From positions 1 through 64,000 of the forward strand of contig JAADGJ010000076.1 in assembly GCA_013152435.1 (NCBI GenBank): 64,000 nt of DNA, in the 5' to 3' direction. The stretch is from Chloroflexota bacterium. Its GTDB lineage: Bacteria > Chloroflexota > Anaerolineae > DUEN01. This document shows positions 1 through 64,000 of the stretch, one piece after another. The notes under the pieces were generated by a model, which saw only the letters and a program-made list of their open reading frames with translations, was not told where the DNA came from and did not search any database. Position numbers and translations under genes: made by a program. Every line of letters starts with the position of its first letter. Within the stretch, counting starts at the first letter, position 1.

Positions 1-1640
1 ACCCCAATGCGGAAAACAACGCAGCCACAGAAGATACCATCGTGGTCAGCCAGGCCGATCTCTCCATCACGAAGACGGACGAACCAGATCCGGTGATAGC
101 CGGTGAATCCCTCACCTACACGCTGACCATCACCAACGCAGGCCCATCGGATGCCGCGGGTGTGGTGGTAACGGACACACTGCCGACAGGGGGGATCTTT
201 GACTCAGCTACGCCCAGTCAGGGCACGTGTAGTGAAGTCGAGGGAGTCGTCGTCTGCGACTTGGGCACTATCGTCCATGGGGACAACGCCACCATCGCCA
301 TCGTCATGACTGTTGATCCAGCCTCTTCGGGGCTAATCATCAACACGGCCCAGGTAACGGGCGATGGGACGGATCCCAGATTGGAGGATAACGGGGTCGA
401 GGAAGGGACCGTGGTGACCCGGCGCGCGAATCTGTCCGTCACGAAGGTGGACGATCCGGATCCAGTGGTGGCTGGTGGAGCCCTCACTTACACGTTGACC
501 ATTGCCAACGCGGGCCCGTCGGATGCCAGTGGTGTGATCGTGACGGACACATTACCGGCCGAGGTGGCCACCAGCTCGATCATCCCTAGCCAGGGATCAT
601 GTGGTGAGGCCGAAAGCATGATCGCTTGTGAGCTGGGCGATGTGCCCAGTGGGGACATCGCCACGGTGATCATCGTCACCGTGGTAGACCCGTCTGCCTC
701 GGGCGTCATTACGGATACGGCCCAGGTGGTGGGGAACGAGACGGATCCTGATACGCAGGACAACCAGATCATCGAAGAGACCACCCTTGTCAGGCGAGCC
801 GATCTCTCCATCACGAAGGCGGATGAGCCGGATCCGGTCGTGATCAGCGGGACGCTCACGTACATTCTGACAGTCGTCAACCTCGGTCCATCGGACGCTA
901 CAGGCGTGATCGTGACGGACACGTTGCCTGCGGAGGTAACGTTCAATTCGGTCACGCCCAGCCAGGGATCATGCGGTGGGGTAGCAGGCGTAGTCACCTG
1001 TGAGTTGGGTACGGTGGTTTCGGGTGGTACGGCGACCGTCACCCTGGCCATGACGCCCACGGTGACAGGGCTGATCACCAATACGGCTCAGACATCAGGC
1101 CGTGAGCCGGATCCCGACACCGAAAACAACATGGCCCAACAGGAGACAACGGTGGCAGTCTACGGACAGGTGGCTGGTTGGGTGTTCGTGGACCTGGATG
1201 GGGATGGCCACCGGAATCCCTATGCAGGCGAGACGGTCGGTGTGCCTGGGGTCTATGTGACGTTGCGTGACGAAGGAAGGGTGCTGATTACGGTGCGAAG
1301 CACGAACCCCACAGGATGGTATCAGTTTGACGAGATACCACCTGGACGGTACTGGGTAGAGGAGGAGCAACCGGACGGGTATGCCAGCACCAGTCCGGAT
1401 GTGGTGGAGGTGGAGGTAGTGGCCGGGAGACAGCACATCGTTGATTTTGGTGAGCAGCTGTTCACGCCTACGCCGACGCCTACCGAGGTGCCTCCTACGC
1501 CGACGGATACGCCCACACCCACGCCGACGCCTACAGAGGCGCCCCCTACGCCGACGCCCACCTTTACACCCACGCCGACGCCTACCCAAGTGCCAGCGAT
1601 CGAGTCTTATCTGCCGTTGATCCTCACTGAGCAATCCTAA
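1..1640 (+). CDS. Exported DUF11-repeat surface protein, 5' end outside window
   Basis: The frame is open from position 3, before the first possible start codon, so the N-terminus (and any signal peptide) lies upstream of the window. Three DUF11 repeats of about 124 residues begin with the pattern A(D/N)LS(I/V)TK and carry TYTLTITNAGPSD-like cores. They are followed by an SdrD/Cna-B-like domain (starting near GWVFVDLDGDG), a Thr/Pro-rich linker, and a C-terminal YLPLILTEQS. DUF11 repeats are typical of large extracellular adhesin or envelope proteins, and a PT-linker followed by a YLPLI tail is common on secreted Chloroflexota proteins. The tail may be a sorting or anchoring signal, but that is inference. 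The repeats are also similar at DNA level, which suggests recent duplication. The ligand is unknown. Confidence 0.85.
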   Translation, partial: PNAENNAATEDTIVVSQADLSITKTDEPDPVIAGESLTYTLTITNAGPSDAAGVVVTDTLPTGGIFDSATPSQGTCSEVEGVVVCDLGTIVHGDNATIAIVMTVDPASSGLIINTAQVTGDGTDPRLEDNGVEEGTVVTRRANLSVTKVDDPDPVVAGGALTYTLTIANAGPSDASGVIVTDTLPAEVATSSIIPSQGSCGEAESMIACELGDVPSGDIATVIIVTVVDPSASGVITDTAQVVGNETDPDTQDNQIIEETTLVRRADLSITKADEPDPVVISGTLTYILTVVNLGPSDATGVIVTDTLPAEVTFNSVTPSQGSCGGVAGVVTCELGTVVSGGTATVTLAMTPTVTGLITNTAQTSGREPDPDTENNMAQQETTVAVYGQVAGWVFVDLDGDGHRNPYAGETVGVPGVYVTLRDEGRVLITVRSTNPTGWYQFDEIPPGRYWVEEEQPDGYASTSPDVVEVEVVAGRQHIVDFGEQLFTPTPTPTEVPPTPTDTPTPTPTPTEAPPTPTPTFTPTPTPTQVPAIESYLPLILTEQS

Positions 1641-1661
1641 ACGCCAGCCATTCACAAGCAG

Positions 1662-1696
1662 AGCCCGGAGCCGCTATCCTAAAGCAGCTCCGGGCT
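1662..1696 (+). terminator. Hairpin terminator after the DUF11 gene
   Basis: Perfect 10-bp arms (AGCCCGGAGC at 1662-1671 and GCTCCGGGCT at 1687-1696) enclose a 15-nt loop, 22 bp after the stop codon. There is no U-run after the stem, so it may be a Rho-assisted or weak intrinsic terminator. Confidence 0.55.
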
Positions 1697-1823
1697 ATCC
1701 ATGGTGAAAATCGTTCACTATGGAGAAGAAGATGTCCGTGCAGGCGATGAGGATTCTTATGTGACATAAGTTAATGTTTGCCAGGTTGATATTAGCATAG
1801 TAAGGAGCAGCGCATGAACACCC

Positions 1824-4700
<2,877 letters not shown>

Positions 4701-4758
4701 GAAGATAGCCTCCCCTCTTGTGCATGAGCGAACGCCGTCCATTTTTGCTCAACCATAC

Positions 4759-7700
4759 CTACTTTCCCTTTCCAAACACATCCACATACGCCTGCACCTG
4801 CCCCTCCAAATCCCGGTCGTAGCGAATGGTGATTACCCGGTAGCCCAGGTCGCGAAGGTCGTCGCGGATGCGCTTGTCCTTAGCCCTAACATCGGGCTGG
4901 TCGTGGGCGCTGCCATCGCAGAAAACGCAGGTGCGGGCGTCCTCATAGTAAAAGTCAGGGCGAGCCGGGTAGTCGGGAAGCTGTGGCTGGGCCTGGTCTG
5001 GTAGGCGGCGGCCGGTCTGATATAGATGGTCCAAGAAACGGCGCTCCAGGTCCGAGGCTGGGTCGGTGCGCTCCAGAAGCCAGCGATAATGGGCCTCGTA
5101 ATCCCGAGGGCCATGCTGCAACTGCACTTTGCCGGCTGCCAGACGCAACAAGATGTCCCGTACCTGGTGGCGGTCCAGCAGCGCGTGGTCCCACTGGTTG
5201 GTGTAGGAGAGCAGACAGTCGTAGCAGGCGCGGGCGCAGCCCTCTGGATCCTCAGGTGGACGCAGGTCGTGGCCGTCGGGGGTGAAGTGGCAGATCTCCA
5301 GGGCGGTGCGGGCAACCTCGGCCAGGGCGTCCGGGTCTTCGACCAGACGGGCCAGCACGCCCAGGCCACCCTCCGCCGCTTCCCAGATGAGGATCGAACG
5401 TCGCTCGCCCTCGCCGATGCGCTCGGCGGCCAGCTCCTGCTCGGCGATCTGGAAAGTGGCCTCGATGCCGCGCTGCAGGGCGGCCTGAAGGGTGGCCAGG
5501 AAAACCTCTCCCCACTCCCCCGCCGCCTCCGGCGGCATCCCCTCTCTCCTCTCCGCCGCGGAGAGGAGAGAGGGGAAAGGTTGTACGAGCAGAATGTTGC
5601 GCGTGTCACGCACCAGCAGACGCACGCCGCTCACGATTTCGGTTGCTTCGCCCAGCGGGTCATCATTGCGGTGTGCGTCGGGTCGGCGGGCCCAATACCC
5701 CTTGCGGACGTCGAGGTGAAAGCCGCGCTCATGAGAGCGACGCCAGCCGTGGTTCAACCGCCATAAGGTGGCTGCCGGCCCGAGGACCAGATGCAGCAGC
5801 GTTCTTCCCTCTGCATCTCGGGCTTCGGCCTCGTAACGACGGACGCCACCCGGCGCCGGAGCGAAGCGGAAGTGGCTGGTGATGCGGAAGCCCTCGCGCA
5901 CCCGCTCCTCTTCGTCACACGTGATGCGCTCCGCAGGCTGGGTGATGACGTCGGTCATCTCAAAGAATTGCGCGCTATAATCGCTGGTGTCCGCATCCAA
6001 TATCGCCCCGCAATGCTCGCAGATGTCTTGATCAGCGGCTGCGCCCTCGTGGAAGTAACCGCAGACCTTGCACAGCTTAGCGCGTACGAAGCGCTGGCTG
6101 ATATCGCCGCCGGGGATCTGAGTACGCACCACGCGATACTTGCGCCCTTCATGATAGAGCAGATTGCGTGGGCCAAACTCACTGATGGCCAGAAAGCGCG
6201 GCCGGGCGATGAATTCGCCCCCCTGACTCCCTGTGGAGATGTAGGCGCGAATGGGCAGGCGGGGGAAGTTGTAACCGGGCAGGAAGCCCTCGCTGGCCAG
6301 GTAGCGATAGGGGTAGAAATCCGACTCGCCGGCCCCCTCGAGGTTGCAAAGTAGGTCCTTCTGTCGGCGCGCCTCGCGCTCCAGGCGTTCTGCCTCCTGC
6401 CGCTCCTTGTACGGGACACGGGTCTGGTGGGTGCGGTCGATGAGAGCGCGCGCTTCCTGCAACTGACGGTCGGCAGCGGCGTACATCTCTCGCCAGCGGT
6501 CGAGGGCCTCGTCGAAGGAACGAGGCGCGTCGCGCAAGACCTGCCACAGCCACTCCTCCGAATACCACCCACCGCGGGTGATGTCGGGCTCGCAGGCTTG
6601 CAGCACCCGACGGCATTCCTCAAAGCAGGCCTGTAGATGGGCTTCTGAAAGCCGGGTGTAGTGGACGATATTCTCGTGCAGTGGGTAACCGGGGCTGCTG
6701 GTATCCAACACCTCGGTGATGGACTGGCCCAGGGAAATCCCGGTCTTGGCCAGCCAGATAGCGTGTACATGGGCCTGCACCAGCTCCTCGTTGCTCAGGT
6801 CCAGGCGTGGTGGCACTACCACGCCGGAGACCATGCGCTCGGGACGGCGGAAGAAGTATTGGTCGTGACCGCTGCCCACGGCGCAATAGGTAACGATGAA
6901 AGCCGGCTGGCCGCTACGACCGGCGCGACCACTGCGCTGAGCATAGTTGGCGGGCGAAGGGGGTACGTTGCGCATGTGTACCACGTTCAGATCGGCGATG
7001 TCGATGCCCAGTTCCATAGTTGGAGAGCAGAAGAGGCAGGCCAGCTCGCCTTTACGGAAGGCTTCCTCACGATGGATGCGGTCCTCGCGAGAGACTTGGC
7101 CAGTGTGCTCTCGGCCCTCCATAGGGCCGAGTCGCGCGGCCACTTCGCTGTAGAAGTTGCGGAAGAAAACGTTGGCCTCGCGCTCCAGCCTTAGATCTTT
7201 GGCAAAACGCATGCGGCGCGTGCGCACGGGGTCTGGCTCCGGCGGCATGCCATCTCCCCGCTGCCAAAGCAGGGCATCGGCCCGCAATTGAATAGCTTTC
7301 TTGTCATGGTCGTCGCGGAAGGTGATGTAGCCGGCGCGGCGCAGGATCTCGACCCAGATGGGCAGAAACTGGCGGTAGTCGTCCGGGGACATGGGGGCGG
7401 CGAGATCGGGCCAGGCTCGGCGGGAGCGCAGGAATCGTCCCAGGGCACTGCGCTCCGACAGGCTCATCTCGCCGTTACCGGCTCGGCCCTCGATGACGAA
7501 CCAGGTGGCTTCATGCAGACGCTCGTTCTCATCGAAAGTCCAGGGTTCCTTCAGGGCCTGATTGACCTGACGACGCAGCGCATCCTGGCGGTCGGGCTGA
7601 AGGCAAGCGGCGTCGATAGCCAAAGCACGGCGTAGGTGATCCAGGAAGGTGCGGATAACCCGTTTCCGCACCTCGGGGGACGCCGTCGCCAAGAGCGGAT

Positions 7701-9954
7701 GAGCCTGCCAGGGTGCGGGATCAGAAGCGAAGAGATCCAGGTCTACGTAGTCCACGCGCAGGAGGCCACATTGCTCCAGGTTAGGCTGGACGACACGCCA
7801 ACCCCGGCGCAAATCTTCGTAGATGCGGTACTCAATGAGGGCCTGAAGCGCTGCTCGATTGCGGCGCGAAAGGGTGCCGTATTCGCCGGCCTCCTTGGCG
7901 TAGACCTCCTGGGGAAGGGCCAACGCGTCGGTTACACGGGCGGCGATGACGGCATGATCCAGGGAATCGTCCTCGAGCAGGGCTCGGTAGATGGCAGCGC
8001 GCAGGAGCGCCACCTGAACGAAGTCGTTGAAATGGCCAGCCTGAAGCGAGGCATCCTGGCGGTTGTCGGTGAAACTGAGGAGTTTCTCCGCCTCCTTTTC
8101 CACGTCTGGCTGGCGGCGCAATTCGGCCACCGTGGAAAGGGCGAGCAGAGTCGTGGCCGTGCTGCGTCCCTCATTGGAGAGACGAGCTAGTTTACGGAAC
8201 TCCCCCTCCCGCTTGGTGTAGGCTACGCCGCAGTTGAGGCAGGTGAGAAAAGGGCGTTTGATGAACCAGACCGGGACCGGGCGGGGATCGGTCGAGTTTT
8301 CGTCGGGCAGCGCGTCGGCTACGCGGCCATCGGGGAAAACCCATAGGCGTTGGGGGATATGCTCGCGAAACTCCCTTTTCACACTGCGGCCCCGCTTGGT
8401 CTGGCGGAACCAGGTTTCGGGCAGATCTTCTTCGCGACTCTCGTCCCAGATGGGATCCTCTGGATCGTCCAACAAGAGGTAGCCCTCACGCACACTCCCA
8501 TCGTCCTCCTGTTCGGCCAGCACTTCGGGCACCAGGGGATGCACGCGACGGTTTTCGGTGTCCCAATAGGCCAGATAGTACTCCCGCCCGCACTCTCGGC
8601 AGAAAACCAGTGGGAAGAGGAGTCGTGTCTCTTGACGCCCGGGCGCGTAGTGTTGTCCTTCCAGAGTAAGATGACGACGGCCATGGGGTTCCAGGGTGGC
8701 GTACACCGAACCGCCCTGGGAGATGAATTGGTGCAGTTTGAAGGCAAAGACGGGATCGCCCTCGGGTGTGCGCACACGGCTGCCCAGGCGAAACATGTCT
8801 TCCAGGTAGGAGCGGCAGGTCGCCACCTCCAGGCCGGTGACCTGAGCCAGTTGCTGAGCCCCTTCCTCCAGCGTGATGGGCGTACGACGTTTGAGGTGGC
8901 CATTTTCCGCCTCCACGCCAAAGGTGCGCTCGATCCAGGCCGTGATGGGATGAGCGACAAAGGTGTGATAGTCGGCTTCGGGCAGACCTGCCTGGATGGC
9001 GGCCCGAAGCTTGTCCGGTGCATCATGATCGGAAAGCGACGCATGGTGGGTGATGGGGCGCAGGGTTTCGTCGATCACGTGCTCTGGGGAGATGGGGACG
9101 CCGAAGATCTTGGTGGCGACATCGGCCACAGCTCGACGACGTTCCTCGCGGCTGCCCCCCGCGGCCATGGTGGCGCTGGTGCCGACACAGAGGAGGTCCG
9201 GGTTGCCGCAGCGCTCGCGCAGGCGACGTATCAGCATAGCCACATCGGCACCCTGCCGGCCGTTGTAGGTGTGGAGCTCATCCAGGACCAGGAACTGCAG
9301 ATCGGCCACAGCGCGGTCCACGAAGACGCGCTCCTGGGGGCGGGTGAGCATGAGTTCCAGCATGACGTAGTTGGTGAGGAGGACATGAGGTGGGTCGTCG
9401 ATGATGGCCTGCTTTTTCTCCAGGCTCTCCTGGCCGGTATAGCGCTGGAAGTGGACGGGGAAATCGGGTACGTTGGCGGCCAGGCGGCGGACGGCCTCGA
9501 GCTGGGAGTTGATGAGGGCGTTCATGGGATAAACGATGATCGCCCGCACGCTGTGTCGCCCCGGATTGTTCTTGAGGACGTGATCCACGATGGGAATCAG
9601 GTAGGTCAGGCTCTTGCCAGAGCCGGTGCCGGTGGTGAGGACGTAGGGCTCACGGCGCTGGGCAATGCGCACGGCCTGTTCCTGGTGGTGGTAGAGGCGG
9701 AAGGATTGGCCTTTGTTGTCCACGAAGAAGCGGGCGCACAGGGGATGCAAAAGCCCTTCATCCACAAGCTCTTTGACCGTCCTGGTTTTGGGATAGGCCG
9801 GGTTGAGTTGTAGCAGCGGCTCGGGCCACAGCCGGCCCCGGCGCAGTTGTTCCTCGACGAAGGTGCGAATCCGCTCATCGGCGATGTTGAGGAAGCTGCG
9901 TACGTAGGCATTGTAGTCGGCCAAGACGTTCTGGTGGAGGGCAAAGGCGTCCAT
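4759..9954 (-). CDS. Giant DEAD/DEAH helicase with DUF1998 and nuclease-like C-terminus (DrmA/DrmB-like)
   Basis: 1731 residues. The Lhr/YprA-type (COG1205) helicase core has Walker A TTGTGSGKSLTYL near residue 107, a DELH box near 223, motif III GTSAT, and C-terminal helicase motif QRSGRAGRSGQ. Several CxxC pairs suggest zinc sites (CRECG, CLNCG, CKVCG with CEHCG). The DUF1998 signature CARACYDCLLSYTNQ lies near residue 1576. The last about 80 residues (PDFYY, then VFCDGSAHD, then GYRVITIRYD) resemble the Vsr/DUF559-type restriction-endonuclease fold. In DISARM, DrmA (helicase) and DrmB (DUF1998) are separate proteins, so this looks like a fused or MrfA-like equivalent; that equivalence is inference. 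An in-frame 37-bp palindrome (5539-5575) adds about 25 residues upstream of DUF1998. It sits between the PDDEXK_4 nuclease gene and the DrmD-like gene in one operon. Confidence 0.88.
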   Translation of the reverse strand: MDAFALHQNVLADYNAYVRSFLNIADERIRTFVEEQLRRGRLWPEPLLQLNPAYPKTRTVKELVDEGLLHPLCARFFVDNKGQSFRLYHHQEQAVRIAQRREPYVLTTGTGSGKSLTYLIPIVDHVLKNNPGRHSVRAIIVYPMNALINSQLEAVRRLAANVPDFPVHFQRYTGQESLEKKQAIIDDPPHVLLTNYVMLELMLTRPQERVFVDRAVADLQFLVLDELHTYNGRQGADVAMLIRRLRERCGNPDLLCVGTSATMAAGGSREERRRAVADVATKIFGVPISPEHVIDETLRPITHHASLSDHDAPDKLRAAIQAGLPEADYHTFVAHPITAWIERTFGVEAENGHLKRRTPITLEEGAQQLAQVTGLEVATCRSYLEDMFRLGSRVRTPEGDPVFAFKLHQFISQGGSVYATLEPHGRRHLTLEGQHYAPGRQETRLLFPLVFCRECGREYYLAYWDTENRRVHPLVPEVLAEQEDDGSVREGYLLLDDPEDPIWDESREEDLPETWFRQTKRGRSVKREFREHIPQRLWVFPDGRVADALPDENSTDPRPVPVWFIKRPFLTCLNCGVAYTKREGEFRKLARLSNEGRSTATTLLALSTVAELRRQPDVEKEAEKLLSFTDNRQDASLQAGHFNDFVQVALLRAAIYRALLEDDSLDHAVIAARVTDALALPQEVYAKEAGEYGTLSRRNRAALQALIEYRIYEDLRRGWRVVQPNLEQCGLLRVDYVDLDLFASDPAPWQAHPLLATASPEVRKRVIRTFLDHLRRALAIDAACLQPDRQDALRRQVNQALKEPWTFDENERLHEATWFVIEGRAGNGEMSLSERSALGRFLRSRRAWPDLAAPMSPDDYRQFLPIWVEILRRAGYITFRDDHDKKAIQLRADALLWQRGDGMPPEPDPVRTRRMRFAKDLRLEREANVFFRNFYSEVAARLGPMEGREHTGQVSREDRIHREEAFRKGELACLFCSPTMELGIDIADLNVVHMRNVPPSPANYAQRSGRAGRSGQPAFIVTYCAVGSGHDQYFFRRPERMVSGVVVPPRLDLSNEELVQAHVHAIWLAKTGISLGQSITEVLDTSSPGYPLHENIVHYTRLSEAHLQACFEECRRVLQACEPDITRGGWYSEEWLWQVLRDAPRSFDEALDRWREMYAAADRQLQEARALIDRTHQTRVPYKERQEAERLEREARRQKDLLCNLEGAGESDFYPYRYLASEGFLPGYNFPRLPIRAYISTGSQGGEFIARPRFLAISEFGPRNLLYHEGRKYRVVRTQIPGGDISQRFVRAKLCKVCGYFHEGAAADQDICEHCGAILDADTSDYSAQFFEMTDVITQPAERITCDEEERVREGFRITSHFRFAPAPGGVRRYEAEARDAEGRTLLHLVLGPAATLWRLNHGWRRSHERGFHLDVRKGYWARRPDAHRNDDPLGEATEIVSGVRLLVRDTRNILLVQPFPSLLSAAERREGMPPEAAGEWGEVFLATLQAALQRGIEATFQIAEQELAAERIGEGERRSILIWEAAEGGLGVLARLVEDPDALAEVARTALEICHFTPDGHDLRPPEDPEGCARACYDCLLSYTNQWDHALLDRHQVRDILLRLAAGKVQLQHGPRDYEAHYRWLLERTDPASDLERRFLDHLYQTGRRLPDQAQPQLPDYPARPDFYYEDARTCVFCDGSAHDQPDVRAKDKRIRDDLRDLGYRVITIRYDRDLEGQVQAYVDVFGKGK
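5522..5575. repeat. In-frame palindromic insertion in the DUF1998 helicase gene
   Basis: Two adjacent hairpins: 5522-5536 (GCCGCC/GGCGGC, 3-nt loop) and 5539-5575, whose 18-bp perfect arms flank a single central base. The segment translates in frame as a charged stretch (LLSAAERREGMPPEAAGEWG) that does not look like helicase or DUF1998 sequence. It resembles a protein-coding palindromic element such as those known in Rickettsia. Confidence 0.7.
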
Positions 9955-9973
9955 AATTCACGTTCCTCTTGGC

Positions 9974-10001
9974 GAATGGTGAATAGCGAGTGGTGAGTGG
10001 C
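9974..10001 (+). repeat. Four-unit 7-bp repeat array between two defence genes
   Basis: GAATGGT, GAATAGC, GAGTGGT, GAGTGGC in exact 7-bp register, filling about half of the 56-bp gap between the PDDEXK_4 gene and the DUF1998 helicase gene. Same family as the arrays around the nested four-helix-bundle ORF. Confidence 0.75.
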
Positions 10002-10010
10002 AAGTTGAGA

Positions 10011-11204
10011 TTAGACGGTGATTGGCCACTCGATCTCGCTGATTGTCTTGCGAATAGCGGGTAGATCGTTGGCGAGAAATTTGCTCCACCCGCTCTTCAC
10101 CTTATCTGTAAGCACCTCAAAGTCGGACTCCTCGTAGTCCTTCTGACGGAGGAATTGTATTTTATAGATCGTGGTCCACTTAGGATAAAGGCGTTTAGAC
10201 ACTCCTCGGAATATTCGAGAATGACGTAACGCTGTCTGATGTAAAATCTGGCGTATGGAATCCGAACCAGGACCAATGACCAGGTTTAACGTCAGATGGT
10301 TTGCAGAATTCCTGAACTCAAAAAGCAGGGTACGTCCAGTAGACGTCCACCCTTGTCCACTTCGCAGCACAGGAACGTCATCCCATTCGACCAGCGCAAA
10401 GCGAACGTAACTTTTAGTAGAATGATCAAGAACGAGGCCTGCGTCTCTGTGCTCCCCAACCAACCCTTTGAGGTACTCGGCGATCTCCCATTGCAGGTCG
10501 GGGCGGTATTCGAAGATCAGGTCTAGGGCTCGCTTGTGACGACGGTAGATGCGGCGACAGAGTTCGGCGATCTCCGAGTTGCTCACGATGTGCCTCCTCA
10601 ACATGGCGGTGTAATGCTTCATCAACGTGGATACGTCCGCGCCCAGGGTGGACTCATGTGTTTCACGCACAGTGTTCGCCAGGTCGGCAATATCCCCATA
10701 ACTTAGGGGGATGTATGCTTCGTCAGAGGGCTCATCCCCCTCCGGAGTGAGATAAATAAAGAGGGCGCGGCGGTCGGGAAACTCGTGAGTGATGACCTCG
10801 CGATAACGAGACAACTGGCCCGATTGTTCTTTGGCGTCTACTTTGTTCTCGATGGTGCACACGAGACGATTCTCCGCATCGTGTACGAGGATGTCGATGT
10901 TGCGCCACTCACGCAGCACGATGGCGTCCTGCATATCCGCCACGTCGATCTCAATGACGCTGACAGGTGGATGGTCGGCGCGGATCAGCACGCGCTTGAG
11001 GAACCGCTTGAGGAAGGCGTCTCCCAACCCGTGGTTCTGGGAGGGATCCAGCAGAAAGGCAAGAAAGTCAGAATGACGCAGCTCCTGTCGCACCGCGCCC
11101 AGCGCCTCAAAGATGTTGAATTCGGCCAGGAGCGTCTCCAGGCGCTCCAGATCCTCATTGTCTACAACGAAGGCTTCCAATAGGGCTCGTTCTTTTGCGT
11201 TCAC
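10011..11204 (-). CDS. PD-(D/E)XK nuclease superfamily protein (PDDEXK_4-like)
   Basis: 397 residues. The N-terminal part (FNIFEALGAVRQELRHSDFL, then AFLLDPSQNHGLGDAFL) matches the usual start of PDDEXK_4 proteins. The catalytic-type motif is visible as REWRNIDILV followed by CTIENKVDAKEQSGQLSRY, giving D-x11-ENK plus a Q-x3-Y element. These proteins are found in defence islands and are presumed DNA nucleases. The remainder has no motif I recognise. The start is an ATG at 11204, 37 bp after the SNF2 stop, and 56 bp before the DUF1998 helicase start, so it is probably cotranscribed. In the inferred DISARM-like system it could supply the cutting function that DrmC is missing for; that is a hypothesis. 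Confidence 0.82.
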   Translation of the reverse strand: MNAKERALLEAFVVDNEDLERLETLLAEFNIFEALGAVRQELRHSDFLAFLLDPSQNHGLGDAFLKRFLKRVLIRADHPPVSVIEIDVADMQDAIVLREWRNIDILVHDAENRLVCTIENKVDAKEQSGQLSRYREVITHEFPDRRALFIYLTPEGDEPSDEAYIPLSYGDIADLANTVRETHESTLGADVSTLMKHYTAMLRRHIVSNSEIAELCRRIYRRHKRALDLIFEYRPDLQWEIAEYLKGLVGEHRDAGLVLDHSTKSYVRFALVEWDDVPVLRSGQGWTSTGRTLLFEFRNSANHLTLNLVIGPGSDSIRQILHQTALRHSRIFRGVSKRLYPKWTTIYKIQFLRQKDYEESDFEVLTDKVKSGWSKFLANDLPAIRKTISEIEWPITV

Positions 11205-11241
11205 GCGTCTTCCTCGTTGGCCGGTACGTCGGTAGAGGGGA

Positions 11242-13242
11242 TCACGAATTTCGAGCTTTGGGACGTGGTGGTTCTAAATCGAATAAGGCGAACAGCTCCT
11301 CATCCGTGATGAGTCGCTGGACTCCCTTCTCTGACAAGTCATCAATCACGAAGTTGAACAGACTCTCTTTCTTCCGTAATAGGCGGTAAATACGCTCCTC
11401 TATCGTATCCCTTGTGTAAATGTCGTAGACAAATACCACTCGCTTTTGCCCAATACGATGGGCCCGGCCTTCAGCCTGCCTGGCGATAGAAGGGTTCCAC
11501 CAATGATCGAAGTGAAAGACGTGATTGGCGCGGGTGAGGGTCAGGCCAACCCCTCCGGTTTGAACCGACATCAGCAGCACTTTGGGGCTATCCGTCTCTT
11601 GGAATGCTTGTATCAGTCGGATGCGCTCTCGATCATTCAGCGAGCCGTCAAACACGGCTGGATCAAACTTTTGCAATCTATGTTGTATACGCCGCAGAGT
11701 GACATTCGGAAAGTGAGAAAAAACGAGCGCTTTCTGACCCGCCTCTGTGATACTCTCGAGCTGGTCGAACAAATACTCCACCTTGCAGGATTCGCCCGTC
11801 TCGGGATCCAAGTTGCAGATCTGCTTCAATTTGTTGATCCAATCAAACACATGTACTCGTGTGATTCCGCCCCGAGATAGCTGAGATCGCGCCCTTTGAT
11901 ATTCACGATCATATAGTTCCCGTTGTCGTGGCGATAGTTCGAGCCATACCTCGTTGACCGTCTTCTTTGGAAGATCCTTCAAAACATCCACGGCTCGACG
12001 TCTCAAAATATACGGCCTAATCTTCTCTCTAACGTGAAATGGGGATACGATGGCAGATTCCCTGAACAGGGACGGCTGGAGATATCTGAAGATGGCGAGG
12101 ACATCCTCCAAACTGTTTTCCAGGGGTGTTCCGGATAGCCCCCACCTGTATGTGGCTTGGATTTGTCGAACTGCTCGGGCTTTCTTTGTACCAGGGTTTT
12201 TGATCTCTTGCACTTCATCAAGGATCACCACATCAAATCGCTGTTTCAGGTACGCCATGCGTGGGATGTCCTCACGCAATGTTTCATACGTCGTCAGGTA
12301 AATCGGTGCGGGTAGTTCCCATAACCACTCTCGCTCTTCGCGCGTCCCGCGCACCTTGATCACGAATAACTCCGGAGCCCATTTGCTCAGCTCGGTCTCC
12401 CATACGCTTAGGAGTGAACGTCTACATAGAATGAGAGCGCGTCGGATCTCACCACGCCGAAAGAGGACTTGCAGGGCCACGATGGCCTGTATCGTCTTGC
12501 CCAGTCCCATCTCATCGCCGAGCAGAGCTGATTTGTTTTGAGCGAGAAAGCGGATGCCCTTAACCTGATACTGATATGGACGGCGCTTCTTAGGGAAAAG
12601 GGCCGGGTTAGAGAGAAGCGTCTCGATGGGCGGTTGGAGATACGGCAGCAATAGATCGAAGACATCAAGGGTGCGAGGCTTTGTTGAAGCACCGTAGCCG
12701 TAAGAACGCGATCGGCCGGACCTGGTTCGCCTGCCAGCGAAAGGCGTCTGGATAGGCGTGCAGACGGCGCACATATATCTTGGCAGGCCATGCCGACAGC
12801 GCTCTTGAGCCGCAGGCGACGGTGGCGGCGGCGCCTCTTGATAAGCGGGCTCCTTGGCCGCCACGTCCTCACGAGCGTAGGCCTTTCCCGCACGACCGGG
12901 GAAGGTCAGCCCGGAGAACATGTCCAGGATGTCGGGAAATGGCAGGGAGAGACAGGCGCTCATGTCAAGGAGATCGATAGCCTTCGGCAGGATGAATCGA
13001 TCCCGACCGACAGCGGCGGCCATGACCTCCCGAGGCAACGCCAGGTCATCTAAGTGCATCCTTGCTTGCATAAGTGCCCCGTCGTCCGAGATGGGAGGTA
13101 TTTCCGGCAAGGGTATGTTTACACCGCCGGCCTCCAGCTTTTCCTTTAGATCTTCGGCCACCCAGGCGATGTTTATGGCAACGATCTTCGGCTTTGGAAA
13201 GGCAAATCTTGCTTTTAGCCGGGCTTGCAGCTTCCCTAACAT
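11242..13242 (-). CDS. SNF2-family helicase with N-terminal Cys-rich region
   Basis: 666 residues. The first about 200 residues are unrecognised and end with a possible zinc knuckle (CRHGLPRYMCAVC) and a basic RTRSGRSRSYGYG stretch. The SNF2 core follows: Walker A GDEMGLGKTIQAI, a DEVQ box (VVILDEVQEIKNP) in place of DEAH, motif III LSGTPLEN, and C-terminal helicase motifs including QTGGVGLTL and AEGRAHRIGQ. It therefore differs from the HepA-like helicase at 1824-4700 and is a second SNF2 enzyme of the same operon. The ATG lies 7 bp after the stop of a 44-residue ORF, with GAGGG in the gap as the ribosome site. Likely role: ATP-driven translocation on duplex DNA for the neighbouring nucleases (inference). 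Confidence 0.9.
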   Translation of the reverse strand: MLGKLQARLKARFAFPKPKIVAINIAWVAEDLKEKLEAGGVNIPLPEIPPISDDGALMQARMHLDDLALPREVMAAAVGRDRFILPKAIDLLDMSACLSLPFPDILDMFSGLTFPGRAGKAYAREDVAAKEPAYQEAPPPPSPAAQERCRHGLPRYMCAVCTPIQTPFAGRRTRSGRSRSYGYGASTKPRTLDVFDLLLPYLQPPIETLLSNPALFPKKRRPYQYQVKGIRFLAQNKSALLGDEMGLGKTIQAIVALQVLFRRGEIRRALILCRRSLLSVWETELSKWAPELFVIKVRGTREEREWLWELPAPIYLTTYETLREDIPRMAYLKQRFDVVILDEVQEIKNPGTKKARAVRQIQATYRWGLSGTPLENSLEDVLAIFRYLQPSLFRESAIVSPFHVREKIRPYILRRRAVDVLKDLPKKTVNEVWLELSPRQRELYDREYQRARSQLSRGGITRVHVFDWINKLKQICNLDPETGESCKVEYLFDQLESITEAGQKALVFSHFPNVTLRRIQHRLQKFDPAVFDGSLNDRERIRLIQAFQETDSPKVLLMSVQTGGVGLTLTRANHVFHFDHWWNPSIARQAEGRAHRIGQKRVVFVYDIYTRDTIEERIYRLLRKKESLFNFVIDDLSEKGVQRLITDEELFALFDLEPPRPKARNS

Positions 13243-13249
13243 TTTCCCT

Positions 13250-13384
13250 CTACTGGAAACGCTGATCTTCTTTCGCCAGTACTTTCACAGCGCGCTCGAT
13301 CCGCTCAAAAGGCTCGACGAGATCCATGTTGGCGAAAAGCTTCTCGAGGGCCTGCAGTGCCTGCATCCTCTTATTCCGAATCAT
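13250..13384 (-). CDS. Small charged helical protein, 44 aa
   Basis: The ORF MIRNKRMQALQALEKLFANM... ends in KEDQRFQ. Its ATG lies inside the last codons of the upstream gene (14-nt overlap with 13371-13832), and its stop is 7 bp before the SNF2 start, so it fills the gap exactly as a coupled operon gene would. It is rich in Leu, Glu, Lys and Arg and would form amphipathic helices. No family recognised. It could be an accessory or regulatory subunit of the SNF2 helicase; alternatively it is a chance ORF. Confidence 0.5.
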   Translation of the reverse strand: MIRNKRMQALQALEKLFANMDLVEPFERIERAVKVLAKEDQRFQ

Positions 13385-13832
13385 AGTGACTGGGCCAAGC
13401 AATGGCAAGCGGCTGAAACCGGGAGGTGGGATGGGTTAAAAGCGTCTCTTCCGAGTCCTCCTGTACGAGTTCCGTCAGTTGTTCCGGCCGCCTCACTCGC
13501 GCCACGAACCCGGTCACTGCCTCACTAAGTGGGAGAAACTGATCGTCTTCAACCAGCAGCAGCGAGGGCTTGGTCTCCAACATCTCGTATAGCGGTCTGC
13601 CGCACAGCTCAATGCCGATATGGGGAATCAAGGAAGCCCCGTATATGGTCTGTTGTACCAGCGAGGGCTTCACCGGATACGTCACGCGAAACTCTACCGG
13701 CTTGCCGATGTGGTCGGTCACGAGAAGGGCACCCAGAAATCCATCTTGACCAGGCGTCATGGCCAGCTTGAAGAAGCCCACCCGCTCGTTCGCAGCGATC
13801 AGATCGGTATCGAATTCGGCGTCGAATCCCAT
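13371..13832 (-). CDS. Conserved-looking hypothetical protein in defence operon
   Basis: 153 residues starting MGFDAEFDTDLIAANE. The ATG at 13832 is preferred to the TTG at 13841 because GAGGAGG lies 9 nt upstream. The sequence has alternating strand-like segments (GFFKLAMTPGQDGFLGALLVTD) and a LEEDDQF-like acidic patch; no signal peptide or membrane segment. I do not recognise the family. It heads the sub-block 13371, 13250, 11242 with overlapping or tightly spaced genes, so it probably works with the SNF2 helicase. Confidence 0.7.
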   Translation of the reverse strand: MGFDAEFDTDLIAANERVGFFKLAMTPGQDGFLGALLVTDHIGKPVEFRVTYPVKPSLVQQTIYGASLIPHIGIELCGRPLYEMLETKPSLLLVEDDQFLPLSEAVTGFVARVRRPEQLTELVQEDSEETLLTHPTSRFQPLAIAWPSHYDSE

Positions 13833-14269
13833 GGCCCTCAACCTCCTCGACGGTCATGAGTTAGAGATGATGATGTCCAATGAACCGGATGGCGCGCCGG
13901 TGGGACGCACGTGTGAACGGGATGGCACATTCCTATCCCGGACGGTGGCGATCCACCACCGCCATGGGATGGGAACGATACGCCTCCAACGCGGGGTTGG
14001 GGCGATGGATTTCCAACATAGGGTGGGGGCGAGGCATCCTCAGCACTACCGTTGGTGATGAAGGAGGACACATCTGGTGTAAGCGTTCCGCGTAATGGCG
14101 CCATTGCCATAGGATGCCTCGCCCCTACGCGATCGTTGGTGTTATCATCCACGGTCCATGATATTCCATGCATGTAGTTTGGCTTTATTTCTAGCGCTGG
14201 TTGCCGCGTTTTGCAATAACGCTCTGAGCACAACGACCAGCCTCTATCCATTCGAACCCTGGCTCATGC
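13833..14269. other. 437-bp gene-free stretch with repeat-like sequence
   Basis: It interrupts the otherwise tight minus-strand operon. It holds a 15-bp perfect inverted repeat (14026-14040 and 14111-14125) and several short GGGATGG-type direct repeats. A 137-codon open frame across it is compositionally repeat-derived and not credible as a gene. The part nearest 13833 carries the ribosome site of the downstream gene. A promoter for the lower half of the operon could lie here, but none is convincing. Confidence 0.6.
14026..14125. repeat. Stem-loop element with 15-bp inverted repeat
   Basis: GGGGCGAGGCATCCT at 14026-14040 is the exact reverse complement of AGGATGCCTCGCCCC at 14111-14125, enclosing 70 bp. 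The GGGGCGAGGC...GCCTCGCCCC type of arm is frequent in dispersed repeats of many bacteria. Confidence 0.65.
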
Positions 14270-14785
14270 CTACCCTCTTCTGTGCGCGAGGTTTGGGATT
14301 ACTTCATCAGGCAGCCGAAAGTCCGGATGAATGCTCTCCCACGCGTTGAGATACTCACGGAAGCACGGGTGAGGCTGGCCCTGGCTATTAAGGGTGACCG
14401 TAAATCGCCAACGGGGGCGCTGGTTGACGCGTACCACCTTCAGGTCCTCTCTGGACACGATGAAGAAGAAGCTGTCAGGGAGCAGCAGGCAAGCCACCAA
14501 GAAGTCGCAGGCCTGATATTCCCGTTCGGTCAGGAAGAACTGCACACGCTGGGTATGGCGGCCAGTAGTGTAGAGTTTTTGTCGCGTTTTCACCTCCAGG
14601 CGGACGCGCGAGTCCGTCTCCGTATTGAGCAAGAGGATATCGTAGCCGAATTCACCCAGGTTATGGAACACTTCCCAGCTCGTGTGCAGAGTGCGCAGCA
14701 ACAGATGCAACATGACATACTTCTCGCCGATTTCGCCGATTAGCGCCTGCACATTCTGGGGAAGTTTGGCTGTTTGCGTGTTCAT
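14270..14785 (-). CDS. Putative PD-(D/E)XK nuclease-like protein
   Basis: 171 residues. The central region reads GEFGYDILLLNTETDSRVRL, directly followed by EVKTRQ; this gives a D-x14-ExK arrangement typical of the PD-(D/E)XK fold, preceded by an N-terminal helix with GEIGEKYV as in DUF4365-like and related nuclease domains. The rest alternates strands and loops. Lies in the defence operon between a decayed fragment and the repeat-bearing gap. The start ATG at 14785 is reasonable but the upstream ribosome site (AGAGAAG) is weak. Active-site assignment is by eye; a non-catalytic DNA-binding role is possible. Confidence 0.7.
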   Translation of the reverse strand: MNTQTAKLPQNVQALIGEIGEKYVMLHLLLRTLHTSWEVFHNLGEFGYDILLLNTETDSRVRLEVKTRQKLYTTGRHTQRVQFFLTEREYQACDFLVACLLLPDSFFFIVSREDLKVVRVNQRPRWRFTVTLNSQGQPHPCFREYLNAWESIHPDFRLPDEVIPNLAHRRG

Positions 14786-14804
14786 GAGCGACTTCTCTAT
14801 CTTT

Positions 14805-14928
14805 TCATCCCTCGGTCACCGACTGCTCCCGCGCCTCCAACACCAGCCGCCTCGTCCGATACTCGTCGTCCTGCGGAAGTCCTTTTCCTTGAGCACCCGG
14901 AAGGTCTCGACGGGGAGATACGATGCTT
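14805..14928 (-). pseudogene. Decayed ORF fragment A (RVLKE / RRLVLEA motif)
   Basis: Starts just after the stop of the CBS-HEPN gene. One frame gives FRVLKEKD; a one-base shift then gives DDEYRTRRLVLEAREQSVTEG and a stop. The same pattern, broken by a stop instead of a frameshift, occurs at 15750-15887. The two appear to be degraded copies of one short coding module. Confidence 0.5.
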
Positions 14929-15702
14929 TCACCCGAGTGGTGTGCTCGTCTCCTCAAGTTTTACTAAGAGCCCTTCCATGCGGACTATGCGATCGTGCAA
15001 CGTGCGCAACTCATCTTCAACATTTCGCAGCACAGGACGAGCGGGGTGCATGACCCGGTTTCGCAGATCGTTCAGCCCGCTGGTTGCCCTTTTGAAGTCC
15101 TTGCGGGATGAAAAACCAAGTGTCTGGAGCGCTGACTCGTTTTTCGCAATTACGTTGAAGATATCGCTCAGGTAAAGCATTTCGAAAACTGAAATGTCCA
15201 CATTCTTGTCGCGTAGTTCTGCTTGGTTTCTCTTGACTTCCTCGCGCCGATCCTCACTCACCTTGGCCAATACTTCCTCTTCTGACATCCCTAGCGAGCG
15301 AATGAAGGCCGCCAGCCGCATTTCCAGTTCAGCCAGGCGTAGATAGAGCGCAGTGCGGGCAGCCGTTTTGTTCAGGTCGGCGGGAGTGACTAAGCCGGCA
15401 AAGTCGTCTTCACGGAGCAGAAAGCAGGCCGGCTTCCCCCGCTCAATGAAGAAAGCTATCAGCCGATCGATGGACACATCGTGCGTTAAACACCATTCCA
15501 GCGTGAGCGGTTGAACGGTAAACGATGTATTGGTGAGCAAGCCGACGACTTTACCGGCAGCGGTGACTGGGATGACATCGAAGCGCAATTTTCCGTTCTC
15601 ATCCAACACAAGATCGCGCGGGCTGTCAGTTTCCCAGCAAACCCATTCAGCGCGGGGTGTCATGATCTGGGCGGCTGTAAACACAGGGAACATGCGCTGC
15701 AT
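14929..15702 (-). CDS. CBS-like and HEPN-like domain protein, possible RNase effector
   Basis: 257 residues. Residues about 1-120 look like a CBS-domain pair (FTAAQIMTPRAEWV, later GKVVGLLT, then GKPACFLLREDDFAGLVT). The rest is helical and ends in GLNDLRNRVMHPARPV, which contains R-x4-H (RNRVMH), the active-site motif of HEPN ribonucleases such as the Swt1-like group. Known HEPN proteins in defence and toxin systems cut RNA, and CBS pairs bind adenine nucleotides, so a nucleotide-gated RNase is a reasonable hypothesis. The start has GGAGGTA 6-7 nt upstream. It is flanked on both sides by related decayed fragments, suggesting insertion or duplication. Confidence 0.75.
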   Translation of the reverse strand: MQRMFPVFTAAQIMTPRAEWVCWETDSPRDLVLDENGKLRFDVIPVTAAGKVVGLLTNTSFTVQPLTLEWCLTHDVSIDRLIAFFIERGKPACFLLREDDFAGLVTPADLNKTAARTALYLRLAELEMRLAAFIRSLGMSEEEVLAKVSEDRREEVKRNQAELRDKNVDISVFEMLYLSDIFNVIAKNESALQTLGFSSRKDFKRATSGLNDLRNRVMHPARPVLRNVEDELRTLHDRIVRMEGLLVKLEETSTPLG

Positions 15703-15749
15703 TCAGGCTACCTCCAAGGTTATAGCATACTCCCAATGCTAGCATCTTG

Positions 15750-15887
15750 ATTGCTGTTCGAATCCAGCCTCTCCCACGCCTCCAACACCAACCGCTGCGT
15801 CCAGTATTCCCCGTACTAGCGTGGCTCCTCCTCCTTCAGTACGCGGAGATTTGAGTAATGAAGGTATCTTCTGAACATCTCCATACA
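15750..15887 (-). pseudogene. Decayed ORF fragment B (RVLKE / QRLVLEAWE motif)
   Basis: Immediately after the stop of the 15888-16985 gene. It translates as MEMFRRYLHYSNLRVLKEEE, then PR, an in-frame TAG, and YGEYWTQRLVLEAWERL. It parallels fragment A at 14805-14928. The parent family is not recognised. Confidence 0.5.
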
Positions 15888-16985
15888 TCACCAGATGCCG
15901 TCTTCGATCAATCCCAGGGCGTCAATGGATTCCATAACCCTCTGTAGATGCTCGGCTGTGCCCAGCACCTCGGTGACGGGCCAGAAACGAAGGGCCTGGC
16001 GGAATTCCTCAGGCAGACCTTCACATTCACGTCGGATCCGCTCCAACTGGTCCTCATCGGAGACGGCGATGACCTTTTGGACCGAGGGCGCGCTGCGGGC
16101 CTTTTGAAGATTAAGGATCAAGCTGTCAATGGAACCGGAACGATGTACCTCAAACACGTAGGTGACCAGTCCCAGGTTAGCGATCCTCGCCCGCCAGACG
16201 GCATCCACGACAGCCCCATGAGCGACCTTCACCTCAGTGTCCGTGTCGAATCCCAGGCCGGCTCCAATTTGAACGATGAGATCTCGCACCTCGTCGTGAT
16301 CAAAAGTCTCGGTGGGCTGGGCACCCTCCAGCGGCTCCGGCAATCCTGTCTCGGCCCTGACCTTCTTGGCCTGAGCCACCTCGTACAGGAAGAAGTCCAC
16401 CAGGAGCAGGTCCACATCGGGCACGCCAGCCCGCGCAAGCTCCTGGGCGATAAGTTGCAATAACCAGTTAAACGTCCGATACTCCTGGGCTGACAGCATG
16501 TACTTGTCTGGATTCACCCTGTCGGTGATCCCCAGGATCTTCAGCGCCTCACGGGCCTGGCGATTCCAGATGCCGCAGCGCTCCGGGCGCAAATACGTGA
16601 GGATTTCGGTGACGGAGGCCGGCCCCATTCCTTTGATCGCCCGCAGGAACCGGCTGTACGCTTGCTCTGGGTCATCCGACTCCACCAGCCGCTTCAACTC
16701 GCTTCGTAGCCTGTCAATGCCGTTGTCATTGACGATCTTCTGAGCCAGGTAGGTCTTGTTGCCCCACATGGCAGAGGCCCACAACCGATTGATGATAGCC
16801 TCGAAATCCGCTTCTGAAAGCTCATCAAGGCGGCGCGGCAGTTCTTGCTGAAAGAACTCCACTCGCGCCTGGCGCTCTGCTTGATCACGTTGAAACGCCT
16901 CGGTCGCCATGTAGCGGCGGAAGGCATCGAGATACTGTTTGATCGCGGCCTGTTGAGCCTCGGTCAGAGCAGGTATTTGACTCAC
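15888..16985 (-). CDS. HhH-like and restriction-endonuclease-like domain protein
   Basis: 365 residues with a GTG start and GAGGAGG 8 nt upstream. The N-terminal half is helical and includes IKGMGPASVTEILTYL, a helix-hairpin-helix-like DNA-binding segment similar to those of DNA glycosylases. The C-terminal half has HGAVVDAVWRARI followed by TYVFEVHRSGSIDSLILNLQ, the order and spacing of a PD-(D/E)XK-type domain with EVH in place of ExK, so activity is uncertain. It lies 30 bp after the OLD nuclease gene in the defence operon. A DNA-recognising partner of the nucleases is likely but unproven. Confidence 0.65.
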   Translation of the reverse strand: MSQIPALTEAQQAAIKQYLDAFRRYMATEAFQRDQAERQARVEFFQQELPRRLDELSEADFEAIINRLWASAMWGNKTYLAQKIVNDNGIDRLRSELKRLVESDDPEQAYSRFLRAIKGMGPASVTEILTYLRPERCGIWNRQAREALKILGITDRVNPDKYMLSAQEYRTFNWLLQLIAQELARAGVPDVDLLLVDFFLYEVAQAKKVRAETGLPEPLEGAQPTETFDHDEVRDLIVQIGAGLGFDTDTEVKVAHGAVVDAVWRARIANLGLVTYVFEVHRSGSIDSLILNLQKARSAPSVQKVIAVSDEDQLERIRRECEGLPEEFRQALRFWPVTEVLGTAEHLQRVMESIDALGLIEDGIW

Positions 16986-17015
16986 GGATCTGTCCTCCTC
17001 GGTTCAATGGACACC

Positions 17016-18769
17016 TCAGAAAGGTAGTTCATAGTCCTCCTTCCAGGAGTCCAGGAATTCTTGTTCTTGGTCATCTTGTTGCTGGATCTGGTTCAGCATC
17101 GCAGCAGTCCGTCCTGTTACCAGAGACCGAATCTTTTTCTTCAATTCTTCAACTTTATCCCAGCCCTCTTCCGATCCAGACAACTCCTCAGCAACATGGC
17201 GAGCGACTATTGGCTTTGAATTTCCAAATTTCTCTCTGGCCTCGTCCTCCAACTCTTCGTACTGGTTGCCGAAAATAGATCGCATGCACCGTTCAAAATC
17301 GCCGCCAAAGACACAGTACCTATCTCTGATGAACCACTCGCTTGTCCCGGTTGCCTCTTCAATCTCTCTGATGCCCACACCTATAGTTTTGAGGGCGTCG
17401 CTTCTGTGGACCCCGTTCGGATCATCACTGGTGTCATTGTCGAACGTAATGTAAACCGTAATTCCATAGGCTGTGAATAGCCGCCACCACTTCGCCAGAT
17501 TGCCTTTTCCCATCACCGGGATGATTGCAATGCCTTCCCGAGTTACATCCAGCCCAACTCGACGCAAATAGACCGGAAGCGCAAGTGCTTCTGTTTGGCC
17601 TTCAACAAGGACAACTGCCTTGGCGAAGAAACCCGACAAGATCTCCTCGGTAGCATGAGTGGCGTAAAACGGGAGGATGGTATCTGCCGATGTCTTGCTG
17701 GAATTAGCCCCGTGCTCTATACAATAATGCGTTAGCTTCTCACGCGTGAGTTGATGGACATGTGTAGCGCCATTTTCATCTTTTCGCACGAGCACAAGCC
17801 CCTCCAAGTTGAGAATGTCAATGAAGGCGGGGCTGTGGGTAGTCAATATTACCTGCAGGCCGTCAGCACACATGCGTTTGATTTGCTGAGCAAGCCAGCG
17901 CTGGGCAAGCGGATGCAGGTGGGCTTCAGGTTCTTCGATCACCAAGATGATCCCACCGTAGAACGCTCGTGCATAAGCGTGGGCAAAGGCAAGGGCGAGA
18001 ATCTGCTCTTGCCCGGTGCCCAATTCGTCAAAAGTTCTTCTTTCGTCGCCTTCTTTAGGAACAACCCGAAGCGAATGGAAGAAGCGGCTCGGGTCATATG
18101 CAGAAAAGTCCACATGAAGGCCGTAAGACATACCTGCGAACATTTCGCCAAACTGCTGTGCGAGGCCTTCTTCAAATCTCGCGAATTCCTCCACCTCGTG
18201 AAAGATGGCTTCTAGGTCTCTGAACGCTGCTTTCAGTCGGTTCACTCGATCTGAGTCACTGGTTAGTACAGCGTGAAACTTACGCATGAGTTTTGAGAGA
18301 AAAGTGTACTTCGACGTGTAACTCAGTTGATAGCTGAGTCGTCGGTCAGCTCCTATGGTGATGAGCATCAACTGATTGCGGAGTTCGTTGCTCACATACC
18401 TCATGTCACCGTTGTCCAAATGGACGCGAAATAAAGGTTTTTCCTCACTGTTTGGCTCACACTTCCAAACAAGCGAGGAAACCGGTTCGTCAGTACGTGG
18501 GTGATGAACCCCAGTAAGTCCCACCTCAATCTGTATGCACCCCGTTTGACTATCCCTCTTCCAATAATCATGATCTTCCGGCTCCTTGGAGCCTGGCCAT
18601 GTTTCGCCCAGAATAACATCCAGTGCCGATACAATGTTCGACTTGCCTGCATTATTCTCGCCGATCAACACCAAGGGGCCGTTCTCGGGAAACTCAATGC
18701 GGATCTGATCACGGATGGACTTGTAGCCTTCGATGGTGCACCAGGTCAGTCGAGCCATTGGGAGGTCTA

Positions 18770-18773
<4 letters not shown>
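17016..18773 (-). CDS. OLD-family ATP-dependent nuclease (AAA ATPase plus TOPRIM)
   Basis: 585 residues. Walker A is GENNAGKSN near residue 37; an ABC/SMC-type signature region (FDELGTGQEQILALAFAHA) and Walker B ILVIEEPEAHLHP follow; the TOPRIM domain begins near residue 385 (AVVLVEGQTEALALP) with IPVMGKGN and a DxD-type motif in YITFDNDTSDDP. Both enzymatic halves therefore look intact. The start ATG overlaps the methyltransferase stop (ATGA), so the two are translationally coupled. No UvrD/Rep-like partner follows, so it resembles class 1 rather than Gabija-type OLD proteins. Known OLD enzymes nick or degrade DNA. In this operon it is a probable effector linked directly to the methyltransferase. 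Confidence 0.92.
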
Positions 18774-22956
<4,183 letters not shown>

Positions 22957-22960
<4 letters not shown>

Positions 22961-23064
22961 CTCGTAAAGACGGTCAGCAGGGATGTGCTATGCTCATTAG
23001 GGTGGCTTCCCACAGCCGCCGGACCGTGGGAACGACGGTAGACATGGGAAAGCTCGTCGCTCAT
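22957..23064 (-). CDS. Possible 35-aa leader ORF coupled to methyltransferase
   Basis: MSDELSHVYRRSHGPAAVGS... ends in LLTVFTR with a TGA that overlaps the methyltransferase ATG (ATGA). The methyltransferase itself has no visible ribosome site, which favours translational coupling. An AAGGAG at about 23118 lies too far upstream (about 50 nt) to be this ORF's own site. Could be a chance ORF. Confidence 0.35.
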
Positions 23065-23235
23065 TTGAGGTTCAGCGGAAACTTGCTTCCGTGCCTTAGT
23101 TGCCGCGTTCTTGTTCTCCTTTCCCGTTATTGTCGCACATACACCTCATTTTGTACATCACCTTGTGGTGTCAAAGTGTGTAGAACAAGCACGGTGATCA
23201 TCTGGATGGAGGGGGGAAGAAAGCTGTGTCGCTTT
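23065..23235. promoter_or_regulatory. Intergenic region upstream of methyltransferase operon
   Basis: Separates the RecQ/RNase H operon end (23236) from the methyltransferase operon. A consensus TTGACA -35 on the minus strand lies at 23169-23174, but at 16-18 bp spacing there is only a poor -10 (AAATGA/AAAATG). The promoter of the methylase operon probably lies here; exact elements are uncertain. Confidence 0.3.
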
Positions 23236-24507
23236 CTAATCAGGAAGGGCCCGAAAATCTACAGCTCGATAGGACCTTCGGTCGTATTTTCGGTCCCAGT
23301 TTGGCATTAACGCAAATTCCAGCCTCGCTCCCTTGTATCTGATTGCATCCGGCAGGTCATTCTGCAGGAAGAAGATCCGCTCGCCGTCGTCCGTTCGAAT
23401 CCAACCATGAGGTTTCCCCTGGGGCAGGGCTTCAACAATCCCCGCCTTCCGGGGTAGGCCTATGTAAACGCAGGCAGCCCAGTCGGCTTGGCAGAGGTGT
23501 GCGAGATCGCCTATGTCGTCTGTATCTACAGGCCAGTTCAGGCCGGCCTCTTCTAATGCGTGGCGAATCTCCGCCTCCAACCGTGCCAATCTGGGCCGGA
23601 TAGGCCATCTCTCACGTTGACGAACGGCTTTGCTCAGGGCTACCTGCCGGGCCGCGAGTTCCAGTTTGCCCAGTGACAGCCCAACTTGCCCTAACCGCTC
23701 GTATAGAGTTACCTTCTGTTTGTCTTCTCCGGGAGCTAAGGCTGCCTGGCAGCCGGCCCTCAAAGCCGCCTCTGCTTGTCCAATTCGCAGGTATAGCCCA
23801 CACAGGTCATTCCACACATACCAGTCGACTCGTCTCTTTAGTGTGAGCTCCTCCATCTCTGCAATCGCCTGCTCAATGTATCCCTGGCCCGCCAGAGCCA
23901 GGGCGGCCCAACGTGGAAAGTTCACCTCACGAGGATAGTGACGTGTTGCCTCTTGAGCCCAGCTTCGCGCTTCATCCCATCGTTGTAGCTGGATCAGGCT
24001 CTTTACCCGGGCAAAATACCATCGTTCCCGCATCGATTTGCCCCGGCGGCCTTGGATGAGTGGTGCTTCATCACTGAGTTCTGAGGGGGCGATTCGATCG
24101 CACCAATCTGCAACGATCTCCCACTCCTGTTTCTTTTGGGCCACCGTCCACACGGCCTTAATCGTCGAACGCAATGGCGCATCCTCCGCACCCAGCGCGA
24201 GAATGGTCTCGCCAGCCTTAAGCAGAGTCCTGAGATCTCCTCTTTGTTGAGCGGGTTTGACGTATGCGTCGTAATGGGCCCAAATCAATTCGCGGCGAAT
24301 CCATATGTTTCCCGGAAACTGATCTAGCGCTTTCTTGCCAACTCGGCAGGCTGCCTGAGGATGGCCAGCCTTGCGCAGACAGTGGATGTACCTACTTGCC
24401 GCGAATGCGCTGCCGGTCTCGTCCCAAAGCTCGTGGAAGAGCTTCCCTGCCTCGGGGTACTTTCCAGCTTTTAGTAGATCCATAGCGGCTGTAAAGCGAT
24501 CATTCAT
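23236..24507 (-). CDS. TPR-repeat protein with cold-shock-like C-terminus
   Basis: 423 residues. Residues about 1-330 are helical repeats with TPR-type spacing (LLKAGKYPEAGKLFHELWDE, QLQRWDEARSWAQEA, LRIGQAEAALRAGCQAAL). After a linker the C-terminus reads AGIVEALPQGKPHGWIRTD then DGERIFFLQNDL, close to the RNP1/RNP2 pattern of cold-shock OB-folds (GxGFIxxxDGxDIFFHxSDL). Such domains bind single-stranded RNA or DNA. It follows the RNase HI gene by 5 bp on the same strand and so is the third member of that operon. Proposed role: nucleic-acid binding and scaffolding for the helicase/RNase H proteins (inference). Confidence 0.8.
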   Translation of the reverse strand: MNDRFTAAMDLLKAGKYPEAGKLFHELWDETGSAFAASRYIHCLRKAGHPQAACRVGKKALDQFPGNIWIRRELIWAHYDAYVKPAQQRGDLRTLLKAGETILALGAEDAPLRSTIKAVWTVAQKKQEWEIVADWCDRIAPSELSDEAPLIQGRRGKSMRERWYFARVKSLIQLQRWDEARSWAQEATRHYPREVNFPRWAALALAGQGYIEQAIAEMEELTLKRRVDWYVWNDLCGLYLRIGQAEAALRAGCQAALAPGEDKQKVTLYERLGQVGLSLGKLELAARQVALSKAVRQRERWPIRPRLARLEAEIRHALEEAGLNWPVDTDDIGDLAHLCQADWAACVYIGLPRKAGIVEALPQGKPHGWIRTDDGERIFFLQNDLPDAIRYKGARLEFALMPNWDRKYDRRSYRAVDFRALPD

Positions 24508-24512
24508 GACGT

Positions 24513-26489
24513 CTATCGATGGTTGCTGTTAGTATGAGCGATAAAATGAGCCAGTGCGACCCCTTGCTGCTCCTCTGGCAGGCAGGGCGATCGAAATCGC
24601 ACTCGTCCGGCGGTACGCTGTTCCGTCAGCCGCCGTGCCCACTCTTCATTGCCGCTGGGTTTCATAATCAGTTCCAGGGGCCAGGTAACAGGCAAACTGA
24701 GCTGTCCGGCGTTTTGAGCAACGGCTTCGCACAGCCACCGATACAGGAAGTCCAATTGGTTTCCCAGCTTCTGAGCCTCCTGACGCCATTCATCCCCTGT
24801 CCATCTGGCGACCTGCAAAATGGCATGCTTTCGGACACGACTCAAGACGTGCTCGCTTTCATATGGGGAGATGCCCCGGACATTGCTCCAGTCCCAGGCG
24901 GTTGCCAGGAACTGGGCTTGCGGCGTCAGAGCCAAAATAGCGATGCACAGATTGCCGTCGCCGTCCTGGGTATAGGAGGCACACCAGCGGTCGGGATGGC
25001 GACGGGCGTTTATCAAGGCCGCCCAGATCTTGCCCTCAAGATCTTCCTCGGGGGCTATTCGCCAGGCTTCGGGCGTCAGAACGCCGATCGGCTTCGTCTG
25101 TGTTTCATCTCGTACGAGCAGATAACGCCCGATCTGTTCTCCGCTCCAACCGGGCAACCGGTGACTGATCAGCAGAGCCCATAGGTAACCGCACGTCTCC
25201 CGATCCCATTGAGGAGAGCCGATTGAGGGTTGCTCTATTACAGTCAGTTGTGCATCGAGCCAGGCTTCCTCGGCCTGCAAGAGCTTTCTCCAGGCTTCCA
25301 CATCGCTGTCGGTCCAGCGCCCCTGACGTTGGACTTTCCCGCTTACGTAGGCTTCAATGATCGCGCGACCGCGCCTCAGCCGGAAGCGAGCATCCGGGTG
25401 TGTGATGGGCTCGGGCATGAAGCCAGCCTGTGTGAGCAGACGCTCTGCTTCCAGCAGGAACCGGCGAGGAAACCACCAAGCGTGAGGCGTATCGGTTTTT
25501 GCTGGCTCGTCTGTTGAGGGCGTAAGTACCGAGAGCAAGGCTTCAGGCGATAACCCCCATTGTGTTACCGTGGCGATCTCATCGTGTATAGATTTGCATT
25601 TTCGAAATCGCGCGCCGGACACGCCGTGGACGCGCGTTTGACATTGCTCCCAGGTGGTGTGACGTGCCACCTGCCCGTTGACCAAGCTCAGATAGGTGAC
25701 GCCTTGCGGTCGCTTGATGCGTTGGGCAATGGCCTGATCTGGGAAAGAGGGCTGGTCTCCGTCTCTGGCTTGCGATCCCTGTCCTTGTGGGGGGCTTTCC
25801 AGCGTGGCGAGCGAATCAGGTGTAAGCCCCCAGCGGGTGACAGCGGCGATTTCCTCTTCGAGAGATCGACACTTCTTGTAGCGTGCCCCGGGCACGCCGT
25901 GGGTTCGACGTCGACACTCTTCCCACGTCGTATGACGGGCCAGGATGCCGTTTACCAGGCTCAAATAGGTGACTCCCGAAGGTCGTTGAACTCGATGTTC
26001 GCCGAGCGCTGCGCGATACTGGCCCTTCGGCTCATAGAGGATATGAGGGACGGGTGAAGCAGTAAGCCCTTTGCCTGAAGCATAGGCTTGTGCTAGGGCG
26101 TTGACCCGTTCGTTTTCCGGATGGCCCGAGTGTCCTCGCACATGTTCCCAGGTCACACGATCGCCTGCGAGCCGGTCCAGCTCCTCCCAGAGATCTCGGT
26201 TCTCTACGGGCTTACCGCTTGCTGTTCGCCACCCTCGTCTTTTCCACCGGGCTAGCCACTCCGTCATACCCTTGAGCAGGTACTGACTATCTGTGACGAT
26301 CTTTACCGGCTCATCGGGTGGAACGCGGCGCAAGCCTTCAATAGCGGCCTGCATCTCCATGCGGTTGTTGGTTGTCTCGGGCTCGTGGCCGCCGATCTCC
26401 TCTATCTCATCTCCCCGAACGATCAAGGCTGCCCATCCCCCGGGGCCGGGGTTGCCGCTGCATGCCCCATCGGTGATGATGCGAATCAT
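24513..26489 (-). CDS. RNase HI fused to two viroplasmin-like hybrid-binding modules and unknown C-terminal domain
   Basis: 658 residues. RNase HI domain at 1-135: ITDGACSGNPGPGGWA (first Asp), NNRMEMQAA (Glu), IVTDSQYLLKG (Asp), VRGHSGHPENER. The fourth carboxylate, Asp134 in E. coli, is replaced by Asn (ERVNALA). Two copies of a 44-residue module follow (GVTYLSLVNG...RHTTWE..C, then VxGxxGARxKKC...EEI), the viroplasmin/RNase H1-type domain that binds RNA-DNA hybrids. The remaining about 350 residues are unrecognised. The ATG at 26489 overlaps the upstream stop (ATGA); a longer frame to 26834 would overlap the helicase gene by 350 bp and is rejected. Likely acts on RNA-DNA hybrids with the upstream helicase. 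Catalysis is uncertain because of the Asp-to-Asn change, though the E. coli enzyme is known to tolerate some substitutions there. Confidence 0.9.
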   Translation of the reverse strand: MIRIITDGACSGNPGPGGWAALIVRGDEIEEIGGHEPETTNNRMEMQAAIEGLRRVPPDEPVKIVTDSQYLLKGMTEWLARWKRRGWRTASGKPVENRDLWEELDRLAGDRVTWEHVRGHSGHPENERVNALAQAYASGKGLTASPVPHILYEPKGQYRAALGEHRVQRPSGVTYLSLVNGILARHTTWEECRRRTHGVPGARYKKCRSLEEEIAAVTRWGLTPDSLATLESPPQGQGSQARDGDQPSFPDQAIAQRIKRPQGVTYLSLVNGQVARHTTWEQCQTRVHGVSGARFRKCKSIHDEIATVTQWGLSPEALLSVLTPSTDEPAKTDTPHAWWFPRRFLLEAERLLTQAGFMPEPITHPDARFRLRRGRAIIEAYVSGKVQRQGRWTDSDVEAWRKLLQAEEAWLDAQLTVIEQPSIGSPQWDRETCGYLWALLISHRLPGWSGEQIGRYLLVRDETQTKPIGVLTPEAWRIAPEEDLEGKIWAALINARRHPDRWCASYTQDGDGNLCIAILALTPQAQFLATAWDWSNVRGISPYESEHVLSRVRKHAILQVARWTGDEWRQEAQKLGNQLDFLYRWLCEAVAQNAGQLSLPVTWPLELIMKPSGNEEWARRLTEQRTAGRVRFRSPCLPEEQQGVALAHFIAHTNSNHR

Positions 26490-29400
26490 CGGTGGCCTCC
26501 GTGAGAGACGACCTCTTCCCAAGCAGGCCAATCGCGACTTTCCAGGCATTTCTGCCCCAGTGCTGTTAGTCGCCAGATGCCTCGATGGCACCAGACCAGC
26601 CCGTGTCGCTGTAATCCCTGCAGGTACGACTGCAAGCGGTCCTTGTGGGCCAGATGACTTCCCTGTATGCGCATCAGCGCGTAGTTGAGAAAGTCTTTTT
26701 CTGGCTGATCGTTGTCCTCTAGTAACGAGAACAGCACTGCCTCTACTGGCTGCAGAGCCGAGCGGAAGCGTAGGCGAGACCCCTGATCCAACCAGGGGTG
26801 GCCGAGCCCCCGTGCCACCTGGCAGACATCGCAACAGGGATCAGCGGGCGGTGGAGTCTCGTCCGGGCTCAGGGCAGACACAAGCCGTGAGCGACGGCAG
26901 CCTGTATCGTCTTCTAGGAAAGCGACCATCTGATCCAGCTCGGCGATCGCTCGTACTCGTTCCTTTGCTAGGACTTCTGTTATGTCTTTGTGGAACTCGG
27001 GGCCCGGGGCCAGCCAGACATATCGGGAACTGCCCCTGAGCCTCCACCAATTGTGCTGGACTCCTGTGCTTATCAGAGCCTCGGCGGACAGGCATGTTTC
27101 CAAATCCGCTCCACTGGCAGCCCGATAGTAAAGCTCACCGGGATCTTGCAGGGACGGAAGCCATGCTTCGATCAATTCTCGTTGGTCGTCGGGCAGTTCG
27201 TCCGGCGGTTCTGATGGACAACTCCACCCGCGTGCAAGTACGGCCTGAGCGATGACTTCGTGGAAGTAGATCATCCCGGCGTTAGCCAGTAATTCGAGCG
27301 CCCGACGTAGCTTACGTTGAGCTTCCCATCGCTCTCCACCGATCCGTTCAATTAACACTTCTTCCGGCCAGAGGCTGCCCTGCTCAGACACAAGGCTCAA
27401 GACGCGGCGGAGAAGGTCCTCCTGAAGCGAAGACTTCTCCTGGAGAAGTTCGTGTTGTCGGCGGTCTCGGGCATCATAAAGCGTCAAAGCCAGCGCTCGT
27501 TGGGTTGGATCACGACCGGCTCGGCCTGCCTGTTGGTAGTACTCTGTGAGGCTCTCCGGATGGTTATAGTGAATGACCATGGCGACTCGACGGTTATTGA
27601 TCCCCATACCGAATGCCTTGGTCGCGACGATGATCTGGAGATCCTCTGGGCCATTTTCAAAGCGTCCGAGGATCGCCTCTCGCTGTGGATTGTCCATTTT
27701 GCCATGGTAGGCGGCCGCCCGAAAGCCAGACCGAATCAAGCCATCTGCCACTTGTTCACATGTGCGCGTGAACGTCGTGTAAACGATCGCTTGGTTATGG
27801 TGGGGAAGGGTGGAAAGGACTTCCTGGAGCCTGCGATCTCGATCCTCCCAACTTTCTGGCATGATGTCTACGCCCCAGTAGATATTGGGACGATCAATGC
27901 GACCGTGGATTTCAATGGGATCACGCAGGCCCAGGTATTGGCACAATGCCTGTCTGTGTTTCTCGGTCAGTGTGGCTGAGCAAGCCATGATGGCTACGTC
28001 GGCCCCTGCGCGTTCCCGCCAGTCGCGAATCCTCTGGGCCAGACGCAGGTAAGCCGGACGAAAGGTTGTCCCCCAGGTGAGCAAGCAGTGGGCTTCGTCC
28101 AGCACGATGCGGCGTACTCGTAGTCGATGGAAGAGGGCAAAGTCAAAGCTTGCCATCTCAGGTGTCAAATAGAGCAACCGCAAGTGACCATCTTCAGCGA
28201 GCTGACGCACGCGGGCGCGCTGCCGACGATGCTGAGCATCTCGTCCCAGAAGGTAACCGGCCTGGTCTGGTACGGGCACCCCGGCCTCTTTGAGATCATC
28301 GATCTGGTTTTGGATCAGCGCGCGTAATGGAGAGAAAACGATGGTTAACCCTTCGGGCGCTGTCAGGGCTGGTACCTGGTAACAAAGGCTTTTGCCTCCA
28401 CCAGTAGGCATCGTCAGCAACACGTCGCGTCCTTGGGCAAAGGCTGCCATCGCCTTCAGCTGTGCCTCGTTTCGGCGGTAACCTTCTCCGACCAACTTCT
28501 GAGCCGCTTCTTCGAGAACTTTCTCTTGTTCATGGATAGATAGCCGATCATCCAATATCGGAAGTGGCGCCTCTTGTGGAAGCCATGGCCGCTCAACGAT
28601 GTCCAACACCTCGGCGTGTTCTCCCTTCGCGGCGAACTCGGCCCATGCGCGCACCAACTCCTCCGGTGTGTTACAGAGGATACACGCCGGCGCCCCGGTG
28701 GGACCGGAGGGCAGAGCCTGTCGGAAGGCGTGCGCGTAGTTCGAGCTTGCCGCGCGGCGATCCAGACAGATGACCACGCCCCGGCTCGTGTGATCCCGGA
28801 TCAATCGGCCCACTCCCTGTCGCCAGCGCAGCAAAGCCAACGGCAGCAGATAGTGCCGAAAGGCACCACCCTGCTCGCCGGGATGTTGACGTTCGACCCA
28901 TAAGCTACGCGCCTCAATGATCGGCTCGCCGGCCGCAGGAAAGGGGAGCCGGACAACGATGACAGTGCGTAGGCTGTGTTCTCCGGATAGGTCCACTCCC
29001 TCCCAAAAGCTGCTTGTGCCAAGTAGTATAGCCGCTTTACCTTGCTCCAACAGGGCCCTGTACCTCTCGAGCAATCGGGCTACAGGGCTGCCTGGATATT
29101 GGCGCAGTAGGTGGATAAAGGGATTCGCCTTCAGATCATCCTGATGGAGCGATTGCCCGAGAGCGTCGGTCAGAGCAGACAGATGACGGTGGGACGTGAA
29201 GAGAACCAATCCCCTGCTTGGCGCATTGCGGAGCACGGTCAGAAGCTCGGCGTGAAGCTCATGAAGGTATTGCCCTTCTTCCGGATCGGATGGGCTGCGG
29301 GTCGGCTGGCGGAATAGAACTCGCATCTGGTGGGGATAATCGAACGGTGAAGGACGTGACCAGACGGTGACACGATCTGGATCGGTAAGTCCTAGCCTCT

Positions 29401-32218
29401 CGGCCAGGAAGGTAAACCCCTCAGCCCCGGGCGCATCGATCGGGCAGGGACCGACGGTTTCACCACCGCGGAGGGAAAGAGTGGCGGACATCAAGACGCT
29501 CGCTCGCCCTTCGGCCATCAGGCGTTCGCGTAGAAAATCGTCGACCTGTATTGGCGCCCGCTTCAAGGCGAAGTGTTGAACTTGTGAGGGCGGGGCTCCC
29601 AGGTCTCGGTCATCCTCTTCCAGCCAGTAGCAGAAATCATCATGTGAGGAAAATTCTGCAGACTGGACGGCGCGTAAGAAGTCTAGCCCTTCCCCGATCT
29701 GCTTTTTGAGCTCGGAAACCCATTGTTGAAGCAAGGTTTGTCCGGCAGGGATTCGGAGGCTGACTTCGATAGCCTTGTCCAACAACGTCGATAAGGCCTC
29801 TTCGAGGGCTACGCCTGCCGGGGCATCCAGCCAGGCTCCTCCCTCCCGAGCCTGAGCGACGATATCCGTATTAGGGCGGTTTAACCATGCCTTGCGGACG
29901 TAGAGGGTCTCCTCGGCTTGGTCATTGGTTTCTTCTCGTTGGGCCCACTCGGGAGGCCTCAGGTGGTCAAGGCACTGTCGGAAGAGGCGAGCAAAGCCGG
30001 GGATGGACTTCTCTACTTTCTCTGCCGCGGAGAGGAGAGCCTTGTTCCGCCCCATAGCCATGGCCAGTGCACGGCTCTGTTGCGCCCACGTGCGGCACAC
30101 ATCCGCTGTGAATTCGCCGGTCAGGGCACTCGTCGCCGCATCTTCCAGATGGTGGGCTTCATCGAAGATAACTCGGCTGGATAGATCTTGGAGGATACCT
30201 AGGCTCATCCAGAGTGCGTGATTTGCAATAATCAGCTCCGCCTCCCCAGCAAAGCCTGCCACGCGTTGGGCGAATTGGAGTGACTTGCCATCACGCCCCG
30301 ACGCGTCCTCGTCCAGTAAGGGCGGTGTTTCCTGCAGGGATTGCAAAAGAGTGGTGAAGGAACTTCCATAAGCATGTCGCCACCAGTCGCTGAGCTCCTC
30401 CAATTCACCGAAGAAGAGATGACGCCAATCCCCGGGATTTTGGCGCTCTTCCTCCAATCCTGCACAAAGCCAGCTCAGCAAATACGCCAGGAATACCCCG
30501 CGGCTGCGAGTCTCCTGTCCATCGTTCCCCTCCCGTAACAGACGCAGATGCTCTGATCGCAGCGTGTCGAATGCATCCACGTTCAGGTAATTCCCCTGTC
30601 CCTTGAGGACGATCGCTCGCACCCGTGTTTCGAGAGCCTTTTCCAAGAGGGGCAAATCTTTGGAAACGATTTGATGCTGCAATACATGGGTATAGGTGGA
30701 GATCACCACGGGCTCGCCCGGATTGGCCCGTGCATATACCAGCGCCGAGACGAGCGCTGCCAGGCTTTTACCTGTGCCAGTGCCCGCCTCGGCTATCAAT
30801 ACGCCCCCTTGCTCCAGACGCCGTCCGATCTGATGCGCCATCTCACACTGGATCTCTCGTACCTGCAAACCTAGCTTACGGACGAAAGGCCCCTTGGGCC
30901 CCAGAAGCTGCGCAGCCTGGGAAGGAGGCACCGGTGACGGCGAACGTGAGGGCGAAGAATCAGGCTGAGGGATTGGGCCGAGGATGGCACTCAGGGGAAC
31001 GCGTATCGGACGCAGCGGCGGATCACCCAGTCGCGTCATCAAGAAGCGTCGCAGGTAAGAGGAAGAGGCCAGGAGTTGTAGCACACCTTCCAGCCGAGGC
31101 GCGGGCCATGCCCTCATAGCATGGAGCGCTTCTTGGGCCAGCCTCCAGCACAGCGCTGCATCATAGCGGGCCTGATGGGGCTCACCAAAAACCCTGAGTT
31201 CCTTGTTGGGATCCAGTTCGAGGATCTCTTTCAACTCATGCAATGCATGAGAGATCCTCCCACGATTACGTCCGGCAAGAGGAAAAGCCAACAAGGCCAG
31301 CTCAAGCGTATCCAGCAGCCCTACGTTGTTGAGAGGAACGTCATAGGACTCAAAGACCGCTCGTAAAGTATCGAAATCGTGGCCAATATTATGACCTACC
31401 AACACCCGGTCACGCAGAAGCTGACTCCAGAACTCGGCTTCATCCCTTGCCCAGACTCGTGTGCTTGGGTTGCCAGCAGGATGACTGCCCTCCGATTGTA
31501 AATCGTTAGAACCCTGATACCGACGATAGGCCAGCGTCTTTAAGGCGCCGTCGTCTCCTGGTTGCAGAGCGGCTATCTCTACAATCTGCCAATCGTCGTA
31601 ATGGGATAATCGACGTTCTATATCCAGCACAATCAAATGGGGGGGCTCGATGGGTAGCGTCCCATATCGCGCAGCAATGGCAGCTGTGCTCAGCTCACCT
31701 CGTTGGTAGCGCGGGATGCGTGGTTGTGGCTCGGGGATAGACTGTACCTGGATTGTGCGTATCTCGCCAAAGAGACGCTTCTCAGATGGGCCAAAGAGCC
31801 GCAGTGTTCTGTCTGGATACTCGTGCCGAAGTTGTTCGATGACTTGTCCCACGGGTAGTCCGTGGGACAGCCGATGGTACAGACTCAAAGTGAGCGGGTA
31901 GTCTGGGGTGGGGTCCTCTAGGGCGATCAGCCACAAGCCCCCTGCCCGTGTCAGTGCCCGCCAGGCCTTGTGCAGATCCCCACTGTTGGCATCCGTCGTT
32001 ACGACCATTCGGGGCGGACGTGGCCATCCCTCAAGCACGTCGGGCAGCGGGGGATTGGCATGAAGGACCCAGGGGGTAGCCTCAATCGGAGGGATATCTT
32101 GAACAGACCACAGGGTTGGATCAAGCTGACTGGCGAGGAATGGCCGGATCCTATCATCGGCAACAATCAACGGCAACGAACGCCAGGCCACAGAGGAGGT
32201 AAGATGATCTTGCTTCAT
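26486..32218 (-). CDS. Triple fusion: DnaQ-like exonuclease, DinG-like helicase, RecQ-like helicase
   Basis: 1910 residues. After an unrecognised N-terminus (1-190), a DEDD exonuclease domain shows VLDIERR near 198, GHNIGHDFDTLR near 277 and HQARYDAAL near 349. A DinG/XPD-like helicase follows: Walker A EAGTGTGKS near 477, DEAHH near 686, and GVGRLIRDHTSRGVV (motif VI). The FeS cysteines of DinG are absent (KGQGNYLNVDAF instead of a Cys). A RecQ-like helicase occupies about 1240-1600: MPTGGGKSLCYQ, LDEAHCLLTWG, CSATLTEK, QQAGRAGRD; a CCDVC pair near 1800 may bind zinc. Exonuclease-DinG fusions are known in Firmicutes, and RecQ proteins are common, but all three in one chain is unusual. The stop overlaps the RNase HI start (ATGA). 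A 350-bp region upstream contains promoter- and operator-like sequences. Likely processes D-loops, R-loops or invading DNA. Confidence 0.92.
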   Translation of the reverse strand: MKQDHLTSSVAWRSLPLIVADDRIRPFLASQLDPTLWSVQDIPPIEATPWVLHANPPLPDVLEGWPRPPRMVVTTDANSGDLHKAWRALTRAGGLWLIALEDPTPDYPLTLSLYHRLSHGLPVGQVIEQLRHEYPDRTLRLFGPSEKRLFGEIRTIQVQSIPEPQPRIPRYQRGELSTAAIAARYGTLPIEPPHLIVLDIERRLSHYDDWQIVEIAALQPGDDGALKTLAYRRYQGSNDLQSEGSHPAGNPSTRVWARDEAEFWSQLLRDRVLVGHNIGHDFDTLRAVFESYDVPLNNVGLLDTLELALLAFPLAGRNRGRISHALHELKEILELDPNKELRVFGEPHQARYDAALCWRLAQEALHAMRAWPAPRLEGVLQLLASSSYLRRFLMTRLGDPPLRPIRVPLSAILGPIPQPDSSPSRSPSPVPPSQAAQLLGPKGPFVRKLGLQVREIQCEMAHQIGRRLEQGGVLIAEAGTGTGKSLAALVSALVYARANPGEPVVISTYTHVLQHQIVSKDLPLLEKALETRVRAIVLKGQGNYLNVDAFDTLRSEHLRLLREGNDGQETRSRGVFLAYLLSWLCAGLEEERQNPGDWRHLFFGELEELSDWWRHAYGSSFTTLLQSLQETPPLLDEDASGRDGKSLQFAQRVAGFAGEAELIIANHALWMSLGILQDLSSRVIFDEAHHLEDAATSALTGEFTADVCRTWAQQSRALAMAMGRNKALLSAAEKVEKSIPGFARLFRQCLDHLRPPEWAQREETNDQAEETLYVRKAWLNRPNTDIVAQAREGGAWLDAPAGVALEEALSTLLDKAIEVSLRIPAGQTLLQQWVSELKKQIGEGLDFLRAVQSAEFSSHDDFCYWLEEDDRDLGAPPSQVQHFALKRAPIQVDDFLRERLMAEGRASVLMSATLSLRGGETVGPCPIDAPGAEGFTFLAERLGLTDPDRVTVWSRPSPFDYPHQMRVLFRQPTRSPSDPEEGQYLHELHAELLTVLRNAPSRGLVLFTSHRHLSALTDALGQSLHQDDLKANPFIHLLRQYPGSPVARLLERYRALLEQGKAAILLGTSSFWEGVDLSGEHSLRTVIVVRLPFPAAGEPIIEARSLWVERQHPGEQGGAFRHYLLPLALLRWRQGVGRLIRDHTSRGVVICLDRRAASSNYAHAFRQALPSGPTGAPACILCNTPEELVRAWAEFAAKGEHAEVLDIVERPWLPQEAPLPILDDRLSIHEQEKVLEEAAQKLVGEGYRRNEAQLKAMAAFAQGRDVLLTMPTGGGKSLCYQVPALTAPEGLTIVFSPLRALIQNQIDDLKEAGVPVPDQAGYLLGRDAQHRRQRARVRQLAEDGHLRLLYLTPEMASFDFALFHRLRVRRIVLDEAHCLLTWGTTFRPAYLRLAQRIRDWRERAGADVAIMACSATLTEKHRQALCQYLGLRDPIEIHGRIDRPNIYWGVDIMPESWEDRDRRLQEVLSTLPHHNQAIVYTTFTRTCEQVADGLIRSGFRAAAYHGKMDNPQREAILGRFENGPEDLQIIVATKAFGMGINNRRVAMVIHYNHPESLTEYYQQAGRAGRDPTQRALALTLYDARDRRQHELLQEKSSLQEDLLRRVLSLVSEQGSLWPEEVLIERIGGERWEAQRKLRRALELLANAGMIYFHEVIAQAVLARGWSCPSEPPDELPDDQRELIEAWLPSLQDPGELYYRAASGADLETCLSAEALISTGVQHNWWRLRGSSRYVWLAPGPEFHKDITEVLAKERVRAIAELDQMVAFLEDDTGCRRSRLVSALSPDETPPPADPCCDVCQVARGLGHPWLDQGSRLRFRSALQPVEAVLFSLLEDNDQPEKDFLNYALMRIQGSHLAHKDRLQSYLQGLQRHGLVWCHRGIWRLTALGQKCLESRDWPAWEEVVSHGGHR

Positions 32219-32333
32219 AGCCCTGTGTTGTGCGATGTTTGTGGTGTGTCGACACCCTATTTCATCAGGACAGCAGACTTATCGTATCGACACGTTGGAT
32301 AAGATTGCCCTCTGGCTTCCTAATCTTCGTTTA

Positions 32334-32356
32334 TGGTAATGTCGGAACAACATTAC
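32334..32356. promoter_or_regulatory. Candidate operator upstream of helicase fusion
   Basis: GGTAATGT and ACATTACC are perfect 8-bp arms separated by 7 bp, about 115 bp before the helicase fusion ATG and about 140 bp downstream of the candidate promoter on the minus strand. The form is typical of a dimeric repressor site; the regulator is unknown. Confidence 0.45.
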
Positions 32357-32493
32357 CTGGCCAGCTTGTTTGGTACGGGTGGACGAGGTGGCCCACCAAG
32401 GTTGGAGATATTGATGTGACGTTGGCAACCTGTCCGATGTATCACCGAGATCCGTTGAGGCAAAGGGACAGCAAAATGAGCTGCTTGCAAAAT

Positions 32494-32521
32494 ATTGTAA
32501 CACAAAGGGGACGGGTGGCAA
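32494..32521 (-). promoter_or_regulatory. Candidate sigma-70-type promoter for helicase/RNase H operon
   Basis: On the minus strand TTGCCA (32516-32521), a 16-bp spacer and TACAAT (32494-32499). It would give a leader of about 270 nt. Confidence 0.45.
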
Positions 32522-32760
32522 GTCTTAGTTCCTGATGTGAGGATAGTCCCAGTTTTGATGAAAGAGACTAGAGACTAATGAGGGGACGGGCTGGGAGAGC
32601 GGGGCAAGGGAGATAGCATAGAAGCCTCGACTGGTTATCCGGCGATTGGCTTTACCCAGGTATCGTCTTCGCTCACCTCTGTCACTTCGGCTACTGGCAG
32701 GGTGCTAAGCCGTATGTGCACTCCCATCGGATCGTGAAGACAGCATGATCTTATTATTCG

Positions 32761-32796
32761 GCGGGGGGCGGGTTCATTGTGAACGCCGCCCCCCGC
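32761..32796 (-). terminator. Strong hairpin after arsM
   Basis: Arms GCGGGGGGCGG plus GTTCA (32761-32776) pair with TGAAC, a one-base bulge, and CCGCCCCCCGC (32780-32796), around a TTG loop. It lies 8 bp after the arsM stop. Only a weak U-tract follows. Confidence 0.65.
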
Positions 32797-32804
32797 TCCC
32801 TTGC

Positions 32805-33644
32805 TCACGCTGGCTTGCGCGCTTTGACCTTGATGCTGGCGACTTTATAGTCGAGATCGCGAGCCGAAGGGCCGGCCTCGGCCAGCAACGCTTCCACATC
32901 CTCCCTCTCGGCGGCCTCACCGATCTCGATGTAGTCACGGGACACGACTTCCACGTCCTCAAAGCCCGCCGCGCGAATCTTGCCCAGATAGCTGGACTCG
33001 TCGAGCGCGCCGGCTATGCAGACGGCCCAGGCGTTTAGGCTGTCGCGAATGGGCTGGGGGAGATCACCTTCCACGACGATGTCAGAGACGCTCAACCGTC
33101 CACCGGGACGCAGCACACGGTAAGCTTCGGCAAAGACGGCGTCTTTGTCCGGGGAGAGATTGATGACGCAGTTGGAGATGATGACATCCACCGATTCGTC
33201 GGGCAGCGGGATATCCTCCATCTCGCCGTAGCGAAATTCGACGTTTGTCACGCCGATCTTCCGGGCATTGCGCCGAGCCAACTTGACCATATCGGGCGTC
33301 ATGTCCAGCCCAATCACCCGTCCTTCCGGGCCGACTCGCTTGGCTGCCAGGAAGCAGTCGATGCCACCACCCGAGCCCAGGTCGAGCACTACCTCGCCCG
33401 GCTGAAGCTCGGCGATGGCGGTGGGATTACCACAGCCTGCCGAGGCGCCGGTCACGCTCTCCGGCAGATCGGTGAGTTCCTCAGGCGAGTACAGCCTGGC
33501 TGCGGTGTCCGCCGTCTCGACGGCCATCTCCGATGGGCCGCAGCAACCTGCCTGACCCGTCCCCTCGACGAATCGACGCGCGAGGTTCCCATAGGTTTGA
33601 CGCACGGCTTCCTTAATCTGCTCCTCTTTCTGATGGTCATTCAT
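32805..33644 (-). CDS. arsM: Arsenite S-adenosylmethionine methyltransferase
   Basis: 279 residues. Methylates As(III) in the cytosol, making volatile or exportable methylarsenicals. SAM motif I is [12 protein letters not shown]. All cysteine positions expected of ArsM are present: AGCCGP near the N-terminus, [16 protein letters not shown], and WAVCIAGAL. Length is normal for the family. The ATG at 33644 follows AAAGGGGGAG by 6-7 nt. It is on the same strand as arsR (34100-34387), but a 248-bp MITE now lies between them, so cotranscription may be altered. No arsenic efflux pump or reductase is in view. Confidence 0.93.
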
Positions 33645-33694
33645 CGTTCGCTCCCCCTTTCAATTCCTGTACGAGACGGACGTGCTCCTGTTAA

Positions 33695-33942
33695 GAGCGT
33701 GTCTGAAAATTTACCGGCAAGGCGTCTGAGGGTCTCCCTCAACGAACAGGGGGAGGTGTGGAGGGGACCTCCCCTCCACGGAAACTCCCACTTTTCCGGC
33801 CTGCACCTGCCTTTCTCGGCCCTTTCCGAAGGACTTGGGCCGAGGCCGGGCAGGTCGAGGCGGAAGGAGAACTTTTTCCGGAGGGGCGGAGCCCCTCCGG
33901 GCCTCCCCACAGCAGCAGCAACGGCATTTCTCAGACACACTC
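33695..33942 (+). mobile_element. MITE copy 1 (TNA target duplication)
   Basis: A 248-bp unit with imperfect terminal inverted repeats (GAGCGTGTCTGAAAA at left, reverse complement of GAGTGTGTCTGAGAA at right), flanked by TAA on both sides. It has no transposase ORF. An inverted, about 75-80% similar copy lies at 42470-42712. The ends and 3-bp TNA duplication suggest mobilisation by an IS5-family transposase (IS1031/IS427-like). It sits between arsR and arsM. Confidence 0.85.
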
Positions 33943-34099
33943 TAAGATCGAGTGCAAAAGGACTTGGCGGGCGTACCGGCCCTCCATGATCCTCCCTCGC
34001 GTGGCCCGCGGGTCGGGGTCTGGACAAGGCTCAAGGACTTCCCCGCCCTCTTTTATGAATGTATTTACATGCGTCTATGTTTTGCGGCAAAAAAAACGC

Positions 34100-34387
34100 C
34101 TACGAGTCGTACACCTCCTGCGCGCTGAACTTGGCGATGAGCTGGCCGCAGCACTCCACCACCTTGTCCTGGTTGATAGCATAGAATACCTGCTTGCCCT
34201 CTTTGCGGCTGGTCACCAGGCCAAGCTGCTTGAGGATGTTCAAATGGTGAGAGATCGTCGGCTGGGATACGTGGAAGGCATCCACGATGTCACTGACGCA
34301 CTTTTCCCCTTCCAGCAGCACCTCCAGGATCCTCTGGCGAGTGTCGTCGGCCAGAGCCTTGCAGAAATCGACGCAGTCGATGGTCAC
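34100..34387 (-). CDS. arsR: ArsR-family arsenic-type repressor
   Basis: 95 residues, winged helix-turn-helix of the ArsR/SmtB type (ADDTRQRILEVLLEG, then VSQPTISHHLNILKQLGLV as recognition helix, then a KEGKQVFYAI wing). Cysteines at 5, 9, 30, 79 and 80 are candidates for metalloid binding; the Cys79-Cys80 pair near the C-terminus recalls the non-classical ArsR sites rather than the ELCVCDL motif, of which only Cys30 (EKCVSD) remains. Start is a GTG at 34387 with GGGAG 7-8 nt upstream. It likely represses its own operon including arsM until As(III) binds. Confidence 0.9.
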   Translation of the reverse strand: MTIDCVDFCKALADDTRQRILEVLLEGEKCVSDIVDAFHVSQPTISHHLNILKQLGLVTSRKEGKQVFYAINQDKVVECCGQLIAKFSAQEVYDS

Positions 34388-34402
34388 CTCACGCTCCCGA
34401 AT

Positions 34403-34428
34403 ACATAGATGTTTCTCAATGCATCTGT
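34403..34428. promoter_or_regulatory. Candidate ArsR operator
   Basis: Imperfect inverted repeat ACATAGATG (34403-34411) and CATCTGT (34422-34428), AT-rich, 16-41 bp upstream of the arsR start. Form and position are typical for ArsR autoregulation. Confidence 0.5.
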
Positions 34429-34606
34429 AGGATGCCGTAATCTCGGGGATTTGTCAAGGCCCTTGAGACCAGGACTGGAGTTTATCCAGCACTGGTGAAA
34501 GGTGGCAACGGGCGAGCGTCGCCACGAGGCATCATCGCCTGTCCACATCCTCTGTCCCCTCGACTCGGCGTGGGCCCGTCACCGTCAGCTTTGCTGCACG
34601 TTCTGG

Positions 34607-35065
34607 CTACCCCCGTAGTTTTCCCAGAAGGAGCTCCGCCCACTCTCTTGCCCGTTCGATCTCCCCATCGTACAACGGGCCCTCGCTCTCCATCACGTGG
34701 AACGTCTCCGGCGGGGCGATTCGCCTTCCCCCCAGCTTGCGGAGTTCCCTGGCCAAGCGCTTGGCCGCCGTGAAGTGGCTCAGCCACCATGACATCTTGT
34801 AGGAGGTGTCGAAGACGGCCACGGGCGTGCCGCGCAGAACGCGCCTGGGAAATTCTTTGAGCATGAGCCGCACCGCCTCCGGCAGATTCATGCGGTGGGT
34901 CGGGCTGCCCATGACGACCAGGTCGACCCCCTCCATGTCGGAGGCTGTGAGTCGCTCCAGGCTGAGCAGGCGAACGGAGCCTGCCGATTCCAGCGTCTCA
35001 GCGATTGCCTCGGCGACCTTCTGTGTGTTGCCGAACTTGGAGAAATAGACGACCAGGGCTTTCAT
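34607..35065 (-). CDS. Flavodoxin-family protein
   Basis: 152 residues. MKALVVYFSKFGNTQKVAEAI is the FMN phosphate-binding loop; VDLVVMGSPTHRMNLPEAV contains the second FMN-contact loop, and GTPVAVFDTSYKM the third. Likely a small cytosolic FMN electron carrier or NAD(P)H:quinone-type protein. The ATG at 35065 has AAAGGA about 9 nt upstream; a longer frame to 35119 lacks a ribosome site. On the same strand upstream of arsR but 220 bp away, so a link to arsenic handling is only positional. Confidence 0.88.
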   Translation of the reverse strand: MKALVVYFSKFGNTQKVAEAIAETLESAGSVRLLSLERLTASDMEGVDLVVMGSPTHRMNLPEAVRLMLKEFPRRVLRGTPVAVFDTSYKMSWWLSHFTAAKRLARELRKLGGRRIAPPETFHVMESEGPLYDGEIERAREWAELLLGKLRG

Positions 35066-35281
35066 GTTCTCTTGTCCTTTCCGGTGGCGCGAATCCGATA
35101 CGCGTCTACCGTTTGCCATATCCAGAGGGCACTATGCCGTAGGTTGCGGACAGATCGTGGAGGAGCTTTGGCAGCATGTAGGCCCAGAGGGTTCCGGGGC
35201 TGGGCTGGCGGTCGCGAAGAGGCTGAGTCGGATGGCGTTCAGGTTTCTTATAAGGCGATGGAGGGGAAGGGCGTGTGATCG

Positions 35282-35473
35282 TCACTCGCCTTCGGGATCG
35301 GATGATCCTTGGGCGGCGGCAGCGAGCATCTCCCGGAGCAGGGCCAGCAAAGAGGAGGCGTTCGTGAAAAGGCGGGTGGTATCCTCTTCGATCGCCTGGA
35401 TGGAGCCGCGCAGCGTCTGTGGATCGTCGGTGTCCACCATCAGGCGCAGGATGAAGGTATGGATGGTGCGCAT
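35282..35473 (-). CDS. Small protein of unknown function, 63 aa
   Basis: MRTIHTFILRLMVDTDDPQT... followed by a helical stretch (LFTNASSLLALLREMLAAA). GGGAG lies 3-4 nt before the ATG. The sequence has natural codon use and no repeat content. Not recognised; a regulatory or structural small protein is possible. Confidence 0.55.
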   Translation of the reverse strand: MRTIHTFILRLMVDTDDPQTLRGSIQAIEEDTTRLFTNASSLLALLREMLAAAAQGSSDPEGE

Positions 35474-35526
35474 GATCTCCCTATCCGGGGCACCAGCGGC
35501 TCAGACCCAACTCTGGGATTGCCCCA

Positions 35527-35705
35527 TGTTTGAGGACGTGCGACCTGCCCGGCCTCGGCCCAGGTCCTTGCGGAAAGGGCCGGGGAGGCTGGCGCTGGTT
35601 GGGAAGGTGGGGTTTCCGTGGGGGGATCCCCCCCACGGAAACCCCAGTGGAACATGCCGCTGAGGGCTGCTCTCAGGCGCTTGGCCGGTGAATATTTAGA
35701 TACGC
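35527..35705 (+). mobile_element. Diverged, truncated copy of the MITE family
   Basis: Resembles the distal two thirds of the 42470 copy (GGCCTCGGCCCAGG..., CCGTGGGGGGATCC, GGTGAATATTTAGATACGCTC at the end). The centre (35610-35646) is a near-perfect 37-nt palindrome with GGGGTTTCCGT arms. The left end is missing. It lies just beyond the stop of the Lon-like gene and may serve as its terminator. Confidence 0.6.
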
Positions 35706-35716
35706 TCCAGGGGAAT

Positions 35717-37861
35717 CTAATGTGGCAGATCCCACATCTGCAACAGCTCCGTCGGCCGGCCGGTGCGCTGCAGCTCCTCCTTCACCGCCTCGCCGTAGTA
35801 GCCGGTGAAGTAGGCCAGCATCTGCGTCTCCGCCGCCGCCTGCCATTGGTAGTACAGCGCCAGGAGCTGCGTGTCCGGCGGGCCTTGCCGCCAGATGCGG
35901 GCGATCTCGGCGTAGTGCATGGGCAGGACCGGGTCCTCCTGGCTGACCAGGCGGATCAGCTCGGCGGTCCGTTCCTCGGAGAGATCCAGCATCTCCACCA
36001 GGGCGCGCTCGCCGGAGAGCCCGACCACGTTGCCCTCTTGATCCGTCTCGGCTCCCAGGCTGTAGTATTTGGCGATCAGCATGGCCGTCTCCGCCCACGA
36101 GGTCAGGCTGGATCCCAGCATCATCATGGATCGGGCCGGCTCCTCCCACACCTCATCCTGCAGGATGTCCACGCCGGCGCGGGCCAGCACCGCGCTGCTG
36201 TAGTCCTCGTCCCACTCCATGAAGCGGGATTTCGCCGTCTCCATGGAGACCTGGGCCTGCTTCGCCTGCGGCCCCAGAACGACGCTATCGAAGAGCGCCA
36301 TGTTGGCGTCGGCCGCCCGGCGCAACAGCTCCGCCATGATGGTGATCCGGGCGTCCTCCGGGGCTGGGGCATCGCCGAATCCCATGCCGAGGTCCAGCGC
36401 ATCCCGCGTGATGTCCAGGTAAAGGGAAGCGACGGTATAGTCGTAGGCGGCTTCATACAGCAGATTGAGCAGATCTTCTTCCTTTACCTGCTGTTTCTTA
36501 TCCTTATCCTGCTGCTGGATGAGCCGCACGGCGTAATCCACGAGGTTATCGCCCCAGGTGTTGTAACCGAAGGCAACCGCCAGGTTCGACCAAGCGTCCA
36601 TGAGGGCGATGGTCTCGCTGGCGCTGCGAGGCCGCTCGGCCTTGAGCCGCTCGACGACGGCCTTCATGTCCTGTTGGCTGGTGGCGGTGGCCTTGATCTG
36701 ATCCACCAGGCCGTTGAAGCCCTTTTGGGCGTAGACTTCGTCCAGGGTCGCCGCCTGCAGGTTGGTCTCGGCGTCGAAGGCGGCCTCCCACGCGCGCTGT
36801 TGGGCGACGGCGGCCATTCCCTGTGCCAGCGCGTGTTCCGCCAGCTTGGCCTGCTGATCGCCGTAGGTGGGCTCGCGATCTCGTTTGGCTTCGTCGCTCA
36901 GGCTGTTGAAGCGGCTGCGAGCCTCGTTGTAGCGCGCCAGCCAGGCGATGGCGGAGGCGCGCAGCTTGTCGAAGGCGCGAGGAGGGATCTCGGTGATGCC
37001 GGGCCGTTGTGGCCGGGGCAATGGCTTGCCCGTCAGGATCTCGTAGGCCTCGAAGACGCTGGCCACCTGTCGGACTTCCACGCCCTTCTTCTTGCCCACC
37101 TCGACCAGATCCACCTGTCGCTTCAGGTTGGTGTCGTAATCATAGCGTTGCCCGGCGGGGATGAGCACCAGCTTCTTGCCCGCCTTGGCCGCGCCGTCGA
37201 TCTTGTGTGGGATGCCTCCCACCGGGCCGATGGTGCCATCCGGGTTGATGGTGCCGGTCATGGCCGCGTCCTCGCGCACCGGGTCGCCCAGCAGCGCCGC
37301 CAGGACGGCCACCGTGGTCAGGCCGCCGGCGCTGGGGCCATCGATGCGGCCGCCTCCGGCGTCGAAGGAGAACTCAAACCGCTCCGGGTTGACGCCCAGT
37401 AGCAGGGAGGCCAGAGTCACCGCGGTCCAGGCGGAGGCCCGCCACATGGCGCCGGTGCCCTCCACCTCCGAGTTGAAGATACCGACGCGCAGGCCGGGAT
37501 CGTCCTTCTGACGTACCCGGACCGTCAGGGTATGAGCCGTCCCCTCTGCCCCGGTTTCCGTCCTGCGATAGGCCAGCGCGGTGACGTGGACCGTTCGATC
37601 CACGCTCATGGCTGTGGGGGGAGCTGCAGGGGTGGACGTCGCCGGGGTGGTGGGCGTCGCGGGAACGGCGGTCGCCGTCGGCGCGGCCTGCTCCTCACCT
37701 GGAGATGCAGGTGTGGGAGAGGCCTCCGGGATGGGCGTCGCGGTAACGACGACCACGATCGGCGTGGCCGGCGGCGGTGTCATCGCCGGCCCGCAACCGG
37801 TCAGCAGGAGAGAGCCGATCAAGAGGAGAGCCAGCAGGATCGAAGGCGTTTTCCGGATCAT
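35717..37861 (-). CDS. Lipoprotein with Lon-type (S16) serine protease domain
   Basis: 714 residues. Type II signal peptide (IRKTPSILLALLLIGSLLLTGC) with lipobox LLTGC, then a Pro/Thr/Ala linker to about residue 85. The Lon-type proteolytic domain lies at about 90-290: the catalytic serine is in DGPSAGG and the lysine in KAGKKLVLIPAG. The remaining about 420 residues are helical and unrecognised. There is no AAA domain, so it is an ATP-independent S16-like protease anchored at the outer face of the membrane. AAAGGAGG lies 5 nt before the ATG. Possible role in quality control of envelope proteins; substrate unknown. Neighbours on the same strand (flavodoxin, BTAD regulator) do not suggest a pathway. 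Confidence 0.87.
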   Translation of the reverse strand: MIRKTPSILLALLLIGSLLLTGCGPAMTPPPATPIVVVVTATPIPEASPTPASPGEEQAAPTATAVPATPTTPATSTPAAPPTAMSVDRTVHVTALAYRRTETGAEGTAHTLTVRVRQKDDPGLRVGIFNSEVEGTGAMWRASAWTAVTLASLLLGVNPERFEFSFDAGGGRIDGPSAGGLTTVAVLAALLGDPVREDAAMTGTINPDGTIGPVGGIPHKIDGAAKAGKKLVLIPAGQRYDYDTNLKRQVDLVEVGKKKGVEVRQVASVFEAYEILTGKPLPRPQRPGITEIPPRAFDKLRASAIAWLARYNEARSRFNSLSDEAKRDREPTYGDQQAKLAEHALAQGMAAVAQQRAWEAAFDAETNLQAATLDEVYAQKGFNGLVDQIKATATSQQDMKAVVERLKAERPRSASETIALMDAWSNLAVAFGYNTWGDNLVDYAVRLIQQQDKDKKQQVKEEDLLNLLYEAAYDYTVASLYLDITRDALDLGMGFGDAPAPEDARITIMAELLRRAADANMALFDSVVLGPQAKQAQVSMETAKSRFMEWDEDYSSAVLARAGVDILQDEVWEEPARSMMMLGSSLTSWAETAMLIAKYYSLGAETDQEGNVVGLSGERALVEMLDLSEERTAELIRLVSQEDPVLPMHYAEIARIWRQGPPDTQLLALYYQWQAAAETQMLAYFTGYYGEAVKEELQRTGRPTELLQMWDLPH

Positions 37862-38139
37862 CTTGACCTCCTTTGTGATGATGAGGCGGATCGTTGGTTA
37901 CCTGAGCGATTGGGACTTGGGGATGTACCCGCGTTCGGGGTAGGCTGGGTCACCTGGCCTCTACTTACGCACCATATCGCAACGAACTGCCAGGGGACTG
38001 ACACCGCTGCAGCCTTTGCCCGAACTGACTTCCGCTCATATTGACACACACGACACATGTAACGAGGCATGCCCTGTTAGAATGGACGGACGGCGGGACG
38101 CACGGCCGTGCGCTCTCACAGCTGAGGGTCCGATCGGGG

Positions 38140-40077
38140 CTACGACGTGTCGCCCCGCAGTGCGTGGTAGAACGCCTGTAGATCCTCGTCAGGGGCTACG
38201 CCCAGGTCCTCTTGCAGGCGGCGTTCTAGTGTGACGTACAGGCGCAGCGCCCCGGCCCGATCGTTCAGCGCCATGCACGCTCGCATGCCCAGAAGGACCG
38301 CCTGCTCCTGCCAGGGCTCCCTCTCCAGGATCGTCCGGCAGGCGTCTAACGCCTGTTGTGCGCGCCCGGTCTCCAGGGCGTCCCGGGCCGCGTGCAGCAG
38401 TGATCGCAGGTAGAGCTGGGCGAGGCGCTCGCGTGGGACCGCGGCCCAGTCGGCGTATCGGTCGTCTGGGAACAGGTCGCCTTGATAGAGGGCCGCTGCC
38501 GCCGCGTATTCCCCCCGCCTGACGTGTCGTTCGAACGCCTCCAGGTCGACCCAGGAGCCAGGCGGGAGGCGCAGGGTGACCCGTCCCTCTTCCACCGTCA
38601 GATAGCGCGAGGGGAATTTCTCCGGGAGGTCCGGCTCCAACGCTCGCCGCAGAGAGGAGGTGGCATGGTGGAACAGCGCCGAGGTGCTCGTGGCCGTCCT
38701 CCCCGGCCACAACGCCTCGACGATCTCGTCGCGGGAAAGCGTATGGTTGGGGCTGACCAGCAGCAGTCGGAAGAGCTCGCCCGCCCGTCTGCGCCCCCAC
38801 GCTCGCCTCCCAATCCTCCGTCTTCCCTGGCGGACCTCAAACCGGCCGAGGGTGCGAATGTGGAGTGGGGGCGGGGGGACGCTCTGCAGGCGGTTGCACA
38901 GCACGTTCGAGAGGGTGGCGATCTCCGGATCCGGATGGCCCAGATGGGCGGCGACCAGGGGGAAGGCCAGCGACCGTTCCTGTTCCAGCAGGAAGGTGTA
39001 GCCGCCATCGATGATGCGGCGGGCGGCCTCAGCCCATGTGGTGAGGGCTTCCTCGGCTCGCCCCTGGTTGTGAAGCAGGGAGGCCAGGAACAGCGTCGCC
39101 CGCGCCAGGTCGAACGCCAGATTGAGGGGGGCGAGCAGATCGATGGCCTGGCGCAGGTCGGATTCGGCTTCGGCCTCATCCCCGTTCTCCTGAGAGGCCC
39201 GCCCTCGCTCGATCAGCGCCATCCCCTGCAGGTGCCTGTATCCCACTCGTTGGGCAAGGGTGTACGCGTCGTGTGCCCAGTCGTGTGCTGCGCTGGCCCT
39301 GCCCTTGCGGCGCTCATAGCGGCTGAGCCCCAATCGCAGCAGCACGTTCAGCCCTGGGTCCCCGATGGCCTCCGCTATGGAGCGCGCCTGTGCGTAGAGC
39401 GATGGTGCCTCGGAGGGGTTCGCTTCGTCCTGCGCCAGGTCCGCCAGGAGGCAATAGTAGAATCCCTCCGCCAGCGAGCCGGGCGGGGCGACGCGGCGCA
39501 GCTGGACGGCCATCTCGTGGGCTCGTTCTCGTTGGCCGGTGACCCAGTACACCCAGCCTCGGCTGGCCAGGGTGATCCAGATCAACTCCTGCATCTCCTG
39601 GGTCACCGCCAGGCGATGAGCCTCCTCGTCCGCGGCCAGCGCCAGCTCGAATTGGCCGCGAGGGATATACACGCCGGCGGCGAGGTTGTGGAGCGCCCGC
39701 AGCAGCGCCTGATCGTAGCCCAGTTGACGGCTCAGGTCGATAGCCTGGCGGTAGAACTCCTCGGCGGCGTCCGGATCGTCGGTCTCGGCGGCGCAGATGC
39801 CCAGGACGAGCAGCGTGTCGACATAGGCGTGGGAGTGAGGGGCGGCGATCGTCAGCGCTTCATGAGCTGCTGCCTGCGCATCAGCGTAGTGTCCCAGCCG
39901 GATATGCACCCTCGCCAGCGAGGTCAGGGCGGCGACCAGCTGGTGCGGATCGCCGGAGGCTCGCGCCAGTTGCATCGCCTCTCGGGCGCGCTGAAACGCA
40001 GCTCCGATCCGGCCGGAGCGTTTCAGCGTCAGAACCTCCGTGATGATCGCCGTGAACGCCTCTGGATTTTGCGTCAT
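38140..40077 (-). CDS. TPR and SARP/BTAD-type transcriptional regulator
   Basis: 645 residues. Residues about 1-390 are TPR-like helical pairs. The last about 250 residues hold a winged-helix OmpR/PhoB-like DNA-binding domain (LGRFEVRQGRRRIGRRAWGR, LLLVSPNHTLSRDEIVEALW, ALFHHATSSLRRALEP) followed by a BTAD bacterial transcriptional activation domain (WVDLEAFERHVRRGEYAAA... GDLFPDDRYADWA). In most SARP proteins the order is DNA-binding domain, BTAD, then TPR; here TPR repeats come first. This is the layout of several LuxR/MalT-like Chloroflexota regulators. Target unknown. Confidence 0.85.
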   Translation of the reverse strand: MTQNPEAFTAIITEVLTLKRSGRIGAAFQRAREAMQLARASGDPHQLVAALTSLARVHIRLGHYADAQAAAHEALTIAAPHSHAYVDTLLVLGICAAETDDPDAAEEFYRQAIDLSRQLGYDQALLRALHNLAAGVYIPRGQFELALAADEEAHRLAVTQEMQELIWITLASRGWVYWVTGQRERAHEMAVQLRRVAPPGSLAEGFYYCLLADLAQDEANPSEAPSLYAQARSIAEAIGDPGLNVLLRLGLSRYERRKGRASAAHDWAHDAYTLAQRVGYRHLQGMALIERGRASQENGDEAEAESDLRQAIDLLAPLNLAFDLARATLFLASLLHNQGRAEEALTTWAEAARRIIDGGYTFLLEQERSLAFPLVAAHLGHPDPEIATLSNVLCNRLQSVPPPPLHIRTLGRFEVRQGRRRIGRRAWGRRRAGELFRLLLVSPNHTLSRDEIVEALWPGRTATSTSALFHHATSSLRRALEPDLPEKFPSRYLTVEEGRVTLRLPPGSWVDLEAFERHVRRGEYAAAAALYQGDLFPDDRYADWAAVPRERLAQLYLRSLLHAARDALETGRAQQALDACRTILEREPWQEQAVLLGMRACMALNDRAGALRLYVTLERRLQEDLGVAPDEDLQAFYHALRGDTS

Positions 40078-40351
40078 GGGGAGTCACGAAATGGTCGATG
40101 CAAAGGCTCGTCCCGAGTGTGTTGGCCGTCTGGCTGGTTTCGTGTCGGTCGGTGAGAGGAGGTCTTTTCTCTTCTCGGGGACCGGCTCGCGTGAAAGGCG
40201 GCTTGCTTCATTATACCTCAGGCTCAGCGTGAGCGGTAGGGGGGTGTGTCTTTTTCAGTGGGAATGCGGCGGGGAGCTTTGGGGGCGCAGCCCCTCAAGT
40301 GCGGAGCTGTCGATCCATCGAGAGGGACACATCCCCCCAGGATGCGAGCGA
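40078..40351. other. Intergenic region between the BTAD and AAC(3) genes
   Basis: About 270 bp between divergent genes. It includes a short GC-rich repeat-like block (40255-40310, GGGGAGCTTTGGGGGCGCAGCCCC) distantly like the MITE family. No gene seen. Confidence 0.5.
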
Positions 40352-40380
40352 TTGTTCCCTGACGAGATTTGCGGTACAAT
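40352..40380 (+). promoter_or_regulatory. Candidate promoter giving a leaderless AAC(3) transcript
   Basis: TTGTTC (40352-40357), 17-bp spacer, TACAAT (40375-40380). The ATG begins 7 nt later, where transcription would be expected to start, so the mRNA would have no leader; no ribosome site is present. Confidence 0.6.
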
Positions 40381-40386
40381 GCGAGC

Positions 40387-41259
40387 ATGCGTTCCTTGCC
40401 CGCCACACGCGCCAGCCTGGTCGAAGATCTCCACTCATTGGGCCTGGACCGGGGGATGGTGGTCATCGTGCACTCGTCCTTCCGTGCCGTGGGACCGGTG
40501 GAGGGTGGCCCTCTGGCGCTGATTCAGGCGTTGCTCGACGTCGTGGGGCGGGATGGGACGGTGGTCATGCCGGCCCACACGGGGCACCTGACCGATCCGG
40601 CCAACTGGCGACGCCCGCCCGTGCCGGAACACATGTGGCGTGGCTTGCGCCTCGCCATGCGTCCGTTCGATCCACGGCATACCCCAAGCTCCAATATGGG
40701 GATCGTCGCGGAGACGTTTCGGCAGCTGCCCGGGACGCTGCGCAGCCACCATCCCGTCGAATCAATCTGCGCGCGGGGGCCCGCCGCGGAGGTGATCACC
40801 GCCCGTCAGCCGTGGAACGCGGCCTCGGGGCCGGACGGCCCGCTAGGACGCCTGTACGAATTGGATGCCCACGTGTTGCTCATCGGCGTGAACCATAATC
40901 GAAACACATCGTTGCATCTGGCCGAGGCGCTGGCTCAAGTCCCCTATCGTCAACGCGATCGGGTGCCCGTGTATCTGCATGGCCGCATCGTCTGGGAGGA
41001 TGTGTGGACCCATGCCATATGTGGCGAGCGATTCACGCTTGTGGACCCTATCCTGGATGAGCGGAGCCTCCAGGTCCACGGGACCGTCGGGCGCGCTCAC
41101 GCGCGTTTCATGCGCCAGCGGGATGTGGTCGATGTCGGGGTGGAGCTGTTGCGCGAGGATCGATTGGTCTTCCTTTGCCCGCCCGGCTCATGTGCGGACT
41201 GCGACGCGGCGCGCGCCTCCCTGTCTCAGAATCGCGGCCATGTGGAGGCCCTTTCATAG
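40387..41259 (+). CDS. AAC(3)-family aminoglycoside N-acetyltransferase-like protein
   Basis: 290 residues. Family features: VIVHSSFRAVGPVEGG at the N-terminus, VVMPAHTGHLTDP, HTPSSNMGIVAETFR, HPVESICARG, LLIGVNHNRNTSLHLAE. Known members transfer acetyl from acetyl-CoA to the 3-amino group of aminoglycosides, but many environmental homologues act on other amines, so resistance should not be assumed. Start ATG is set at 40387, directly after the promoter; an earlier start (40369) would place the -10 hexamer inside the gene. The C-terminus has a CADCDAAR cysteine pair of unknown function. Confidence 0.85.
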   Translation: MRSLPATRASLVEDLHSLGLDRGMVVIVHSSFRAVGPVEGGPLALIQALLDVVGRDGTVVMPAHTGHLTDPANWRRPPVPEHMWRGLRLAMRPFDPRHTPSSNMGIVAETFRQLPGTLRSHHPVESICARGPAAEVITARQPWNAASGPDGPLGRLYELDAHVLLIGVNHNRNTSLHLAEALAQVPYRQRDRVPVYLHGRIVWEDVWTHAICGERFTLVDPILDERSLQVHGTVGRAHARFMRQRDVVDVGVELLREDRLVFLCPPGSCADCDAARASLSQNRGHVEALS

Positions 41260-41300
41260 GAGCCGGTTCGAATCGCGGAAAGGGAACCTGCCAGGGGACG

Positions 41301-42287
41301 CTATTGCGGAGGGAGTAGCGTCAGAGGGTCGACCAGGATGCCGTAATCACGGATGGCGAAATGGAGGTGTGGGCCGGTTGAATTGCCCGTCGAGCCGATC
41401 AGCCCGATGGGCTGTCCTTTCTTGACCACCTCCCCTTCCCGGACGAGCAGCGCGCTGAGGTGCGCGTACACCGTGATGTAATCGATGTGATGATCGATGA
41501 CGATCCGATAGCCGAGGCCCAGGTCGTTCCAGCCCGCCTTGGTCACGGTGCCCGTGTCCGCGGCGACGACCACCGTGCCGAAGTCGGCGGCGATGTCGAT
41601 CGCCCGGTGCTGGGCCGAGAAGCGCTGCGTGATCGGCCCCTTCACCGGCCAGATGAACTGGCCATCCCCATAGGGCCATTCCTCCAGAGGCAGCCCGTTG
41701 TCCGCCAGGCGGGTGGGCTCAACCTGACGAGGCGCCGTGTCGGCTGGGTGCATGAATCGAGGATCCAGGGCCCCCGTGATCCGTAGCCGCTGCCCGGGGT
41801 GAAGCACGTAGGGAGGGGCCTCCAGCTCGTTCCAGGCGTTGTCCACGATGACCTCGACGGGGACCCCGTACAGGGAGGCCAGGCTTTCCAGCGTGTCGCC
41901 CTTGCGCACCACGTGGCACACGGTGCCCAGCGCCGGAATCGACAGTACATATCCGGGCCCGATGGCGCTGGGGTCCTCGCTGGCGGATCGGGTGGCACAC
42001 GCCATATCCGCCAGGTCCCTGCCGAACTCGATGGCGACGCTGGCCAGGGTGTCCCCGGGTTTCATGACATAATCGATGGAGCTCTGGATCTCCCATCCGT
42101 GTGCGGGGGCGTCGGCCACTTGCGGCTCACTCGTGTCCCCTGATGTCGATAGTCCCTTTGCGATCAATGGGAAGAACGCGCGGGGAACCAGCGTGCCGGG
42201 GGTAGCCTGCTCAGCCAGGACATATTGCGTGGGGAACAGCAGAAACACGCAGATGGCGATCAAAACGATTCGGCGGTTCAGGGACAC
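41301..42287 (-). CDS. Secreted LysM/M23 peptidoglycan endopeptidase
   Basis: 328 residues. Starts at GTG 42287 (GGAGGAG 7 nt upstream); the longer frame to 42359 would include the promoter -10 box. Signal peptide RRIVLIAICVFLLFPTQYVLA; the mature start holds a VPRAFFPLIAKG motif also typical of Chloroflexota exports. Two LysM domains (VMKPGDTLASVAIEFG and HVVRKGDTLESLASLYG) bind peptidoglycan. The M23 domain has the zinc ligands in HRAIDIAADFG (H-x3-D) and GPHLHFAIRD (HxH), with YAHLSALLVREGEVVKKGQ between. Acts in the cell envelope on peptide crosslinks. Single gene with its own promoter; the next gene is divergent beyond a MITE. Confidence 0.93.
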   Translation of the reverse strand: MSLNRRIVLIAICVFLLFPTQYVLAEQATPGTLVPRAFFPLIAKGLSTSGDTSEPQVADAPAHGWEIQSSIDYVMKPGDTLASVAIEFGRDLADMACATRSASEDPSAIGPGYVLSIPALGTVCHVVRKGDTLESLASLYGVPVEVIVDNAWNELEAPPYVLHPGQRLRITGALDPRFMHPADTAPRQVEPTRLADNGLPLEEWPYGDGQFIWPVKGPITQRFSAQHRAIDIAADFGTVVVAADTGTVTKAGWNDLGLGYRIVIDHHIDYITVYAHLSALLVREGEVVKKGQPIGLIGSTGNSTGPHLHFAIRDYGILVDPLTLLPPQ

Positions 42288-42341
42288 GAACGAGCTCCTC
42301 CGCGTTGAAGGGGCGAGATGGATTCCGGGATTTTCGTCCCG

Positions 42342-42370
42342 ATTATACGGGATTTGCACGGATTGGTCAA
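42342..42370 (-). promoter_or_regulatory. Promoter of LysM/M23 gene
   Basis: On the minus strand TTGACC (42365-42370), 17-bp spacer, TATAAT (42342-42347). It leaves a leader of about 48 nt before the GTG start. One of the best matches to a housekeeping promoter in the window. Confidence 0.75.
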
Positions 42371-42469
42371 TGGCTCACCCTTACTACCATCGCCACGTCT
42401 CTGCGACGTATGCGGGGAGATGCGACGACCGTCGCTTCGGCCTATTTCCGAACCGGCTCCTTGCCCTTA

Positions 42470-42712
42470 AAGTGTGTCTGAGAAGTGCCGTTGCTTCTGC
42501 TGTGGGGAGGCCCTCCGGAAAAGGTTCTCCTTCCGCCCTCGGCCTGTCCGGCCTCGGCCCGGATCCTTCGGGAAAAGCCGAGAAAGGCAGGTGCAGGCCG
42601 GAAAAGGGAGATTTCCGTGTGGAGGGGAGCTCCCCTCCACACCTTCCCCTGTGGAGCTGGTCGTTGAGGGAGACCCCGTAGACACCTTGCCGGTAAATTT
42701 TCAGACGCGCTC
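42470..42712 (-). mobile_element. MITE copy 2 (opposite orientation, TTA target duplication)
   Basis: A 243-bp unit flanked by TTA on both sides; ends AAGTGTGTCTGAGAA and (reverse complement) GAGCGCGTCTGAAAATTT. It is the reverse-orientation homologue of 33695-33942 with shared internal GGCCTCGGCCC and CCCCTCCAC hairpin blocks. No transposase. Confidence 0.85.
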
Positions 42713-42752
42713 TTACACTGGGAGGTACTGAGTGAGGGAGGGTGTATCCACG

Positions 42753-43637
42753 ATGAAGGTCGGACGCCGGCTGTGGGAGGCGTTGTGGCGGATCTACGAT
42801 CGCCCGCAGCCCGCCGTTCCATGGCGGGATGGGGGCAACCTGCCGTGGGATGACCCGGATTTCTCTGAGCGGATGTTGCGGGAGCATCTGGATCAGAGCC
42901 ACGGGGCCGCCAGCCGGCAGCAGGCGGAGATCGATCGTCAGATGGACGTGATCTGGAGATGGTTGCAACTGCGCCCTGGAGCCCGCGTGTTGGACGTCAC
43001 CTGTGGCCCCGGCCTGTACGCCGTTCGCCTGGCACGCCGTGGCTGCGTCGTCCACGGCATTGACTTCAGCCCCGCCTCCATCCGCTACGCCCGGGAGCTG
43101 GCGGCGGAGCAAGGGGTGGCCGACCGGTGCCGATTCACCCTGGCGGATGTGCGCAGCGCGTTGCCCCTGGAGCGCGATGCCGGATATGATGCCGCCCTGT
43201 TCCTGTACGGTCAGCTGGCCGTCTTCCCTCGCGATGAGGCCAAGGCGCTCCTGAGTGATTGCGCTCGGGCCCTGCGTCCGGGCGGTCGGTTGCTGATCGA
43301 GCTGCTCGACTTCGAGAGGCTGGACCGCCGGTCGCATAGCTCCTGGTGGTATACCGATCAGGGCGGTTTATGGGGGGACTTTCCCTATCTGCACCTGGGC
43401 GAACGGGATTGGGATGCGGAACAGCGAGCCGCCGTCGAGCGGTATTATATCCTCAACCTGGAGACCGGGGAGCTCCACACGTATGGGCTGGTCGATCAGG
43501 GATATCCCGTCGAGGAGATGGTGTCGATGTGTCGGGCGGCCGGGTTCTCGCAAGTGGAGACCCATCCGGCCTGGGATGGCCTGGACCTCTACGATGCCGA
43601 CGAATGGATCGTCTATGTAGCCGAGCGAGGCGTATGA
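42753..43637 (+). CDS. Class I SAM-dependent methyltransferase
   Basis: 294 residues. Motif I is VLDVTCGPGLYAVRLA, acidic loop VHGIDFSPASIRYA, motif II-like YDAALFLYGQLAVF and LRPGGRLLIELL. Small-molecule type; substrate unknown. The ATG at 42753 (MKVGRRLWEAL) has GGAGGG about 9 nt upstream; a GTG at 42732 with GGAGG 6 nt upstream is an alternative and adds 7 residues. The stop overlaps the next ATG (ATGA), so it is coupled to the GNAT gene. Confidence 0.88.
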   Translation: MKVGRRLWEALWRIYDRPQPAVPWRDGGNLPWDDPDFSERMLREHLDQSHGAASRQQAEIDRQMDVIWRWLQLRPGARVLDVTCGPGLYAVRLARRGCVVHGIDFSPASIRYARELAAEQGVADRCRFTLADVRSALPLERDAGYDAALFLYGQLAVFPRDEAKALLSDCARALRPGGRLLIELLDFERLDRRSHSSWWYTDQGGLWGDFPYLHLGERDWDAEQRAAVERYYILNLETGELHTYGLVDQGYPVEEMVSMCRAAGFSQVETHPAWDGLDLYDADEWIVYVAERGV

Positions 43638-44587
43638 GCCGACAGCCGATCGCCGTCCGGATCCGGCCGTTGCGGCCGGAGGATATCCCCGCCTGGGTGG
43701 CCCTGATCAACGCCGCCGACGCGGTGGACGAGCTCGGCCGGGCTACCACCGTTGAGGAGGCGCGAGCGAAGCTGCGCTCCCCGGGCTACGGCTATGATCG
43801 CGTGCTCCTGGCCTGGCACCGTCGGCGGCTCCTGGGCTATGCGGACCTCTGGCGGCAGGCGGACGATCGCGCCATCGGCGGGGTGACCGTCCATCCCTTC
43901 TTCCGTGGGCGTGGGGTGGGGCGAAAGCTCCTGCGCCGCCTGATCGGCCTGGCCCGTCGGGAGGGCGTGCGCGTTCTCGATGTGCCGGTGGTGCCCCGGA
44001 TCCAGGCCGCGGTCGCGCTGCTGATTGGCGCCGGCTTCCGACGTGTACGTTACTGGTGGGAGATGGTGTGGGTGGGGCGGGTGCCGCCGCCTGCCCCCGA
44101 TCCGCCGCCGGGCGTGCGGCTGCGTACCTACCATCCGGGACAGGACGCGCAGGCCTGGCTGGCGCTGGATGCTGCGGCCTTCTCCCGTCATTGGGGGGCG
44201 ACCCCGTTGACGCCGGAGGACGTCGCTGCCCTGGCAGACCGCCCGGATTTCGATCCGGATGGGCTGTGGTTCGCAGAGGTGGATGGGAAACTGGTCGGAC
44301 AGGCATTGGCTCGCTATAATAAGCAAGGTCCGACGTTGCTGGGCATGCCGGTGGGGCGCATCGACGAGGTGGCCGTGTTGCCCGCGTATCGCGGCCGGGG
44401 AATCGGACGGGCGCTGGTGCTGGCCGCCATGAACTATCTGTGGTCTCGTGGCTGCCGGGTGATCGAGCTCACCGTGGACGGGGAAAACGCCCGCGCTCGC
44501 CGTTTGTATGATACACTGGGCTTCGTGGAGGCGGGACAGCTTCATTGGTACCGATATGAGCTTGAGAGCGGCAGATCGTCTGATTGA
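43634..44587 (+). CDS. Tandem GNAT acetyltransferase
   Basis: 317 residues with two GNAT domains, an arrangement seen in mycothiol synthase (MshD). Domain 1 (about 1-150) has GGVTVHPFFRGRGVGRKLL; domain 2 (about 160-310) has DEVAVLPAYRGRGIGRALV and ARRLYDTLGFVEAG. Both R/Q-x-x-G-x-G/A acetyl-CoA loops look intact. ATG at 43634 overlaps the methyltransferase stop, so it is made from the same transcript. Acceptor substrate unknown; mycothiol is not expected in Chloroflexota, so MshD activity is not claimed. Confidence 0.88.
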   Translation: MSRQPIAVRIRPLRPEDIPAWVALINAADAVDELGRATTVEEARAKLRSPGYGYDRVLLAWHRRRLLGYADLWRQADDRAIGGVTVHPFFRGRGVGRKLLRRLIGLARREGVRVLDVPVVPRIQAAVALLIGAGFRRVRYWWEMVWVGRVPPPAPDPPPGVRLRTYHPGQDAQAWLALDAAAFSRHWGATPLTPEDVAALADRPDFDPDGLWFAEVDGKLVGQALARYNKQGPTLLGMPVGRIDEVAVLPAYRGRGIGRALVLAAMNYLWSRGCRVIELTVDGENARARRLYDTLGFVEAGQLHWYRYELESGRSSD

Positions 44588-44664
44588 GAAGCCCTAATGA
44601 GGAGTTCCCACCGGAGTGATGCGAAGGGTCTCTCCCTCACAGTTTTGGCCGAAGGAGCTCTCCT

Positions 44665-45162
44665 ATGGATCAAAAGATCAGTAAGAATGGACATAGCCGC
44701 TGGGAAGAAGAGGATCACATCATTCGAACGGAGCTGGATCCGGTTCTCCTCACGCAACTGCAGATGCTCCAGGGGAAGACGATTCAGGGGCTGGCTCTGT
44801 GGGCGAACTCTATCGCCGATGAGGAGCTGGCCGAATTGGACGAGGACATGACTCCGGAGAATCGCGTCTTCGTGGATTTTGATTTATATTTGGAAGGGCA
44901 TATCCTGATGGAGGTGTATGCGGCTTCCTTATATCATGGCGTCGATGAGAAGCCCGTGGTAGGATTGGAGACCATCGCCAATACCCTGGCCCGTATGACC
45001 GAGCGGGGGGCCACCCTGGGCAACGTGACCACGGATGAGGCCGAGGGGCTGGTGTTGACGTTGACCACCCGTGAGGGTGAGGAGACCCTGATCGTGGCCC
45101 CGAGCGGCTGGGCGCTCGGGCACTGGGATGAGCTGCCGGACGACGAGCTATGGCTGGCATGA
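44665..45162 (+). CDS. Hypothetical protein, 165 aa
   Basis: Begins MDQKISKNGHSRWEEEDHII; AAGGAG lies 8 nt before the ATG. Acidic protein with a mixed alpha/beta pattern (LVLTLTTREGEETLIVAPSGW) and no signal or membrane segment. Not recognised. It follows the GNAT gene by 77 bp on the same strand and is followed by a terminator, so it may close that operon. Confidence 0.75.
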   Translation: MDQKISKNGHSRWEEEDHIIRTELDPVLLTQLQMLQGKTIQGLALWANSIADEELAELDEDMTPENRVFVDFDLYLEGHILMEVYAASLYHGVDEKPVVGLETIANTLARMTERGATLGNVTTDEAEGLVLTLTTREGEETLIVAPSGWALGHWDELPDDELWLA

Positions 45163-45264
45163 GCTGCCTGTATTCGCTTCCGTTTGTGGGGTGAGCTGGC
45201 GTCTGGATCCTGTACGCTTTCTCCATCTGACGAACCATACTTGAGGGCACACGCGCTGACGCGG

Positions 45265-45291
45265 AGCCGGGGGCAAGGCTAGCCCCCGGCT
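45265..45291 (+). terminator. Hairpin terminator
   Basis: Perfect 10-bp arms AGCCGGGGGC (45265-45274) and GCCCCCGGCT (45282-45291), loop AAGGCTA, followed by TTTCC. It separates the hypothetical gene from the PucR gene. Confidence 0.7.
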
Positions 45292-45309
45292 TTCCATTGC
45301 GTGGGGGTG

Positions 45310-46929
45310 ATGCGGGTGAAGGCAACGAACGAGGTAACCGTAAGAGAGGTGTGGCGTCTGGCCCTTCCGGAGGAGACGGAACTCCTGGCGGGGCACGCAT
45401 CTCTGGATCGCGTGGTCAGTTGGGCCTGCGCGATGCGCCCGATCCCGCCTGCCTTTCCCCGCCTGGAGGGCCATGAGCTCGCCTTGATCAACGCCGACGA
45501 CTTGCGATATCTGGATGATCTCCCGCTGGCGCAGGTCATACGCGGGTTGCATCAGGCGAACGTCTCCGCCATTGCGGTGCTCGGCCCCGTGGACGAGGCG
45601 GCGATCGCCGTCGCCCAGGAGACGGAGATGCCCTTGTTCGCTCTGCCCGCTGAGATCATGATCGCGGCGGTGGAGCGGGAGATCATTCGGCTGATCGTGG
45701 ATCGTGAGGCCTCGCTGGAGCGCTTCCGCTCTCAGATCGCTCATCAGTTGGCCGAGATCGCCATGGCCGATCGTGGCTGGAGGGCTCTGGCCGACGCATT
45801 GGCTCGCGCCAGTCGCAAGACCGTGGTGATTCAAGACGCCATGCTGCGCGTCTGCGGACTCGGCTCCGGGCCAAGCCCACAGTTGCCCCTGCAGGTGGGG
45901 GAGGTGGACGGCCTCGTGGAGCCCACGGTGCTCCCCGCCGGCGACGGCGATATCGGCCGGCTGGTGTTCCCCATCTGTGTCGAGGGGGAGGTCGTGGGCT
46001 ATCTCTCCCTGTTGGGCCCGCCCGGCGGATTTGATGCCAGTGACCGCATCGTGGCCCAGGAGGGCGCGTTGCACTGCGCGCTGCAATTGGCGAAGGAGCG
46101 CGCCATCAGCGGCGCGGAGAGACAGCGACGCGCCCGGTTTCTGGCCGATCTGCTGAGCGGGCGGGAGCTGGATCCCATCGTGCTGGCTCGCCAGGCAAGT
46201 GCCTTTCAGTATGATCCCAGCCCGCCGCAGATCGTGCTCACGCTGGGCACGGTGAAGGGGGAGGGGCCGGACGCGGAACATCTGGCTCGCAGGGTGCAGG
46301 AGGAGTTGACACATCGTCGGGTGGCGGGCTTTGTGGCCGTGCGGCCCGCCTCGACGGCGCCCGTGCTTGCCCTCTTTCCCCTATCCGGCGAGGCCCCGGC
46401 CCGCGCTGGGCGGCGTTTGGCTCTTGCCCTCCTGGAGGCCCTGGCACGTCAGTTCCCCCAGATCGCCCTGGTGGGAGGGCTCAGTCGCCCCTTGTACACT
46501 CTGCGTGAGGCCAAGGAGGCGGTCGAGGAGGCGGAGCAGGCCTGGTCGCTGGGGTGTCGTCTGGTGAGCGACCAGCCGTTCCAGCTTGTGGATGCGAGCG
46601 AGCTGGGGGTATACCGACTGCTGCTGCCCCTGGAGGGGACCCCGGCCCTGCGCACCTTCTATCAGGAGACCCTGAGCCTGTTGGAAGCGTACGACCAACG
46701 TCACGGCACGCACCTTGTGCACACCCTGGAGGTGTATTTCTCCCAGTTGGGGAACCTGAGCCGCACGGCCGAGGTGCTGCACCTGCATCGCAACACGTTG
46801 ATCTATCGCCTGGAACGCATCTCCGCCGTCCTGGGCGTCGACCTGGAGGACGCCGAGGTACGCCTGCGGCTCCAGCTCGCCCTGAAGGTTCGGCAGCTTC
46901 TTCGGGAGAGGGCTCGACGGGAGGGTTGA
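45310..46929 (+). CDS. PucR-family transcriptional regulator
   Basis: 539 residues. N-terminal PucR domain (VTVREVWRLALPEETELLAG, VVSWACAMRP), a GGDEF-like/GAF-like middle, and a C-terminal helix-turn-helix of the PucR/CdaR type (YFSQLGNLSRTAEVLHLHRNTLIYRLERISAVLGVDL). Members regulate purine, sugar-acid or amino-acid metabolism. Start is uncertain: GTG 45301, ATG 45310 and GTG 45316 are all possible because the terminator of the upstream gene ends at 45291. It precedes a glutamine synthetase gene on the same strand, so a nitrogen-related role is plausible but unproven. Confidence 0.88.
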   Translation: MRVKATNEVTVREVWRLALPEETELLAGHASLDRVVSWACAMRPIPPAFPRLEGHELALINADDLRYLDDLPLAQVIRGLHQANVSAIAVLGPVDEAAIAVAQETEMPLFALPAEIMIAAVEREIIRLIVDREASLERFRSQIAHQLAEIAMADRGWRALADALARASRKTVVIQDAMLRVCGLGSGPSPQLPLQVGEVDGLVEPTVLPAGDGDIGRLVFPICVEGEVVGYLSLLGPPGGFDASDRIVAQEGALHCALQLAKERAISGAERQRRARFLADLLSGRELDPIVLARQASAFQYDPSPPQIVLTLGTVKGEGPDAEHLARRVQEELTHRRVAGFVAVRPASTAPVLALFPLSGEAPARAGRRLALALLEALARQFPQIALVGGLSRPLYTLREAKEAVEEAEQAWSLGCRLVSDQPFQLVDASELGVYRLLLPLEGTPALRTFYQETLSLLEAYDQRHGTHLVHTLEVYFSQLGNLSRTAEVLHLHRNTLIYRLERISAVLGVDLEDAEVRLRLQLALKVRQLLRERARREG

Positions 46930-47197
46930 TCGGCTGGGGAGTGATGGAGGATCGACCGGCGCCCCTGCCGGCTTGTGAGAGGAACGCTTCGTCGCCTGAG
47001 ATATGTGAACATTGCCCAAGCGCCGTATCCCTTTTTCGGTCCCTTTGCCCCTGGCGGGGTCGGGCCCCGGTGGCTAGACTGCAAAGCGCATCATGGCGCG
47101 GGAATGGGCCCGGCGCTCTGGGGTGAGATGGCCATCGTGTGCGTGGTGACGATTCCTGTCCATGGCCTATGAGAATGCAATAGCAAGGAGGCTAGGT

Positions 47198-48538
47198 ATG
47201 CAGCAGGATTCCGCCGATGTGGAACGAGTGCAGGAGATCATCGAGCGGGCGGGCGTGCAGTTCGTCAACCTGCAATTCACGGATATCGTGGGCAGCGTCA
47301 AGCAGGTGACCATTCCGATCAGCGAGTGGGACGTCGCCGTCAAGTACGGCATCTGGTTTGACGGCTCCTCCATCGAGGGGTTCGCTCGCATCGCCGAGAG
47401 CGACATGTATCTGACCCCGGACCTATCCACCTTCGCGGTGATCCCCTGGGAATCGGAGGGATTGGTCACCGCCCGCTGCATCTGTGACGTGCACACGCCC
47501 AAGGGGGATCCCTTCACGGGAGACCCGCGGTATGCCCTGAAGCGGGTCATGGCCGAGGCCGAGGAGATGGGCTTTGTGTATCACACGGGCCCGGAGCTGG
47601 AGTTCTTCCTCTTCCGTCTGGGGCCGGACGGCTCGCCGACGACGACGCCTCATGACTTCGCGGGGTACTTCGACGTCTCCACTGACCTGGCTCACAAGGT
47701 GCGGCGACAGATGGTGGAGGCGCTGAACGGGTTCGGCATCACCGTGGAGGCGGCGCATCACGAGGTGGCCACGGGCCAGCATGAGATCGACATCCGATAC
47801 GGCCCGGCGCTGACCACGGCGGACAACGCGGTCACGTTGCGGGTGGCGCTGAAGGCCATCGCGCAGCGCAATGGGCTGTACTGCACCTTCATGCCCAAGC
47901 CCGTCGCCGGCATCAACGGCTCCGGCATGCATACCCATCAGAGCCTGACCCACAAGGATACGGGCGAGAACGCCTTCGCAGATCCCAACGATGAGTACGG
48001 GCTGTCCATCATCGCCAAGCAGTTCATCGCGGGCCAGCTGGCGCATGCCCGCGGGATGGCCGCCGTGATCGCGCCACTGGTCAACTCCTACAAGCGGCTG
48101 GTCCCTGGCTACGAGGCGCCGGTGTATATCTCGTGGGCGCGCATCAACCGCTCCGCTCTGATCCGAATCCCGCGCACCAATCCGGGTCGCCTGGAGGCCA
48201 CGCGCATCGAGCTGCGCTGTCCGGATCCTTCGACGAACCCCTATCTGGCCTTCGCCGTGATGCTGGCCGCCGGTTTGGATGGCATCCGGAAGGGGATGGA
48301 GCCTCCTCCGCCCGCGGAGGAGAACCTGTACGAGATCGACAGCACTCGAAGCCGGCTGCAGATGATGCCCGGCTCCCTGGAGGAGGCCCTGGCCGAGTTG
48401 GAGAAGGACGAGGTCATTCAGGCCGCGCTGGGCCATCACATCTTCGAGCGGTTCATGGAGGCCAAGCGGATCGAGTGGGAGGAATATCGGGTCTCCGTCA
48501 GCCAGTGGGAGTTGGAGCGCTATTTGCCCATTTACTAA
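47198..48538 (+). CDS. glnA: Glutamine synthetase, type I (GSI-alpha-like)
   Basis: 446 residues. Makes glutamine from glutamate, ammonia and ATP. GSI features: [67 protein letters not shown]. Length fits the alpha class, and the adenylylation-site motif of the beta class is absent (ENLYEIDSTR instead of NLYDLPPEE). AAGGAGG lies 6 nt before the ATG at 47198, preferred over the start at 47162. Convergent with the second glutamine synthetase across a shared terminator. Activity should therefore not be controlled by GlnE; feedback inhibition is the usual alternative in this class. Confidence 0.95.
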   Translation: MQQDSADVERVQEIIERAGVQFVNLQFTDIVGSVKQVTIPISEWDVAVKYGIWFDGSSIEGFARIAESDMYLTPDLSTFAVIPWESEGLVTARCICDVHTPKGDPFTGDPRYALKRVMAEAEEMGFVYHTGPELEFFLFRLGPDGSPTTTPHDFAGYFDVSTDLAHKVRRQMVEALNGFGITVEAAHHEVATGQHEIDIRYGPALTTADNAVTLRVALKAIAQRNGLYCTFMPKPVAGINGSGMHTHQSLTHKDTGENAFADPNDEYGLSIIAKQFIAGQLAHARGMAAVIAPLVNSYKRLVPGYEAPVYISWARINRSALIRIPRTNPGRLEATRIELRCPDPSTNPYLAFAVMLAAGLDGIRKGMEPPPPAEENLYEIDSTRSRLQMMPGSLEEALAELEKDEVIQAALGHHIFERFMEAKRIEWEEYRVSVSQWELERYLPIY

Positions 48539-48618
48539 GGGCGTGGGGGAATCCCCTCCACACCTCCCCCTGTGGAGCATGCCGCTGAGGGATGCCCTCA
48601 GATGCTTTGCTGTGGACA
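48539..48618 (+). repeat. Fragment of the MITE family
   Basis: GGGGGAATCCCCTCCACACCTCCCCCTGTGGAGCATGCCGCTGAGGG... matches the end of the 35527 and 42470 copies. It begins directly at the glutamine synthetase stop codon. Confidence 0.5.
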
Positions 48619-48621
48619 AGG

Positions 48622-48660
48622 AAAGGCGGCGGGCTTCCTGAAGGAAGCTCGTCGCCTTTT
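48622..48660. terminator. Bidirectional terminator between glutamine synthetase genes
   Basis: AAAGGCGGCGGGCTTCCT, GA loop, AGGAAGCTCGTCGCCTTTT: a 17-bp stem with two G-U-type mismatches and T-runs on both sides. Serves convergent genes. Confidence 0.85.
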
Positions 48661-48770
48661 GCGCCCGGCCTGGTCCCTCCCGGTAAGATCGGATCAGGCC
48701 CGGGCATGGAGGCTGCCGCAGGCTGAGCGTCGCTGCTCAGCCCACGGCAGGCCGATCCAGATCCCGTGGA

Positions 48771-50201
48771 TTAGATGTCGAAGTAGAGGTAGAACTCGTA
48801 CGGGTGCGGCCGGAGCCGAATCGGGTCCACCTCGCGCTCCCGCTTGTACGTCAGCCAGGTCTCGATGACATCCGGCGTGAAGACGTCGCCCTTGAGCAGG
48901 AACTCGTAGTCCTGTTCCAGCGCGTCCAGCACCTCGGCCAGGGAGCCGGGGGTGGACTCCACCCGCGCCGCCTCCTCCGGCGGCAGATCGTACAGGTCCT
49001 TGTCGATGGGCTCACCAGGATCGATCTGGTTCTGGATGCCGTCCAATCCCGCCATCAGCATGGCCGCGAAGGCCAGGTAGCCGTTGCACGAGGGGTCCGG
49101 GAAGCGGAGCTCCACTCGCTTGGCCTTCGGGCTGGGCGAGTACATGGGGATACGCACCGCCGCCGAGCGGTTGCGCTGCGAGTAGACCAGGTTGATCGGG
49201 GCTTCGAAGCCGGGCACCAGGCGGTGATAGGAGTTCACCGTCGGCGCGCAGAACGCCAGCAGCGATGGCGCGTGCTTCAGCAGGCCGCCGATGTAGTATC
49301 GGGCCATGTCGCTCAACCCGGCGTATCCGCTCTCATCGTAGAAGAGGTTGGTATCGCCCTTCCAGAGGCTCTGGTGCGTGTGCATCCCCGATCCGTTGTC
49401 CCCGAACAGCGGCTTGGGCATAAAGGTCGCCGTCTTGCCGTACTTGCGGGCGACGTTCTTGACGATGTACTTGTACTTCATCAAGTTGTCCGCCATCTGC
49501 ACCAGCTCGGCGAAGCGCATGTCGATCTCGCACTGCCCGCCGGTGGCGACCTCATGATGATGCGCCTCGGTCTCCACGCCCGCTTCGAGCATGGTCAGCA
49601 CGATCTCGCTGCGGATGTCCTGCAGTGTGTCGCTGGGCGGCACGGGGAAGTAGCCCTCTTTCGTGCGCGGCTTGTACCCCAGGTTGGGGTTCTCCTCCCG
49701 GCCGGTGTTCCAGCTCCCCTCCACCGAGTCGATGTAGTAATAGCCGTAGTTGGTGTCCTGAGCGTAGCGGATATCATCAAAGATGAAGAACTCGGCCTCC
49801 GGCCCCCAGTAGCTCACGTCCGCGATGCCGGTGCTCTTGAGGTAGGCCTCCGCCTTCTGAGCGATGTATCGCGGGTCGCGAGTGTAGTTCTCGCGCGTGA
49901 TGGGATCACGCACGTTGCAGATGAGCACCAGCGTGGACGCGGCCCGGAACGGATCGAAGAAGGCGGTCGTCGGGTCCGGGATGAGCAGCATGTCGCTCTC
50001 CTGGATCTGCTGGAAGCCGCGAATGGACGACCCATCGAAGCCCAGCCCCTCGCTGAAAGCGTCCTCATCCAGTGCGCCCGCCGGTATCGAGAAGTGTTGC
50101 CAGATCCCCGGCATGTCGGTAAACCGGAGGTCCACTATCTGCACGTCGTGTTCCTTGATTACGGCTAAGACATCCTCTGGTGTGCTGCACTGAAGCGGCA
50201 T
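48771..50201 (-). CDS. glnA: Glutamine synthetase, type I (GSI-beta-like)
   Basis: 476 residues. Contains [85 protein letters not shown]. Near residue 400 the motif [10 protein letters not shown] matches the adenylylated-Tyr region of enterobacterial GSI-beta, so it is a likely target of the GlnE enzyme encoded immediately upstream (50346-54065). AAAGGAG lies 8 nt before the ATG. The 144 bp between the two genes contain no clear terminator. Confidence 0.95.
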
Positions 50202-50345
50202 GTGTACGACTCCTTTCGCTTCTGGATAGGATTAGGCTTCATAGCAAAGCCTCGCCAGGATAACTATAAGACAACCGGGCCGCGCCGACCACCTTCAAAG
50301 TGGCCAAATAGGGCGCCTCCCGTTTGTACAACCTGCATAAACCCC

Positions 50346-53300
50346 TCACTGCAATAAGAACGCGTTCAGATCACGGACGTATGCGGTGTGGCGGACCAGA
50401 TCGGCGTGGAGCCGCTCCACGTCTCCCCCATATCCCAGCCGGCGGGCCAGGAACGCGAACTCCTCACTATCCGTGGGGGGGACCGTCAGATCCTTGGCGT
50501 TTCCCCGCACCATCCGCAGCGCGTTGATCAGCCGTCTCAGGAAGATGTGGGCCTCCCGAAGCCGCCGGAACTCCTCGGCTGAGAGGATGCCCGCCTCCGC
50601 CAGCGCCTCCATGGCCTCTCGCGTGTTGGTTCGACGCAGCGTGGGGTCCTGGTGCCCGTGGGTGATCTGCAGTCCCTGGACCAGGTATTCCAGGTCCACC
50701 AGGCCGCCCGGGCTGAACTTCGCGTTGAAGGTTCCTCCCGTGACGAGGTGTCGGATCTGTCTCTCGCGCATGGCGCGCATGGCCTTGACGTCGAACGGCT
50801 CGCCGCTGTAGACGAATTGGTCTCGCAGCGCCTCGATGTGTTTGCCCAGCTCCGGGTCCCCGGCGATCGGCCGTAGCTTCACCAGCGCCTGGCGTTCGTA
50901 TGCCCACGCGGGGCCGCCCGGGCCGAAGTAGCGCCGAAAGGCCTCCAGCGAGACGGCCATGCTGCCCATGCGGCCGTAGGGGCGCAGTTGCAGATCGATC
51001 TCGAAGATCCCCTCTCGTCGTGCCCGGATCGTCTGCAGGAACGCGTATACCAGTCGCTCGTAATACTCCGCTGTGGTGATGACGCGAGGCCCCGTGGTCT
51101 CGCCGTTACCGGCGAAGATGAACATCAGCTCGATGTCGGAGGCGTAGCCCAGCTCTCGCCCGCCGCACTTGCCCAGCGCGCAGACGCTCAACGGAGCGGG
51201 CGTCCCGTCCTCCAGGAGGGGATCCCCGTACTGGGCCCGCAGCTCCTCGTCGCACAGGCGATAGGCCGCCTCCACGATCACCTCGGCCAGCTCCGTCAGC
51301 TCACCGGAGAACTGCCCGAACTCGGTGATGTAGCCCAGGATATGCCGCATGTCGATGCGGAACATCTCCCGGTCCTTGAAGGTGTTGAGCACCTCCCGGC
51401 GGGCCTCGTAGTCCGGGGCCTCCCGGAGAGCGTCCGCCAGCTCTCGGCGCCACTGCTCCTTGGTCTTGGCCTGTGCCAGCGCATCGACGTCCCGAACGAC
51501 TGGGAAGAGGTTGTCGTGCTGCATGCGGAGGAAGTCCTCCCACAGGAAGTCGCTGACGCCCAGCAACCTGGCCAGCGCCTCCAACACCTCCGGCCTCTCC
51601 AGGGTGGTCAGCTCGTCAGGCCAGTCCGGCCGCATGAAGAGCTGCCCCACGAAGTTCCGGAAGTGGAGCAGGGCGGATTCCGGGTTGGGCGAGCGCGGCA
51701 ACAGGTGCGTGAAGTGCTTGACCAACACGGCCGCGGCGCGCAGCCGGCGTTGTCTGTCCGGATCGGTGATCTTCTGCCCTCGGGCATCGGTGACGTACAG
51801 CGTGTCACGCACGCGATTCCCGACCGAGTCGATGGTGACCCGGGCGATGTAGATGCCGATGAGGGCCAGCGCGTTGGTGAACTCGTACAGGAAGCCGATG
51901 GTGTCTGGCGCGTCGATGCGGAGGACGGTATAGCGCTCGGAGGCCTCGTTGTCGATCTCGATATCGACCGGGTACAGCGGCGCCGTGGCGCTGGGGATCT
52001 TTCGCAGCGCGTCGGCGACCCGCTTCGCCAGCTCGCCCTGGGCCTCCCGCTGTTCCCCGGCGTCCAGCCGCCGCAGGAGAGCCTCCAGATCCTCCGCGTA
52101 TCGCGCCCAGGTCTCCGGGGAGACCTCCCCGTGCACGGGGTGCACAGTGAACACGTCCACGATCTTGCGCCGGGTCTCCGCGGATGGCCCTCCCGTGGAC
52201 AGGCGTGGCCGGGGCCGCGCCCGGCGGGAGGATGGCGTCGAGCTCGGCCGTGAGTCGGCGGAAGGCTCCGAGAGCGGCTCGTATGTGAAGACCTGCCCGT
52301 CCAGGATGTTGAACCCGTACACGAACAGCAGCCCACAGATCAAGGAGAGCTCGCCCAGGTAGTCGTATGCCACGATGGTGACGCGCCATTGCCCGTCCTC
52401 GCGAGGCTCCGCCTCCACCTCGGCCAGGTTGTCCTGGCCGAGCCGATCCGCCAGCGCGATGTGATGCTCGATCTCGCGATCGCTGAAGGTGGCGATGTAC
52501 GAGGGGCCCATCCGGGCCAGGTGTCGTGAGCCATGGTCGGAGGCAGGCCGGGGATTTGTATTCATCGCTCGCACGCTTTCCCTTCCCTCTAGATATCGCT
52601 GGTAGACGGCCCGGATCGCCGCACTGTGCTGCTGGTATCGGGCGACGAGCTGCGCGCCGGCTTCGGCCCCCTGGAATCCCAGCCGGCGGGCCAGATGGGC
52701 CAGCCCCTCCGCGTCGTCCGGGAGCGCATGGGTCTGCTGGTAATGCATCAGTTGCAGATGGTGCTCGATGGTGCGCAGGAAGATGTAGCCCTCCAGCAGA
52801 ACGTCGTATTCGTCCTCGGGGAGGAACCCGGAAGCGCGTAGCCTGGACAGGGCGTCCAGCGTGTTGTGGCTGCGGAGATCGGGGCGGCGCGCGCCATATC
52901 GCAGCTGGAGGTATTGGGTCACGAACTCGACATCACGGATCGAGCCCTGGCCGAGCTTGACCTCGCCCCACTCCCGCCCACGCTGACGCAGTTGGGACTC
53001 GATGCGCTCCTTCATGGCCCGCATGTCCGCTCGCGCCGCCTCTCCCGTGATGTCGTAGATCAGCGGCGTCGCTCGATGCAGGAACTCCTCGCCGACGTCC
53101 TCATCCCCGGCGATGACGCGCGCTTTGAGCAGCGCCTGCTTCTCCCACAGCCGGGCGTGTTGGTGCAGGTAGGCGATATACCCGTCGATGGAGGAGACCA
53201 GTGCCCCGGAGCGGCCCCACGGGCGCAGCCGCATGTCGACGCGATAGAGGAATCCCTCGGACGTGATCCGGGACAGCGCCTCGATCAGCCGCTGCCCCAG

Positions 53301-54065
53301 CCGCCGATAGGCCATGGGGCCCGAGCGCGCCAGGAACAGCAGATCGATGTCGGAGCTGTAGTTCAGCTCCTGGCCACCCAGCTTGCCCAGCGCCAGGACG
53401 GCGAACCCCTCCGTTGGGGTGTCGGTCTGCTCCGCGGCGATGGCCAGGCAGGCCCGAACCAGGCTGTCGGCCAGGCCGGAGAGCTGATCGGTGACCGTGG
53501 CCAGGTCCAGCAGGCCGAGGAGGTCGCAGGTGCCGATGCGCAGGAGCTCCCAGCGCTGAAAGCGCCTCAGCGCGTCCAGCCGGGCGTCGACCTCGGCGAA
53601 GGGGGCGATGGCCTCCATGGCCTCCGAGTAGAGCCCTTTGACGTCTTTGGGCTGGGCCAGCCGCCTGTAGGCGATGAGCCGCTCGAAGTACTCGGGGGTG
53701 CGCAGGAGGATCTCCGTGAGAAACTGGCTTCCGGCGAAGAGGGTGGCGAGTACCTCGATGGCCCGGGGGTTGTCGGCGAGGTAGCGGAGCAACGCCTGGC
53801 GATCCGGGGCGCTTTGGACGAAGCGCTCCAGGTTCACCAGCACCCGGTCGGGGCTGGCGACGCCTTGCAGGGCCGTCAGCAGGGTGGGGAGGCATTCCAG
53901 GAACGCCTCTCGTCCCTCCGCCCGGCTGGCGAGCCTGCGCAGGCAGCGGGCGGCCGCCTGCCAGTCGACGAAGCCGACAGGCGCCAACATGTCGCGTATC
54001 ACATCACCATCGAGCGATTCGCGTGAACTCAGATCATGACCGAGCGCGAATCCCGCAAAAAGCAT
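50346..54065 (-). CDS. glnE: Glutamine synthetase adenylyltransferase with two inserted ACT domains
   Basis: 1239 residues (E. coli GlnE is 946). The first nucleotidyltransferase domain has ALGKLGGQELNYSSDIDLLFL near residue 225 and the second ALGKCGGRELGYASDIELMFIF near 965, each followed by RLRPWGRSG- and LRPYGRMG-like motifs and helical GlnE regulatory segments. Between them lie two ACT domains as in GlnD: VTIVAYDYLGELSLICGLL near 565 and VLRIDAPDTIGFLYEFTNAL near 710, split by a Pro/Arg/Ser-rich linker. ACT domains bind amino acids, so glutamine may be sensed directly rather than only via PII (inference). Start at 54065 (MLFAGFALG) is set 10 nt after a TATAAT; the ORF further upstream is spurious. 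The next gene downstream is glnA. Confidence 0.9.
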   Translation of the reverse strand: MLFAGFALGHDLSSRESLDGDVIRDMLAPVGFVDWQAAARCLRRLASRAEGREAFLECLPTLLTALQGVASPDRVLVNLERFVQSAPDRQALLRYLADNPRAIEVLATLFAGSQFLTEILLRTPEYFERLIAYRRLAQPKDVKGLYSEAMEAIAPFAEVDARLDALRRFQRWELLRIGTCDLLGLLDLATVTDQLSGLADSLVRACLAIAAEQTDTPTEGFAVLALGKLGGQELNYSSDIDLLFLARSGPMAYRRLGQRLIEALSRITSEGFLYRVDMRLRPWGRSGALVSSIDGYIAYLHQHARLWEKQALLKARVIAGDEDVGEEFLHRATPLIYDITGEAARADMRAMKERIESQLRQRGREWGEVKLGQGSIRDVEFVTQYLQLRYGARRPDLRSHNTLDALSRLRASGFLPEDEYDVLLEGYIFLRTIEHHLQLMHYQQTHALPDDAEGLAHLARRLGFQGAEAGAQLVARYQQHSAAIRAVYQRYLEGRESVRAMNTNPRPASDHGSRHLARMGPSYIATFSDREIEHHIALADRLGQDNLAEVEAEPREDGQWRVTIVAYDYLGELSLICGLLFVYGFNILDGQVFTYEPLSEPSADSRPSSTPSSRRARPRPRLSTGGPSAETRRKIVDVFTVHPVHGEVSPETWARYAEDLEALLRRLDAGEQREAQGELAKRVADALRKIPSATAPLYPVDIEIDNEASERYTVLRIDAPDTIGFLYEFTNALALIGIYIARVTIDSVGNRVRDTLYVTDARGQKITDPDRQRRLRAAAVLVKHFTHLLPRSPNPESALLHFRNFVGQLFMRPDWPDELTTLERPEVLEALARLLGVSDFLWEDFLRMQHDNLFPVVRDVDALAQAKTKEQWRRELADALREAPDYEARREVLNTFKDREMFRIDMRHILGYITEFGQFSGELTELAEVIVEAAYRLCDEELRAQYGDPLLEDGTPAPLSVCALGKCGGRELGYASDIELMFIFAGNGETTGPRVITTAEYYERLVYAFLQTIRARREGIFEIDLQLRPYGRMGSMAVSLEAFRRYFGPGGPAWAYERQALVKLRPIAGDPELGKHIEALRDQFVYSGEPFDVKAMRAMRERQIRHLVTGGTFNAKFSPGGLVDLEYLVQGLQITHGHQDPTLRRTNTREAMEALAEAGILSAEEFRRLREAHIFLRRLINALRMVRGNAKDLTVPPTDSEEFAFLARRLGYGGDVERLHADLVRHTAYVRDLNAFLLQ

Positions 54066-54391
54066 AGCGATTGGGATTATAGGTGAAAACGCCGGACGCG
54101 TCCAATGCCGGATGTGTCGCAACTGTTCACCGTTGGGATGAAGGAACCCGGGGGCTTGCCACAGTGACTTTGACCGGTTGTCCTGAACTCCCTCCACCCC
54201 CTGGCCCCCGCCTCCTCCGGGAAGGGAGGACTTCGGGGGATGGGGACCGAAGCGAACGCCGGCGGCGCGCCAAGGGACCACTTCAGGGCGAGCCAACACG
54301 GTGAACCGTACCGGCTGCCGAGCCCTGATGATCCAAGAAGTCCATCGGAGTCGCCGGTGTTGCAGATTTGTTGCAATCTTGCGAGAACCCG
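54066..54391. other. Divergent intergenic region between glnE and LacI operon
   Basis: Contains the glnE promoter at its left side and GC-rich repeat-like sequence (54190-54250, CCTCCGGGAAGGGAGGACTTC). No gene on either strand; the open frames here are short and repeat-derived. Confidence 0.55.
54076..54105 (-). promoter_or_regulatory. Candidate glnE promoter, near-leaderless
   Basis: Minus strand TTGGAC (54100-54105), 18-bp spacer, perfect TATAAT (54076-54081), 10 nt before the ATG. The expected start of transcription is about 3 nt before the ATG. Confidence 0.5.
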
Positions 54392-54420
54392 TTGACATGT
54401 TTCAGGATGGGCGCGACAAT
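54392..54420 (+). promoter_or_regulatory. Promoter of the LacI/ABC operon
   Basis: Consensus TTGACA (54392-54397), exact 17-bp spacer, GACAAT (54415-54420). About 120 nt before the LacI start. A GGTCA...TGACC inverted repeat at about 54455-54475 downstream could be an operator. Confidence 0.65.
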
Positions 54421-54545
54421 GCTTTCAAGGTAGATGCTCGTTCCAAAACAGGATGGTCAAGCCGTTCTCGTGACCTCTGCCGTCTTGCGATCCTCCCACC
54501 TGTTTGACCATCTCCACTGTCCTCGGTACGGTAAGGGGTTTCCTC

Positions 54546-55583
54546 GTGCGTGTGACGTTGCGTGATATCGCCCGTCAGGCCTGCGTTTCGACCTCCACCG
54601 TCTCTCGGGTGTTGAACGGATATCCCTATGTGAGCGAGGCCACGCGTGCGGCGGTGTGGCAGGCTGCCCAGGACCTCGGGTATCCTCTGAATGCCCTGCG
54701 CCGTCCCCGCCAGGCGGCTCGCATGGTGCTGATGCTGGCGTACTACACAACGGCCTCATATGACAAGCCGGACATGTATTCCGTCGGCGGTTATCTGGAG
54801 CGCATGGTCTCCTCCGGCGCGCAATCGATCTTCGAGTGTCACGGCGTTGCGACCCGGATTCAACGCACGAATATGCGGGCGGAGGAGGCGCGCCAGTACG
54901 CGGACGATCCGGCGGTGACCGGGCTCATCCTGATGGGCGGGGTCGTCGATCGTGATTTCGTGCGAAGCCTCCAGGCGTTGGGGGTTCCCTTTGTGATCGC
55001 GGGGGCTCACGTCCTGCCGCTGCGCGTCAACTGCGTCATGGCGGATGTCTTCCATGGCATGGAACAGGTTGTGGCCCATCTGATCGAGAAGGGACGCCGG
55101 CGCATCGGCCTGGTGAACGGCCCGCCCACGACGACGACCAGCGAGGAGAAGTACAAGGGATTTCGCCTGACCCTCTGCGAGCATCATCTGCCCTTCTCCC
55201 CAGAGCAGGTCATCTCAGCCGAGTTCACGCCGGAATCCGGCTACGAGCAGACTCAGCGATTGCTTGATCAGGCCCAGGACCTGGATGCCATCGCCTATGC
55301 TCATGATGCCATGGCTTTGGGTGGGCTGCGGGCGATTCGCGAGCGCGGCTATCGGGTGCCCGACGATATCGCCATCACGGGATTCCACAATGAGGAGATC
55401 TCTCGTTTCACGGATCCTCCGCTGACGTCCGTCCACTTCGATGCGCGCCTGCTGGGCGTCATCGCGGCTCGCCGGTTGTGCATGATGATCGAGGAACCGG
55501 ACGGTGAACAGTGGCATGTCTTGTTGCCCACGTCCCTGGTCGTTAGGGGGTCTACGGGGAGTCATCCTTCGCCTGCGGGGTAG
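54546..55583 (+). CDS. LacI-family transcriptional regulator
   Basis: 345 residues. N-terminal LacI helix-turn-helix (VTLRDIARQACVSTSTVSRV, then LNGYPYVSEATRAAV) and periplasmic-binding-type ligand domain (LILMGGVVDRDFV, DDIAITGFHNEEIS, PPLTSVHFD). GTG at 54546 is chosen since AAGGGG lies 7 nt upstream and the HTH begins just after. It is the first gene of the sugar operon and probably represses it until the transported glycan binds. Confidence 0.92.
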   Translation: MRVTLRDIARQACVSTSTVSRVLNGYPYVSEATRAAVWQAAQDLGYPLNALRRPRQAARMVLMLAYYTTASYDKPDMYSVGGYLERMVSSGAQSIFECHGVATRIQRTNMRAEEARQYADDPAVTGLILMGGVVDRDFVRSLQALGVPFVIAGAHVLPLRVNCVMADVFHGMEQVVAHLIEKGRRRIGLVNGPPTTTTSEEKYKGFRLTLCEHHLPFSPEQVISAEFTPESGYEQTQRLLDQAQDLDAIAYAHDAMALGGLRAIRERGYRVPDDIAITGFHNEEISRFTDPPLTSVHFDARLLGVIAARRLCMMIEEPDGEQWHVLLPTSLVVRGSTGSHPSPAG

Positions 55584-55649
55584 GCTCGTACGGCGGTGGT
55601 CCCATGCCCCCTTCTTTCCCCATGAGTTGTGATTTCAGGAGGAGACGCC

Positions 55650-57050
55650 ATGGTTAGCAAGAATCGGACGAGGCAGGGGTTGACCCGGCGCGAGTTCATG
55701 CGCCTGATCGCCTTGACCGGGGCGGGAGCATGGGTGGCCGCCTGTGCGCCCGCGGCGCCGCAGGCGCCGGCTGAGGGAAAGGCCCCGGCGGCGGAGGAGG
55801 GCGGCGAAGCCGAGCGCCAGCCGGTGACGCTCCGCTTCTGGCACCACTGGGGTGGCAATCGCGTCCCCCTGATGGAGGAGCAGATCAATCGCTTCATGGA
55901 GAAGTACCCATGGATCACGGTGGAGGTGACGTTGCAGCCATGGGATCAGCGGCTGGAGAAGATCCTGACCGCGGTGGCTGCCAATGATCCCCCCGACGTG
56001 ACCATGTTGGGGCGACATGACATGCCGTCCTTCGTGGAGCAGAACGCCCTGTTGCCGCTGGATTCGTGGATGGAGCGTGACGGCGTCACCAAGGACCTCT
56101 TCTACGAGGCGGAGTTCAAGGGATGCCAGTACAAGGGGAAGACGTGGATCCTGCCCCTTCCCACGGGCGGGGCGCTGGATCTGGTGTGGCGCAACAAGCG
56201 CTGGTTCCGGGAGGCCGGGTTGGACCCAGAGAAGCCGCCAGAGACCTGGGATGAGCTGGAGGAGGTGGCCAAGGCGCTCACGGTGGTCGAGGACGGCACG
56301 CTCAAGAGAGTTGGCATCAACGTCCTGAGCGTAGGCGACGGCCGCCCCTTCTTCCTCTGGCTCTACAACAACGGCGGCACCTGGATCAGCGAGGACCTCA
56401 GGACGATCCAGTTCAACAGCCCGGCCGGGCTGGAGGCCCTGAAGTGGATGGTCAACTTCACGAACGACATCAACGGGGGCGCTGAGGAGGTGGCCGCTTT
56501 TTACAGCCAGACCGGCGAGTGGGAGAACGGGCCGTTCTACAACGACTACGAGGCCATGCAGATCAACGGGTCGTGGGAGTTCTTCAAGATCAAGGAGTAC
56601 GCCCCGGACATGATCCCCGACCTGGGCGTGAGCGTTGTGCCGCATGGTCCCAACGGCGAGTCCCACGGCCTCGCCTATGGCGGATGGGGCTACGTGATCC
56701 CGCGCGGCGTGGAGCATGAGGAGGAGGCGTGGCTCCTGGTCAAGTGGCTGACCACGGAGAAGGACGGCGCCTGCTGGTTCCTGCAGCAGCAGAAGCGCCC
56801 TTCACCGCTCAAGTACTGCAATGAGGACCCGGCCTCCGGCGAGGGCAACCCGCTCTGGAACGACATTTTGAGCGTCATGAGCCAGGATGTTTGGGTGCCC
56901 ATCACCCCCGTCCAGCCGCAGATCCAGCAGATCATCGGGCAGATGACCGAGGAGGCCACCTACGGCGTGCGCACGCCCGAGGAGGCCCTGCAGTGGGGCG
57001 CGGAGGAAGCGCAGCGCGTCCTGGATGAGTACTGGGCGGAACGTTCGTAG
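55650..57050 (+). CDS. ABC transporter sugar-binding lipoprotein (Tat-exported)
   Basis: 466 residues. Twin-arginine signal (TRREFMRLIALTGAGAWVAAC) ending in a lipobox-like AAC, then an Ala/Pro/Glu linker. The body is a family 1 solute-binding protein (VTLRFWHHWGGNRVPLMEEQ, NDPPDVTMLGRHDMPSF, YKGKTWILPLPTGGALDLVW, AYGGWGYVIPRG). It captures a carbohydrate outside the cell for the two permeases downstream. The ATG at 55650 has GGAGGAGA 4 nt upstream; an earlier ATG at 55629 lacks a good site. Confidence 0.93.
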   Translation: MVSKNRTRQGLTRREFMRLIALTGAGAWVAACAPAAPQAPAEGKAPAAEEGGEAERQPVTLRFWHHWGGNRVPLMEEQINRFMEKYPWITVEVTLQPWDQRLEKILTAVAANDPPDVTMLGRHDMPSFVEQNALLPLDSWMERDGVTKDLFYEAEFKGCQYKGKTWILPLPTGGALDLVWRNKRWFREAGLDPEKPPETWDELEEVAKALTVVEDGTLKRVGINVLSVGDGRPFFLWLYNNGGTWISEDLRTIQFNSPAGLEALKWMVNFTNDINGGAEEVAAFYSQTGEWENGPFYNDYEAMQINGSWEFFKIKEYAPDMIPDLGVSVVPHGPNGESHGLAYGGWGYVIPRGVEHEEEAWLLVKWLTTEKDGACWFLQQQKRPSPLKYCNEDPASGEGNPLWNDILSVMSQDVWVPITPVQPQIQQIIGQMTEEATYGVRTPEEALQWGAEEAQRVLDEYWAERS

Positions 57051-57279
57051 GCGCGTTCGGGCGGACCACGTCCCGTCCATGCGACGCGACATCTGGGCGC
57101 ACCTGATCCTTTCAGGTGCGCCCGATCACATGTCTCATGCCCGGTCCTCCAGGGCGTGAGGGGGCGTGGCTGGTCGTCGGGTCGGCTTCGCTTCAGGTGG
57201 GCGTGGATTCGCCGTCGCGCCGCGTTTTTCCGATGGACTCGATCCATCGTCGGTCTTCCGACCTCGCAAGGAGTGGGCG

Positions 57280-58212
57280 ATGCCAGCCATGTTTACCACG
57301 CGAAGGCACGGGGAAGCCTCATGGGGCAGCCTGTCCACCGCACGGCGCAAGGAGGCTCTTCTGGGGTATCTCTTCATCTCCCCCTGGCTTTTGGGCCTCC
57401 TGCTGTTCGTGCTCGGCCCCTTCGTCGCCTCACTCTACCTGAGCTTCACCACGTACTCGATTCTGCAGCCGGGTAAGTGGGTCGGGATCAACAATTACGT
57501 CAAGGCGTTCTCTCGCGAGCCGCTGTTCTGGAAGTCGCTGGGGAACACGGCCTACTATGTCGTCGGGGCGGTGCCGCTGCGCATCGTCTTGGGCTTTGCC
57601 CTGGCCCTGCTCCTGAACGTGAAGGTCCGTGGGCTGACCATCTGGCGCACGCTGTTCTACGTGCCCTCCATCACGCCGCTGGTGGCCACCACCGTGCTGT
57701 GGCTCTATCTGCTGAACCCCAAGTTTGGGCTCATCAACTACGCGCTGAGTCTGGCCCACATCGACCCGATCCCCTGGCTGACCAGCCCCAAGTGGTCGAA
57801 GCCGGCGCTGATCCTCATGAGCATCTGGTGGGTGGGCGGGAACATGGTGATCTTCCTGGCCGGCCTGCAGGGCATCCCGCAGCACCTCTATGAGGCGGCC
57901 GAGCTGGACGGCGCCAACGCGTGGCAGCGCCTGTGGAATGTCACGATCCCGATGATGACCCCCACGATCTATTTCAACCTGATCATCAACATCATCAACA
58001 CCTTCCAGGTGTTCGTCCAGGCCTTCATCATGACCGATGGGGGGCCGCTGAACTCCACTCGCTTCTATATGCTCTACCTGTATGATAACGCCTTCCGCTT
58101 CTTCAAGATGGGGTACGCATCCGCCCTGGCCTGGATCCTGTTCCTGATCATCCTGGTGCTGACCGTCTTGCTGGTGAAATCATCGGATCGCTGGGTCTTC
58201 TACGGTGGCTAA
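57280..58212 (+). CDS. ABC sugar transporter permease, MalF/UgpA-type
   Basis: 310 residues with six predicted membrane segments (for example GYLFISPWLLGLLLFVLGPFV and LAWILFLIILVLTVLLV). The EAA loop is YEAAELDGANAWQRLWNVTIP, the contact point for the ATPase. AAGGAG is 7 nt before the ATG at 57280. The cognate ATPase is not in the window, so a shared MsmX/UgpC-like ATPase elsewhere is expected. Confidence 0.93.
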   Translation: MPAMFTTRRHGEASWGSLSTARRKEALLGYLFISPWLLGLLLFVLGPFVASLYLSFTTYSILQPGKWVGINNYVKAFSREPLFWKSLGNTAYYVVGAVPLRIVLGFALALLLNVKVRGLTIWRTLFYVPSITPLVATTVLWLYLLNPKFGLINYALSLAHIDPIPWLTSPKWSKPALILMSIWWVGGNMVIFLAGLQGIPQHLYEAAELDGANAWQRLWNVTIPMMTPTIYFNLIINIINTFQVFVQAFIMTDGGPLNSTRFYMLYLYDNAFRFFKMGYASALAWILFLIILVLTVLLVKSSDRWVFYGG

Positions 58213-58222
58213 GGGGGGAGCG

Positions 58223-59101
58223 ATGAGCGTTGTAACAGGGGTGAGGCCGCGCCGTAGCCTGGGCAAGGTGTGGAGGCGCCGCATCGGGCTGGGGCTGACG
58301 TACCTGGCGTTGGCGGGGTTGAGCCTCCTCTTTCTGATCCCATTGTTCTGGTTGTTCACCTCCTCGTTGATGCCGTTGTCCCAGATCGGCAAGTGGCCGC
58401 CGGAGTGGATCCCTGAGCCCGTGCAGTGGGAAAACTACACCAAGGCGCTGAAGTTCTGGCACTTTGGCCGCAGCTTCAAGAACACGGCGATCATCACGGT
58501 GTTCTCCATGATCGGGGAGCTGCTCTCGTGCACGTTGGTGGCGTACGGGTTCGCCCGGCTGCGATTCCCCGGCCGTGAGCCTCTCTTCGTCATCCTCCTG
58601 AGCACCATGATGCTGCCGTTCGCCGTGCGCATGGTGCCCATGTACATCGGCTTCAGCAAGCTGGGCTGGGTGAACACCTTCCTGCCGCTCATCGTTCCGG
58701 CCTTTTTCGGGAACCCCTTCTATGTGTTCCTGCTCCGCCAGTTCTTCCTCACCATTCCGGAGGAGCTGGTGGACGCGGCGCGCATCGACGGCGCGTCGGA
58801 ATTCAACATCTGGGCCCGGATCATGCTGCCGCTATCCGGCCCCGCCATCATCGTGGTCTCCATCTTCTCGTTTCAGGCGGCCTGGAACGACTTCATCGGG
58901 CCTTTGCTCTATCTGAACGACGAGCGGTTGCACACCCTGGCGTTGGGGCTGTACACCTTCACCGCCATGCCCGGTCAGGGGTCGCTTTACAACCAGCTCA
59001 TGGCGGCCTCGGTGCTTATGGTGCTCCCCATGCTTATCGTGTTCGCCATCTTCCAGCGGTATTTCGTCCAGGGGGTGACCCTCTCGGGGTTGAAGGGATA
59101 G
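58223..59101 (+). CDS. ABC sugar transporter permease, MalG/UgpE-type
   Basis: 292 residues with six membrane segments (LGLTYLALAGLSLLFLIPLF first). EAA loop: EELVDAARIDGASEFNIWARIMLP. Ten bp after the first permease; GGGGGGAG 3-4 nt before ATG 58223. Forms a heterodimer with the preceding permease. Confidence 0.93.
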   Translation: MSVVTGVRPRRSLGKVWRRRIGLGLTYLALAGLSLLFLIPLFWLFTSSLMPLSQIGKWPPEWIPEPVQWENYTKALKFWHFGRSFKNTAIITVFSMIGELLSCTLVAYGFARLRFPGREPLFVILLSTMMLPFAVRMVPMYIGFSKLGWVNTFLPLIVPAFFGNPFYVFLLRQFFLTIPEELVDAARIDGASEFNIWARIMLPLSGPAIIVVSIFSFQAAWNDFIGPLLYLNDERLHTLALGLYTFTAMPGQGSLYNQLMAASVLMVLPMLIVFAIFQRYFVQGVTLSGLKG

Positions 59102-59160
59102 GCGCCATCGCCGCCGTCCGGTTCATTGGCATTATGCGCTATTGAAGGAGATGGATCCCC

Positions 59161-60555
59161 ATGTCAGCAGATAGCCATCAGGTGAATGACCCGCTATGCA
59201 TCAGCGGCGTCATCCCCGATCTGGCCGTGCGGGCGGACCTCTTGCCGGTCCGTTCCGAAGGCGGCATCGGCGCGCTCATGCCCTGGGCGAGCCGGCTGTG
59301 GTTCGTCACCTATGTCTCCCATAAGGCGAGCACCGGCGCCGGCACCGGCCTATTCGAGATCGACGATCAGTTCCGTATCCGCAAGCACCCGGAGAGCGTG
59401 GTCGGCACCTACGCCAACCGCATGATCCATCCCCAATCGAACCAGCTCATCATCGGCCCCCACGTGATCGACGTCCAGGGGCGGGTTCGCACGATTCAGA
59501 GGCTTGTCAACGTCCGACTGACCGCCACCATGGAGCACCTGGAGGATCCCGAGAATAAGGTCTACTTCCTGGGCATGGAGGGGGAGTTCATCGAGATGGA
59601 CCTGCGCACGTTGTTTGCCCAGCAGCTCTTCGACTTGGTGAAGGAGCTGGATATCCCCCGAGGCACGTGGCCTCACTTCAAAGGCGGTCACACGGGACAG
59701 GGACGCGTCGTGGTGGCCAACAATCATTTCGATGAGGATGACTGGGCGAGCGGGAAGTCCGCGGGGCGATTGGCGGAGTGGGATGGAAACCGCTGGAGGG
59801 TCCTGGAGCGAAAGCCGTTCAATGAGGTCACCGGGCGTCGCAACTGGGGGCAGGTGGTCTTCGCCACCGGATGGGATCGGGCCTCCGCCATCTTGAGGGT
59901 CCTCATCGACGGGGAGTGGCAGACCTATCGTCTGCCCAAGGCCAGCCACACCTGGGAGCACGGCTGGCAGACGGAGTGGCCGCGCATCCGGGAGGTGGAG
60001 AGCGAGCGTTATCTGATGGACTGCAGCGGGATGTTCTACGAGCTGTCGCCGGTGCCCTTCGATGGCAAGGTCTGGGGCGTCCGGCCCATCGCCACCCATC
60101 TGCGCATCATCCCCGACTTCTGTTCCTGGCGCGGGCTTCTGGTCCTGGCGGGTAATCAGGTGACGCCCATCTTCGACGCGAACCTGCTGGCCGGCGAGCC
60201 CCAGGCCAACCTCTGGTTCGGCAAGACGGACGACCTGTGGCGGTTCGGCAAGCCCAAGGGATGGGGCGGCCCCTGGTGGGAGGCGAGCGTCACGGCCGGC
60301 GTCCCCTCCGATCCGTTCCTCATGACTGGCTTCGAGCATAAGGTGCTGCACCTGACGCATCAGGCGGATCACCCGGTCTCGTTCACGGTCGAGGTGGATT
60401 TCCTGGGCAATCAGACCTGGGCAGCTTATGATGTGTTCGAGGTGCCCCCGGGCGGGTACGTGCACCACGAATTCCCGGTCGGATTCAGCGCACATTGGGC
60501 CCGCGTGATTGCGGACGCGGACTGCACGGCCACGGCGTATTTCACGTACACCTAG
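59161..60555 (+). CDS. Unknown protein of carbohydrate operon, possibly beta-propeller
   Basis: 464 residues, AAGGAG about 10 nt before the ATG. No signal peptide. Repeating strand-rich units with aromatic-Gly turns (LWFVTYVSHKASTGAGTGLF, KVYFLGMEGEFIEMDLRTL, AGRLAEWDGNRWRVLERKPF, HTWEHGWQTEWPRIREVE) suggest a beta-propeller or related beta-sheet architecture, ending with a beta-sandwich-like stretch (SFTVEVDFLGNQTWAAYDVF). Not recognised. Location between permease and UroD-like genes suggests a cytosolic role in handling the imported sugar, perhaps as lyase or isomerase; not demonstrated. Confidence 0.8.
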   Translation: MSADSHQVNDPLCISGVIPDLAVRADLLPVRSEGGIGALMPWASRLWFVTYVSHKASTGAGTGLFEIDDQFRIRKHPESVVGTYANRMIHPQSNQLIIGPHVIDVQGRVRTIQRLVNVRLTATMEHLEDPENKVYFLGMEGEFIEMDLRTLFAQQLFDLVKELDIPRGTWPHFKGGHTGQGRVVVANNHFDEDDWASGKSAGRLAEWDGNRWRVLERKPFNEVTGRRNWGQVVFATGWDRASAILRVLIDGEWQTYRLPKASHTWEHGWQTEWPRIREVESERYLMDCSGMFYELSPVPFDGKVWGVRPIATHLRIIPDFCSWRGLLVLAGNQVTPIFDANLLAGEPQANLWFGKTDDLWRFGKPKGWGGPWWEASVTAGVPSDPFLMTGFEHKVLHLTHQADHPVSFTVEVDFLGNQTWAAYDVFEVPPGGYVHHEFPVGFSAHWARVIADADCTATAYFTYT

Positions 60556-60683
60556 CCGGGCGGTCCCCTTTACGGATATCGTCGGGCGGGGCGGTTCATG
60601 AACCGGATACAGGGGCGATTCATGGACCGCCCCCGCCTATAGAAAGGGAAGATCGATCGTGCCCGAGCGGAGGGAGAGCCCCT

Positions 60684-61847
60684 ATGTCCCGTGAGCTGAC
60701 CTCGCGTGAGCGGCTATTGCTGGCATTGCAGCGCAAGGAGCCCGATCGGGTTCCCATCTGGATGCTCTTTCCCAGGGAGCGGCTGTCCTACTACGCCGAC
60801 GTGTATCACGAGCCCTCCTACGCGCCAGTGGTTCCCTACGTGCTCCAATATACGGACTTCTTCGATCGGCGCGGGTTCCAACGGCCACCGTTCCTGACCG
60901 CCGCCGCGGAGGAGCGGCACGAGGTCATCGAGGACGGGGAGTATACCGTCACCCGCCGGATCATCGATACGCCGCTGGGGCCGCTCGTCTCGCAGGTGCG
61001 GCGGCATCGGGATGGCAGCATCGCGCCGGGCGACATCTCCGCCTTCTTCCGGGAGATCGAAGACCTGGAGAAGGCGTTGTCCATCCCCTACGAGCCCTTC
61101 TCTCCGCCGCTGGACGAGTTCTGGGATGCGGCGGCGCGGCTGGGTGATGCCGGATTGATGATGGCGGATCTTGGCACGGCCGTCTCTATCCTGTATCATG
61201 CCACCGACACGCAGCAATTCGCCATCTGGACGCTCACGGAGATGGATGCGTTGGAGCGCTTCGTGCGTGCCATGCATCAGCGGTTGGAAGTCATGGTGCG
61301 TGAGTTGCTGGAACAGGGCGTGGGGCCGGTGTGGTTCCTGGTGGGCTCCGAGTTCGTCATCCCGCCGCTGGTGTCGCCTGCCGTGTTCGACCGGCTGGTG
61401 GCGCCGTTCGACGGTCGGCTGATCGAGATGATCCATGGCCACGGAGGGTACGCCATCGTCCATCACCACGGCCCGATCGACGAGCTGCTGGAGGGGATCG
61501 CGGACATGGGGACGGACGGCATCCATCCCATCGAGGCGCCGCCCCAGGGGAATTGCACCATGGCCGAGGCTAAACGCCGGGTGGGCGATCGGGTGTGTTT
61601 GATCGGGAGCGTGCAGTACGGCGATATCCAGCTCGGGACGCCGGAGGAGATCGAGGCGCAGGTACGGCAGACGATCCTCGACGCGGGACAGGGCGGCGGG
61701 CTGATCCTGGCGCCCACGGCCGGCCCGTATGAGCCGCAGATCACGCCACGCACGGCCGCCAATTATATCCGGCTTATCGAGGCGGGATTGCGTTGGGGAA
61801 GATATCCTTTAGCCGTTAGCAGGCAGCGGTCAGCAGTTAGCAAATAG
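60684..61847 (+). CDS. Uroporphyrinogen decarboxylase-like (MtaA/CmuA-type) protein
   Basis: 387 residues. Family features: SRERLLLALQRKEPDRVPIW at the N-terminus, FLVGSEFVIPPLVSPAVFDR, HGHGGYAIVHHHGPIDELL, ADMGTDGIHPIEAPPQG, and GSVQYGDIQLGTPEEIEAQV. True UroD N-terminal arginines for the tetrapyrrole are not evident, so a methyl-transfer or other small-molecule role is more likely; related genes are frequent in Chloroflexota sugar clusters and their function is unknown. The ATG at 60684 follows GGAGGGAG. The last 12 or so residues (AVSRQRSAVSK) are encoded by a 7-bp repeat array, so the original C-terminus may have been changed. Confidence 0.88.
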   Translation: MSRELTSRERLLLALQRKEPDRVPIWMLFPRERLSYYADVYHEPSYAPVVPYVLQYTDFFDRRGFQRPPFLTAAAEERHEVIEDGEYTVTRRIIDTPLGPLVSQVRRHRDGSIAPGDISAFFREIEDLEKALSIPYEPFSPPLDEFWDAAARLGDAGLMMADLGTAVSILYHATDTQQFAIWTLTEMDALERFVRAMHQRLEVMVRELLEQGVGPVWFLVGSEFVIPPLVSPAVFDRLVAPFDGRLIEMIHGHGGYAIVHHHGPIDELLEGIADMGTDGIHPIEAPPQGNCTMAEAKRRVGDRVCLIGSVQYGDIQLGTPEEIEAQVRQTILDAGQGGGLILAPTAGPYEPQITPRTAANYIRLIEAGLRWGRYPLAVSRQRSAVSK

Positions 61848-61849
61848 CG
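61815..61849 (+). repeat. Five-unit 7-bp array at gene end
   Basis: GTTAGCA, GGCAGCG, GTCAGCA, GTTAGCA, AATAGCG. Different consensus from the GARTRGC arrays of the defence island but the same period. It spans the UroD-like stop codon. Confidence 0.7.
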
Positions 61850-61928
61850 GAAGGCGGGAAGCGTGGGGCGAGGGACCGTCGTAATCGTCCATCGTCTATT
61901 GTTCGACATCTGACCAGGGGGTTCGCGT

Positions 61929-63707
61929 ATGCCTGTGGATCATCACCGATTGAGTTGTGATGTGGTGGTAGCTGGGGGGGGAATGGCAGGAGTATGCGCG
62001 GCCATCGCCGCGGCGCGGCACGGCGCGCAGGTCACGCTGATCCAGGATCGCCCGGTGCTGGGTGGGAACGCATCCAGCGAGGTGCGCATGCATATCGTGG
62101 GGGCGGATATCAGCGGCAGGCGCCCTCACGCCCGGGAGAGCGGCATCATCGAGGCCATTCGTCTGGACGACGCAGTGCGCAATCCACATCGCAGCGCATC
62201 GCTCTTCGACCTGCTGTTGTGGGAATATGTGCGTGACGAGCCCAATATCCGGCTGCTCCTCAACACCCAAGTGGACGGCGTGCGCATGGCCTCGCCCTCG
62301 CGCATCGCCGAGGTGCACGCCACGCGGCCTTCCACCGAGGATGCGTTCACCATCGAGGCGGGGCTGTTCGTCGATTGCACGGGGGATGGCCGACTGGGCG
62401 TCGAGGCCGGGGCGGAGTTCCGCATGGGCCGGGAGGGGCGAGACGAGTTCGGCGAGTCGTACGCGCCGGAGAGGCCGGATCGGCAGACGTTAGGGTCGTC
62501 CATCCTGTTCATCGCCCGGGATTACGGGCGACCGGTGCCGTTCCGGGCGCCGTCTTGGGCCCGCAAGTTCACGGAGGAGGATCTACGCCATCGGCCGCAT
62601 GGGTCTTTCGAGTATGGCTTCTGGTGGATCGAGTGGGGTGGCGATCTGAACACGATCAAGGACAATGAGCGTATCCGGGACGAGTTGTGGGCCATCGCCC
62701 TGGGCGTGTGGGACCATATCAAGAACGGCGGCGATCATGGGGCCGAGAACTGGGCGCTGGAATGGGTGGGCATGATCCCGGGCAAGCGGGAGTCGCGCCG
62801 CTTCATCGGCGATTATATCCTGATCCAGCAGGATCTGGAGCAGAGCACGCTCTTCCCGGACCGGGTCGCGTTCGGTGGATGGCCCATCGATTATCACCCG
62901 CCGAACGGCATCGACCAGCCCGATCAGCCACCCTGCGTGCAGATCGATGTGCCGCTATATAGCATCCCGTTGCGCTCGCTCTACTCCCGCAACATCGAGA
63001 ATATGATGATGGCGGGCCGCAACATCAGCGCCAGCCATGTGGCCTTCGCGTCGACGCGGGTGATGGCCACGTGCGCGGTGATGGGGCAGGCGGTGGGCAC
63101 GGCCGCCGCCCTGTGCGTCCGTGACGGCATCACGCCTCGCGAGCTGGCGGCCGACCGCATTGAGGAGCTACAACAGCTTCTGCTGAAGGACGACGCGTAC
63201 ATCCTGGAACTGCCCGCGGATGACCCCGCCGACCTGGCGGCCGACGCGGCGGTGTCCGCATCCAGCCAGCGGCCGGGCTGCAGCGCCGAGCAGGTGCTGA
63301 GCGGGATCACCCGGCAGGTAGGGGACGTCTCGCATCAGTGGGTGTCCGATCCCGAGCAGCCCCTCCCTCAATGGCTCCGGGTGGACCTGCCGCGCCCCGC
63401 GCCCGTGGATGAGATCCACCTCACGTTCGATTCGGGGTTCATCCGCCCGTTGACGCTGACCCATGACGATGGGTTCAACGCTCGCATGATCCGAGGGCCG
63501 CAGCCGGAGACGGTGCGGGACTACACCATCGAAGCCCGGGTAGAGGGCGAGTGGCGCCGCGTGGTCGAGGTGAAGGGGAACTACCAGCGGAAGATCGTCC
63601 ATCGCATCGAGCCGGTGACGGCCGACAGCGTGCGGCTGACGGTGCACGCGACCAACGGGGATCCGTCCGCTCGCGTGTTCGAGGTGCGGCTGTACGGGCC
63701 TCGATGA
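61929..63707 (+). CDS. FAD-dependent oxidoreductase with discoidin-like C-terminus
   Basis: 592 residues. FAD_oxidored type (PF12831-like): CDVVVAGGGMAGVCAAIAAARHG at the N-terminus (GxGxxG), VTLIQDRPVLGGNASSEVR, FVDCTGDGRLG, and MMMAGRNISASHVAFAS near residue 360-375. Residues about 430-590 look like a discoidin/F5-8 type C domain (VSASSQRPGCSAEQVLSGI, PQWLRVDLPRPAPVDEIHLT), which binds carbohydrates. No signal peptide, so presumably cytosolic. Last gene of the sugar operon. Probably oxidises a sugar or derivative from the imported glycan. Confidence 0.92.
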   Translation: MPVDHHRLSCDVVVAGGGMAGVCAAIAAARHGAQVTLIQDRPVLGGNASSEVRMHIVGADISGRRPHARESGIIEAIRLDDAVRNPHRSASLFDLLLWEYVRDEPNIRLLLNTQVDGVRMASPSRIAEVHATRPSTEDAFTIEAGLFVDCTGDGRLGVEAGAEFRMGREGRDEFGESYAPERPDRQTLGSSILFIARDYGRPVPFRAPSWARKFTEEDLRHRPHGSFEYGFWWIEWGGDLNTIKDNERIRDELWAIALGVWDHIKNGGDHGAENWALEWVGMIPGKRESRRFIGDYILIQQDLEQSTLFPDRVAFGGWPIDYHPPNGIDQPDQPPCVQIDVPLYSIPLRSLYSRNIENMMMAGRNISASHVAFASTRVMATCAVMGQAVGTAAALCVRDGITPRELAADRIEELQQLLLKDDAYILELPADDPADLAADAAVSASSQRPGCSAEQVLSGITRQVGDVSHQWVSDPEQPLPQWLRVDLPRPAPVDEIHLTFDSGFIRPLTLTHDDGFNARMIRGPQPETVRDYTIEARVEGEWRRVVEVKGNYQRKIVHRIEPVTADSVRLTVHATNGDPSARVFEVRLYGPR

Positions 63708-63720
63708 GAGGACAGACGGA

Positions 63721-64000
63721 TCACGAACCGTATCGCCGCCGGGCCTCCTCCAGGAACAGGTTCGCGGTGAGCGCGTCGATGTTGCACAGGTTGACCTCCC
63801 GAACCGGGCCGTCCGGGTGATCCGCCAGAAATTGCTCTACCGCGTCCAGGATCACCCGCACGGCTCGCTCCTTGGGAAAGCCGAAGATGCCTGAGGAGAT
63901 GGCGGGCAGGGAGACGGATCGGAGGTCGTGCTCGGCGGCCAGGGTCAGCGCCGATGTCACGGCGGAGGCGAGCAGCTCGTCCTCGTCGCCGCGGCCGCGC
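63721..64000 (-). CDS. Macro-domain protein, N-terminus outside window
   Basis: The frame remains open to the window edge (ELLASAV-like upstream of MTSALTLA), so the start lies beyond 64000. Macro-domain features: SVSLPAISSGIFGFPKERAVRVILDAV. These proteins bind or hydrolyse ADP-ribose groups, for example O-acetyl-ADP-ribose. Convergent with the FAD oxidoreductase, 13 bp apart, so any terminator must overlap the genes. Confidence 0.88.
   Translation of the reverse strand, partial: RGRGDEDELLASAVTSALTLAAEHDLRSVSLPAISSGIFGFPKERAVRVILDAVEQFLADHPDGPVREVNLCNIDALTANLFLEEARRRYGS

What the first reader, a model, noticed from the sequence alone, without database searches (positions are those of the whole stretch)
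4759..5000. Nuclease-like tail on DUF1998 helicase
The C-terminal PDFYY...VFCDGSAHD...GYRVITIRY order resembles Vsr/DUF559 domains. A helicase/DUF1998/nuclease chain would combine unwinding and cutting, and could replace DrmC.
Basis: inference. Interest (0 to 1): 0.5.

Follow-up and report, generated by a model that had tools for sequence, protein, structure and literature searches.

The report
Defence helicase with a nuclease tail

Summary
The last 115 residues of the 1731-aa YprA/DruE-type helicase (window 4759-9954, minus) form a Vsr/DUF559-like PD-(D/E)XK domain. A confident model (pLDDT 94.8) matches homing endonuclease I-Bth0305I (Z 9.7) and Vsr bound to DNA (Z 8.8). The DISARM reading needs changing: the gene sits beside a RapA/DrmD-like helicase and in one cluster with a DrmMI/PglX-like methylase. 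That trio is ARMADA, described in 2025 (PMC12458937), whose YprA helicases are reported to carry a predicted active C-terminal Vsr nuclease. So the fused domain probably does the job of a separate nuclease, but in ARMADA type I, not in DISARM. New here: a related branch (22 rows) lacks the catalytic residues, and a separate PDDEXK_3 gene sits between the other two ARMADA genes in 7 of 13 such loci against 1 of 35 others. This hints at nuclease exchange, but shared ancestry weakens it. Nuclease activity is untested.

The parts
4759..9954 (-). YprA-family helicase (ArmC/DruE-like), 1731 aa, with C-terminal Vsr-like domain
   Evidence: ORF; Pfam DEAD, Helicase_C, MZB; PADLOC best DruE3
4762..5106 (-). 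Vsr/DUF559-like PD-(D/E)XK domain, residues 1617-1731
   Evidence: model pLDDT 94.8; VIA-align Z 9.7 to 3r3p, 8.8 to 1cw0; profile matches
5044..5046 (-). E1637, likely catalytic/metal residue (role inferred)
   Evidence: conserved position
4954..4956 (-). D1667 of PDF, likely catalytic/metal residue (role inferred)
   Evidence: aligned with the PDF of Vsr; conserved
4903..4917 (-). D1680-G-x-x-H1684, likely catalytic/metal residues (role inferred)
   Evidence: aligned with DGxxH of 3hrl; conserved
5212..5490 (-). MZB zinc-binding domain (DUF1998), residues 1489-1581
   Evidence: Pfam PF09369, E 4.8e-08
6910..7119 (-). Helicase_C (RecA2), residues 946-1015
   Evidence: Pfam PF00271
9163..9690 (-). 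DEAD (RecA1), residues 89-264
   Evidence: Pfam PF00270
1824..4742 (-). RapA/DrmD-like SNF2 helicase, next gene downstream (ArmA-like)
   Evidence: PADLOC DpdE/DrmD/BrxHII models and NCBIfam DrmD; homologues beside yprA in relatives
18770..22960 (-). DrmMI/PglX-like DNA methylase (ArmB-like); seven genes lie between it and yprA
   Evidence: PADLOC DrmMI 824 bits; only such match in this genome; homologues in relatives

Best explanation
The gene encodes the YprA-family helicase-nuclease of an ARMADA type I anti-phage system. Shown here: helicase, DUF1998/MZB and a Vsr/DUF559-like PD-(D/E)XK domain in one chain, helicase motifs and a likely metal-binding set (E1637, D1667, D1680, H1684) intact, and a RapA-like helicase and a PglX/DrmMI-like methylase in the same strand-coherent cluster. 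Inferred: methylase and RapA-like helicase set the self/non-self rule; the YprA motor loads on foreign or replicating DNA with single-stranded parts and moves along it; the tail nicks or cuts it in a metal-dependent reaction. One chain thus does what a helicase plus a separate nuclease does in DISARM.
For: Domain calls; sequence-profile kinship to Vsr/DUF559 nucleases; confident model and fold matches; conserved acidic/His set; RapA and methylase homologues, both present in 42 of 68 relative loci, many of which are contig pieces; tree that puts the window with Y-R-M loci, apart from ARMADA II ArmC and Druantia III DruE; published rule that ARMADA YprA carries a predicted active Vsr domain (PMC12458937).
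Against: The methylase lies seven genes away, and the order M...Y-R was seen in only 2 of 42 relatives. Foldseek gave no match at E 0.001 or better, and mitoribosomal proteins score Z 8.7 next to Vsr. Relatives without the catalytic set exist, so the tail is not always needed as a nuclease. Activity and phage defence were not tested.
Confidence: 0.82

Rival explanations
1. The tail has the nuclease fold but is no longer a nuclease; it binds DNA or a partner, as the predicted inactive Vsr domains of Druantia I and II might.
For: Inactive Vsr tails are reported for Druantia I/II (PMC12458937), and 22 related rows here form a branch without the catalytic set.
Against: The window itself keeps the whole E-D-D-H set, and 51 of 84 rows do; D68, D81, G82 and H85 of the tail are invariant in A1, whose 30 rows were however chosen as intact.
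Confidence: 0.15
2. A DISARM variant in which the fused domain replaces DrmC.
For: Shared DrmD-like and DrmMI-like genes.
Against: Helicase and DUF1998 are one chain; DrmA models score only 46.5 bits or less against 342 for DruE3. The set of genes is that of ARMADA, which is reported to share these two genes with DISARM.
Confidence: 0.04
3. A Druantia III-like DruE that has swapped its PLD domains for a Vsr domain.
For: Best PADLOC model is DruE3; Vsr tails are reported in some Druantia III-like proteins (PMC12458937).
Against: Two DruE III references stand on the other side of a 100* branch; partners are rapA and methylase, and no DruH was named among the scanned genes. PADLOC-DB 2.0.0 (2023) is older than the ARMADA description, so it may have no nearer label.
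Confidence: 0.05

Closest known systems
ARMADA type I (PMC12458937)
   Same: YprA helicase with C-terminal predicted active Vsr domain, RapA/BrxHII-like helicase, PglX-like methylase
   Different: Methylase lies upstream with seven genes between (M...Y-R) instead of the usual Y-R-M or reversed R-M-Y; a PDDEXK_4 gene (PDC-S26) and a second SNF2 gene stand in between
ARMADA type II (E. coli, L119)
   Same: YprA helicase with E, PD and DG motifs in a Vsr-like tail, SNF2 helicase, methylase
   Different: Type II ArmC is longer (2113 aa), stands apart in the tree, and type II has a GajB-like helicase gene, not seen among the genes scanned here
Druantia III DruE
   Same: Same helicase family; helicase with a C-terminal nuclease part
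   Different: DruE III has two PLD domains (PMC13192584) and pairs with DruH; the window has a Vsr-like domain and other partners
DISARM (DrmA/DrmB/DrmC)
   Same: SNF2 helicase and methylase homologues; helicase plus DUF1998 plus nuclease
   Different: DISARM splits helicase and DUF1998 into two genes and uses a separate PLD nuclease
Vsr endonuclease and I-Bth0305I
   Same: Fold and weak sequence profile kinship
   Different: Those are sequence- or mismatch-directed enzymes; here the domain is the tail of a helicase, with DGxxH as in DUF559 instead of Vsr's HG motif

Membership tests
ARMADA type I | YprA helicase with C-terminal predicted active Vsr-type domain | tested here: met
ARMADA type I | RapA/BrxHII-like helicase gene in the operon | tested here: met
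   1824-4742, 17 bases after yprA
ARMADA type I | PglX-like methylase gene | tested here: met
   18770-22960, same strand, seven genes between
ARMADA type I | Usual gene order Y-R-M, or R-M-Y in many archaea and cyanobacteria | tested here: not met
   Window is M...Y-R; seen in 2 of 42 relatives. The paper calls the order general, not strict, for type I, so this is not taken as exclusion
ARMADA type I | CxxC pairs between RecA1 and RecA2 (beta-barrel zinc module) | tested here: met
   C452-C455 and C572-C575 invariant in 12 sequences; the barrel itself was not modelled
ARMADA type I | BrxA-like helical domain after RecA1 | not tested
   no structure of that part was predicted
ARMADA type I | Phylogenetic place in the type I clade | tested here: inconclusive
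   groups with Y-R-M loci, apart from ArmC of type II and DruE III; quick tree, no named type I reference from the paper
ARMADA type I | Anti-phage defence | not testable with these tools
   needs an experiment
DISARM | Separate DrmA and DrmB genes | tested here: not met
   one chain
DISARM | PLD nuclease DrmC | tested here: not met
   no PLD family in 13 scanned genes of 1824-32218
Druantia III | DruE with two C-terminal PLD domains | tested here: not met
   tail is Vsr-like
TALON | YprA with an RNase H-fold tail, and a NERD nuclease gene | tested here: not met
   tail is Vsr-like; no NERD among 13 scanned genes, though a TPR-CSD gene is near
PD-(D/E)XK, Vsr/DUF559 group | Restriction-endonuclease-like fold | tested here: met
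   Foldseek alone not significant
PD-(D/E)XK, Vsr/DUF559 group | Acidic/His active-site set | tested here: met
   E1637, D1667, D1680, H1684 present; all four in 51 of 84 rows
PD-(D/E)XK, Vsr/DUF559 group | Metal-dependent DNA cleavage | not testable with these tools
   needs an assay

The most novel reading that the evidence does not exclude
ARMADA type I exchanges its nuclease. In a branch related to the window's, the fused Vsr domain has lost its catalytic residues while helicase, RapA and methylase persist, and a free-standing PDDEXK_3 (GxxExxY) nuclease has taken a fixed slot in the operon and supplies the cut in trans. The window, with an intact Vsr and another PD-(D/E)XK gene (PDC-S26) beside it, would show a side-by-side state.
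Probability: 0.22. Interest if true: 0.5.

Novelty: new member of a known kind. Interest (0 to 1): 0.3.

Why it matters
It places a wide group of proteins annotated only as 'DEAD/DEAH box helicase' (relatives in 63 of 400 sampled genomes of the window's phylum) with ARMADA type I and names the residues to mutate. The ARMADA mutants in the text I read do not touch the nuclease, so whether the Vsr tail cuts, and whether the branch that lacks its residues still defends, are open and directly testable.

Tried and rejected
DISARM with DrmC replaced: rejected on gene content and model scores. Idea that the PDC-S26 nuclease next door replaces a dead tail: rejected; the window tail is intact, and neither phmmer nor blastp found a PDC-S26 relative in the loci searched. 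The first structure job (132 aa, four sequences) was poor, pLDDT 61, and its fold search gave nothing of use. Foldseek on the good model gave no match at E 0.001 or better; the fold call rests on VIA-align, sequence profiles and motifs. A viral-contig scan with the single protein found no relative; with alignments it gave seven loci and some of the same contigs again plus one more. Check for a dispersed repeat behind the insert in the methylase ORF: no second copy in the genome.

Limits. The 30 tails of A1 were chosen as intact; degenerate tails, the long tail of L027 and two further intact rows (L033, L040) were left out, so counts on A1 do not measure how common intact tails are. That comes: 84 rows, 51 strict E-D-D-H, 33 not. 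Of the 33, L097 and the L158 piece have no tail letters, and L057 (GDDH) and L172 (EDNH) differ at one place. Rows L101, L167, L168, L171 and L174 were dropped before that count as duplicates or pieces. Plasmid rows L120 and L124 also lack the residues but are not among the 84. In E. coli ArmC the His of DG..H is one place further on. In the count 7 of 13 against 1 of 35, L171 was left out because its tail is missing, and L098, whose PDDEXK_3 gene lies beyond the methylase, counts as without. The trees are quick LG+G4 trees without bootstrap.

Full report
What is there. Pfam finds DEAD (residues 89-264), Helicase_C (946-1015), MZB, the zinc part of DUF1998 (1489-1581), and a weak DUF559 (1667-1713, E 0.023). 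The best defence-model match is DruE3. The helicase motifs TGTGSGKS, LDELH and RSGRAGR are intact.

The tail. In 30 relatives chosen with intact tails, 26 match DUF559, 22 MTES_1575 and 5 Vsr at E 1 or better. A profile of them finds 3hrl (endonuclease-like), 3r3p (I-Bth0305I), 1cw0 and 1vsr (Vsr) as its four best PDB sequences, E 0.0016 to 0.19. A first model with four sequences was poor. A model of residues 1617-1731 with eight sequences reached pLDDT 94.8 and pTM 0.87. VIA-align matched it to 3r3p at Z 9.7, to Vsr bound to DNA (1cw0) at Z 8.8 over 93 residues and 2.6 A, to 3hrl at 8.1 and to 1vsr at 7.7. Mitoribosomal proteins score Z 8.7 in the same list, so the fold alone does not show activity, and Foldseek itself gave nothing at E 0.001 or better. 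The likely metal and catalytic set is E1637, D1667, D1680 and H1684; that this is the catalytic set is inferred by analogy with Vsr and DUF559.

The system. The next gene downstream is a RapA/DrmD-like helicase (1824-4742). Upstream on the same strand, with seven genes between, is a DrmMI/PglX-like methylase (18770-22960), the only such match in this genome. In 68 relative loci from plasmids and genomes, 48 show the RapA homologue, 43 the methylase and 42 both, although many loci are contig pieces. Among the 42, the order is Y-R-M in 30, R-M-Y in 10 and M-Y-R in 2. This trio is ARMADA (PMC12458937; parts 1-5 of 8 of the text and a term search read, supplement not read). The paper says that ARMADA I and II YprA proteins carry a predicted active Vsr domain, and shows anti-phage activity for type II. 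An E. coli plasmid locus with Zorya, Druantia III and ARMADA II genes in a row gave references. In a quick tree the window sits with Y-R-M loci, apart from ArmC of type II and from two DruE III proteins. I file it as ARMADA type I with an unusual gene order.

How it probably works. Inferred: methylase and RapA-like helicase set the self/non-self rule, the YprA motor runs on foreign DNA, the tail cuts it. [quoted passage not shown] start of abstract, passages).

A twist. Not all relatives keep the nuclease. Of 84 rows, 51 have the strict E-D-D-H set. A branch of 22 rows related to the window's, from the class of the genome G061 (Chloroflexia by its plasmid member Chlorohelix), lacks it; support is 86, and was 97 for the first 13 rows. 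At least five changes are needed on the tree. Two of the 33 rows without the set simply have no tail sequence. In this branch a PDDEXK_3 gene lies between rapA and methylase in 7 of 13 loci where both genes are visible, against 1 of 35 elsewhere. In the 158 held genomes of that class, 8 of 114 PDDEXK_3 copies lie within 15 kb of a yprA gene (read), where about 0.3 were expected from rough estimates. The single copy of genome G150 is among them. The counts share ancestry, so the p-values overstate the case; 6 of 13 loci have no such gene in the slot. The text of the ARMADA paper has no 'GxxExxY' or 'PDDEXK', and a library search for GxxExxY with nuclease gave one paper, on an algal virus (listing only).

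Verdict. A correct reading, from raw sequence, of a nuclease tail; the combination itself was published in 2025. New member of a known kind, with a modest lead on nuclease exchange.

Noticed in passing
window 23236-32218, minus: TPR gene that matches the TPR-cold-shock model, an RNase H protein and a DinG-RecQ double helicase stand just upstream of the ARMADA cluster; they look like a TOTE-type system, and TOTE parts also occur in TALON.
   Followed up: no
window 17016-18773, minus: OLD/GajA-like ATPase-TOPRIM nuclease between the methylase and yprA.
   Followed up: no
window 10011-11204 and 11242-13242, minus: PDDEXK_4 gene of the candidate defence family PDC-S26 and a second SNF2 helicase directly upstream of yprA; not found beside yprA in relatives.
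   Followed up: partly
window 21041-21493: The methylase ORF has an insert of about 160 residues (positions about 480-640) that relatives do not match; it has no second copy in the genome.
   Followed up: partly
L027:6202-7170: One relative carries a further Schlafen AlbA_2 domain after the Vsr-like tail.
   Followed up: partly
L103, L105, L108, L109: IMG/VR contigs hold full-length relatives with Vsr-like tails, so these systems travel on elements called viral.
   Followed up: no
L078, L080, L082, L086, L088, L092, L093, L100: A second group of relatives keeps both Asp of the tail but lacks the His of DG..H, a separate and milder change.
   Followed up: partly
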